DNA of 64,000 nt from Phaeodactylum tricornutum CCAP 1055/1 (Eukaryota; Bacillariophyta; Bacillariophyceae; Surirellales; Neidiaceae), in the NCBI RefSeq assembly GCF_000150955.2, contig NC_011699.1, positions 186,001 through 250,000 of the forward strand. Direction: 5' to 3'. A program made the translations under genes and the position numbers. The notes under the pieces were generated by a model, which searched no databases, was not told where the DNA came from, and was given only the letters and a program-made list of their open reading frames with translations. Below are positions 1 to 64,000 of the stretch, one piece after another; positions within the stretch are counted from its first letter, which is position 1, and every line of letters begins with the position of its first letter.

Positions 1-622
1 AGAGTAAAAGCATGGTACCACAAAGAATACTCTTGGCTGTTGCAGGTATGTTCACGCATAGAGTATCCGCACATGGAGCTAGGTAGTTAGTCAAATTGTT
101 CGTTCGTTCGTTCGGTAACGAGACAGCCGTCACACGCCTCGCGATCGTTTGGGATCCCTCTGTCGCTTGACGATGGCGTGTGCTATTCCCAGCGTATCAC
201 ACAATTGATAGATTGGCAGTATTGAGGTTGTTAGAGAACGAACGATTTCCCCGCGGATCACGTCGCAGTTCATCACCACAACCCATCATGGTGGTGACTC
301 ACCTTCATGCTGCGTACCGTTTGCTTGATGGAATGAGCTCAGTACCCTTTAATCGACGATTTCGTACGATGGCTACCGTGCTACCGGAACGCGCACGGAT
401 GTTTTTGACCGTCAAGCGTTCGTACGTTTGTCAATAGGAAGGGAAAAACATCTCGTCGTCATCCAATCGGCCTTTGGAAAATGCGTCGATAGGTCAAATA
501 CTTCTCCCCTGGTCCCACGAAAGTGAAACGGTGATCGTTTCTAGTCCTTTCACAGTCAAGCAATTTGTCGATCGTTCTCTGCGTTGCTCTTTTGGTCTCT
601 TCTCGATTTACGCGCACATAGA
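1..622. other. Upstream region, no supported gene
   Basis: This stretch lies 5' of the plastid sigma factor gene and probably holds its promoter. The only clear structure is a short GTTC microsatellite at about 97-115. An 85-codon open frame at 180-437 (+) has no recognisable domain and I do not support it as a gene. Confidence 0.5.
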
Positions 623-1999
623 ATGCACACGCAACTCCCGCTCACACTGATGCGTCTCTTCTCCTCGTCCCGTCTCTTGACGATTGCAGTCTTGGTATGT
701 ACACGGCATGACACACATGGCTTTACTGCATCCGCGCGTCCGCGCCGAAGTGCGGCCTTTGCTCTGCCCACTTTGTCGTCAATGGCTACCGCCGACGAGT
801 CCTGGTATTCAACTCTAGAAACACCGCCACAAGCCTGGAATCAGCAATCACTGTCACCCACCGAACGCTACAACAACGAAGGCGACGAAACAAAAGAATT
901 CACAGGTAGTCGAGAAGACGCAGCCGCCACTGCTACGGCACTTTTGGAAAAGGAAGCGCAGCAACAAAATCCTACCAAACTTCGAGCTCGGGTGCAAGAA
1001 ACCGGCTACGACTCGATTCGCTCTTATATAAAAACAATGTGCAACCACGAACTGCTAAACAAGAACGAAGAGATTATTCTCGGACGCGAAGTTCAGGTCC
1101 TTATTCAGTACGAAGCGACGCGGGAACAACTCGAGGCTGAACTCTTGCGGCCTCCCACCTATCAGGAGTGGGCGACCAAAATACAACCCGATATGATGGT
1201 TCCTGATCTAAAGAAGCAAATTCGTCGCTCGCTTCGCGCCAAGGCTGCCCTGACGGAATCAAATATTCGACTCGTGGTATCCATTGCGAAACGCTACCAA
1301 CACCGGGGACTGTCCTTTCAGGATCTGGCGCAGGAGGGAATTTTGGGATTGACGCGTGCTTGTGAAAAATTCGACCCGGAACGGGGATTCAGGTTCTCGA
1401 CCTACGCCTCGTGGTGGATCAAGCAGTCCATTATGCGAGCTATTGCCGATCAGGGGCGAACGATTCGTCTACCCGTGCACATTCACGACCAAATCAACGC
1501 TCTGAGGAAAGTGGAACGCGAACTTAAAGCCGAACTGGGACGAGACGCCCGTTTGGAAGAAATCACGGAAAAGTCCACCTTGACGGCGGAGAAGATTGAA
1601 TTTCTGAACCGTGTGTCACAGCAAGACGTATCCATGGAACAGGAACTCCGGACGTCAAAATCCAAGGGATCCAGTGCCGGGCTCGGTGGCCCTGACGGTG
1701 GCTTGACTCTCGGAGACGTCATGGGCGATCCCGAAGCCCAACCTGCCGAAGAAGCCTCCTACCAAATGCTCAAAGACGATATTTCTCGATTAATATGTAC
1801 ATTGAACAGTCGCGAACAAGCCGTCATCCGCATGCGTTTTGGACTAGATGATGGAAAGGCCAAGACATTGGAGGAGATTGGACGCCGCTTTTCCGTGACT
1901 CGAGAACGGATACGACAGATCGAATCTCGGGCGTTGCACAAGCTCCGCCAACCATATCGCAACCACGCGGTCAAGTGTTATGTCAAGGATTATTCGTAA
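623..1999 (+). CDS. Plastid-targeted RNA polymerase sigma-70 family factor
   Basis: This protein should direct the plastid-encoded bacterial-type RNA polymerase to promoters. The open frame begins 13 codons earlier at a TTG, so I take the ATG at 623 (458 aa). An ATG at 650 is also possible. The N-terminus has a hydrophobic signal segment followed by a [10 protein letters not shown] junction, the diatom plastid cleavage pattern with Phe at +1. In numbering from 623, conserved region 2 spans about 210-285 ([24 protein letters not shown], then [13 protein letters not shown] for the -10/melting helices) and RTIRLPVHI opens region 3. Region 4 spans about 390-445, with a helix-turn-helix ([20 protein letters not shown]) for the -35 element. 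The order and length fit group 1/2 plastid sigma factors. No intron is needed. The family call is secure; which of the paralogous diatom sigma factors it is cannot be told here. Confidence 0.95.
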
Positions 2000-2532
2000 G
2001 AATCGTTGGTTACGCACATTGCTGCGGCTACTGTGGATATTAGAACTTTTAACATACCAGACTATCAAGCATCTGTATTGTTGGATGGTTTAATACACTG
2101 GTAGGTTCAGTAGAATAGAGAATGGAAAAGGTGACAATGTGAGAGCTCTTGAGCGAACGATATGATGTAAATAGGCTGTCAGTCGGAGTACCAAAATCTG
2201 TTGGCGGTTATAGGTCACATAACCTTCCATCTCGCTTCGAAAACGCATAAATCACCAAACCATCATTTTTGCCTGACTATATTTCTACACCATGTTGTAG
2301 ACTATACCATAGTGTAGAGTGAGTCGTATAATGCTCTAGCTCTGCAGCTCTCTGCAAAGGACGCGTGGCCGACTGTATTAGAACACCTACTCAACAAAAT
2401 TTGCTGAGGCGACCCAAATCAGTAGAGTTACAGTACGTTTCTCATACATAGCAAAAAAGGCAGGTTTATTACACGCAATGCAAGAGCAGTTAGAACAATA
2501 CTTAATCGGATCGGTGAAAATCCCGTATTTGC
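2000..2532. other. Intergenic region between convergent genes
   Basis: This 533-bp gap separates the 3' ends of the sigma factor (+) and the sulfotransferase-like gene (-), so it should contain both polyadenylation regions. A 33-bp imperfect palindrome at 2285-2317 (CTACACCATG against CATAGTGTAG) could form a hairpin. No gene was seen. Confidence 0.6.
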
Positions 2533-3651
2533 TTAGAACAAAGGTACAGCCGGGTAATGGAAGGTTTCCAGCAAGGAGGAGTTCAAAGCGACTCTAGCAA
2601 AGTTTATATCGTCCTGTGTGAGGCCACGAAGTTTCTGAAAGCCGGGTCCATATTGTGCAAGAGCCGTTGCAAAATCAGAGGACCGTCCGTGTTTCTTGGC
2701 TTGTGTCATCTTATGACGAAAAGGCTTCTGAGTGGCGTTCATGCCAATACAGTCGTTCAAAATTTCTAGCAATCGAGGACCATGAAAGAGTATATCTTCA
2801 AATCGCACGACCAGATGCGGAAAGTCGACATCATTCCAATCCTGATAAAACGTTGTCCATACACTAGCAAGCGAATCGTAATGCTCTACAGGAATGGGGA
2901 CCGTGTTTGTCACTTGGTTAAGACCGACCTTGGTCTCTGCCGTTTTCTTTCCTCGAAAGCGGGGCTTCAGTTTATCGTGAGCATTGGGAATCAAAATCGG
3001 GCAGTGACTAAAATTGTTTGGCTTTATCCATTCAACGCCGTAACTCCTTTTGCACATAGACTTCATCCACCGGAACGGTTCCCGCACCATCACTACTGGC
3101 ATAACTTGTCGGTAGTCAACTTTCGATCTTGGCGGAAATTTATTGGTCTTGCGAAACCGTACTGGTAGATGCTTCCCCCACGGTACTTCATGTTGAAAGT
3201 TTCCCCCCAATTCTTCCACGTTGAGCTCTAATAGAGCTGCCATAGCGTTAGTTCCAGAATTGAACAGTCCAGCCACACGTAGCATTGGATGAGAATTGTT
3301 GGAGATGCTCTCTCGGTAGGCCTCGCAAGTGTCGAGGCCGTGGACAACCGGTCCGTCTCCGTAGTTTTCGACAATATTCTGCCATACTGGGAGTAACGCA
3401 CAATCAATTTGCGATATGTTTTTCCCACCATTAAGCAAAATCTCTAGGATCTTCTTTTTGTCCAAGCACGCCTTGTCGTGGTAAGCCGGAACGCTGGAAT
3501 CTTTTTCTCCATACGGCAGCCCAAGGCTTTTCACCTCCGCGAAAATCCCGGACCGACCTGCGAGACACAGCCGTTTCCATTGTAGGCACGCTAAGAAACA
3601 CAAGGCAATCAGCGCAACGTACATGCGACTTTTATTTGCTAGCCTTTGCAT
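2533..3651 (-). CDS. Sulfotransferase-like type II membrane protein
   Basis: A 372-aa protein with a real ATG at 3651. Residues about 11-24 form one hydrophobic anchor near the N-terminus, the layout of Golgi type II enzymes. The segment RVAGLFNSGTNAM (about 125-137) resembles the 5'-phosphosulfate-binding loop of PAPS-dependent sulfotransferases. VVMVREPFRWMKSMC (about 186-200) resembles the 3'-phosphate-binding motif with its Arg and Ser. LVVRFEDILF (280-289) matches the usual downstream Arg-Phe-Glu-Asp strand. Together these suggest transfer of sulfate from PAPS to a glycan or protein in the Golgi lumen. The acceptor cannot be inferred. The gene stands alone, convergent with the sigma factor. 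Related kinase-like P-loop families use similar motifs, so the exact reaction is inference. Confidence 0.75.
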   Translation of the reverse strand: MQRLANKSRMYVALIALCFLACLQWKRLCLAGRSGIFAEVKSLGLPYGEKDSSVPAYHDKACLDKKKILEILLNGGKNISQIDCALLPVWQNIVENYGDGPVVHGLDTCEAYRESISNNSHPMLRVAGLFNSGTNAMAALLELNVEELGGNFQHEVPWGKHLPVRFRKTNKFPPRSKVDYRQVMPVVMVREPFRWMKSMCKRSYGVEWIKPNNFSHCPILIPNAHDKLKPRFRGKKTAETKVGLNQVTNTVPIPVEHYDSLASVWTTFYQDWNDVDFPHLVVRFEDILFHGPRLLEILNDCIGMNATQKPFRHKMTQAKKHGRSSDFATALAQYGPGFQKLRGLTQDDINFARVALNSSLLETFHYPAVPLF

Positions 3652-4134
3652 TGCGCATCATGACAAGAGACAAACGCGTAGCCCTTCGGCTGTTTTGTGA
3701 GAGGTCCTCTAAAAGTCATTTACTGTAAGTTTGTGGATAGGTCACAATTGACGGTACACGAGATAAATGAACAATGACATAATGACCCATCTTCTTTCAA
3801 TTTAGTGTGTTGACTGTGACCGCGAATGTGACATGGATTTTGGCCGGATTTACGTTAGTCACGAATAGCTTAAACGGATCACTGTCAGCCGACCGTGTAC
3901 AAGGAGAGGCAGACCATTCTAAATTAGTAATCCACTCTAGTGCCGTCAGCGTAGTCCAGCAGGGGTATCGAAAGAAGCTGTGACCATCAAGATTTTAAAG
4001 GATACGGCTTCCATGCAAACGAGCCTCTCTGACGAGAAAGTAACGATCCTGTTAGAGGTGCAAGTTTCCACGCGATCTACAGAGGACAGCAACAGGTCTA
4101 TTCTCCGTAGATTGTGTTTATGATGGCTCCTGTT
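3652..4134. other. Intergenic region, probable promoter of the sulfotransferase-like gene
   Basis: This 483-bp gap separates two minus-strand genes. It should hold the promoter of the sulfotransferase-like gene and the 3' end of the membrane protein gene. I saw no coding frame, repeat or strong motif in it. Confidence 0.5.
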
Positions 4135-5043
4135 CTAGACCGTGTCTTGATGCTGTAACGTCGGACAGTTCCAGCAATCCGATGTTTCTCCTACAGAAGC
4201 CGAAACGCTGGTAGAGTAATACGACCAAGACGCTGACCGTGGGCCAGTATACTGTATTACGTCAGCATCATCATCCGTTTCGTAAGGTCTGCGAAATTCG
4301 GGATAAATGATCCAAGCAACCCACAGAATTCCTCCGGTCGTACAGTATACCGCTCCTAGAATCGTTTCCCAAATACCACCGAGAGCCCAACAGAATGATG
4401 CGGTTCCTAGAAGATAAATTGCTTTTCCAACCGGGTGGTATATCAATCCAAAATTGTCGCGCAACGGCTTGTCGATGGACGGTACCTTCCAGATGTTCAT
4501 GCATTCCACCAATAAGAGTGTCAACGCAAAACAAACGAGAAACCCGCTCAGCACAGCCTTGGTCCACTGCACCATGATTACTTTAAGAAGCCAAGTCGAT
4601 GCCAGCATGACGATTGTCAGGGACGCGGCAATCATATTTGCCAATCGCAGCTGTTCCAGAAGTTCGTGAAGCGCCAAGCCAAAAAGAGCGTAGTCGTAAG
4701 AATTGGTTTCACCGGTATTAGGTCGAATTGACACGTCTCCGCGAAACCCGTACGAATAGCTCCAATCTGCAGGTACGTCACTGTCTTGAAAGTTTTGAAT
4801 TGTGGGTAACGCAGCTTGTCGTGAATGTTCATGGGGGTGGCTACCGTGCTGGTAACTATTTGGTAGAAGCAGCGGGTCGTGCTCTGATACCGGTTCATTT
4901 CTGCCTTCTGTATACAGCGGCGGCGGATCTGCCGGAGGCTGGGCTTTAGGCTGCAGTCGACTACTAACAACCTCTCCCCCGCTCTCTTGACCGGGTGATT
5001 GGCCAAAAGCCATGGATTCGAGAACTTCACGTGGCGAAATCAT
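4135..5043 (-). CDS. Four-helix membrane protein, possibly COPI-associated family
   Basis: A 302-aa protein starting at the ATG at 5043. Residues 1-120 are polar and Pro-rich (QPPADPPPLY, PHEHSRQAA) and probably cytosolic. Four hydrophobic segments follow at about 135-155, 160-182, 205-225 and 226-247, then a tail with an acidic DDDAD patch and aromatic/Ser-rich residues. Between helices 2 and 3 lies DNFGLIYHPVGKAIY. This pattern of a tail-to-tail pair of hairpins around an NFG-type loop recalls the COPI-associated (TVP15-like) family of Golgi membrane proteins, but that is only pattern memory. It is divergent in orientation from the desaturase, with a shared 668-bp upstream region. Confidence 0.8.
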   Translation of the reverse strand: MISPREVLESMAFGQSPGQESGGEVVSSRLQPKAQPPADPPPLYTEGRNEPVSEHDPLLLPNSYQHGSHPHEHSRQAALPTIQNFQDSDVPADWSYSYGFRGDVSIRPNTGETNSYDYALFGLALHELLEQLRLANMIAASLTIVMLASTWLLKVIMVQWTKAVLSGFLVCFALTLLLVECMNIWKVPSIDKPLRDNFGLIYHPVGKAIYLLGTASFCWALGGIWETILGAVYCTTGGILWVAWIIYPEFRRPYETDDDADVIQYTGPRSASWSYYSTSVSASVGETSDCWNCPTLQHQDTV

Positions 5044-5711
5044 GCGTTGCAGATGGCCTTTGTGTTAATGATGCGCACATACCCTGCAGCCCCGTACGCA
5101 TCGACTTTTCTTCCCGATTCTTTTCCGTAGTTCCCGTCTCTATCTATGGAGGAAGCAGGTACAACAGTTGAACCAGTATTTGTGGTAATCTCTAGTAGCT
5201 CTATTGGCTAGTATGAGAGAGTCCGCCAATATCTCCAAGGTAACACCAACAGAATATGTCCAGGAGTTGCACCTCGACCGGTTTTACGAAGCGTTCGTCG
5301 ACGGTGGGTTTGCCGACACAGGGTTCGCATATTGCCTTTTCCTTCTGGAGTCATATTTTCGGATTCATTCACGTCCATCTTGAATTCGGGAACGTCAGGT
5401 CCGGGTTTCGTGTTCCTGAGTCAGAAATTTTGGATAAGACAACCGGTACCGCGTGGGACGGTTTTCATCGGATTGCGACACGAGTTGTACAGTTTGAATG
5501 TAGAGTATGGTAGTTTGAGCCAGACAACATATTCGACCACGTTTTCTTCTCTATTTGAAAGGTTCTGAACGCCCGTCACAAAATGGCGTGTGCTCACCTG
5601 TTGTCCTAAGCTGCGAGCCTACAGTTGCCAATGAAACCAAACCTTGTGCCGTTTTTTATCATCGACAAGCCATTACAAAAGCTAACGAGTTAGAGCTTTG
5701 AAGACGACACA
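5044..5711. promoter_or_regulatory. Bidirectional upstream region with a doubtful small open frame
   Basis: This gap separates two divergent genes (membrane protein on the left, desaturase on the right) and should hold both promoters. On the + strand an ATG at 5213 opens a 56-codon frame ending at 5383, whose start reads MRESANISKVTPTEY. It has no known domain and no close partner exon, so I list it as a possibility only. Confidence 0.35.
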
Positions 5712-7019
5712 ATGAAGCTTCATATCGCACCACCTCTTATTATCTCGGCCTACGTGTTTTCTGTATCCATTTTCCACAACACTGTTAATGCCTTTTCGTT
5801 GCGCATACCGAGTACCCACAGGACTGTTTTCCTTCCGCAAGTGACGTTGAATGCCAAAAGATGGATGGTAGCAACGGGGGTAGAAACAAACGCTGCTGTG
5901 GCAACTCCAGAAAATGACGAAATCCATCCTCGACGGGATTGGACTCACGACGAGCCGCCCAAGTTGAGCGAAGTGAAGCGCATGCTTCCCCAAGAAGCCT
6001 TCCACATTGATACAGCAACGTCACTTTTTTATTTTGCGGTGGATTTTATCGCTGTAGCATCCACTATGGGATTTCTGAACTCCGTCGTCTCATCCGATAT
6101 CTACCTTTCCTTCCCTATCTGGGGCAAGTTCTTGGCTGTAGCCCCTTTACAGATTTTGACCGGTTTTGCGATGTGGTGCATGTGGTGTATCGGCCACGAT
6201 GCCGGTCACACTACTGTATCCAAAGACCGGCGGTTCGGCGCTCTTATTAATAGGGTAGTTGGCGAAGTGGCGCATTCCGCGATTTGCTTAACGCCTTTCG
6301 TTCCCTGGGCCAAGTCTCATCTGAAGCATCACATGGGACACAACCACTTGACGCGTGACTACTCGCATCAATGGTTTATCCGAGAAGAACGAGAGTCGCT
6401 ACATCCACTTATTCAACTGAGTCATGCGACGCGAAATTTACAGTTACCGATACTTTACCTCGTTTATCTCTTATTTGGGGTTCCCGATGGAGGACACGTC
6501 GTTTTTTACGGACGCATGTGGGAGCAGTCTACCGCGAAGGAAAAGGCCGATGCCGCGGTGTCCGTTATCGTATCCCTTGTCACGGCCGGTTCTCTGTGGA
6601 TCAATATGGGTTTGGCAAATTTCTTCGTTGTTTGCATGGTCCCGTGGTTGGTCCTGTCATTTTGGCTCTTCATGGTCACCTATCTACAGCACCACTCCGA
6701 CGATGGTTTACTCTATACGGACGAGACCTGGAGCTTTGAACGGGGCGCCTTTCAAACTGTTGATCGTGATTATGGAACGTGGATCAATCGCATGTCACAT
6801 CACATGATGGATGGGCATTTGGTCCATCACCTGTTTTTCACTCGGGTTCCGCATTACAGGCTCGAAGAAGCGACGAAATCCTTATATGCAGTCATGGCTG
6901 CGCGAGGGCAGTCACACCTGATTAAAACGATTGATACGCCCGACTTTACGCAGGAGATTGCCAAACAATTCGACAAAAACTGGTTCTTTGTCAACGAAAA
7001 TCAGATTGTACGCAAGTAA
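5712..7019 (+). CDS. Plastid-targeted membrane fatty acid desaturase (omega-3/delta-12 type)
   Basis: A 435-aa enzyme that should introduce a double bond into plastid lipid acyl chains. Residues 1-27 form a signal peptide ending VNA, then Phe28 (FSLRIP), the classic diatom plastid cleavage site. Three histidine boxes that bind the di-iron centre are present: HDAGH at 162-166, HLKHH at 203-207 and HLVHH at 369-373. Hydrophobic segments lie at about 102-125, 138-158, 285-305 and 305-325. WSFERGAFQTVDRDYG just before the last box and VPHYRLEEAT after it are typical of the FAD2/FAD3-like (delta-12/omega-3) branch rather than front-end desaturases, which carry a cytochrome b5 domain that is absent here. 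P. tricornutum has a plastid omega-3 enzyme often called PTD15 and a plastid delta-12 enzyme. I lean to omega-3 but cannot prove it. Confidence 0.9.
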   Translation: MKLHIAPPLIISAYVFSVSIFHNTVNAFSLRIPSTHRTVFLPQVTLNAKRWMVATGVETNAAVATPENDEIHPRRDWTHDEPPKLSEVKRMLPQEAFHIDTATSLFYFAVDFIAVASTMGFLNSVVSSDIYLSFPIWGKFLAVAPLQILTGFAMWCMWCIGHDAGHTTVSKDRRFGALINRVVGEVAHSAICLTPFVPWAKSHLKHHMGHNHLTRDYSHQWFIREERESLHPLIQLSHATRNLQLPILYLVYLLFGVPDGGHVVFYGRMWEQSTAKEKADAAVSVIVSLVTAGSLWINMGLANFFVVCMVPWLVLSFWLFMVTYLQHHSDDGLLYTDETWSFERGAFQTVDRDYGTWINRMSHHMMDGHLVHHLFFTRVPHYRLEEATKSLYAVMAARGQSHLIKTIDTPDFTQEIAKQFDKNWFFVNENQIVRK

Positions 7020-7074
7020 TTCATAAAGTTCTTACTCTTAGTCCTTTCCACACAAAAAGAGGCCGACGCTGTCC

Positions 7075-8160
7075 CTAATGGGTCGGGCAGACAACGGTTT
7101 CTCCAATGAGCCATGGTGCAAAAGTCTCGGTTGATAGCGTCGACTTTTCCATGGCCTCCACAAGCTTGACCCGAGGCTCCAAGTAGTGTTCGCTCGTCAA
7201 TTGGAACGTACCCCAATGAATCGGCAGACCTTTCCGTGCCCGCACAGCTTCCATCATGAGCACTGCTTCTTCCGGATCGGTGTGCTGAGGCTTCATAAAG
7301 CTTCGAGGCTCGTAAGCTCCGATAGGAATCATGGCCACATCGAAGGGTCCATATCGCTCGCCAATCTCCCATAGACCTTCAAACCAACCCGTGTCGCCAG
7401 GGAAAAGCACCTTGGTGGTGTCTTCACAAACCAAACTATATCCGCACCACAAAGTCTGATCCCGATCCCAGCCATGGCGGGATGTCCAGTGCTGCATGGG
7501 TACGGGTGTCACCTCAAGCTTCTTACCGCTATTTGTAACGATTGTACAAGGCTCGTGCCAGTCCAGTTCGTAAATCTCGTGTCGATCGATCCCAGACACG
7601 TTGGACTCAAACCACTGCTTCAAACCCAAGGGTACGACGAAGGTCAGAGAAAACTCCGACAAGTTAGCCAAATCTTGCATTGTGTTGTAGTCCAAATGGT
7701 CATAGTGATTGTGGCTGAGTAAAACAGTGTCAAGTCGGACATGCTTGAGAAGCTCGCGGATATTGCACGGAGTAGGGCGGTAACGCTTCGGGCCAGCCCA
7801 TTGCACCGCACTGCAGCGCTCGCTAAAGACTGGACCCGTTAGAATATTGAGACCCTGTGCTTGGATGAGACATGAGGCATGTCCCAGCCATGTTACTTGC
7901 AGCGGCTCGGGAGATTGCAAAGCGGGCCACTCCATGTTCAGCACTGGAAAATCTTCATCGAGCTGTGACTGCAAGGGAAGCCTCGGAAGGGAAGAACCGT
8001 GGGTGGTCAAGAACTTGAGTACCGCCGTTACGCTGTGCTTCCTCCAAGTAGACCAAGAGTTACGCTCTTGAACACGGGCCGCGATGCGATCATGAAGCAA
8101 CATTGTGCTGGGTGACGTGTTGGCATCGACGGCACTAGCAGCGGTGCCGTTGGACGACAT
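7075..8160 (-). CDS. NAPE-PLD-like metallo-beta-lactamase-fold phospholipase
   Basis: The family hydrolyses N-acylphosphatidylethanolamine to N-acylethanolamine and phosphatidic acid. The metallo-beta-lactamase fold is plain: VTWLGHASCLIQ opens it, LLSHNHYDHLDYNTM is the HxHxDH zinc site, FPGDTGWF supplies the bridging Asp, and GLPIHWGTF gives the last His. IGAYEPRSFMKPQHTDPEEA is characteristic of the NAPE-PLD branch. The first in-frame ATG is at 8160 (361 aa). The frame stays open upstream through 8350 without an ATG, up to the 9-bp target duplication of a transposon. It continues in frame on the far side, at 11201 to about 11335. The original gene therefore probably began beyond 11201 and the element split its 5' coding part, unless transcription now starts near 8160. 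The 3' end is only 55 bp from the convergent desaturase. Confidence 0.88.
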   Translation of the reverse strand: MSSNGTAASAVDANTSPSTMLLHDRIAARVQERNSWSTWRKHSVTAVLKFLTTHGSSLPRLPLQSQLDEDFPVLNMEWPALQSPEPLQVTWLGHASCLIQAQGLNILTGPVFSERCSAVQWAGPKRYRPTPCNIRELLKHVRLDTVLLSHNHYDHLDYNTMQDLANLSEFSLTFVVPLGLKQWFESNVSGIDRHEIYELDWHEPCTIVTNSGKKLEVTPVPMQHWTSRHGWDRDQTLWCGYSLVCEDTTKVLFPGDTGWFEGLWEIGERYGPFDVAMIPIGAYEPRSFMKPQHTDPEEAVLMMEAVRARKGLPIHWGTFQLTSEHYLEPRVKLVEAMEKSTLSTETFAPWLIGETVVCPTH

Positions 8161-8341
8161 GCTTCGGGGGGAAGGAGAAAGGATGCGTGCAGATATCTTT
8201 TCCAGCCATTCATACTCCGAAGAAATCCAGGATAAGCTTCGCTCGTACAATTGATTATAAGGAACATCGGTATGATCGCGTTCTACTTGGCGAAGTGCAA
8301 CGAACTGTTTTGTACTCGTTCCTCTTTCGTAGACCGACGCG

Positions 8342-8350
8342 AAAAGCGAA
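8342..8350. repeat. Target site duplication, left copy (AAAAGCGAA)
   Basis: This 9-bp sequence is repeated exactly at 11201-11209, immediately outside the other end of the element. A 9-bp duplication is the usual product of Mutator-like transposases. Confidence 0.9.
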
Positions 8351-8437
8351 GAGGAAATTCGTTATTTGGGATGAGGGGGGGTGAAAATTATGCTATTTGG
8401 GAAGAAACAAACGAATTCTAAGTGTTTTTATTTTAAG
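8351..8437 (+). repeat. Left terminal inverted repeat of element 1
   Basis: It begins GAGGAAATTCGTTATTTGGG and aligns, with a gap of about 30 bp, to the reverse complement of 11110-11200. The shared blocks include GGGGTGAAA, GCTATTTGGGA and a T-rich stretch near AAGTGTTTTTATT. Confidence 0.8.
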
Positions 8438-8904
8438 TCTTACTTAATGAAAGAACAACAATCATATACTAAGTATAGCCATTAGGATTCAATCTAGCAG
8501 TTCCCCCATGAATTTTCAATTCTCAACCAAGCAGCCTACTATTTTTTTTCTAGAACGCACAACGCGAAGAACAACACTAGTCTGAGGTATTGGGTAGCGG
8601 CGACGAAAAGGAGAAAGTGCGGAAAGCAACACAAGGCATCGAGAGTAAGGGGGATCAGCATGAATTCATCCTGTTACAGAGTGGAATTGTTGGGCTATCC
8701 CGTCACAACGGCTTTCACTTGCAAGCCGCCGAAGAGATTTCGGACAATAAATTGTGGCTGCCACCAATAGGGTTAAAGCAATTTCAGTATCTCTTCGAAG
8801 GCCGGACGCGAAGTTTCCCTGCTTCTATCCAGGATTACCAAGTGCATCTCTGTTCATGTGTGGTGTACTGAAAGCCGGAGGAAGTGGAGGGGTTGGTGGT
8901 TAGT

Positions 8905-9655
8905 TGTTTTGGATACATTGCTGCAGACCTAGTATTGCTTGTTAGACATGCAAAGCTACCACGGCTATTTCAAGACGTGACAGAGAAGCATGAATCTGTT
9001 GGCTTGACAATACATCCGCTAAACAGTACCACAAAAGAAGTTGTCACTTCAGCCTTGCAAGAAGCATCACTTGCTGTCAGCTCCACCAAACAGATCTTGG
9101 AAGGTGGTGCCAAAACACTATTGTGTCAAGCTATTGTTTGGCGGCTTTATTCAAGACACTGTGCACATAAATGTTTGGGTCTGACAACACCACATATTAT
9201 CCTTCTACACAGCCCTTCATGGTGGCACCAAGACTTCCTTGGCAAGATAAACAGCTAAAGCTTTGTGGCATTCTTATTGCTCGCACCTGCCGGCATGTAC
9301 ATGTTGTTGTACATTGGCAAAGCTGAAGCAATTGTTTGACAAACATTTGCTTTGACCCAATTGGCAGCAGCCATGTGTGTAATTATTTGACAAAATTGAC
9401 ACACTTTTGAGAGTGGGCGGTGTTGCTGGGCATAGTATGTCACGTGTGGGTTGTCTACAGATACAATAGTTTTGATTACCTTCTTGAACAAAGTGGATGG
9501 TGTAGATGGTGAATCAAGAGATAGCATTCTTGTGCTGGGTGTAATAAATTGGCCTTGGACTTTGGATGTTGCATTGCTGCGGCCGGGGCGTTTTGATAGG
9601 ATCATTTTACGTCCCAACTCTTTTGTTTTTGAAGGCCAACAACGTGTTGAGAATG
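8905..9655 (+). pseudogene. Decayed AAA-ATPase fragment (CDC48/AFG2-like second ATPase domain)
   Basis: The pieces lie in the right order for the linker and second ATPase domain of a CDC48/AFG2 (SPATA5)-like protein, but in more than one frame and with stops. GYIAADLVLLVR (about 8911) matches the end of the first domain, where families read GYVGADL. A Walker A-like piece around 9195-9240 reads GGTKTSLAR. YIGKAEAIV then CVII (about 9313-9390) matches the sensor helix and the Walker B strand. FLNKVDGVDGESRD and ALLRPGRFDRII (9475-9605) match the second region of homology with the arginine finger. It cannot encode an ATPase. It is best read as a captured fragment of a host gene, and the parent should be elsewhere in the genome. 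Confidence 0.8.
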
Positions 9656-9671
9656 GATAGAGAAAGGGCTT

Positions 9672-10365
9672 GTGTTACAATATACAACAATATACAACAA
9701 TGTACACCGCATGGACAGAAGCGCTGTTAGGAACAGAGCCTGGTAAACAGAAGAGGGTGCTATTACAAACAACCGACAATACACCTAAGGGACGTAGGGA
9801 CTGTAAAACTCTACTTGTTGGCAATGCTCCCCTTGGGTTAGGCAGCGGATACAAGGACCTATGCGCAAAACTAGCAGTATGGATCAAAGAACTTATAAAA
9901 CAATGATTGAAGAATTAGTGCTATAAACTAGTTCTTGCAGCTCCTCCAATTTGCCAAGATACAACAAAACCTGAGGAACAAACTCAAATGTACACAAATA
10001 TCTTCCTTCCGAAATAGTATCCTTATACCATGACGCACGCTCACATATACTTATAGTGGAACCGGAAATACCTTTCATTACATGCATGCCGCGGGAAATG
10101 GAGCGCATCCATTTACATCCATTAGTCAGGCAATAAGTATTGTCAGTCCCACTCCGTTGCCACCATCAGAGCATGACATGTTCAGTTGCGTTCTCTCCAA
10201 CACACAATACATCATTGTATCTAGGGGCTTCATGCAATAAGACCAGGTTAACTTCCATACAACTCACTTCTCCCTTATGAACACTCCAACTGCCAATCAC
10301 TGTGTTGACGCCTAGGGGACGGACATCACTAGGAGACATGTTGCATGGTACTATACCAAGACAGC
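9672..10365. repeat. Internal module shared with 15737-16402, copy 1
   Basis: By eye this is roughly three-quarters identical to 15737-16402 over its whole length. Landmarks common to both are GGCAATGCTCCCCTTGGG, ATACTTATAGTGGAACCGGA and GACATGTTGCATGGTACTAT. In both copies the + strand carries an open stretch around GNAPLG-GS-YKDLC, and the - strand one around KGISGSTISICE. I cannot tell which strand, if either, was coding. No known domain was recognised. Confidence 0.75.
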
Positions 10366-10852
10366 TTGTACCTGCAAGGGAATTTCTGGAAATCTGACAT
10401 GTGCCAAGATTGTAAATGCCTGTCAGGAAGCCGCCTTGGATGTGTTTTGAAACAATAAGGAAAGCAGAAATGCCAACAGCTGTTTGGCCTTTAAAGTACT
10501 TGGATCTATGATCCGCTTTGCAAGCTGTCCAGCCCCTTTGTTGATTCCCACCATTATATTTGAATTTGATTGTTTTGAAGCAGATTGTAATCTGGTGTAA
10601 ACCCTCCAATTGGGACCTGCTCCATATTCTGCCAACAGCCAACAGATTTTGACGTGCCTGGCAATCACCACAGCTTGCAACAACAGGAAAGTATTCAAAG
10701 AGACACCAATGCCAAGAGCAACACAAGTCAAACAGACACTTGCAACCAAAATTGGTATAGTCCATGTGTGGTCTTTTGTCCTTTTGTCCTCCTCTTGCCA
10801 TGGGCTTGATTACCATGTCACTCTCTCCTAAAGAGAGGAGTATAAAAGGCAT
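10166..10852 (-). other. Open reading frame of unknown status inside element 1
   Basis: A 228-codon frame with an ATG at 10852. It starts MPFILLSLGESDMVIKP and has scattered Cys and aromatic residues but no domain I recognise. Another minus frame over 10423-10749 is also open and hydrophobic (about 25 residues from VASVCLTCVALGIG), which suggests a frame-shifted relic rather than an intact gene. Its 3' part overlaps the shared module. Confidence 0.25.
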
Positions 10853-11109
10853 TGAATGTTGGAAAGATCTCTTTAGTTGCTAGCTTCATGGTAGATGTGT
10901 TTCTTACTTTTGTTGGTTGGAATGTAACAATTTCCATTGGTGAATGCTGTCTGTGAGGTCCTCACCATTGGAGGCAACTGACTGTGAAGGGATGACCATA
11001 TGAAACCATATGAAAACAATGGTATTGTGATCTAGCATAGGATATGGGGTTGTTCTTAACTAGAACTTTTACTGACAAAGTATTTCCCGTGAGAATAAAA
11101 ATACTTAAA

Positions 11110-11200
11110 ATTTGTGTATTTTTTCCCAAATAGCGTAAATTTCACCCCTGCTCATTTCCATAATAGCGTAACATGCTTTTCCCAAAAAGCGAATTTCCTC
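11110..11200 (-). repeat. Right terminal inverted repeat of element 1
   Basis: This is the inverted counterpart of 8351-8437, ending GCGAATTTCCTC. It carries an extra internal block of about 30 bp that holds a second ACGCTATT motif. Confidence 0.8.
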
Positions 11201-11209
11201 AAAAGCGAA
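11201..11209. repeat. Target site duplication, right copy (AAAAGCGAA)
   Basis: An exact copy of 8342-8350, directly outside the right end of element 1. Confidence 0.9.
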
Positions 11210-12217
11210 ATTTCTTCAACTGGTAATTTGCGGCGAAGGAAGAGACGAAGAAGTGGCAGTGAGAATCCAGTGGTTTCAGTGAGCTGACGAAATGGTGTGG
11301 TCGTATTTGGTACCTGTCTTATATATTTCAGTGACCAAAAGTCCCCATTCAAATTCCCAGTCTACTATTAAACAGCACTTTCATGTTACTTATTAACAAA
11401 TTTAGGTGACAGAAGTGGAGAGGCTTTTCCTATGTATACGAATTCATGTTTCGTCATACTTGGACAACTCTTCCTTATGACCCAAGCGACGGATGAACCT
11501 AACCAAGAAACCCAAGTGTCGCGGTATATTAATCAAGGTCAATATGTGAAAGGAGCCTGAATCAAGAAGGGTTCACAAAAGCAGCATTTACATTTCAAAA
11601 AGGGATAGAATGAATCTCTCTACACAGAATTACGTGAGATTGGCAAGAACTCCAATTCTAACATTGAATCTCACCACATTCATTTTCATACGTCAAGCCC
11701 CACGGATTTAGTATGGTTTCCATCAAGCAGGAAACAGTGTAGATTATACGCGCAATGTAAACTATAATCTAGTGATTGAATGCACTTGAACGTTAGATTG
11801 TCGTAAACGCCCTAGTAAGTGGTGCAATACTACTGCTAAAGCAACATTTCACTGTTAATTTGCCACGTTTGGCATAGCAATAAGAGAGACGATAAAATCA
11901 GATCACATACCATTTTGCTTCCGAGACCAACATCTATCAGTGAACAATGCACAACGAAACAAGGGTATGCATCAGCCAGGTCACAGAAATGGCACAATAT
12001 GCCGCCAACAACAAAAATGCGCTGGACCAACTAAGAGTAGTAGTGCTTGGAATTCAAGGTGGGTACATTTATGTAAAGATCAATCCATGCTGTTAGTAGT
12101 AAATACCAAACCTTGATATTAACATTGAATTGCACAGAGTCATGACGCCAGAGCATGCCGTGTCCTCGGATGGATCCATTTTCGCGCACGTAAACTTTCA
12201 TTTCATTTACAAATGAG
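11210..12217. other. Probable severed 5' part of the NAPE-PLD-like gene, then intergenic
   Basis: On the minus strand the frame of the NAPE-PLD-like gene is open from the target duplication to about 11335 (reading ...RRKLPVEEISL into the duplication), with no ATG. A stop precedes it near 11364. Several AG acceptor-like sites lie between (for example AAGACAG at about 11316-11322), so an upstream exon is possible. The rest, about 11400-12217, shows no convincing coding frame. Confidence 0.45.
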
Positions 12218-13579
12218 TCAATATAAGCGGCGCTCTACAATAGCCTTTTCCTTCTCTTTCCAGGAAAGATTGAACGCATTGTCGTGGTCCTCATTGGAAA
12301 CAGTCTTCCTGCTAGCAGAAGGAGAGCGCTTCCAGAGATCACGTGCTGCGTCATCATGCTGTGAAAGTGATCCTTCAAGATTGACGTCATCTACCTTGTC
12401 TTCCACAGTTGCCTCCAAGAAAGTTGCTCCTCCCTGGACCTTTGCGTCTATCAACCGTACAGCTGGCTTGCAGACTTCTCTTCTCTGTAGAATAGCACGC
12501 TGTTTCTCGTTCCAAGACATGTTGAACGCCGACTCATAGTCTGCTTTAGCTGCCATTTTCTTGATCTTTATTGGAGTTCGAGAGGCAATTTCATGAGCAC
12601 TAAACGAGCCGTCGCTTACAGCGGTCATTTGATTACGTTCCCCGTTCTTCTTTATGTCACTGTCATCTTGATGAGAAAGACCCTCCAATGACGCTTCACC
12701 ATCGAACATTTTCGCAACACTGGAAGGCGAATCGTCGCATGGTGGCCTCGAAAACTCTTCTTCCTCCAAGTCCACTACATCAAGAGTGGTCTCACTGATG
12801 GTGTCCTGCTTGTCTTCTTGCTTCTCTGTAACCTCTAATTTGTCATTGTCGGTTACTTTGTGTAGTGTATCGGGCTCGTCGAAAGTTTCGTCGCCATCTA
12901 TCACCACTATTTCACCACATGTCGCTTCTGTCAACTTTACCTCGTCGTTGGATTGGGAACATATTAAGCCGGACTGAGAGGAATCAATTCGCTTGGGAAT
13001 CGATGTCTTCTCCACGGGCACAGTTTGTGGCAATTTGGCTGGTTTCTTTTTCATGTCCTGTACTTCTTTGGCCTCACCAAAATTATTTGTTGAGTTTTGT
13101 TGAAGCCAAGGCTGCGCAGCAAATTCATTCAGATCTTTATGGAAAGCCTTCATTCTGTCAAGAACTTCTTGCGGAACAGGACGCTCGTCCATGTCAGTTT
13201 TTGGTTTCCTTTTGATTTGAACAAATTCCTTCTTATTGCGCTCCTCCCATTCTTCCCAAGTAAGCTCTTCCTCCGCTTCCGACTCTGTGAAAGAATACAC
13301 CGATATTTCGTCTTCTGGCTCCAGGGCAGTTTTGGAATGAAAGCAGTCATTGACGGGCTCCGTTGCACTTTCTGTTTCGGCTACACATGCCGGGCTCTCG
13401 ATGGCTTTATCAGCTTGCGCCAAAGGCGGCGAGAAGGCATGACATGATACGCCTTCTGATGTTTCTACAGACCCTTTCGGTGATTTCTTTGACGGTGATG
13501 ATTCTCGAAGGCATGTGACAGCTTTTTGCTTTTCCGCCCAAGACAGGGCAAGGCCGCTTTCGCTGTAGTAATTCACCAT
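12218..13579 (-). CDS. Hypothetical acidic protein with three AFN-SW-EK motifs
   Basis: The open frame starts one codon earlier at a GTG; the ATG is at 13579 (453 aa). No known domain was recognised. The protein is polar and rich in Glu, Asp, Ser and Lys, with no signal peptide or membrane segment, so it is probably soluble and largely disordered. One short motif occurs three times: YSESGLALSWAEKQKAV (about 5-21), YESAFNMSWNEKQRAI (about 348-363) and HDNAFNLSWKEKEKAI (about 432-447). The consensus is (Y/H)-x-x-(A/G)-(F/L)-x-(L/M)-S-W-x-E-K-(Q/E)-(K/R)-A. A further Trp/Glu block, LTWEEWEERNKKEF, lies at about 106-119. The repeats sit at the two ends of the protein and could be short binding motifs. 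The gene lies alone between transposon-derived regions. Confidence 0.8.
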   Translation of the reverse strand: MVNYYSESGLALSWAEKQKAVTCLRESSPSKKSPKGSVETSEGVSCHAFSPPLAQADKAIESPACVAETESATEPVNDCFHSKTALEPEDEISVYSFTESEAEEELTWEEWEERNKKEFVQIKRKPKTDMDERPVPQEVLDRMKAFHKDLNEFAAQPWLQQNSTNNFGEAKEVQDMKKKPAKLPQTVPVEKTSIPKRIDSSQSGLICSQSNDEVKLTEATCGEIVVIDGDETFDEPDTLHKVTDNDKLEVTEKQEDKQDTISETTLDVVDLEEEEFSRPPCDDSPSSVAKMFDGEASLEGLSHQDDSDIKKNGERNQMTAVSDGSFSAHEIASRTPIKIKKMAAKADYESAFNMSWNEKQRAILQRREVCKPAVRLIDAKVQGGATFLEATVEDKVDDVNLEGSLSQHDDAARDLWKRSPSASRKTVSNEDHDNAFNLSWKEKEKAIVERRLY

Positions 13580-14319
13580 CACCCCCGTTCAAACAGTCCT
13601 TTTTGATTGTTTTGGTCTTTAACTTGTAGACGAAATTTTTGGGCCGACACGAAAGGATTCACAGTAAGGAAGACACAAAAAAGTTTCAGCCGACACCAGG
13701 CAAAATGACTATTCTGCAATGGTCATCCAAAAGGTCATCGACATTTGACTGTGAACAGAAAATGAAAAAAATACCGAATAATTATGGAAAGGGGACGTCG
13801 TTTCTTATGCTAAATAAACAGTATTGTGAATAATATCGAATTTGATAGAATTTAATGGATAAGGGTTACACTTAATGGAAAGGCTAAAACTTTTCTATAG
13901 ACAACGACGATAGGTCCTTGTGAATCTTCCCCAACGGATTTGTGTAATATTCCATTGTTTTCGACATTCGACCATTGTCAATTCATGTCAAAGAACTAGA
14001 AAACCCCTACGTCAAGCATTCATGTGGGGTTGTTATCCCTACTCCCTCACTCTGTCTATCGGACAAATCTATAGATTAATGTTATATGCCTTTGATCACC
14101 TACAAAAGTATGTAGGATCCTTTGAATCCTTAGGCACAATTTTAGCCTGTTATCGTAGCAGGTTCCTGGTATGAAACTGCGGCGATAACGGGCTCTAGAA
14201 TTAATTTTTGTAAAACGATCTTAGCGATTGCACTGTGGGGCCACGGCCGACACGTATCGGTGACGCCCACAGATTCACTCTACTTTTTGTATTCTTTTAC
14301 AGTTCATTCACTCGAAATT
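13580..14319. other. Intergenic region with one hairpin repeat
   Basis: This gap is upstream of the AFN-SW-EK gene. It holds the dispersed hairpin repeat at 13997-14133 (listed separately) and otherwise only short AT-rich frames with no support. Confidence 0.5.
13997..14133 (+). repeat. Dispersed hairpin repeat, copy 1
   Basis: It starts TAGAAAACCCCTACGTCAAG. The AACCCC there can pair with a GGGGTT about 20 bases on. Two similar sequences lie at 30082-30210 and 32892-32978. All three keep the ATCCCTA and TCTATC blocks. The nature of the family is unknown; it could be a small MITE-like or RNA-derived repeat. Confidence 0.7.
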
Positions 14320-14669
14320 GAGGAAATTCACTAAAGGGGATGGGAAAAGGTGAAAAACTCCCAAAAGGGGACAGAATGTGTACAGTCTAAGAAGCATCAT
14401 TTGGCGCTCGTATATCAGTAAGTATTCAAACTATTTAGACAAAACTCCAAAAATTTCTGTGCTTCCAATATATTTGTAGCCTTTTGGTCCAGTACCGGGC
14501 AGGACTGAATCTTGTTGGTTGCAACTTTTTAATGCGTCTCTGCAGCACTGTCTCGTCAATCTCCAGACGGGTCTTTCTTTCCTAGGCAGAGGAAAACCAT
14601 ACTTAGAGGTGGGCCTAATCATTCCTCTCTAAAGGAATTGTACAAAGACATCTAAGGAGATATTAATCT

Positions 14670-15142
14670 ATGGGGACAAAACAGTTGGAGCATCTCTATG
14701 ATGAATTGTCTCGCTTGTATGTGGCATTGCGGATTGCACAGCGCAAAACTGCAAAGCCTGGAAACAATTACAGGGATCCGCAGGCTATATTACCGTTATC
14801 TTGCGCTATTTTAGGAAATGTGGTGGAGGGCCGGGGCAAATGCCACACGCGGGCAAGGCGTACGCAGCCGTCTTGGCCCTGGGTATTCTTGCAACAGACA
14901 GTGAAGATAGCAATGACACAAGCACAGAGGAACATGCAGTATCCGAATCAGCCATGATGCTTTTGAAACAGATCCGCCTACCAATGTATGGCTGGATGCT
15001 GTTGTTGCAAGAACAGGACGGCTCGTATCCATCAGAATCCGTTTTATACGAAACGTATCCCGTCTGCAATCTACGAATTGACCGTGTGCGGACAATGCTA
15101 AGGCACTGGCAAACACACCCAATCATACCAGACCTGTTGTAG
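14670..15142 (+). pseudogene. Protein farnesyltransferase beta subunit-like fragment
   Basis: Two overlapping frames carry the match, so it is broken. The upstream frame reads HLYDELSRLYVALR, resembling the helix before the active site. The downstream frame reads GGGPGQMPHAGKAYAAVLAL followed by LLLQEQDGSYP. Farnesyltransferase and related prenyltransferase beta subunits have GGGPGQ-xHLAPTYAAVxAL and then LKQPDGSF at this point, so both order and spacing fit. It covers only a small central part of the roughly 400-residue family. I read it as a gene fragment captured by element 3, like the AAA fragment in element 1. The other prenyltransferase beta subunits (geranylgeranyl types) are possible sources. 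Confidence 0.7.
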
Positions 15143-15736
15143 AAAGTCAAATTCTCAAAATTCAGGACAACATCAACAATCCTAACGGCGCCAGCAAGTT
15201 GCTCATCAAGGAATACGTCATATCTCCCTTGCCCACATCCAAAACTATGTTGGTACATTCGCAAACACCAAAACTCACAAAGTTCAAGACAACAAGGCAC
15301 TCTACCAGCACACAAAACAATGACGAAAATCGATCTATACGAAAGTAAATGGACGGTTGGAGGCAAACCATTGGGAGTTGCAATGCTCAAGGTAATCATT
15401 CAACAGGCAAATGTTGATACAAAGGCAATAACAATGCATATGCGTACAAAGCTAAGCAACACAATGTTACACTTTTCAATGAGTACATTTTGAGCATCTC
15501 CACGCTCTGACAGTTTGCGGTAAGCAAACGCTCAATTACTTCCCACTCTTTTAAAAGGATACAAAGAAGCCAAGAGACGCAATTTTTGGAATACATCCGC
15601 AAGAAGAAAGCCAAATTTGAGGAGTGAACAGCTTTTTATGGAGCCGGAAATTCTCATGTTGCAAGCATCTATTAAGTATCAAATGTTGGTGGAGAAAGGA
15701 GAATGGGATGCCACATCCAAAAGCAAAGCAAGTATT

Positions 15737-16402
15737 CTTGTCACAATATACTACCAAAGTACATTGTGTGGACAGAATGCTCTTAGGAGCAGATTCTGGT
15801 AAACAGGAGTGGGTCTTATTCCAAACAACCTGCAATACATTTAAGAGACTTAGGGACTGTGAAACTCTACTTGCTGGCAATGCTCCCCTTGGGTATGGCA
15901 GCAGATACAAGGACCTGTGTGTAAAAAGCAGTGTGGATTCAAGAACTTTTAAATCAATGATTGAAGAATCAGTGCTTTGAACTAGTTCTTGTTGTTCCCA
16001 GGATTTGCCATGATACAACAAAACCTGAGGAGCAAACTCAACTGTAACCAAAGATCTTTCTCTTGCCATTGTACCCTTATACCATATTACATGCTCACAT
16101 ATACTTATAGTGGAACCGGAAATACCCTTCATATCACATGTGGCAATGAAAATAGAGCGCATCCATTTACATCCATTAGCTAGGTGACAAGTATCAACTG
16201 TCCCACTCCGTTGTCACTGTCAGAAAACAACTGGCTTAGTTGCATTCTCTCCAAAGTCCAATAAATCATTATACGTAGGGATACCTTCCATGCAATTCCC
16301 TCCATCCTTGTAAACACTCTAACTACTATCCACCATGTTGACACCTAATGTACAGGCATGCTTGGAAGACATGTTGCATGGTACTATACTGTGACAATTC
16401 TA
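15737..16402. repeat. Internal module shared with 9672-10365, copy 2
   Basis: This is the second copy of the module described in element 1, in the same orientation and also 3' of a captured gene fragment. A 203-codon minus-strand frame (15551-16162) and a 118-codon plus-strand frame (15624-15980) overlap it. The conserved KGISGSTISICE stretch is in the former and GNAPLGYGSRYKDLC in the latter. Confidence 0.75.
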
Positions 16403-19400
16403 GCTCTAACAACCCAAGTCAAGGAACTCCAGGCAAAGATGTCAGAGAAATCTAAGTCTTAAGCTAAGGGAGACTCAAAAGAGAAGAAGAAGAAAGGAAA
16501 GAAATCCATTAAACCAAAAATTGATAAGTACACTTCACTCAAGAAGCCAAGCATGTTGGAACCGCACACAAAGACTTTTGACAGAGACAAGATTAACTGT
16601 AAGTTCTGTACTAATCACCATTGACATGGTCAACTGTCCTAGTAGTGCGTGGAGGAAATGGTCAATTTCTGTCAAGACAAACAATTGATTTGCAGTTTTG
16701 CTGGACGCTAGCGAAGCATTTGGAACAAAGTCAGCTGTGTACAGGGGTATCTAATTGCTGTTTGAATCCAAGCAAAAGGGTGGCGGATGGGAAAGATTGT
16801 TGAGAAAAAGGTGGTCTGTTGCGCAAGCGTTCCGCCAACGTTGGATGATTGTGTCGAGAAGTTGGTTGACAATTCACAAAAGCATGGTTTCGGTCCGGCC
16901 CTTCTACACTTCCGTCACCGAAAAGACTATCTACCTTTTGCATTTGAAATTGTTGGCGCTGTCTTGAGGTATCCGGACTGCTTGTAGTTGGAACGGAAGT
17001 TCCGACCAAAAGCTGAGCTACCGCAATCTTGCGGTGCAAAATCAATCAATGGAACATATGTCCGCAGTCCAGTTGGAAATCACTTAAGGAGACAAGGAAT
17101 GTCGGTTCACAAACGGAACGCTCAAATCCCACTAACTGTGAATGTTGTGCTTTTGCTTACAGTCAGTAAAAAACCAAATGCTTACTTAACACTTGAAGTT
17201 CAAGTTAGCGTCCTTCTTTCCGTTCTCAAGAGATTCAAATTATCGGCTGCTGGTTTCGTGTCGAAAAGAGGCTGTTTTCGCCCCTGTTCCTTTGAAGGGC
17301 AAACGTTAGGAGTTACAACACAATAGAGGGCGGCAGCATCCTTGCCAACCTCAGAACAGTCAACATTAATTTCGACCGTTTCGAAAATTACAGGCGGCAT
17401 GAATCACGCCATGGCCAATGAGGGCTGCTGTCCAGCCCAAAATTCTACACATCGCACCGGCTTTCATCAAAACATATGGGTGCCATCCAAGCATCTTTCT
17501 TACAGCAAGCGAAGGAAACAAGCAACCTTGTTACGACATTTTTCGAGCAGTGGACCAATCGAAATGATGTCGATTTGACGTTCACTCGTTTTTGCCTTGC
17601 ATGAACCGCAAGCAATGATGGTCACTCACGGTGTCTGGAGTTATGGTATTTTGATTCCGGCAAGCTGACCACCAACTTTGTTCCTGCCCAAGGCTTGGGC
17701 ATTCACCAGAATTATTCTCAGCAGATGTGCATGGAACTTGAACCATTTTTTGTCCAGCCCAAAAGTAGATACCAAATTATGCTGATGATCTTTCCCTTCC
17801 TAGACGTGCCGGGTGAGCTAGATGCTCTCCCACCATTGGTGGACAGTTTCTAACTCTTGGGAAGTGGCAACAAGGCGGCGGCTTTATCATCTACAGGAAT
17901 CATATCCCTATTGGAATCCTTTTGGGGCCAGCATGTATGTTGGACAGCCTTGGTAAAGCCAACAAAATTGGACAGCTGTGCAGTGCAAGAGTGAGGAGAG
18001 AGGACATGTCCAATGCCGTCTCCCACAAGGTTGCCGGTGATAAACCAGTTGGACCAAACACAAACATCAACTGTAGTAGATCTGCAACAATGCCACTTCC
18101 AACCAGCAACATACCGTCAGGAACGACTTCAGCATCTGGAATAGTGGGACATTGTGTTTTGTTGGTGGTATTGATGTTTTTCTAACTGTTAGTCAAATGA
18201 GGTAACAATTCTTTTGTCACAGCAATATACCCGGTCTAGACAACACAGGCCACATAACTTACAGCCAATGGTTGGCAATGTGCAAATATGAGATGGTCTA
18301 GGGAGTATATCATAAGTATGAGAGCAGACTGTATATATATGGAAATATAGCATTGGACTAGAATCAAACAAAAGCAGAGAAAATGAACAAAACTGACAAC
18401 ATCATTGTTCATGGCAACAACTTAGTTTTGTGCGCAAACAGCCATTGGCAGCTTGGCCAATACACACTTCTGACTGTAAATTGCTTAGATTGTACGCACC
18501 GTGGCAATATGAGTCAGGCTGCAGAGCAGAGGACAGCGCCACAGTGACTATCATTTGCAAAACTCACCAGGGAAGCACTAAACTTTCATCAAATTGAGAG
18601 TTACCATAAGCAAAACATGAGATGTGAGTCATAATGGAAGTAAACCTCACTACTGTGTCTGCATGTACTGTAAGGAGATGGTCTAAAGGTATGTTTGGAT
18701 GAATTTGTTTCACAGTCAATTGCCTATTCAAGCCTCAAATCTTGTGTGTGCCACTTTATTCCAGTGTGTTTACTTTGTGGCCAAACCTAACGCTCTCCTC
18801 TCCTTCAGAGAAAAAGGTGCATAGACACATGCAATGCACAACTTCTGTAATGGTAAGGACTGCTGCACTGCATCACCAAGTACTCACTTTCCTACATGAG
18901 TTTGAGTCCTATGAATTAACCTATGAGCTGGCAGACGTTGACACATTACATCATTGCTGCACAGCTTAAAAGCTTGAAGCAGAAGAAACAGCTCAACATC
19001 ACCAAACAAGAACAAGGTAGGGGCGGATATTGTTTCCTGCTCAAGCCCAAGTCATATGCAGCAATCTACTAGCTAGAAAACATAGACACATTGCAAAATT
19101 GCTGCACCACCATACATCAATAACCAGAAGCAGAAGTATGCACAACATGCGCAAAGCAGTGAACATCACCAAAAACAGAAACTAAAGAAAAGCGGACTTG
19201 GTTCTTGCTTGGACCTCATATTAACAGATGCAAGAAGTATGCACATCATTTGCGCAGAATTGAACATCACCAAAGAAAAAGCGGACTTGGTTCTTGCTTG
19301 GGCCTAACATTATTTGTGAGTTCACCAAAATGTCCGCAATTAAGTTAGCAGATGATTTATATCCATGCAGCATTTCTCTCCTCACATCACAGTCAATGAC

Positions 19401-20333
19401 ATATCTGCATATGTCTGCCCGTTTGCCATCCTTTTTGCCCTGCGGCTGATGTCCTCTTCAAATATTGTTCGAGTCGCATCCTAGCAAATTGCCTCAGGCT
19501 ACGCAGGTTTTCATTTTTCTCACCTCCGCAAGCAAAAAGATTGTTCCGCAAAACAGCAAACATGAAAGGAGACAACAATAGCTGCATGTGAGTTGAATAG
19601 CTCCATGCTGTGTAGAGATCTACTCTTTTGCCCCTGTAAGACTAACTTGTCCATGTTGCTTTTCCTGTTTGAAGTTCTCCCTTTCCCTATGTAAGTTATC
19701 TTTGCTGTTTTCCAAGATGCATTGACATTGCCTTTTAAATTACAAGAAGCATTTGCGCCCAGAAGTGATGCCAATCTAGTAGCTTACTTTCTTCTTCCTT
19801 AACAGGGCCCTTGGACCTTAGGCTTGGCTTTCTTTGCGACAATATTTGCATCCGTCGCTGCTTTCGGATGCGACTTCCTGGAAATACAACTTGACCAAAT
19901 CAAAGTGGAAGTAAATCGGTTATTGTTGAAGTCGTGAAGGATGCTGAGGGCACCAAGACCACAACTACCACCGCTACAGACTCAAAAGGGAATAAGATTG
20001 TTGACAAGACGGTTGAAACAATGAATAACTCTCACAGCGAAGAAAGCAAATCATAAAAGATCCATAAGATGCAAGAGGATAGGAACAAGCACAGCTGAGG
20101 TGTGTGGGAATGTAGTTCTTACAAAGAACATGTGACTAGCATTGGCCATGAAATTTCATATACAGTAACAAGTTTAGTGCCCCTTGGCTAGATACCTAGA
20201 TGAGACATTAATAATGCATAAATGACCATGAGAGCAGCTAGCAATTACTTAGTGAACGGAAAAAGTATATCAAAGCTTAGCACACTAAGTTGACATTTAA
20301 GACTCTGCATCACCCCTCTAAACTCAATCAGCT
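16403..20333. other. Relic-rich region without an intact gene
   Basis: No complete gene is supported over these 3.9 kb. Around 16450-16625 a broken + frame is Lys-rich and ends in a Cys/His cluster (CKFCTNHH) like a gag zinc knuckle, possibly an old retroelement relic. At 16755-17326 two overlapping + frames (one with PTLDDCVEKLVDNSQKHGFG) look like decayed coding sequence of unknown type. At about 19191-19310 a short unit (AGCGGACTTGGTTCTTGCTTG) occurs twice. The relic at 19803-20056 is listed separately. The rest is AT-rich with nothing recognisable. Confidence 0.45.
19803..20056 (+). pseudogene. Relic of the 3' end of a small membrane protein gene
   Basis: One frame reads GPWTLGLAFFATIFASVAAF, a typical transmembrane helix. 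After a frame change the sequence continues EVVKDAEGTKTTTTTATDSK and ends ETMNNSHSEESKS before a stop at 20056. A helix followed by a polar Thr/Lys/Glu tail is reasonable for the end of a membrane protein, but the frame change shows it is broken or that an intron was missed. I do not recognise the family. Confidence 0.35.
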
Positions 20334-20436
20334 TACCGTAATTGACGCAACTTTGTACAAGCAAATGTACATCAATATCCGGGTAAAATACAAAGTTATG
20401 TCTTTTACAACCGGAATCTTCTTATATTTTTGAAAT
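20334..20436 (+). repeat. 130-bp repeat, unit A, left part (split by element 2)
   Basis: This begins TACCGTAATTGACGCAACTT and runs to the insertion point. Its remaining part is at 22564-22590, on the other side of element 2. The intact neighbour unit is at 22591-22723. Within the unit AACTTTGTA and TACAAAGTT face each other, so it can fold. Confidence 0.8.
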
Positions 20437-20640
20437 GAGGAAAACCGCTATTTCGGCCTCTGCGACATGAAAAAATCGCTATTTCGGCAAAATCTGAGAA
20501 TTTCTAAGTACTTTAGATTGAGCGCGAAAGGGCGTTTAAGTAAAATAAGCAATTAGAAAATAATCCAATGCTTGGTGAATGCTCTGTATATGATATAGTG
20601 GAGGTATCGCGTTGGCATGGATGAGCTGCTTCCAACCCTT
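20437..20640 (+). repeat. Left terminal inverted repeat of element 2
   Basis: About 204 bp, roughly 90% identical by eye to the reverse complement of 22352-22554. It ends near GAGCTGCTTCCAACCC. The block GCTATTTCGGC occurs twice in the first 55 bp. Confidence 0.9.
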
Positions 20641-20945
20641 CAAGCTTCGATCAGTCTAGAGAGGACAGCAGTTGACTGTGAACACTTTACCCCACGCATA
20701 CAGAGAAGAATCTGTAGCCCAGGAATTTTGAACAACGAATACACGTTAAGTGTGGATACACCACCAGTCTTTTGAATGAACGCCACTCTGCAAATGTCTC
20801 TTCTTTCAGTAGCCGCAACTGACAGTGCACTCGGGTAGAGTACGTAGACTGACGGGACGGACGACCTTGCAGTCAATGAAGATGGAAAACGGTCGGGACG
20901 TGAATAGGGAAGAAAACTTACTTTTGGCTTTTGAAACAGATCTTG

Positions 20946-31304: not shown

Positions 31305-32592
31305 AACGCTTGGAAATTCGCAGCTTCAGTCAGTGTCACAGGTTGCGTTTCCATGAAAGATTTTTTCCTTGTACAGTAAACGTGTTTGGGGTTTTCGTTC
31401 TGTCATGCTGTAGAGCACTGCCATGGACTTATCTCCGAGCATTACGTAATTCATCTGGAAGAGTCCTGGCAACTCCAAGAATCCGCCACGGAGAATGGCT
31501 TGATGCAAATGGAACAGTGATTGTCCGCTTTGAGGAGTCCTGGCGTATGTACCTTGCGCAGTGAGAAGACCGCACTGGATTGGAAAGTTGCTTGGCACAA
31601 AATGAATGTTTAACGCGAAATCCAGGAGCAGATAGAAGTGGTGCAGAGGGGGCAAGAGATCCATCAAGAATGTTTTGATAGTGTTTCAATAATGTTTGGA
31701 ACAAGTCTGGGAGAAAGCCTCACGCAAACGGCGGGCGCCGACCGGCAAAAGCAAACGCGGCTCGAATGCTCCAACGCTGTCATGAAAACGCACGTCCAGA
31801 GGCTGGAACAAATGCTATGGCAAAAATTGGCTGTGTTGTAGGGTATAATTTAGCATTTTGTTTCGTATTCTGATTATTTTTAGTATCTTTAAGCTGTTCA
31901 AAACATACACTTGTTGCATTTTGTTGTCTATTTTACATTCTATTTGGTAATATTATTCCAAACCCACACATTACCTGCATCTGCAACTTCCTCTGCTACC
32001 CCATCACAAGTAGGGAAAGGGAAAGCATCATGCTTGACAGATAACAGCATGCTTGGGCTATTATAGCCAAGAAAGGTTGCCTCCTGTCATGGATGAAGTG
32101 ATCCAATATGACTGCTTTCTTGCCAACACCAACTTAGACTTAGGTCAAATCAAAAACTGGCATGCCCTTTGCAAGCATAAAGGATACTTGTCCAGAGTAC
32201 CCGACTTTTTGATTTGTAGGATGCCGCTTTGCCTTCAATACCTTCTGTTCCCTCAGGTGCTGTCATAGCAAGAGCTTTCCAGTGGTAAAAAAACAGTGCG
32301 GCCTTTGTCGGCCCCAAATGGCGCGCTCACATTGTGCTTTTTGACAGTTTGTGTAGGCTGTTGCTAGCAACAAAGGGATGGCCCGGTCAACTGATCTTGT
32401 TTTACCGTTGTCGTTGTCGAAGCCTTGTCGTTGTCGTCATCGCGGCTGCAAGAGCTTTCCAGTGGTCGAAAAATATTGCGGCCTTTGTTGGCCCCAAATG
32501 ACATACTTTTGTTGTGCTTTATGTCACAGCACAGTGAATAGCTGCAGCCAACAAAGGGTTTTGTTTGACCAGGATTGATGGATCTGGATTGA
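31305..32592. other. Relic coding fragments and a 180-bp duplication
   Basis: Between units A1 and A2. At 31430-31840 a broken coding-like stretch is related to 34440-34787 (minus-strand frames share SNPVRSSH and KRTI). At 32268-32377 and 32448-32558 a segment is duplicated; both copies read ARAFQW, then AAFVGPKW, on the + strand. No intact gene was seen. Confidence 0.45.
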
Positions 32593-32891
32593 CCTAAGGG
32601 GAGGGAGATCCCAGAGTAGTATAATCATACAATACTGTATAGAATTTATCCAAAAACTACGCCTAAGTAATTACTCAGGGATCTGTCCTTGCTTCTAAGT
32701 AATTACTCAGGGATCAGTACCGGACCTCCTAGTAATTACTCAGGGATCTGTCTTCGCTTCGCAACCTTATTCGATTGTCTGTTCCAATAGAATTGGGTAC
32801 CCGATGAACTCTTATCCGTTTGTCTGAGTCTCCCGTTTCTGTCTCCCCGCTTCAGCAATATTCGATTGTCCAAACTCTACGATCCGCCTCC
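32593..32891 (+). repeat. Leader-tandem repeat unit A2 (299 bp)
   Basis: Second copy of A1 with few differences, confined mostly to its last third. Its right end abuts hairpin repeat copy 3 exactly. Confidence 0.9.
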
Positions 32892-32978
32892 TAGAAAACC
32901 CCTACGTCAAGCGGTACATGAGGGGTTCATATCCCTAAGTCTATCTGACAAGTCTATAATCTTATGTTTTTACGCCTA
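32892..32978 (+). repeat. Dispersed hairpin repeat, copy 3 (cut short)
   Basis: Matches 30082-30210 up to TTTTTACGCCT and is then interrupted by repeat unit B. Confidence 0.8.
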
Positions 32979-32979
32979 A

Positions 32980-33165
32980 CTGTAAGGGCAGCAAGATCCC
33001 AGAGAAGCAGGGTCATACCTAGCTGTATACAATTTATCCAAAAACTATTTCCAAGTAGTTGCTCTGGGATCTTCAAGTTGGTTTGTCTTTTGCGTAGGTA
33101 ACTGCTCCGGGATCTTCAAGTTGGTTTGTCTCTTGCTTGTTCTGTAAAGTGGACATGCTTGTTTT
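32980..33165 (+). repeat. Leader-tandem repeat unit B (divergent)
   Basis: Leader AGATCCCAGAGAAGCA, then two tandem copies ending GCTCTGGGATCTTC and GCTCCGGGATCTTC, each followed by AAGTTGGTTTGTC. The tandem part again complements its own leader. Confidence 0.7.
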
Positions 33166-33170
33166 CGTAT

Positions 33171-33334
33171 CCTAAGGGGAGGGGTATCCCAGAGTAGTAA
33201 CTATATACCTCGCTGTATAAAATTTATCCAATAACTCTTCCTAAGTATTTCCCTTGGATAGCAGGGTTTCCCTCTGGGATGTCTAAGTAATCCCTCTGGG
33301 ATAGCAGGGTTATGCTCTGAGATATCAGGGTTTT
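33171..33334 (+). repeat. Leader-tandem repeat unit C
   Basis: Starts CCTAAGGGGAGGGG with leader TATCCCAGAGTAGTA. The tandem part carries CCCTCTGGGAT several times. It abuts unit D. Related to unit G. Confidence 0.8.
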
Positions 33335-33705
33335 CCTAAGGGGACGGAGAACCCAGAGTAGTACTTTCCTACAATGATGTCTAAAATCTATCCAAAAACT
33401 CCTCATAAGTTAACCCTCTGACTTCACAGTGGGACATATAAATATTCCCTCTGAGTTCACAGTACGACATATAAGTATTCCCTCCCAGTTCACTGTCTGA
33501 TGTTGTAAGTAATTCCTCTGGGTTCAGTGTCCAACAACATACGTAAACCCTCTTGGTTAACCTGGAGAACAATACTTCTTTTCTAATGTAAAGCAATAAA
33601 ATCTTTTTCAAATCCTTACTAATGTAAAGGGACGCTGTGAAAACACCCTACCGAAACACCCGCCTAATCAAAATTTCTGGCTGGCAGTGATGGTGTATGA
33701 TGCAA
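33335..33705 (+). repeat. Leader-tandem repeat unit D (371 bp)
   Basis: Starts CCTAAGGGGACGG with leader GAACCCAGAGTAGTA. The tandem part has CTCTGAGTTC and CTCTGGGTTC. It ends near TGTATGATGCAA like units F and H, and its long tail includes GTGACGCTGTGAAAACACCC at about 33630-33650. Confidence 0.85.
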
Positions 33706-34064
33706 TATCCAAAACCTAACGGTCCGTCCAACATTTGGAAATTTCTAATTTTCACAGTCATGCAACCAAAACAACTTCAACATTCAAATGATAGGCACAC
33801 CCATTAGAAAGAGATCTAGCTAGCAACTCCAACAAGCTGCCACAGACAAGGCATTAATGTAGTCGGTGCAGCAATTGTCCGTTTTGGAGGATTTCTGGCC
33901 TTTGCACATGGCAAAGTGGGAAAACCGTACCGGAGTGGAAAGTTCCCCAAGGGGAGGGAGAGGAACTCCTGTTCTCTATAATTAAAATTAGAGAGAAGTG
34001 ACGTTCTGAGGAATCCAATAGAGTAAAACTCTAACTATACAACATCTGCCCCATTCTGCCCCAG
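33706..34064. other. Relic segment between repeat units
   Basis: It resembles 34433-34660 (shared CAACTCCAACAAGCTGCCAC and a CAGCAATTGTCCG block), so both are copies of one decayed sequence also seen at 31430-31600. A partial leader-like CCAAGGGGAGGGAG occurs near 33947. No gene was seen. Confidence 0.4.
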
Positions 34065-34432
34065 CCTAAGGGGAGGGAGAACCCAGAGTAGTACTTTCAT
34101 ACAATGATGTATATAATCTATCCAAAAACTACGCCTTAGTAATTACTCTGAGTTCACTATCTGACATGTAAGTAATTACTCTGAGTTCACTATCCGCCAT
34201 GTAAGTAATTGTTCCGAGTTCACTATCCGACATGTAAGTAATTACTCTGGGTTCACTGTCCTACAACATAAGTAAACACATTTGGTTAACCCGGAGAACA
34301 ATAGTTCTTTTCTAATGCAATAAAATCTTTTTCAAATCCTTACTAATCTAAAGTGACGCTGTGAAAACACCCTACCGCAATACCCGCCTAATCAAGATTT
34401 CTGGCTGGCAGTAACAACAGTGTATGTTGCAA
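34065..34432 (+). repeat. Leader-tandem repeat unit F (368 bp)
   Basis: Leader GAACCCAGAGTAGTA, then four tandem copies of about 33 bp (AAGTAATTACTCTGAGTTC and variants) and a shared tail ending TGTATGTTGCAA. Nearly identical to unit H. Confidence 0.9.
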
Positions 34433-34787
34433 CATCCAAACGTCACTGTCCGTCCGACCTTTCCGAATTTCATCCTTCAACACAACTTCAATATCCAAAA
34501 GATAGGCACACCCATTAGGAAGAGTTCTAGCAACTCCAACAAGCTGCCACGGACAATGAAATAATGTAGTTGGAGCAGCAATTGTCCGCTTTAGAAAGTT
34601 CTGGCCTCTGCAGGAGGCAAAGTGGGAAGACCGTACCGGATTGGAAAGCTTCCAGGCGCAATATCTTCGATGGGATTTCCAGGAGCCGACGCAAGCGGCA
34701 CAAAGGGAGCGGAAGTTCCGCAAAAGCGAGTTTGCGACAGGGTTTGAATGATGTTGAGAGAAAATTGGAACATGGCTGGGACAAAGC
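34433..34787. other. Relic segment between repeat units F and G
   Basis: Coding-like but broken on both strands. On the minus strand, pieces such as SNPVRSSHFASC and GVARTLPNG match the relic at 31430-31600. The family is unknown. Confidence 0.4.
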
Positions 34788-35111
34788 CCTAAGGGGAGGG
34801 GTATCCCAGAGTAGTAACTATGTACCTCGCTGTATAGAATTTATCCAAAAACTCTTCCTAAGTAATTCTTCTGGGATAGCAGGGTTTCCCTCTGGGATGT
34901 CTAAGTAATCCCTCTGGGATAGCAGGGTTTTGCTCTGAGATATCAGGGTTTCCCTCTGGGATATCTAATAAGGTTAAAGCTACTACTCTGGGATCCCTAA
35001 CTTGCTGACGTCCGGCATACAGCCTTCACAGTCAGTTGTTCTTCCGCAAATTGTTTGTGTTGTGTATTCCCTCTGGGATATCATATCTTTCCCTTGGGAT
35101 ATCAAGTATTC
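34788..35111 (+). repeat. Leader-tandem repeat unit G
   Basis: Related to C: leader TATCCCAGAGTAGTA, then CTCTGGGATAGCAGGGTTT-type tandem copies. Near 34984 it contains TACTACTCTGGGATCCCTAA, almost the full reverse complement of the leader. It abuts unit H. Confidence 0.8.
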
Positions 35112-35480
35112 CCTAAGGGGAGGGAGAACCCAGAGTAGTACTTTCATACAATGATGTATATAATCTATGCAAAAACTACGCCTAAGTAATTACTCTGAGT
35201 TCACTATCCGACATGTAAGTAATTACTCTGAGTTCACTATCCCACATGTAAGTAATTACTCCGAGTTCACTATCCGATTTTGTAAGTAATTACTCTGGGT
35301 TCACTGTCCTACAACATAAGTAAACACATTTGGTTAACCCGGAGAACGATAGTTCTTTTCTAATGCAATAAAATCTTTTTCAAATCCTTACTAATCTAAA
35401 GTGACGCTGTGAAAACACCCTACCGCAACACCCGCCTAATCAAGATTTCTGCCTGGCAGTAACAACAGTGTATGTTGCAA
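35112..35480 (+). repeat. Leader-tandem repeat unit H (369 bp)
   Basis: Near-identical to unit F, with four tandem copies and the same tail. Its right end falls exactly where the open frame of the next fragment begins, showing it was inserted into, or recombined with, that gene. Confidence 0.9.
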
Positions 35481-36006
35481 TCTGGGTAACGGCAGTAGCC
35501 TTATCAGCGGACATTTTTTCGAACAGTAAATTAAATTCGACCACGTCACGATTTTCATCCTGACAGCGGACAAAGGCTTCGTACGGAGCGCAGAACAGGC
35601 TGATAGCAGTGCGCAAAGCGCGATCGCAAATAGCAGGATCGAGCTTTTCATTAGCCTTCTCGAGATCAGTAGGTGCAGGGATATTGCAGCCAAGGTGTTC
35701 GAGAATTGTAGGAACTGGGTCGAAATCCACAGGAATTATTTTTGGAGTCGATAATCCGAAAGGAGTTTGGTCATCAGAAAATACTGCAGATGGTGCGACG
35801 GTATGTCGCTTCCGTGGCGAAGAAGGAATCCTCGAACAACGTACACAATGGAATTTGTCGTGAGAGACGCCAATTCGTCGCGGAGATACTTCACCTCGTA
35901 ACCAGCAAATTTCGCGAAATGAGCTTTGGTTTTCTGGGCGTAAACCTGAAAATCAGCTTGAAGCGCTTGAGCAGTCTGAATAAATTCGGCGGTCTTCGTG
36001 ACTGCA
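35481..36006 (-). pseudogene. Gene fragment open throughout, cut at both ends
   Basis: On the minus strand the frame is open for the whole 526 bp with even, protein-like composition. It reads AEFIQTAQALQADFQVYAQK, then FAGYEVKYLRDELASHDKF, later FGLSTPKIIPVDFDPVPTIL and LFCAPYEAFVRCQDENRD. It has no ATG and no own stop: the 5' side ends at the LTR starting at 36007 and the 3' side at repeat unit H. The first part looks helical. I recognise no family. It could be a host gene or a gene of another mobile element. Confidence 0.55.
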
Positions 36007-36622
36007 TGTCACGATATACACCAAGGTGACATGTCTCTAGGACAATCGTCATCTAAGGGTGATGTCGGAAGTGTGAATGAGGATGGAGACAATGGTGGAA
36101 TCGTGGTATTCATGTCGGCCCTATTATACGACCCGTTGTATTCACGTCATCATCGAGGTCGTCCTGTATTGGAAGTCGCGGGAGCTGGATACAAGAATGG
36201 AGATTAGGAGACAGTCCCACAAATCATAAGGCAAGGTACAGACAGGATTGGGTACTCGCTGAGTGATTCTGTGTGGGATTTATATTTAGAAGAGATATTA
36301 CTCTATGTGAGAGTAAGGTTATCTGGCACATGGTAAGAGGTCTTTCACTTGGGTGAACAGACTGGTTCTCATGGACTAGATGTAGAATAATCTTTCTCTC
36401 ATTGTTTTAGAAAGTCATTGATCCAAATATTGCATTAGCATAGGTCCTCGTATCCGCTGTCTAACCCGTGGGGAGCGTCGTAAGCGAGTTGAGTTTTACA
36501 GTCCCTAGGCTCGCTTAGGTGTATCGCAGGTCGTTCGTAATAACGCCCAACCTTCGTTTACCAGACTTTGTCGACACTGCGTTTCCTGTCTTTCGTACGT
36601 ACATTGGTTGTACTACGTAACA
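36007..36622 (+). repeat. LTR 1 (616 bp)
   Basis: Begins TGTCACGATATACACC and ends TACTACGTAACA. The first 200 bp are an open frame that forms the C-terminal end of the polyprotein in the other LTR copies. Confidence 0.95.
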
Positions 36623-37294
36623 GATTAACAGTCTTGACAGCACGTCAAACCACTGCTGCTCATCCGCACAGTCGTTACTGGTAAACATCCCTTAAGTCTA
36701 CTTAAGGCCGTTCTCAAATTTCCACGAGCTCCGTGAATTTTGAGAACTAAATCGCTTACATCCATTCGTGTTGTATAAGTGCCAGAGGTATCACTTAAGG
36801 TGATATTTATCGGCTTGTGTGACACATTGTTTGAAAGCCGCTTCCCTACTCCCTCACGCTAACTGGTACCGAGGACCCACTAGTACTGCTTCAGGGTCTT
36901 GTCGGTAAGTTACTCGTGGCCTCCCTACTTCCTCGGAGTCGCCGGTGCCGAACCCCCCTTGGAGTCTTCAGGGCTTGTCGGCAGGGCCGCTTCGTGACTA
37001 TGGGTTGCTCTAGTCAGGTGAGGTAGAAATACCAATAGGCCTGAAGACCTCAGCCCTGATTCCGGTTGGGACGGACTTACTGCCCGGCTTAAAGCAGTGC
37101 GGGGGGGCTAATCAAACCCTCGTCAGTCCCCGAGGACACTACCTACGGAGGTAGAAGTGAGTGTACCAGTGCTAGCTTCGTTCACTGGTGTAGGGTCATA
37201 CTAACGAAGTCCGCTATAGTATACAGCGAAGGACCCGAACACATAAGTAGTAATTTTCAAGAACCTCTATACCGTTTTGGCTTCTCAGGCCACT
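36623..37294 (+). other. Leader region of retroelement copy 1
   Basis: About 670 bp between LTR 1 and the first ATG of the polyprotein, long for a copia element. It holds GC-rich partial direct repeats (CCCTACTCCCTCACG against CCCTACTTCCTCGG, each followed by a CAGGG-CTTGTCGG block). No gene was seen. The same leader recurs at 43401-44072. Confidence 0.7.
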
Positions 37295-40200
37295 ATGGTT
37301 CCTGCCACCCGGCAAATGACAAGTGTAGCCGTCTATGCCCATTTTCTGGACAATGTACTCCTTCTTCCCCAAGGACATCCTATTCGTCTTGCCTTTGATC
37401 AACAAGGATATGAATCGGCTGACGATCTCTTGTGCATCTTTGAGAACGAACTCGACTCTCTTGAGTACACTCCTCCTGCCATTCCTGACGGTCCCGAAAA
37501 TCCGTCACGCATCCCTCTAATCATGGCACATCGACAGATCATACGTCACTTCCTACGTTGGCAAGCATCCTTAAAAGACCAAAAGGGGGCTCCTTTGAAG
37601 AACTCCGAGCTCGTTGCACTCAACAACGAGGACTTTGTCCTGTACCGTCGGTCAGCACTTGGCCAGGTTTCGACGGCCACTGCACCTGCCACTGTTCCCC
37701 CGACTGTTCAGAGTCCCACAGGAAAGACACGTTCGGCTGTCGAGGATTTCAAGCGTGGGATAAAACGTGATAAAACTCACTATCCTGTGCTCAAAGATGA
37801 CCGATACTGGGACAACTTCTATCGTTCGTTTGTTGTTACTGCCGTAACACATAACGTTGACAAGGTTCTAGACCCAAACTACATTCCTACCGATCCTTTG
37901 GAAAAGTCCCTCTTTGAAGAACAGAACAAGTTTGTATATTCTGCTCTAGAGCATACTCTTCAGACGGACATGGGAAAGAACGTTGTCTGTGAGCACAGTT
38001 TTGATTTCAATGCCCAAGAAGTTTTCCGTAAAATCGTGAAACATTATACGGAGTCAGCCAGCGCAAAGATCAGTTCGTCTACTACTCTGGGGTATCTCAC
38101 AACTGCAAAATACGGATCGTCATGGACAGGTACAGCAGAAGGATTTATTCTCCACTGGAAGAATCACTTGCGTATTTACAATGACACTGTACCTACTGGT
38201 GAGCAACTTCCTCAGCAATTGTGCCTTGGTCTTTTGGAGAATGCTGTTCATGATGTACCTGAACTCCGACAGGTTAAAATCACAGCAACACTCGACTTAG
38301 CCAAAGGTGGTAGTCCCATTAGCTACGATAGTTACCTCAGTCTCCTCCTTGCATCGGCATCGCTCTACGACAACGGTAATAATCTATCTAATTCTCGCAG
38401 TGGCAAGAACAAGCGCAATATCTATACTACTGAACTAGCCTATCATCCGACGGATTTTGAAAGCGAACCAGATGTAGACTATGATATAGATGTGTCACCG
38501 ACTGCCATATACGAAGCCAATGCCCACGTCCGTAACAACAGTACCCGTAACCGTCCCCTGGCAACTAATCGCGAACGACCTTACATTCCTCGTGAAATGT
38601 GGAATTTGCTCTCTGATGATTCCAAGGCCATCCTCCAAGGTTTGGCTGCACCCGGCAAGCAGGCACCATTAAATGGTAGCCCGCCTCATCAAACGCTGCA
38701 GGCCAATACACACGAGACCATTGGCACGGAACATACCGCAACGGACACCTTCCATGATTGCGCACCTGAAACTGAATTACTCGCACATCTTACTGAGCGT
38801 GTCAGTCGCATGAGCAGCGGTGATATTCGTAAGGTACTCGCCGCATCACGTGACGTATCAGAAAAGCCCAAATCACTGCAATCTAACGTACTGCAATACC
38901 AAGTCTCTCGTCATACTACCAACGAGACTTCTGCATCCCTTGTTGACCGTGGCGCTAACGGAGGGCTTGCGGGTGGTGATGTCATTGTCCTGCTCAAAAC
39001 AGGACGTTCGGCAAACATCACAGGTATCAACGATCATACCTTGCCAAACTTGGACATCGTCACTGCCGCTGGATGTGTTGAATCCCAAAATGGGCCCATC
39101 ATTCTCATTATGAACCAGTATGCTCATCTGGGGAAGGGTAAAACCATTCATTCAAGTGCGCAGTTGGAACACTATCGTAATCATGTCGAAGACCGTTCAC
39201 GCACGGTAGGGGGTAATCAGCGCATTGTCACTTTAGATGACTATATCATTCCCCTCCATATTCGACAGGGACTTCCATACATGGACATGCGACGCCCCAC
39301 TGATGCTGAACTAGCGTCCCTCCCGCATGTTGTCCTAACCTCAGACGTCGATTGGGACCCCTCTGTACTCGACAATGAAATTGACCTTGCGACTTCATGG
39401 TACGATGGCATCCATGACTTGCCCCAGCCCCCATACGTTGAACCACGTTTTGATCATACAGGCCAATACCTTCACCGTCACATTTCTCTATGCGACTACC
39501 GTGATGACGCCATTGCACGTATCATGCAGTGCCAACAGCATCACGTCACACGTAATGTGCACGATTATGAAGCCCTTCGTCCTTGCTTTGGCTGGGTCTC
39601 TGCCGACACCGTTCGGAAAACCATCATGGCCACCACGCAGCATGCCCGTGAAGTCTATCACGCACCGTTACGTAAACATTTTAAGTCTCGTTTCCCAGCC
39701 TTAAATGTACACCGTCGTAACGAACCGGTCGCTACTGATACCATATGGTCCGACACTCCCGCCGTAGACAATGGTGCAAAATTTGCACAACTCTTCGTTG
39801 GCAGACGGTCTCTTGTCACTGATGCCTACCCCATGAAAACTGATAAAGAGTTTGTCAACACCCTTGAAGATCACATCCGTTTCCGTGGTGCAATGGACAA
39901 ACTAATCAGTGATCGCGCTCAAGTTGAGATCAGTAAAAAGGTCACTGATATTACACGCGCATATAATATCGATCAGTGGCAGAGTGAGCCTAACCATCAG
40001 CACCAAAACTTCGCCGAACGTCGTATCGCCACCATCGAAGCCAATACGAACAACATTCTCAATCTTACTGGTGCTCCTGATAACACCTGGCTTCTTTGCG
40101 TGACATATGTTTGCTATGTCTTCAACCATTTGGCGCATGAATCTCTCGATCATCGCACCCCCCTCGAAGTGCTTACTGGTTCTACACCTGATATCAGTGT

Positions 40201-42985
40201 TCTCCTTCAGTTTCATTTTTGGGAACCGGTCTATTATAGAATTGAAGATGCGACATTCCCCTCTGGTGGTACCGAGCAACAAGGACATTTTGTCGGCATC
40301 GCAGACTCCGTCGGTGACGCTCTCACTTATAAGATCCTCAACGACCGCACCAACCGCATTCTATATCGATCTAGTGTTCGTTCTGCGGCCATTTCCGGGC
40401 AAACCAACCTACGCCTTGCGTCACAGGATGGGGAGAATGGTCCTAAGCCCATCAACTTTATCAAGTCGCGTAGAACCGAAAACCAAAATTCCTATGCCAT
40501 TAAGGAGTTGCCTGGTTTTACACCTGATGATCTTATCGGTCGCACGTTTCTCACCGACACTCGTGATGATGGAGAGCGTTTTCGGGCACGAATCACCCGT
40601 AAAATACTTGACCCAGACAAGCCTTCGGATGTGACTTTTCTTGTCGAAATTAATGATGGTGAACACGATGAGATTCTGACATACAACGAGATTCTAGATA
40701 AAATTGAGACAGATCTAGAAAAGGAACTTCACGATACGGACCGACAGTGGAGTTTCAAGGACATCGTCGCGCACGAAGGCCCACTTCTACCACGCGACAA
40801 GAACTACAAGGGATCTAGATTCAATGTTCTAGTCAACTGGGAGACTGGGGAGTCTACCTACGAACCACTCGACGTTATTGGTGCTGATGATCCAGTTACT
40901 TGTGCTATCTATGCTAAGAGCCAAGGACTACTAGATACACCTGGGTGGAAGCAATTCAAGCGCTTTGCAGCTAGGGACAAGCAGGTCCAGCGACTTGTAA
41001 GCCAAGCACTTCAGCACTCTAGCCAGACTACTTCAGCCCACAAGTTTGGATACCAACTCCCACGCAATCATAAGGATGCCATTGCTATCGACATGTCTAA
41101 CGGTAATAGTAAATGGCAAGACGCAGAAAGCACTGAGAGAGCCCAGCTTCACGAATATGATACTTTCGTTGACTACGGTAAGGCCAACATTGTCGGCAAC
41201 CACGTTACGAATGCACCTAAAGGGTACAAGAAGATCCGTGTTCACACTGTGTACGACGTTAAACACGATGGTAGACACAAGGCCAGGATGGTTGCTGGGG
41301 GACACCTAACTCCCATTCCAATCGAAAGTGTGTACTCTGGTGTGGTCTCGTTGCGCAGTCTACGCATTGTGGTTTTTCTTGCCGAGCTCAACGGACTCAA
41401 GCTATGGGGAGCTGATATAGGTAATGCATACCTAGAGGCCAATACCAAAGAAAAGGTATTTATTGTTGCTGGTCCAGAATTTGCAGAACTTGAAGGACAC
41501 GTGTTGGTTATCAACAAGGCCCTATATGGACTACGAAGTAGTGGGCTACGTTGGCACGAACGTTTTGCAGATACTCTTCGCGGTCTAGGCTTCACTGCCA
41601 GTAAGGCAGATTCTGACGTCTGGATGAGGGAAAAGTCCAACGTCTATGAGTATATTGCGGTCTACGTTGACGATATTGCTGTGGCAGCCCATGATCCTGG
41701 GGCAATCATACACTTGCTTAAGGAGAAATACAAGTACAAGCTAAAGGGTGTCGGCCCTTTGGAATATCATCTTGGTTGTACGTTTGAAAGAGACAAGGAT
41801 GGTACCCTTTCCTATCATCCAAAGAAATATATATCACGAATGATGGAACAGTATGAGAGAATGTTCCAAGAACAGCCTAAGCAGTACGTGTCACCCTTGG
41901 AGAAAGGTGATCACCCTGAGCTAGATTCAACGCCGGAACTTGGTGACGCTGGTATCAAGCAGTATCAATCCCTCATCGGTAGTTTACAATGGTTGATTAC
42001 ACTTGGGCGTTTTGACATAGCCACAGCGGTTATGAGTATGTCTAGATTCAGGGTAGCACCTCGGCAAGGACACCTTGATCGGCTCAAGCGAATGTACGGG
42101 TACGTAAAGAAGATGAAGAGTGGTGCAATCAGGGTTCGAACTGACGAGCCAGACTACTCAGGGCTCCCAGATAATCCCCGCGATTGGGCTACTTCTGTGT
42201 ATGGAAACGTTAAGGAACTGCTTCCTCATGACGCCCCAACGGCTCTGGGAAAACATGTCAGGCTAACCAGCTATGTCGACGCGAACCTATATCACGACAT
42301 GGCAACAGGACGTTCCGTCACAGGCGTGTTGCACCTTATCAATCAGACACCTTTTGAGTGGTACTCCAAACGGCAAGCTACAGTTGAAACTGCTACATAT
42401 GGATCTGAATTTGTCGCTGCACGGATCGCGGTCGAACAGATCTTGGACATTCGTACCACCCTACGTTTCCTTGGTGTTCCTATTATAGGCAAGTCAATTC
42501 TTTTCGGAGACAACCAATCGGTCATCATCAGCTCCACCGAACCACAATCACCGATCAACAAGCGACACAATGCCCTATCTTACCACAGGGTGCGCGAAGC
42601 TATTGCTGCTGGGATCGTAGACTTCCAGAAGGTCGTGAGTGCCGAGAATGTTGCAGATATACTCAGCAAACATTGGGGTTTTCAGCAGGCATGGCCGGTC
42701 CTCAAGCCCATGTTGTTTTGGCAAGGTGACCCATCAAAATGTGAGGTAAAGGCTTCCAACTCATCCAAGCAGGCCGATGGGGAGTGTCACGATATACACC
42801 AAGGTGACATGTCTCTAGGACAATCGTCATCTAAGGGTGATGTCGGAAGTGTGAATGAGGATGGAGACAATGGTGGAATCGTGGTATTCATGTCGGCCCT
42901 ATTATACGACCCGTTGTATTCACGTCATCATCGAGGTCGTCCTGTATTGGAAGTCGCGGGAGCTGGATACAAGAATGGAGATTAG
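37295..42985 (+). CDS. Gag-Pol polyprotein of copia element, copy 1
   Basis: A single long frame of about 1,896 residues from the first ATG; it looks whole. In order it has a gag-like region (about 1-550), a protease-like motif (LVDRGANGG), and an integrase with an HHCC-type start followed by a core containing the segment from WSDTPAVDNGAKF. Then come a reverse transcriptase (ALYGLRSSGLRWHERF, YVDDIAVAA) and an RNase H domain (SYVDANLYHD, GDNQSV). The last 67 residues are encoded inside LTR 2. This domain order defines Ty1/copia. Confidence 0.92.
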   Translation: MVPATRQMTSVAVYAHFLDNVLLLPQGHPIRLAFDQQGYESADDLLCIFENELDSLEYTPPAIPDGPENPSRIPLIMAHRQIIRHFLRWQASLKDQKGAPLKNSELVALNNEDFVLYRRSALGQVSTATAPATVPPTVQSPTGKTRSAVEDFKRGIKRDKTHYPVLKDDRYWDNFYRSFVVTAVTHNVDKVLDPNYIPTDPLEKSLFEEQNKFVYSALEHTLQTDMGKNVVCEHSFDFNAQEVFRKIVKHYTESASAKISSSTTLGYLTTAKYGSSWTGTAEGFILHWKNHLRIYNDTVPTGEQLPQQLCLGLLENAVHDVPELRQVKITATLDLAKGGSPISYDSYLSLLLASASLYDNGNNLSNSRSGKNKRNIYTTELAYHPTDFESEPDVDYDIDVSPTAIYEANAHVRNNSTRNRPLATNRERPYIPREMWNLLSDDSKAILQGLAAPGKQAPLNGSPPHQTLQANTHETIGTEHTATDTFHDCAPETELLAHLTERVSRMSSGDIRKVLAASRDVSEKPKSLQSNVLQYQVSRHTTNETSASLVDRGANGGLAGGDVIVLLKTGRSANITGINDHTLPNLDIVTAAGCVESQNGPIILIMNQYAHLGKGKTIHSSAQLEHYRNHVEDRSRTVGGNQRIVTLDDYIIPLHIRQGLPYMDMRRPTDAELASLPHVVLTSDVDWDPSVLDNEIDLATSWYDGIHDLPQPPYVEPRFDHTGQYLHRHISLCDYRDDAIARIMQCQQHHVTRNVHDYEALRPCFGWVSADTVRKTIMATTQHAREVYHAPLRKHFKSRFPALNVHRRNEPVATDTIWSDTPAVDNGAKFAQLFVGRRSLVTDAYPMKTDKEFVNTLEDHIRFRGAMDKLISDRAQVEISKKVTDITRAYNIDQWQSEPNHQHQNFAERRIATIEANTNNILNLTGAPDNTWLLCVTYVCYVFNHLAHESLDHRTPLEVLTGSTPDISVLLQFHFWEPVYYRIEDATFPSGGTEQQGHFVGIADSVGDALTYKILNDRTNRILYRSSVRSAAISGQTNLRLASQDGENGPKPINFIKSRRTENQNSYAIKELPGFTPDDLIGRTFLTDTRDDGERFRARITRKILDPDKPSDVTFLVEINDGEHDEILTYNEILDKIETDLEKELHDTDRQWSFKDIVAHEGPLLPRDKNYKGSRFNVLVNWETGESTYEPLDVIGADDPVTCAIYAKSQGLLDTPGWKQFKRFAARDKQVQRLVSQALQHSSQTTSAHKFGYQLPRNHKDAIAIDMSNGNSKWQDAESTERAQLHEYDTFVDYGKANIVGNHVTNAPKGYKKIRVHTVYDVKHDGRHKARMVAGGHLTPIPIESVYSGVVSLRSLRIVVFLAELNGLKLWGADIGNAYLEANTKEKVFIVAGPEFAELEGHVLVINKALYGLRSSGLRWHERFADTLRGLGFTASKADSDVWMREKSNVYEYIAVYVDDIAVAAHDPGAIIHLLKEKYKYKLKGVGPLEYHLGCTFERDKDGTLSYHPKKYISRMMEQYERMFQEQPKQYVSPLEKGDHPELDSTPELGDAGIKQYQSLIGSLQWLITLGRFDIATAVMSMSRFRVAPRQGHLDRLKRMYGYVKKMKSGAIRVRTDEPDYSGLPDNPRDWATSVYGNVKELLPHDAPTALGKHVRLTSYVDANLYHDMATGRSVTGVLHLINQTPFEWYSKRQATVETATYGSEFVAARIAVEQILDIRTTLRFLGVPIIGKSILFGDNQSVIISSTEPQSPINKRHNALSYHRVREAIAAGIVDFQKVVSAENVADILSKHWGFQQAWPVLKPMLFWQGDPSKCEVKASNSSKQADGECHDIHQGDMSLGQSSSKGDVGSVNEDGDNGGIVVFMSALLYDPLYSRHHRGRPVLEVAGAGYKNGD

Positions 42986-43400
42986 GAGACAGTCCCACAA
43001 ATCATAAGGCAAGGTACAGACAGGATTGGGTACTCGCTGAGTGATTCTGTGTGGGATTTATATTTAGAAGAGATATTACTCTATGTGAGAGTAAGGTTAT
43101 CTGGCACATGGTAAGAGGTCTTTCACTTGGGTGAACAGACTGGTTCTCATGGACTAGATGTAGAATAATCTTTCTCTCATTGTTTTAGAAAGTCATTGAT
43201 CCAAATATTGCATTAGCATAGGTCCTCGTATCCGCTGTCTAACCCGTGGGGAGCGTCGTAAGCGAGTTGAGTTTTACAGTCCCTAGGCTCGCTTAGGTGT
43301 ATCGCAGGTCGTTCGTAATAACGCCCAACCTTCGTTTACCAGACTTTGTCGACACTGCGTTTCCTGTCTTTCGTACGTACATTGGTTGTACTACGTAACA
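42785..43400 (+). repeat. LTR 2, shared by both copies
   Basis: 616 bp, serving as the 3' LTR of copy 1 and the 5' LTR of copy 2. Practically identical to LTR 1. Confidence 0.95.
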
Positions 43401-44072
43401 GATTAACAGTCTTGACAGCACGTCAAACCACTGCTGCTCATCCGCACAGTCGTTACTGGTAAACATCCCTTAAGTCTACTTAAGGCCGTTCTCAAATTTC
43501 CACGAGCTCCGTGAATTTTGAGAACTAAATCGCTTACATCCATTCGTGTTGTATAAGTGCCAGAGGTATCACTTAAGGTGATATTTATCGGCTTGTGTGA
43601 CACATTGTTTGAAAGCCGCTTCCCTACTCCCTCACGCTAACTGGTACCGAGGACCCACTAGTACTGCTTCAGGGTCTTGTCGGTAAGTTACTCGTGGCCT
43701 CCCTACTTCCTCGGAGTCGCCGGTGCCGAACCCCCCTTGGAGTCTTCAGGGCTTGTCGGCAGGGCCGCTTCGTGACTATGGGTTGCTCTAGTCAGGTGAG
43801 GTAGAAATACCAATAGGCCTGAAGACCTCAGCCCTGATTCCGGTTGGGACGGACTTACTGCCCGGCTTAAAGCAGTGCGGGGGGGCTAATCAAACCCTCG
43901 TCAGTCCCCGAGGACACTACCTACGGAGGTAGAAGTGAGTGTACCAGTGCTAGCTTCGTTCACTGGTGTAGGGTCATACTAACGAAGTCCGCTATAGTAT
44001 ACAGCGAAGGACCCGAACACATAAGTAGTAATTTTCAAGAACCTCTATACCGTTTTGGCTTCTCAGGCCACT
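43401..44072 (+). other. Leader region of retroelement copy 2
   Basis: Same leader as 36623-37294, with no visible difference of note. Confidence 0.7.
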
Positions 44073-47000
44073 ATGGTTCCTGCCACCCGGCAAATGACAA
44101 GTGTAGCCGTCTATGCCCATTTTCTGGACAATGTACTCCTTCTTCCCCAAGGACATCCTATTCGTCTTGCCTTTGATCAACAAGGATATGAATCGGCTGA
44201 CAATCTCTTGTGCATCTTTGAGAACGAACTCGACTCTCTTGAGTACACTCCTCCTGCCATTCCTGATGGTCCCGAAAATCCGTCACGCATCCCTCTAATC
44301 ATGGCACATCGACAGATCATACGTCACTTCCTACGTTGGCAAGCATCCTTAAAAGACCAAAAGGGGGCTCCTTTGAAGAACTCCGAGCTCGTTGCACTCA
44401 ACAACGAGGACTTTGTCCTGTACCGTCGGTCAGCACTTGGCCAGGTTTCGACGGCCACTGCACCTGCCACTGTTCCCCCGACTGTTCAGAGTCCCACAGG
44501 AAAGACACGTTCGGCTGTCGAGGATTTCAAGCGTGGGATAAAACGTGATAAAACTCACTATCCTGTGCTCAAAGATGACCGATACTGGGACAACTTCTAT
44601 CGTTCGTTTGTTGTTACTGCCGTAACACATAACGTTGACAAGGTTCTAGACCCAAACTACATTCCTACCGATCCTTTGGAAAAGTCCCTCTTTGAAGAAC
44701 AGAACAAGTTTGTATATTCTGCTCTAGAGCATACTCTTCAGACGGACATGGGAAAGAACATTGTCCGTGAGCACAGTTTTGATTTCAATGCCCAAGAAGT
44801 TTTCCGTAAAATTGTGAAACATTATACGGAGTCAGCCAGCGCAAAGATCAGTTCGTCTACTACTCTGGGGTATCTCACAACTGCAAAATACGGATCGTCA
44901 TGGACAGGTACAGCAGAAGGATTTATTCTCCACTGGAAGAATCACTTGCGTATTTACAATGACACTGTACCTACTGGTGAGCAACTTCCTCAGCAATTGT
45001 GCCTTAGTCTTTTGGAGAATGCTGTTCATGATGTACCTGAACTCCGACAGGTTAAAATCACAGCAACACTCGACTTAGCCAAAGGTGGTAGTCCCATTAG
45101 CTACAATAGTTACCTCAGTCTCCTCCTTGCATCGGCATCGCTCTACGACAACGGTAATAATCTATCTAATTCTCGCAGTGGCAAGAACAAGCGCAATATC
45201 TATACTACTGAACTAGCCTATCATCCGACGGATTTTGAAAGCGAACCAGATGTAGACTATGATATAGATGTGTCACCGACTGCCATATACGAAGCCAATG
45301 CCCACGTCCGTAACAACAGTACCCGTAACCGTCCCCTGGCAACTAATCGCGAACGACCTTACATTCCTCGTGAAATGTGGAATTTGCTCTCTGATGATTC
45401 CAAGGCCATCCTCCAAGGTTTGGCTGCACCCGGCAAGCAGGCACCATTAAATGGTAGCCCGCCTCATCAAACGCTGCAGGCCAATACACACGAGACCATT
45501 GGCACGGAACATACCGCAACGGACACCTTCCATGATTGCGCACCTGAAACTGAATTACTCGCACATCTTACTGAGCGTGTCAGTCGCATGAGCAGCGGTG
45601 ATATTCGTAAGGTACTCGCCGCATCACGTGACGTATCAGAAAAGCCCAAATCACTGCAATCTAACGTACTGCAATACCAAGTCTCTCGTCATACTACCAA
45701 CGAGACTTCTGCATCCCTTGTTGACCGTGGCGCTAACGGAGGGCTTGCGGGTGGTGATGTCATTGTCCTGCTCAAAACAGGACGTTCGGCAAACATCACA
45801 GGTATCAACGATCATACCTTGCCAAACTTGGACATCGTCACTGCCGCTGGATGTGTTGAATCCCAAAATGGGCCCATCATTCTCATTATGAACCAGTATG
45901 CTCATCTGGGGAAGGGTAAAACCATTCATTCAAGTGCGCAGTTGGAACACTATCGTAATCATGTCGAAGACCGTTCACGCACGGTAGGGGGTAATCAGCG
46001 CATTGTCACTTTAGATGACTATATCATTCCCCTCCATATTCGACAGGGACTTCCATACATGGACATGCGACGCCCCACTGATGCTGAACTAGCGTCCCTC
46101 CCGCATGTTGTCCTAACCTCAGACGTCGATTGGGACCCCTCTGTACTCGACAATGAAATTGACCTTGCGACTTCATGGTACGATGGCATCCATGACTTGC
46201 CCCAGCCCCCATACGTTGAACCACGTTTTGATCATACAGGCCAATACCTTCACCGTCACATTTCTCTATGCGACTACCGTGATGACGCCATTGCACGTAT
46301 CATGCAGTGCCAACAGCATCACGTCACACGTAATGTGCACGATTATGAAGCCCTTCGTCCTTGCTTTGGCTGGGTCTCTGCCGACACCGTTCGGAAAACC
46401 ATCATGGCCACCACGCAGCATGCCCGTGAAGTCTATCACGCACCGTTACGTAAACATTTTAAGTCTCGTTTCCCAGCCTTAAATGTACACCGTCGTAACG
46501 AACCGGTCGCTACTGATACCATATGGTCCGACACTCCCGCCGTAGACAATGGTGCAAAATTTGCACAACTCTTCGTTGGCAGACGGTCTCTTGTCACTGA
46601 TGCCTACCCCATGAAAACTGATAAAGAGTTTGTCAACACCCTTGAAGATCACATCCGTTTCCGTGGTGCAATGGACAAACTAATCAGTGATCGCGCTCAA
46701 GTTGAGATCAGTAAAAAGGTCACTGATATTACACGCGCATATAATATCGATCAGTGGCAGAGTGAGCCTAACCATCAGCACCAAAACTTCGCCGAACGTC
46801 GTATCGCCACCATCGAAGCCAATACGAACAACATTCTCAATCTTACTGGTGCTCCTGATAACACCTGGCTTCTTTGCGTGACATATGTTTGCTATGTCTT
46901 CAACCATTTGGCGCATGAATCTCTCGATCATCGCACCCCCCTCGAAGTGCTTACTGGTTCTACACCTGATATCAGTGTTCTCCTTCAGTTTCATTTTTGG

Positions 47001-49763
47001 GAACCGGTCTATTATAGAATTGAAGATGCGACATTCCCCTCTGGTGGTACCGAGCAACAAGGACATTTTGTCGGCATCGCAGACTCCGTCGGTGACGCTC
47101 TCACTTATAAGATCCTCAACGACCGCACCAACCGCATTCTATATCGATCTAGTGTTCGTTCTGCGGCCATTTCCGGGCAAACCAACCTACGCCTTGCGTC
47201 ACAGGATGGGGAGAATGGTCCTAAGCCCATCAACTTTATCAAGTCGCGTAGAACCGAAAACCAAAATTCCTATGCCATTAAGGAGTTGCCTGGTTTTACA
47301 CCTGATGATCTTATCGGTCGCACGTTTCTCACCGACACTCGTGATGATGGAGAGCGTTTTCGGGCACGAATCACCCGTAAAATACTTGACCCAGACAAGC
47401 CTTCGGATGTGACTTTTCTTGTCGAAATTAATGATGGTGAACACGATGAGATTCTGACATACAACGAGATTCTAGATAAAATTGAGACAGATCTAGAAAA
47501 GGAACTTCACGATACGGACCGACAGTGGAGTTTCAAGGACATCGTCGCGCACGAAGGCCCACTTCTACCACGCGACAAGAACTACAAGGGATCTAGATTC
47601 AATGTTCTAGTCAACTGGGAGACTGGGGAGTCTACCTACGAACCACTCGACGTTATTGGTGCTGATGATCCAGTTACTTGTGCTATCTATGCTAAGAGCC
47701 AAGGACTACTAGATACACCTGGGTGGAAGCAATTCAAGCGCTTTGCAGCTAGGGACAAGCAGGTCCAGCGACTTGTAAGCCAAGCACTTCAGCACTCTAG
47801 CCAGACTACTTCAGCCCACAAGTTTGGATACCAACTCCCACGCAATCATAAGGATGCCATTGCTATCGACATGTCTAACGGTAATAGTAAATGGCAAGAC
47901 GCAGAAAGCACTGAGAGAGCCCAGCTTCACGAATATGATACTTTCGTTGACTACGGTAAGGCCAACATCGTCGGCAACCACGTTACGAATGCACCTAAAG
48001 GGTACAAGAAGATCCGTGTTCACACTGTGTACGACGTTAAACACGATGGTAGACACAAGGCCAGGATGGTTGCTGGGGGACACCTAACTCCCATTCCAAT
48101 CGAAAGTGTGTACTCTGGTGTGGTCTCGTTGCGCAGTCTACGCATTGTGGTTTTTCTTGCCGAGCTCAACGGACTCAAGCTATGGGGAGCTGATATAGGT
48201 AATGCATACCTAGAGGCCAATACCAAAGAAAAGGTATTTATTGTTGCTGGTCCAGAATTTGCAGAACTTGAAGGACACGTGTTGGTTATCAACAAGGCCC
48301 TATATGGACTACGAAGTAGTGGGCTACGTTGGCACGAACGTTTTGCAGATACTCTTCGCGGTCTAGGCTTCACTGCCAGTAAGGCAGATTCTGACGTCTG
48401 GATGAGGGAAAAGTCCAACGTCTATGAGTATATTGCGGTCTACGTTGACGATATTGCTGTGGCAGCCCATGATCCTGGGGCAATCATACACTTGCTTAAG
48501 GAGAAATACAAGTACAAGCTAAAGGGTGTCGGCCCTTTGGAATATCATCTTGGTTGTACGTTTGAAAGAGACAAGGATGGTACCCTTTCCTATCATCCAA
48601 AGAAATATATATCACGAATGATGGAACAGTATGAGAGAATGTTCCAAGAACAGCCTAAGCAGTACGTGTCACCCTTGGAGAAAGGTGATCACCCTGAGCT
48701 AGATTCAATGCCGGAACTTGGTGACGCTGGTATCAAGCAGTATCAATCCCTCATCGGTAGTTTACAATGGTTGATTACACTTGGGCGTTTTGACATAGCC
48801 ACAGCGGTTATGAGTATGTCTAGATTCAGGGTAGCACCTCGGCAAGGACACCTTGATCGGCTCAAGCGAATGTACGGGTACGTAAAGAAGATGAAGAGTG
48901 GTGCAATCAGGGTTCGAACTGACGAGCCAGACTACTCAGGGCTCCCAGATAATCCCCGCGATTGGGCTACTTCTGTGTATGGAAACGTTAAGGAACTGCT
49001 TCCTCATGACGCCCCAACGGCTCTGGGAAAACATGTCAGGCTAACCAGCTATGTCGACGCGAACCTATATCACGACATGGCAACAGGACGTTCCGTCACA
49101 GGCGTGTTGCACCTTATCAATCAGACACCTTTTGAGTGGTACTCCAAACGGCAAGCTACAGTTGAAACTGCTACATATGGATCTGAATTTGTCGCTGCAC
49201 GGATCGCGGTCGAACAGATCTTGGACATTCGTACCACCCTACGTTTCCTTGGTGTTCCTATTATAGGCAAGTCAATTCTTTTCGGAGACAACCAATCGGT
49301 CATCATCAGCTCCACCGAACCACAATCACCGATCAACAAGCGACACAATGCCCTATCTTACCACAGGGTGCGCGAAGCTATTGCTGCTGGGATCGTAGAC
49401 TTCCAGAAGGTCGTGAGTGCCGAGAATGTTGCAGATATACTCAGCAAACATTGGGGTTTTCAGCAGGCATGGCCGGTCCTCAAGCCCATGTTGTTTTGGC
49501 AAGGTGACCCATCAAAATGTGAGGTAAAGGCTTCCAACTCATCCAAGCAGGCCGATGGGGAGTGTCACGATATACACCAAGGTGACATGTCTCTAGGACA
49601 ATCGTCATCTAAGGGTGATGTCGGAAGTGTGAATGAGGATGGAGACAATGGTGGAATCGTGGTATTCATGTCGGCCCTATTATACGACCCGTTGTATTCA
49701 CGTCATCATCGAGGTTGTCCTGTATTGGAAGTCGCGGGAGCTGGATACAAGAATGGAGATTAG
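44073..49763 (+). CDS. Gag-Pol polyprotein of copia element, copy 2
   Basis: The same polyprotein as copy 1, also apparently whole, differing by only a handful of residues along its length. The same domain order and the same extension into the following LTR are seen. Confidence 0.92.
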   Translation: MVPATRQMTSVAVYAHFLDNVLLLPQGHPIRLAFDQQGYESADNLLCIFENELDSLEYTPPAIPDGPENPSRIPLIMAHRQIIRHFLRWQASLKDQKGAPLKNSELVALNNEDFVLYRRSALGQVSTATAPATVPPTVQSPTGKTRSAVEDFKRGIKRDKTHYPVLKDDRYWDNFYRSFVVTAVTHNVDKVLDPNYIPTDPLEKSLFEEQNKFVYSALEHTLQTDMGKNIVREHSFDFNAQEVFRKIVKHYTESASAKISSSTTLGYLTTAKYGSSWTGTAEGFILHWKNHLRIYNDTVPTGEQLPQQLCLSLLENAVHDVPELRQVKITATLDLAKGGSPISYNSYLSLLLASASLYDNGNNLSNSRSGKNKRNIYTTELAYHPTDFESEPDVDYDIDVSPTAIYEANAHVRNNSTRNRPLATNRERPYIPREMWNLLSDDSKAILQGLAAPGKQAPLNGSPPHQTLQANTHETIGTEHTATDTFHDCAPETELLAHLTERVSRMSSGDIRKVLAASRDVSEKPKSLQSNVLQYQVSRHTTNETSASLVDRGANGGLAGGDVIVLLKTGRSANITGINDHTLPNLDIVTAAGCVESQNGPIILIMNQYAHLGKGKTIHSSAQLEHYRNHVEDRSRTVGGNQRIVTLDDYIIPLHIRQGLPYMDMRRPTDAELASLPHVVLTSDVDWDPSVLDNEIDLATSWYDGIHDLPQPPYVEPRFDHTGQYLHRHISLCDYRDDAIARIMQCQQHHVTRNVHDYEALRPCFGWVSADTVRKTIMATTQHAREVYHAPLRKHFKSRFPALNVHRRNEPVATDTIWSDTPAVDNGAKFAQLFVGRRSLVTDAYPMKTDKEFVNTLEDHIRFRGAMDKLISDRAQVEISKKVTDITRAYNIDQWQSEPNHQHQNFAERRIATIEANTNNILNLTGAPDNTWLLCVTYVCYVFNHLAHESLDHRTPLEVLTGSTPDISVLLQFHFWEPVYYRIEDATFPSGGTEQQGHFVGIADSVGDALTYKILNDRTNRILYRSSVRSAAISGQTNLRLASQDGENGPKPINFIKSRRTENQNSYAIKELPGFTPDDLIGRTFLTDTRDDGERFRARITRKILDPDKPSDVTFLVEINDGEHDEILTYNEILDKIETDLEKELHDTDRQWSFKDIVAHEGPLLPRDKNYKGSRFNVLVNWETGESTYEPLDVIGADDPVTCAIYAKSQGLLDTPGWKQFKRFAARDKQVQRLVSQALQHSSQTTSAHKFGYQLPRNHKDAIAIDMSNGNSKWQDAESTERAQLHEYDTFVDYGKANIVGNHVTNAPKGYKKIRVHTVYDVKHDGRHKARMVAGGHLTPIPIESVYSGVVSLRSLRIVVFLAELNGLKLWGADIGNAYLEANTKEKVFIVAGPEFAELEGHVLVINKALYGLRSSGLRWHERFADTLRGLGFTASKADSDVWMREKSNVYEYIAVYVDDIAVAAHDPGAIIHLLKEKYKYKLKGVGPLEYHLGCTFERDKDGTLSYHPKKYISRMMEQYERMFQEQPKQYVSPLEKGDHPELDSMPELGDAGIKQYQSLIGSLQWLITLGRFDIATAVMSMSRFRVAPRQGHLDRLKRMYGYVKKMKSGAIRVRTDEPDYSGLPDNPRDWATSVYGNVKELLPHDAPTALGKHVRLTSYVDANLYHDMATGRSVTGVLHLINQTPFEWYSKRQATVETATYGSEFVAARIAVEQILDIRTTLRFLGVPIIGKSILFGDNQSVIISSTEPQSPINKRHNALSYHRVREAIAAGIVDFQKVVSAENVADILSKHWGFQQAWPVLKPMLFWQGDPSKCEVKASNSSKQADGECHDIHQGDMSLGQSSSKGDVGSVNEDGDNGGIVVFMSALLYDPLYSRHHRGCPVLEVAGAGYKNGD

Positions 49764-50178
49764 GAGACAGTCCCACGAATCATAAGGCAAGGTACAGACA
49801 GGATTGGGTACTCGCTGAGTGATTCTGTGTGGGATTTATATTTAGAAGAGATATTACTCTATGTGAGAGTAAGGTTATCTGGCACATGGTAAGAGGTCTT
49901 TCACTTGGGTGAACAGACTGGTTCTCATGGACTAGATGTAGAATAATCTTTCTCTCATTGTTTTAGAAAGTCATTGATCCAAATATTGCATTAGCATAGG
50001 TCCTCGTATCCGCTGTCTAACCCGTGGGGAGCGTCGTAAGCGAGTTGAGTTTTACAGTCCCTAGGCTCGCTTAGGTGTATCGCAGGTCGTTCGTAATAAC
50101 GCCCAACCTTCGTTTACCAGACTTTGTCGACACTGCGTTTCCTGTCTTTCGTACGTACATTGGTTGTACTACGTAACA
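49563..50178 (+). repeat. LTR 3 (616 bp)
   Basis: Right-hand LTR, differing from LTR 1 and LTR 2 at about two positions. It is followed directly by the interior of a different copia element. Confidence 0.95.
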
Positions 50179-53100
50179 ACAAGACCCTCCAGCCGCCAGG
50201 ACGCAGTTTTTGTACGCCGATTTCGCCGAAGTCACCGGAAAAATTTTTACTGACCCTACCGGCCGTTTTGTCACCACTTCAAGCTCCGGCAATGCATACA
50301 TGCTAGTGGTTTATGACTACGATAGCAATTTTATTCATGTCGAAGCCATGAAGAACCGCACCGGTCCCGAGATTTTGAGCGCCTACAAGCGTGCTCACGC
50401 CATGCTATCCTCCAAAGGTTTGCGCCCCCAACTCCAACGCTTAGACAACGAAGCCTCAACTGTGTTACAACAATTCATGTCCTCTGTCGATATTGATTTT
50501 CTATTAGCTCCTCCTCACGTGCACCGTCGGAACGCCGCCGAACGGGCCATCCGCACGTTCAAAAACCACTTCATTGCAGGTCTGTGCAGCACAGACAAAA
50601 ACTTTCCGCTTCACCTTTCGGATCGCTTACTCCCACAAGCCATCATGACTCTTAACCTTCTTCGAGGGTCTCGTATCAACCCAAATCTGTCATCCTGGGC
50701 CCAACTCCACGGCTCGTTCGACTACAATCGTACCCCTCTGGCTCCCCCGGGCATCCGCGTGCTTGTACACGAAAAACCGTCAATTCGCAGAACTTGGGCC
50801 CCCCACGCAGCCGACGGTTGGTACGTTGGCCCCGCCATGAACCATTACCGATGCTATCGCGTCTGGGTCAAGGAGACCACCAGCGAACGCATTTCGGACA
50901 CTCTGACCTGGTTTCCCAGCCAAGTCAAAATGCCCAGCACCTCGTCTCGCGATACAATTGTCGCCGCTGCTCACGATCTTGCCCATGCTCTGGCACATCC
51001 CTCTCCTGCGTCGCCTTTATCACCTCTTTCGGTCAACGAACGCGAAGCCCTCTCGCAACTTTCAGATATTTTTTCAAAAGCCGCTAACCCAGTTGACTCG
51101 TCCCTCCCAGTTGCTCCCACGGCAACCCTAAGTCCGCCAGCTGCATCTACTTCTTCACCTCGTCAAGTCCGCTTCCGAAACCCGGTCACTGAATCACTTC
51201 CAAGGGTGCCGACCGCCACAGCCGCCCCTCCGCAGTCACTTCCGAGGGTGCCTCCCCCGGACTCCGAGGCCGAGACATAAAAGCTTGTCACCTGCAACCC
51301 TCGCCAAGCACGTTGTAGGGCCGCTCGCAAACTGAAAGAAAAAATTTCTGCTTCAACATCCGTCGTTCCTACCCAAGCAGCACCCGCACCCGTCGTACCT
51401 TCTCCCAAGGTCCCAACACCTCCGCACAGTCACGGAACTCGCTTGCAAGCCGCTCGATACCCAGGACACGCGTTCGACAGCGCCAACGCCGTCGTCGACC
51501 CCAATTCCGGAGCCACTCTCAAGTATTCAAAACTCAAAAATTCCGAACACGGCCCCGAATGGATTCAGGCCGCTGCCAACGAGATGGGCCGCCTATCTCA
51601 AGGCGTTAAACCCAACATGCCCACCGGCACCGACACGATGCATTTTATTCCGCATACCGCGAAGCCGCACGACCGCAAGGCCACCTACCTGAAGATCGTA
51701 GCGGCTATCAAGCCACACAAGGCCGAAAAATACCGCATCCGTTTCACCGTCGGCGGCGACCGTATCGAGTACAACGGACCCACAAGTACCCCTACAGCTG
51801 CCTTACCAGCCATCAAGATCCTCATCAACAGCGTAATTTCCACTGAAGGCGCACGCTTTATGACCTGCGACCTCAAGGATTTTTATTTGGGCACTCCTCT
51901 CCCCGTGTACGAGTACATGCGCATCCCTGCAGTCCATATACCGGACTGCATAATGGAACAGTACAAGCTTGCCCCTCTAGTTCACAACGGCAACGTTCTA
52001 GTGGAAATTCGAAAAGCAATGTACGGTCTCCCACACGCAGGCCGCATTGCCAACGACCGCCTCATCGATCATTTAGCTCTCGACGGATACCATCAGGCCA
52101 AGCATACCCCAGGCTTCTTCACCCACGAAACGCGCCCTATTTCATTTTCACTAGTTGTTGACAATTTTGGTGTTAAATACGTGGGTAAGGAACATGCCGA
52201 GCATTTACTACACTGTCTCGAGAAGCTATACACGGTAACGACAGATTGGACCGGTGCCCTTTACTGCGGTCTCACCTTTACTTGGAATTACAAACAGCGC
52301 CACGTTGACATGGCCATGCCTGGCTACGTCGAAAAAGCTTTACAACGTTTCCAACATCCGTCCCCAGCCCGCCCTCAACATTCCCCTCACGCGTGGGTTC
52401 CGCCATCGTACGGTGTAAAAATTCAGCTAACCAACGAAACTGATCTTTCTCCGCCGCTCGACAAGGCTGGCATCACTCGTCTTCAAGAAGTTATTGGTAC
52501 CCTGTTATATTATGCTCGCGCCGTGGATTCAACCATGCTTGTTGCTCTCGGCACCCTCGCATCCGCTCAAACAAAAGGAACCGAAGCAACTGCCGAAGCC
52601 GTCACGCAACTCTTAAATTACAGCGCAACGCATCCAGACGCGACGGTACGATACCACGCCAGCGACATGCACTTACACGTTCACAGCGATGCTTCTTATT
52701 TATCAGAATCCAAGGCTCGCTCTCGCGCTGGTGGAATTTTTTTTCTAAGTTCTGCACCTACCGAGAACCCCAAGCCAAATTCCAAACCACCGCCATTAAA
52801 CGGCGCCATACACACGCACTGTTCTATCATGAAGTCCGTTCTTTCTTCTGCAACTGAAGCTGAACTGGGTGCACTATTCTTTAACGCCAAGGACGGTGTG
52901 GAATTACGTACTACCTTGGAAGCTATGGGACATCCCCAGTTAGCTACTCCTATTCAAACTGACAATGAATGTGCATCAGGAATTGTCAACAATACAGTGA
53001 AACAACGAAGATCTAAAGCCATAGACATGCGTTTCTATTGGATTAAAGACCGTGTCAAGCAAGGTCAATTCAATGTTCATTGGAGAAAAGGAACTGATAA

Positions 53101-53490
53101 TCTTGCAGATTATTTCACCAAGCATCATTCGCCATCACATCATCGAATAATGCGATCTTGTTATTTGCTTGATCTCGACCAAACTGCCTCCAACTCAAGT
53201 TTGAAACGAGGGTGTGTTGATAATTCCATTGGGCCTACTAAATCTTTCCCAATCCGTTGTGACAAGATTGATAGTACCAAAGAACCTATCACGGTTACAT
53301 ACAGAGCTTTAACGTCCTACGAACGTTCTAGTCTTCCCGTTTACATTTCAATCAAGTCATCGCCATATGAAACAGTCATTGGCGATTCAGCTGCATCATA
53401 CAAACTCAATCACGATTCTCAAACTAGTCATAAATCTTATTAGTTCATCAATTTCCATCATTCGCGTTCTTGCGTTTGTAGAGCTCATCA
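50179..53490 (+). mobile_element. Truncated second Ty1/copia element (different lineage)
   Basis: The 5' LTR, gag and protease are missing; the element begins within the integrase at the junction with LTR 3. The parts present are the integrase core (about 50210-51280, with LDNEAST and APPHVHRRNAAERAI), reverse transcriptase (about 51443-52400, with LKDFYLGTPLP and AMYGLPHAGR) and RNase H (about 52680-53150, with VHSDASYLSES and SSATEAELGAL). A probable 3' LTR spans about 53215-53490, starting TGTTGATAATTCC. It is broken, with at least one interruption besides the lost 5' half. It is clearly a different lineage from the dimeric element. Confidence 0.85.
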
Positions 53491-53491
53491 A

Positions 53492-54690
53492 TAGATTTAG
53501 CCATCGAACAAAGCTTCCCAGCATGCTCGTGGCGTATTGGGCACAACCAACGGTGCTGTTCTTTAGAACTCAGCCAACATTGAGACAAGCCTGTCGAACT
53601 TTGCGTCAGGAAACGCACAGTCAACAGCTAGAGATACCATCGGCGTACCTTTCCTAGTGTGAGAAGTGGTACGAAGCGCGTTGGAAGCCGACACTCTCGT
53701 CAAGGAAACGGATTGACAAACGTCAGACAGGGCCGATGGACCCATTCCAGCCGCACACGCAAAAGGTATGTTGCCCGAAACGTCGGCAGCTACAGTAGCG
53801 GACAACGCGGTCGTAAGCTCAGCATGCTCCGCCGATACTCCGGTGTGCCCGACAACTTGGGAGTGGACCAGCCAAGGGTGCGGCAAGGCCAGCAATTGCC
53901 ATGCAGGTTTCCATCACAGTCTTCAAAAAGAAGATTTTTCATCTTGCGCCGCATTGCTGACCTTTGCAATGACAAGCATAGCAAGTCGCTGCTCCGTTAG
54001 TGGTCTCTTTTCCCAATTTGGTGCTATTTTGGATTGCTATATTCTAGACAAGGCTTGCATGGTTACCTTTCGCTAGTTCCACTTTTCCGTAGTCTTGTGA
54101 TGCAAAGCAGACGAGAAGCGTGGGATTCACATTACACATGTATTTCAAACGGTGCCAGTATGTGATACAGCAATTGCGGGTGGGTCAGTTTACATCAACA
54201 TTAAGCGCAGAGAAGAACAGAAAGATCACATCTCCCAGTGTCCAAATTGTAAAAAGGCATGCGCTGCAAGTAAAGCAATACTCATTAAGATTTGGTGATT
54301 ATGGTTTGCCGAGTTTTAGTGGTGACTGTGATGGATTGTTCGACGTCCACAAGATACAACGTAAAAATAGAATCTCACAGTCAGCAGCTAGTCAACATGC
54401 CTTTAAATCTGTGTATAAAAGTCCATTTCTCAGCTTCTGCTTTGTTGTCGAATTTGCGGCCGTATTTTCAGGCAAAGCGATCGCCACAAACGCCTCAGGT
54501 AGAACAGCAGAAATGGGCGGTATCTTGTGAGTTGATTCCCTGCCGTCACCATCCCGCAAGCAATAAGGACACTCAATGGAATAAACGCCACCAGTTCCAA
54601 CCAATCAATGGAATCAGTGATTGAGTAGAACAAAAGAAGAAAGACAGCAAATGGTCCTCCAATCCATCCACCCAGCTGAAGTACAGGATG
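53492..54690. repeat. 1.2-kb duplicated tract, copy 1
   Basis: About 99% identical by eye, without gaps, to 57271-58469 (offset 3,779 bp). It covers the last 80-90 codons of the membrane protein gene and about 940 bp beyond it. Its left edge coincides with the end of the truncated copia element. Confidence 0.93.
53658..53765 (+). other. Candidate internal exon in the duplicated tract, copy 1
   Basis: Flanked by an acceptor-like TTTCCTAG and a donor GTATGT, this 108-bp open stretch reads EKWYEARWKPTLSSRK and TGPMDPFQPHTQK, a protein-like sequence. It is present in both copies. The upstream exons are replaced here by the copia element, so in this copy any gene is truncated. Confidence 0.35.
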
Positions 54691-56526
54691 GTCCAGCGCG
54701 AGGCCCATACCTAGTCCAATAGTCCCCATTACCTGAAATTGAATAGCTAAAACCAATTGCATCACAATGACACTATACATTCCCCATAGCAACATCTCTC
54801 GGACGGCAAGGCTGAGTGATGCCGTGCACAAGCATATGAATGTAAAAACAAGCAATACTGGACTCAGCATGTCTAGCCAAGTTTCGTCGAGCCAAGTTTC
54901 TTCCAGCCAAAGTCGGACTGCAAAGATAGACAACGCCAAGCAACCTGCTCCCGACTTTGTCTTGATGAATAGTAGGAGCACCAGCGCCGAAAGAAACAGA
55001 GATATTGCGGCAGCAACGAACCCAATGCCGCTAGTCCAGCGGAAACATCTACTTCCTTCGTTCCTCAAGGGTTGTTGAAAATCGGGGAAGGAAGTTGAGT
55101 TTGCAACTATAGTATACATCATCGACTGCGGGTCCAGCTGTATGATATGCAAAACCTCTTGATACGACGACCACTCATCAACAAATCTATCCTCTTGCAG
55201 CCTGATCCAGTATCGTCCATCGTGAGCTTTGCCAGCGGACCATCTAATCCGATTCCATTTGTCACTGTTTAGAAGAGTTGCGTTTCGAAATCCCTGACTT
55301 TTATCTTCATCTGATGTCACACATGCAACTGCTTGCTTTTTGTATTCATATATTTCCTCGTCGTCGTGTCCAGCAAACTCCGTATAGAGGAAACAGAATC
55401 CTTCCATTGTTTCACCAGAACCTTCGTTAATACTCACGAAGCTATGCGGTTCGTGGAGTTGACTGTACACAGTAAGATTTCCATTTACGTTGGTCGCAAC
55501 TAGTGTTTCCGTATCCATATAGGAATCCCAACCATGATGTTCCTTTTCGGCCATTCTACCGCGAAAGTAAGTAGTTCCGTCACTCATATGAATGTATGAT
55601 GATCCATCAGAATATGAATATCTCGGACTTGCCCATTCCTGTAACTCTTGCGGGATATTTTCAATCGAGTCAATATCAAATTCCACGGATTCACTTGACT
55701 GTGATGTGATGCTCTCCAAGCACATGGAAGATCCTTCGGAGCTGTACAAAAATATCAAAAGTGATAGCGTAGTCAGACAAGCAGTCACTGTGAGTGCCGT
55801 CAGTAGGTACAACAGGCTGACCAAGATTGGGACGGTCGGTTGCCGCGCTGGGTCCCTAAATAGATACGAGTCTATCTTTTGGGTCACCCGAGCGTGTACC
55901 AGGTCCAGTTCGCTGTAGTTCAAGTCCAACTTGTGCAACGGTGCCGTTCTTGTCCTGTTCAGATTCTCATTTGCGACTGGCCGTCCTTGAGGCTCTTCTT
56001 GCTGAGCCTTTTGCGCAAGCAATTCCATGCCCTTCTTGAGACGTACTGTGAACCAGTAAAAGACAATAGCATCCAGGCAAGCTAAGAGGGCTACCATCCC
56101 GCATTTGACAATCCATGATTGCAGTTCGAGCGCACTGAACTGCGCAAGCCCGAAATCCCTTCGCTCGTCGGAATCGAAGGCGTCGTTCATTTCAACGTCC
56201 GTCGAGTTTCCCACAATATATGAGGGCGAGTATTGTGGATTGTATAGGGTGATTAAAGCGAGAAGGATAGTGTTAACGAGGAGCAGACCCAACGGAAACC
56301 TGGCAAAGATCCACCAGAATCTCCATCCAGCAACAGGCGCCAGCGCCTCTTCTTCTTCGTCGTCGTCATCATCATTCTCCTCTTCCGCATCGTTTTCGAC
56401 TGGTGTGTTCATGATTTCCAAGGTTTCCATCCGGCGTTCTTCTGCCTCGGAAGAAATTCCCGTGGCGCGTCTGTTGTGGCGGTCGGCAGCAGTTGACTCC
56501 GGTCCCGTAGTAAACGCGTTCATCAT
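54430..56526 (-). CDS. Multi-pass membrane protein of a tandem pair, copy 1 (698 aa)
   Basis: Starts at the ATG at 56526. The N-terminal 65 residues are polar and end in a long acidic run at about 47-60. Hydrophobic segments lie at about 76-96, 139-160, 234-262, 501-521, 552-574, 580-602, 620-638 and 645-662, giving eight or nine helices. A large loop at 263-500 contains Cys and N-glycosylation-like sites (NGNLT, NATLL) and is probably luminal or extracellular. A short basic tail follows (LRRLWRSLCLKIRPQIRQQ). LEETWLDETWLDML near 541-554 contains a five-residue micro-duplication absent from the paralogue. No known family was recognised. It has a paralogue at 58209-60215, and their last 80-90 codons are almost identical. 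Confidence 0.85.
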   Translation of the reverse strand: MMNAFTTGPESTAADRHNRRATGISSEAEERRMETLEIMNTPVENDAEEENDDDDDEEEEALAPVAGWRFWWIFARFPLGLLLVNTILLALITLYNPQYSPSYIVGNSTDVEMNDAFDSDERRDFGLAQFSALELQSWIVKCGMVALLACLDAIVFYWFTVRLKKGMELLAQKAQQEEPQGRPVANENLNRTRTAPLHKLDLNYSELDLVHARVTQKIDSYLFRDPARQPTVPILVSLLYLLTALTVTACLTTLSLLIFLYSSEGSSMCLESITSQSSESVEFDIDSIENIPQELQEWASPRYSYSDGSSYIHMSDGTTYFRGRMAEKEHHGWDSYMDTETLVATNVNGNLTVYSQLHEPHSFVSINEGSGETMEGFCFLYTEFAGHDDEEIYEYKKQAVACVTSDEDKSQGFRNATLLNSDKWNRIRWSAGKAHDGRYWIRLQEDRFVDEWSSYQEVLHIIQLDPQSMMYTIVANSTSFPDFQQPLRNEGSRCFRWTSGIGFVAAAISLFLSALVLLLFIKTKSGAGCLALSIFAVRLWLEETWLDETWLDMLSPVLLVFTFICLCTASLSLAVREMLLWGMYSVIVMQLVLAIQFQVMGTIGLGMGLALDHPVLQLGGWIGGPFAVFLLLFYSITDSIDWLELVAFIPLSVLIACGMVTAGNQLTRYRPFLLFYLRRLWRSLCLKIRPQIRQQSRS

Positions 56527-57270
56527 TTTCGTGTCGACGACGGGTGCGTGTATGCGATACGTGTATTTGATACGTAAATGCGATACGTGTATGGATGTTC
56601 CTTCCGTCCGTCGATAGATCCCGACAACTCAGAGTCGAAAGTGTTCTGCCTGGAAACGGAGCTATTACAGATTGCGTAGCAAGCACTTCTCTGTTGGAAG
56701 GATAGAAACGTAACCACCAAGAGTGTTTCGTACGGGACAAATGGAGGATCTTTGGTGAAATGCTGAAAGTTTCAAAGCCGAAAACGGACTCGGAAGTGAA
56801 CGATTGTCGATGACAGATGCTGACAGCTACCGTGACGAACGCGAGATTGTTGACAGAATCCTGCACGAACGAGGGTACCGCAAATAGACACGTTGCAAAA
56901 GATACCTCTTTGGGGAAAGAAAGATCCACGTGCCAATTATAACACATTTTGACAGAAAGACGAGCGGCAAGAGTTCGATGGAATCACAGGTCTCTCTTGT
57001 CAGACAGGAAAAAGAATCAAATTCTGACGGAGAAGAATCTGCGAGCTCTTTGAGTCGTGAATGGGATGAGCTCGTGCTCTTTCGCAAATGGCGCAGGACC
57101 CACAGACGGGTCAAACGGGAATCGTCTCTACCCACAGTCAACACACGAAGGGCAGACTCCCAACGGTATCTTCCCGCCGACCGTGAGTTCCGTTTCGGCT
57201 CTGACCGACGCGAGTCGTGCATTGTATCCTTCTCTGTTACGTGGTGGGACTGGAGAGTATTCGTTGGCCG
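56527..57270. other. Upstream region of membrane protein copy 1, with possible + strand exons
   Basis: It holds the promoter of the minus-strand gene. On the + strand, open frames from ATGs at 56979 (MESQVSLVRQEKESNSDGEE) and 57057 overlap and run toward the candidate exon at 57437-57544. A small intron-containing + strand gene is possible, but I could not settle its exons. Confidence 0.35.
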
Positions 57271-58469
57271 TAGATTTAGCCATCGAACAAAGCTTCCCAG
57301 CATGCTCGTGGTGTATTGGGCACGACCAACGGTGCTGTTCTTTAGAACTCAGCCGACATTGAGACAAGCCTGTCGAACTTTGCGTCAGGAAACGCACAGT
57401 CAACAGCTAGAGATACCATCGGCGTGCCTTTCCTAGTGTGAGAAGTGGTACGAAGCGCGTTGGAAGCCGACACTCTCGTCAAGGAAACGGATTGACAAAC
57501 GTCAGACAGGGCCGATGGACCCATTCCAGCCGCACACGCAAAAGGTATGTTGCCCGAAACGTCGGCAGCTACAGTAGCGGACAACGCGGTCGTAAGCTCA
57601 GCATGCTCCGCCGATACTCCGGTGTGCCCGACAACTTGGGAGTGGACCAGCCAAGGGTGCGGCAAGGCCAGCAATTGCCATGCAGGTTTCCATCACAGTC
57701 TTCAAAAAGAAGATTTTTCATCTTGCGCCGCATTGCTGACCTTTGCAATGACAAGCATAGCAAGTCGCTGCTCCGTTAGTGGTCTCTTTTCCCAATTTGG
57801 TGCTATTTTGGATTGCTATATTCAAGACAAGGCTTGCATGGTTACCTTTCGCTAGTTCCACTTTTCCGTAGTCTTGTGATGCAAAGCAGACGAGAAGCGT
57901 GGGATTCACATTACACATGTATTTCAAACGGCGCCAGTATGTGATACAGCAATTGCGGGTGGGTCAGTTTACATCAACATTAAGCGCAGAGAAGAACAGA
58001 AAGATCACATCTCCCAGTGTCCAAATTGTAAAAAGGCATGCGCTGCAAGAAAAGCAATACTCATTAAGATTTGGTGATTATGGTTTGCCGAGTTTTAGTG
58101 GTGACTGTGACGGATTGTTCGACGTCCACAAGATACAACGTAAAAATAGAATCTCACAGTCAGCAGCTAGTCAACATGCCTTTCAATCTGTGTATAAAAG
58201 TCCATTTCTCAGCTTCTGCTTTGTTGTCGAATTTGCGGCCGTATTTTCAGGCAAAGCGATCGCCACAAACGCCTCAGGTAGAACAGCAGAAATGGGCGGT
58301 ATCTTGTGAGTTGATTCCCTGCCGTCACCATCCCGCAAGCAATAAGGACACTCAATGGAATAAACGCCACCAATTCCAACCAATCAATGGAATCAGTGAT
58401 TGAGTAGAACAAAAGAAAAAAGACAGCAAATGGTCCTCCAATCCAGCCACCCAGCTGAAGTACGGGATG
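57271..58469. repeat. 1.2-kb duplicated tract, copy 2
   Basis: The partner of 53492-54690. I count roughly a dozen single-base differences and no gaps. Identity stops abruptly inside both coding sequences near the codons for ALDHPVLQLGG. Confidence 0.93.
57437..57544 (+). other. Candidate internal exon in the duplicated tract, copy 2
   Basis: A 36-codon open stretch between TTTCCTAG and GTATGT, the same as copy 1. Both strands stay open in other frames here (the minus strand over 57342-57674), so the coding strand is not proven. Confidence 0.35.
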
Positions 58470-60215
58470 GTCCCGAGCAATGCCCAGACCCAGGCCAAAA
58501 ACCACCACGGGGTAAAATTCGAAAACCAGTTGCAGGATGATAACGCAGTACATTCCCCACAGCATCTGCTCTCGGACAACTAAGCTGGGTGACCCCATGA
58601 TCAAGTAAAAAGCTGTCGCAATAATCAGCACGAGACTTAGCAAGCCTGCCAACGTTTCATCTATCCAAGTCAGAGTTGCAACGATAGACATAGCCAAGCA
58701 ACCCGCACTTGATGGAATTTTCAAAGTTTGTTCCATTGCAAGAGCAAAAATAAACAGAAATACTGCAGCAGCACTATATCCAATTTCTTGGATCCGAAGG
58801 TTGCATTTTCCTTCTCTGGACCACACCGGTCGAAAGTCACGGGAATGGGTTTTATTGGCAATTGTTGTAGCCACCATGGTTTGTGGATTCACTCGTACTA
58901 TTTGCACTTCTTGGATGGACCAAAAATGCCTATCTACTCCATCCTGGCGTACCCAGTACTCACCATCATAAGCTCTGCCCAAACATGATCTCAGTTCCTG
59001 TTGGTTGCTGCTGGAAAAAGTAGTGTTCCGAACTTCTTGATTGGCATCTTCTTTAGAGTCAATGCAAGCAACAGAGAAGACACTACTCGCGTAGGGGACA
59101 GAGGGGAAGATATCTATATCGTAGCCTTCCTGGACCACCTCCTTGTACAAGAAACAGAAGGAAGTTGATGTTCCACTGTTGTCTTCCAAGACACTTGCAA
59201 AAAACGTAGGGCTGCTCACATGGCTATACATGGAAACACTTCCATCCGCCTTGGACGCAAGCAGCCTTAGGTTTGAATCCCTGTCAGATTCTATAGAATG
59301 AAACCCGTTGATCCTCATACCATGGTAAACAGAAAGCATTGTAGGTTCTTGTATATATGCTGCAGACCCTCGGAAGTAAAGAGTCCCATCGGATAGACGG
59401 ACGTATGTTGCTTCAACGGAGGATCCTTCGTTCGCCCAGTCTAGCAAATCTTCCGGGACACCATCTGTCTGATTGAATTTGATGACATTGGTGTCCCTTG
59501 CTGTACACAGAGACATTCCTTGCGCGCTATTTACAAATAACAGCAGCAAAACCGAAGTCAGAGAAGCCGTCGCCGCGAGTGCCATAAGCAGGTACAACAA
59601 GCTGACCAAAAAGGGAAACGTTGATTGCCATGCTGGATCGCGATGAAGATACGCGTCTACCTTTTGCGCGACTCGAGCGTGCACGTGGTCCAGTACCTTC
59701 AAATCCAATTGCGGGAGCGGTGCCGCTGTTCTCCATATCGGACTCTGCGTCTCGGCGCTTTGTGCTTGCGAGTCCTGTGCTTGATGCTCCCTCACTAGCA
59801 AGTGCATATCCTTCCGAAGAAACGCGGCGGCCAAGTACAGGAAAATGGTATCCAAGAATGCCATCACTACCACCCCTACGCATTTGACACGAAACCTCGT
59901 CATCATGAGCATTAACGAGCTCGTCTCCCAATCATCGTTATAGGTGTCTTGGTAGTCATTTTCTGGATTGTACAGGGACAGGAAAAGCAACACAACCGTG
60001 TTGATGAGGAGTAGAGCCAACGGGTACTTGGCAAAGGCCCACCAGAATCTCCAGCTGGCAATATGCCTCGAAAGCGGAAAACGAGCTTCGAAATTATCTG
60101 GCATCGACTCCTCCTCGTCCATATCTATGGCGTCCACGTCGTCGACGGGACTCCCCATGGTTTCCATCTGGCGCTCCCCGATTGCGGACGGACCACCGGC
60201 TGTGGACCTGTTCAT
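58209..60215 (-). CDS. Multi-pass membrane protein of a tandem pair, copy 2 (668 aa)
   Basis: Starts at the ATG at 60215. It has the same layout as its neighbour: a polar N-terminus, a first helix after WRFWWAFAKYPLALLL, two more helices, a large luminal-type loop with N-glycosylation-like sites (NKTHS, NTTFS), then a cluster of helices and a basic tail. VHARVAQKVDAYLHRDPAWQ corresponds to VHARVTQKIDSYLFRDPARQ in copy 1. Outside the shared C-terminal tract the two proteins are only moderately similar, so the duplication itself is old. Conserved acidic, aromatic and Gly residues in the loop suggest both are functional. The family is unknown; it may be diatom-specific. Confidence 0.85.
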   Translation of the reverse strand: MNRSTAGGPSAIGERQMETMGSPVDDVDAIDMDEEESMPDNFEARFPLSRHIASWRFWWAFAKYPLALLLINTVVLLFLSLYNPENDYQDTYNDDWETSSLMLMMTRFRVKCVGVVVMAFLDTIFLYLAAAFLRKDMHLLVREHQAQDSQAQSAETQSPIWRTAAPLPQLDLKVLDHVHARVAQKVDAYLHRDPAWQSTFPFLVSLLYLLMALAATASLTSVLLLLFVNSAQGMSLCTARDTNVIKFNQTDGVPEDLLDWANEGSSVEATYVRLSDGTLYFRGSAAYIQEPTMLSVYHGMRINGFHSIESDRDSNLRLLASKADGSVSMYSHVSSPTFFASVLEDNSGTSTSFCFLYKEVVQEGYDIDIFPSVPYASSVFSVACIDSKEDANQEVRNTTFSSSNQQELRSCLGRAYDGEYWVRQDGVDRHFWSIQEVQIVRVNPQTMVATTIANKTHSRDFRPVWSREGKCNLRIQEIGYSAAAVFLFIFALAMEQTLKIPSSAGCLAMSIVATLTWIDETLAGLLSLVLIIATAFYLIMGSPSLVVREQMLWGMYCVIILQLVFEFYPVVVFGLGLGIARDHPVLQLGGWIGGPFAVFFLLFYSITDSIDWLELVAFIPLSVLIACGMVTAGNQLTRYRPFLLFYLRRLWRSLCLKIRPQIRQQSRS

Positions 60216-61657
60216 GTGCTGTGTGGATCGACCTTATAGTAAATGTAAGTACCCTTGCGAATGCCAGTTCTGCGGAATTGGGTGGTAGGTGTTGGTCACG
60301 GATCCTTTCACTGGACAAGGTTCTTTTGCAACTGGGGAAGCGTTGTTGGTGGAACTCTTACTTGCGTTGGATGCGATAGAACTGTCCAGCATGATAAGGA
60401 ATATACGAGAACAAAAACGCTTCGTTACACAGTTAAATCCATTGAAGCTTGTCGATCGTTACTGATAGTGGCACGTGTCATTCAGCCATTCATCGATGAC
60501 TTTACACTTACACTTAAAGCAAGTACGTTGAACCAAGATCCCCCCGTTGGGTTTGGACTTAATAAATGGATAGTTCTCTACCGAAAAGAAGGGATGTCGT
60601 GTTCGTTTATCACAGTCAGTCCGACCAATCGATATACAATCCGCGAACTCTACGAATCGGGAAAGAAGAGCTCTGATCGTCCGCGCCCGCGCCTGTGCGA
60701 CAGAATCCGGCCGGACGAATTGGTAGGGATTCGACTCCAACGTGAGTTGACAATTGGATAATCGGCGCTTCGACTCCGCCACAATCCTGATTTGATAGAG
60801 CCATACTGACCCGGATATGGGGAAGTAAGGTTGAGGACAAATGACCTTAGAGGACATCTCAGGATGAGATGCTAGGGTCATCACATTAGTCTAGTCTTGT
60901 GCACATCGGATGATGTGCTCACTTTCCTTTATTTTATTCTAAAGCACTCTGCAAGCTGTACTACTAGTCCTCTTGTGTGCTTTGTTAGACTTTGCCATGG
61001 CCATGCATTAGATGGTTTCCGCCGCAGCGGAATCATCGGTCAAGCGACAGGACAACGATGAATGGAATCATAGTCCAAATATTGTAGTGCCAATGAACAG
61101 AGCACCACGTGGATATTAAAAGAGTTTATCAGAAACCCATTGCATACACCATGCGCAAAATTACCCACACAGCTCTGTGCGAGTGGATTGGTACCAGGCG
61201 CTAGACTGCACTGAGTTTTTCATCGGATCTGTAAAATTTGACAGTAGTGTCGCGCGTTTCGTTACACCTACCAGTGTGATCCGTGCAGTGGGAGAAAAAG
61301 AACCAGAACAGATCTTGGTTCGCGCCCAGTAGCGGCTTTTAAATCCGCGGGTACGATCAGTTGACAATTGATCTTGAAATCAGTTAAGTAAAATTCAGGT
61401 GGTTTCAGATGGTTGATAAAGTATAGCCACGCAATACTGCAATTTGCCACTAAGGTGAGCAATTGTCATAGCTATTGTTGTTGGAACATTCAACTAGCAT
61501 ATCAGTTGCGGTATAGCGTGCATTCCGTTGTCGGTCATGACGCGTGTAGCGCTGCTCATTATCCTCCCAGTCTTTGCTGTTTAGAACCCGTTAGTTTATC
61601 AGACCCAGCAATCATCGCTGGCGTTGCTCTCGCCAACGTTCTTACTTTACACAATTA
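60216..61657. other. Promoter region and unresolved 5' end of a copia element
   Basis: The left part is the promoter of membrane protein copy 2. A 168-codon + frame at 60255-60761 has no domain and I do not support it. Somewhere between about 60800 and 61600 the 5' LTR of the next copia element should lie, but I could not place its ends. TGGTACCAGGCGC near 61188 resembles an initiator-tRNA primer site. 61500-61582 is an inverted copy of a pol segment. Confidence 0.4.
61500..61582 (-). repeat. 83-bp inverted copy of a downstream pol segment
   Basis: An exact reverse complement of 63424-63506, within the 5' region of the copia element that follows. It ends about 75 bp before the gag ATG. Confidence 0.93.
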
Positions 61658-64000
61658 ATGGCCCGAGTTTGCAAGGCAACCGGTCCTACCCGGAAGGGAG
61701 CGACCGAAACGGTGCCGGAGGAGCGAGTGGAAGAAGAAACGCCCTTTGAGGCCGTTGAGTCGCCGTCCAAGGACAGTGACAATGAGACGCAACCATCGTC
61801 CATGGGCGATGACAATGACTCACAGTCTGAGATCGAGTCGTACAAGATTGATACCGACATTGATTTCAAGTACAACCCAAACTTTTTTGAGGACAAGAAA
61901 GCCCTTGAAAGTGTTCTAAGGAATACTATGGGATTTGGAGATATCCATGTGAAGTCACTCCAAAACGAAGGTTTGAAGACCGCAAATGATTTCTTGCTTA
62001 TTTCTATGAGTGACATCAATGATCTTTGCGACAAGCTTTTGTTTGCAACAGTTTACAGGGCTCGCCTACGGGCATCTGCTACATGGTTACGTAGTCAACC
62101 CGACAACGTAAATATTACCCAAGAATGGACAATTCCAGTTATGCAATTGGAAATGCAGATGAAGGCGCAAGCGTCTCCATTTGGAATCTCCGAGACCAAC
62201 AAAACAGACAAGTCAGTCTCCAGTCTGGTGCCTGATCCCTTTGATGGTACACAGAAGAAGTGGCTCGCCTTTCAATACAGTTTTGAGGCATGGGCCGGAG
62301 CAAGTGGGCAATCTTTTGATGCCTGCATCTCACATGACTCGGAGCGATATTCCCGTTCAGAACCAACAGCGACCTACAATGACATCAATGACGAACCTGA
62401 TTCATTTAAATATGACTGGAACGTTAAGTCAGTTCGCAATTCAAACATCTTTTTTTATGCTCAAGTCGCTCACAAGCGGCGGAGATGCATGGGGCCTTAT
62501 CGAACCTTACGAGGTTTCAAAAAATGGCCGTCATGCCTGGATCGCCTTGTGTGCATTCTATGAAGGGGCCAGTCAGGTGGGCTTAACCACAGAAGAAGCT
62601 CGCACTACAATTCTGACATTGAAGTATACCGGACAATCCCGGAACTTCACTTTTACCAAGTATGTTCAAAAGCATCATACTGGTAACAACATATTGGCTC
62701 GCAACAAAGAGGCCTACACGGACTCACAGAAAACAAACTTTTTCCTACGGGGAATTGTTGATCCTGAACTTATGGCATTCAAGGCAGCTGCTGAAGCTAA
62801 CCTAAATGAATGGAAGTTCGAATGCGTTATCACGTACATGCGTACTCAAGCCGCCAAGCTCACGAGCAAGGACGGTAAGGATTCCCGAAACATTCGTCAG
62901 GCTACAGGCTTGTCGAAAAACAGGAACAACAAAAACAACCGGCGCAAGCGCTCGGAATACCAAAGCCAAGGCAAAGGTAACAAAGAGTCGGGCAAAGGAA
63001 ACAATGCTCCTAGTACTCAACTCCGCAAGGACATCTGGGATGAATTGTCTCCCGGGATAAAGGATGCCATCAAAGCGGCAAAGCGTAGAGCGTCTACGGA
63101 CCCGCGCACGGCTAAAAGAGCCAAGACTAGTAGTATGGATAACTCAAACGCAAGCGTTGAGTCCTACTCGCCTGATTTCAGGTCAATGTCTACTGAAAAC
63201 TCATCAACTTGAATCAGATTCGGCACGCCGGACATCAGACTGATGACATTCCGAAGTTTTTATCCCAAGGGAAATCTCTTCACGGAATTGAAACAATTGA
63301 TGGCAACTACATTCTTTTTGAATTGAAGGGACGCACATCATTGTTGTACTCACGAGTACCTACTCGCCATGAGCTTGAGAACTGCCTGCACATTGATCTT
63401 ACATCTGATCAACCCTGGGATCCAAACAGCAAAGACTGGGAGGATAATGAGCAGCGCTACACGCGTCATGACCGACAACGGAATGCACGCTATACCGCAA
63501 CTGATAATGCGGATGAGGAGAACTTTTACCATGGGTATTTCTCTCTCCCTGACTCTAAGGAGTTCCCGGTTCTACCGGCAAACAATAATGTTATGAACCC
63601 ACATGATTTCGTACGCGAGATCAAATATGCTACTGCACGGGTTTCAAAATCTAGCCCACGGGATCTAGATGTCGATCGAGACAAACTTCGCCGCATCCTG
63701 GGACATGTTCCTATGGAAGTAGTTGACCAAACACTGGAAGCTACAACACAACTTGCGGAACGCTCTGGCAAAATGCCACTGCATCGACGTTTTAAAACGA
63801 AGTTTGAACAATTGCGATACCGCCGGTTGAAGTGTACGTTATATAGCGACACTTTCAAAACTACTGTTAAATCCTCCCGAGGACACACGCATACCCAAGG
63901 GTTTGTATGTGGTGATTCTTACTTTGTATACCACTTTCTTATGAAAGCGGAATCCGAAGCAGACCAAGGTCTTGCGTCAATTATACAAGATATAGGAATT
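61658..64000 (+). mobile_element. Third Ty1/copia element, 5' part (continues past the window)
   Basis: The gag region begins at the ATG at 61658 (MARVCKATGPTRKGATE). Gag-like sequence with a basic, Lys/Arg/Asn-rich stretch runs to about 63212. Protease-to-integrase sequence follows (ILGHVPMEVVDQTL; YSDTFKTTV near the end). The coding part is spread over more than one frame, so the copy looks broken, with at least a couple of interruptions. The lineage appears different from the dimeric element. The reverse transcriptase and 3' LTR lie outside the window. Confidence 0.75.

Follow-up and report, generated by a model that had tools for sequence, protein, structure and literature searches.

A probable Pack-MULE carrying a captured AFG2 fragment, and its family of gene-loaded siblings, in the diatom Phaeodactylum tricornutum

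An element of Phaeodactylum tricornutum that spans positions 8351-11200 of the window (the whole 64-kb stretch of DNA analysed here, C31:186001-250000) is very probably a non-autonomous Mutator-like DNA transposon, or Pack-MULE, which captured a fragment of a host AFG2-type gene and is now a fossil. A Pack-MULE-like reading had been put forward in a preliminary description of the window, and it is supported by searches of the genome (27,450,724 bases in 88 contigs), which place the MULE domain PF10551 inside a sibling with the same ends and pieces of other host genes inside siblings.

The ends of the element, GAGGAAATTCG...CGAATTTCCTC, coincide to the base with positions 8351 and 11200, and comparison of the flanks gives a perfect 9-bp target-site duplication, AAAAGCGAA, at 8342-8350 and 11201-11209, precisely as first described. 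The inverted ends had also been recognized, but they are longer than was claimed. Self-comparison reveals terminal inverted repeats of about 82 bp on the left (8351-8432) and about 107 bp on the right (11094-11200), the right one having about 25 bp extra; by segment they are 81-90% alike, with 21 bp at 90% and 62 bp at 84%. In the 64-kb window, the duplicated sequence AAAAGCGAA has three plus-strand occurrences and no minus-strand one: it stands in both flanks and at 11185, inside the right end of the element. Owing to this resemblance to a repeat within the right end, the duplication alone is weaker evidence than a random 9-mer would be. Beside the element, a minus-strand frame at window 7075-8361, which by eye we take to resemble a NAPE-PLD-type hydrolase, has its first ATG about 190 bp from the element (also by eye), with the element upstream.

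The preliminary description had made its reading depend on two findings, other copies with the same ends and a close host parent for the AAA fragment. Similar ends were found at dozens of places. A 141-base query from the right end gave at least 40 genome matches (40 of 51 candidates were scored), and the end pattern GAGGAAATTCGNTWTTTGGGA, with up to three mismatches allowed, matched 98 times (57 forward, 41 reverse), against two forward and no reverse matches for its reversed control. Matches with 0, 1, 2 and 3 mismatches numbered 3, 37, 14 and 44, respectively, and the three-mismatch group takes in visibly different sub-types. Among the listed ends, 22 facing pairs were picked by eye, with single ends excluded; this count keeps five pairs without a good duplication and includes both of the near-identical scaffolds C45 and C53. 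The 9-bp duplication is perfect in 12 of the 22 pairs and agrees at eight of nine bases in a further five, while the flanks of the remaining five agree at 5, 5, 6, 6 and 7 of 9 bases; the latter include the C8 sister with the longest AFG2 piece, whose right end is provisional. Swapping flanks between pairs yielded 2 of 462 perfect combinations, as expected from the near-identity of C45 and C53, and another 2 of 462 at eight of nine. Moreover, in the perfect pairs flank agreement drops when it is read at 8 or 10 bp rather than 9.

Two further repeats of the window were observed. At 20437-22554 lies a second element of related type, with 202-bp inverted ends at 93% that carry GAGGAAAACCGCTATTTCGGC, and with flanks TTTTGAAAT and TTTCGAAAT that agree at eight of nine bases; no Pfam family was found in the five frames of it that were scanned. 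Additionally, window 36195-43401 and 42973-50178 both match the same C63 sequences at 76-82% and would seem to represent two copies of a single repeat spaced by about 6.8 kb.

The assignment to Mutator goes beyond end structure alone, given that a same-ended sibling, C31:170535-172338 (L025, L038), encodes a PF10551 MULE domain at C31:171487-171705 (31.9 bits, cut-off 27.6). This sibling lies 13.7 kb before the window, has ends of the focal type and is flanked by the duplication TTCCTACAA; its MULE frame is broken. Across the genome, PF10551 scored above the cut-off at 17 of the 19 places listed, and of these the C31 place alone has a pattern-matched family end within 6 kb. The focal element had been described as lacking a recognizable transposase. 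This holds for a functional enzyme, and a Pfam scan of eight of its frames detected no transposase family (two sub-cut-off matches, one antisense frame), but the minus strand at 10824-10931 still encodes a remnant of a MULE transposase N-terminus, 36 residues long and with 61% identity (E 7.2e-7). The C63 copy of the element retains a similar piece.

It could be argued that the ends belong to a non-Mutator superfamily that also makes 9-bp duplications, and that the MULE domain of the sibling was itself captured. The broken frame of that sibling, together with the finding of no intact transposase between the exact ends of the family, would fit such a reading, and yet we regard it as extremely unlikely. 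In the focal and other elements the distance between the transposase N-terminus and a family end is about 170-280 bp, which is what deletion derivatives would show, and the subterminal regions are common to transposase-bearing copies: the focal right subterminal region (10844-11168) is 82% identical over about 330 bp to the two such copies. A left end and subterminal region (8351-8738) is likewise common to sibling elements, at 80% to C45 and C53. Furthermore, a 9-bp duplication combined with long inverted ends fits Mutator.

An autonomous partner had been suggested as a target for searching, and the outcome is divided: the sibling with a MULE domain between the same ends was found, whereas an intact transposase between exact ends was not. 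Of 64 transposase matches in the genome, 18 have a family end no more than 2 kb away; they fall at ten places (C31:170743, C20:422275, C12:419787, C12:414214, C9:555721-557682, C19:523639, C28:227774, C16:13126, the focal element and C63). Among the closest transposase relatives, the one at C12:124971-125831 is 95% identical and has one stop. The others, three 635-aa MULE frames (C9:100316-101500, C18:263673-264857 and C29:97247-98431), have equal scores at 66-72% identity and may have been copied recently from a related autonomous MULE; none of them lies near a match to the GAGGAAATTCGNTWTTTGGGA pattern. Separately, C9:552305-557871 has facing family ends 5.6 kb apart; between them lie an AFG2 piece and several pieces of broken transposase, and this may be a longer member of the family.

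The load of the focal element is, as first described, a decayed AAA fragment of the CDC48/AFG2-like kind. It matches positions 87-130 of the PF00004 profile with 21.1 bits (E 4.4e-4), narrowly short of the cut-off of 21.2, and aligns at the DNA level to a host AFG2-type gene. This gene, C33:15000-17459 (L079), is the one clear parent; it looks intact, with an open frame of 839 aa in which two stretches have AAA domains, and among proteins of solved structure its best matches are AFG2 proteins (E 2.4e-95). It contains the best match to the AAA piece outside elements (C33:16983-17165, 69% amino-acid identity over 62 residues). A piece inside a sister element, C8:350378-350557, matches at 67% with one stop, and the other listed AAA genes reach at most 53% (E 6e-6 or weaker). 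The captured stretch corresponds to parent bases 1223 to 2475 and is carried on the plus strand in two parts. The first, at 8752-9672, aligns to parent bases 1223-2200 at 77% as a whole, and the remaining 3' part, at 10371-10612, aligns to 2228-2475 at 79%, ending about 12 bp beyond the parental stop codon (2461-2463). By block, DNA identity is 80.8% over 816 bp, the best, 81.9% over 221 bp and 88.9% over 54 bp.

A census of the genome with the parent gene gave 13 matches, which group into the parent and ten other places. Nine of these ten are no further than 1.5 kb from a family end, or seven of eight independent places given that C31/C63 and C45/C53 are pairs, although the zones of 2 kb around such ends cover at most 1.4% of the genome. 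The exception, C17:517357-517587, stands 6 kb away from the nearest of the listed ends. The left break, at parent bases 1214-1223, is common to C8, C31, C63 and C3, with the C41 alignment starting at 1237. Two 1-bp frameshifting insertions absent from the parent are common to C8, C31 and C63. We can therefore give next to no credence to the idea that an ordinary pseudogene or segmental duplicate came to lie beside unrelated inverted repeats by chance. The partial and decayed state of the fragment would suit that idea, but the ends of the element directly adjoin the 9-bp duplication, the same fragment recurs with its breakpoints and frameshifts in other elements with similar ends, and the non-parental places concentrate near family ends.

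The same breaks bear on how often AFG2 DNA was taken up. The simplest reading of these alignments is one capture followed by loss of parts. Repeated capture by different elements appears unlikely, even though one comparison favors it: by codon position, the parent and C8 differ at 13-18%, the parent and the focal element at 15-16%, and C8 and the focal element at 15-18%, so that the three are about equidistant. Against this stand the common left break and the two common insertions.

Capture is more plausibly placed at the DNA than at the RNA level. The parent frame has no intron within the captured stretch, so retained introns are uninformative, and this leaves room for a reverse-transcribed AFG2 mRNA that landed in the element. 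Nevertheless, such an origin seems very unlikely, as the copy ends about 12 bp beyond the stop codon, where no poly(A) tract is visible by eye, and the other break falls inside coding sequence. The sole apparent intron loss that was looked at, in a TPR fragment carried by the C20 element, was ruled out: the 144-bp gap corresponds to open TPR-like coding sequence in the C10 parent (176 bases read) and is an in-frame coding deletion. The PI-phospholipase C (PI-PLC) load of other siblings shows a similar gap, of 288 bp, against its parent.

The focal AFG2 fragment has decayed like a pseudogene, with nine frame-shifting gaps and four stops in 257 codons. Selection on it was considered and is unsupported, since its divergence from the parent is about equal over the three codon positions (16.3, 16.3 and 15.4% at positions 1, 2 and 3). 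The fragment is also split at window 9673-10363 by a solo LTR of about 691 bp (TG...CA), which belongs to a multi-copy LTR retrotransposon and has a 5-bp duplication of its own, GCTTG, at 9668-9672 and 10364-10368. No counterpart of this LTR was found at the matching place in the parent or in C8. Thus, the interior does hold the AAA fragment that had been described, but 9673-10363 is a later insertion and not part of the original element. The nested LTR accounts for most of 57 genome matches, several of which are paired about 7 kb apart.

A copy of 4731 bp on C63 is 94.7-97.4% identical in pieces to the focal element and has three additional stretches. Its right flank is that of the window itself, at 98.1% over window 11830-14037, with collinear homology stopping near 14037, and its left flank is a multi-copy repeat that abuts the duplication. 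We considered this copy as an independent one and ruled that out, because a right flank identical in origin to that of the window marks the same insertion rather than an independent jump. On this flank comparison, the C63 copy represents that insertion either on a second haplotype or in a duplicated region.

Taken together, these observations are consistent with the following history, the order of which is our inference. An ancestral copy would have retained the MULE ends on both sides, together with the beginning of the transposase gene, and it would have gained, at the DNA level, about 1.25 kb from the 3' half of the host AFG2-type gene, as the parent alignment suggests. The loaded copy may then have moved and given rise to several derivatives, to which the common breaks point. 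The focal copy presumably inserted at AAAAGCGAA, generating the 9-bp duplication now seen there; it would have moved by cut-and-paste, with transposase supplied in trans from a MULE with compatible ends. Decay of the AFG2 fragment, which shows no sign of selection, would have followed, and an LTR retrotransposon would later have entered the fragment and left the solo LTR.

Different members of the family sampled different host genes, namely AFG2, 2-oxoglutarate dehydrogenase, PI-PLC and a TPR gene. One sibling type, of 2028-2113 bp, is present in seven copies and carries a dehydrogenase E1 fragment (PF00676, E 8.9e-37; 2-oxoglutarate dehydrogenase); over the query, identity to the C10 copy is 92-99% for the other six, and the 9-bp duplication is perfect in five of the seven and agrees at eight of nine bases in two. 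From sequence similarity, the parent of this load is likely C14:766170-766571, in an open frame of 1057 aa (93%; 91% at the DNA level). Selection on the seven dehydrogenase copies was also considered and is unsupported: variable columns number 14, 12 and 19 by codon position, with a small third-position excess. The adjoining part of the dehydrogenase-loaded element matches C24:249653-249871 at 82%. This lies near the PI-PLC parent frame (1414 aa; C24:248490-248828, 83%), and the element may therefore be a chimera of two sources. At C3:921459-925469, a PI-PLC-X fragment (E 7.3e-6) is joined to an AFG2 piece, and the same combination occurs on C41 at 85%. Additionally, C20:422067-424683 holds a transposase N-terminus, a TPR piece with 95-96% identity to parts of C10:760441-760886, and a piece that matches C15:227404-227607 at 89%.

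The capture of genes by DNA transposons is viewed chiefly as a feature of plants. Plant Pack-MULEs form chimeras of several genes and can yield several copies per capture, features that the diatom family resembles. A compact genome of 27 Mb in which loaded elements can be counted, their parents have open frames and copies differ in age makes the acquisition and persistence of fragments open to study. For diatom genome evolution, exon shuffling by DNA transposons would stand beside the well-known copia expansion. The family also carries a warning for annotation, as enzyme pieces inside such elements can be mistaken for genes. We think it fairly probable that Phaeodactylum tricornutum harbors a gene-shuffling system in which one MULE family loaded parts of at least four host genes, built chimeras (PI-PLC with AFG2, and dehydrogenase with a stretch from the PI-PLC neighborhood) and multiplied one load to seven copies; such a system would be a first well-documented case of Pack-MULEs in stramenopiles.

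In the main text of the open-access papers searched, no report of gene capture by diatom MULEs or of a diatom Pack-MULE was found. Two Mutator-like families have been reported in P. tricornutum (PMC2806351), and "MULE-Diatoms" form group 37 of a classification in which their inverted ends are given as 123-124 bp and their target sites as "No TSD and not indicated" (PMC6446971). These MULEs are of the same superfamily and host group as the present family and likewise have inverted ends; they differ in being described as transposase lineages, with gene capture going unmentioned in the relevant passages of the two papers, and the comparison is one of descriptions only. Outside plants, transduplication is announced in the title of a paper on Pyrenophora tritici-repentis (PMC3538342), which on that basis is a parallel in a fungal rather than a diatom host. 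The rice Pack-MULEs, for which a number of more than 3000 is quoted in PMC8903248, are, as far as passages of that paper and of PMC6446971 describe them, like the focal family in their MULE ends, target duplications, lost transposase and host gene fragments. The diatom family differs from them in its host, in its far fewer copies and in introns that are uninformative. The Pack-MULE is a known kind of element, and the diatom is a new lineage for it.
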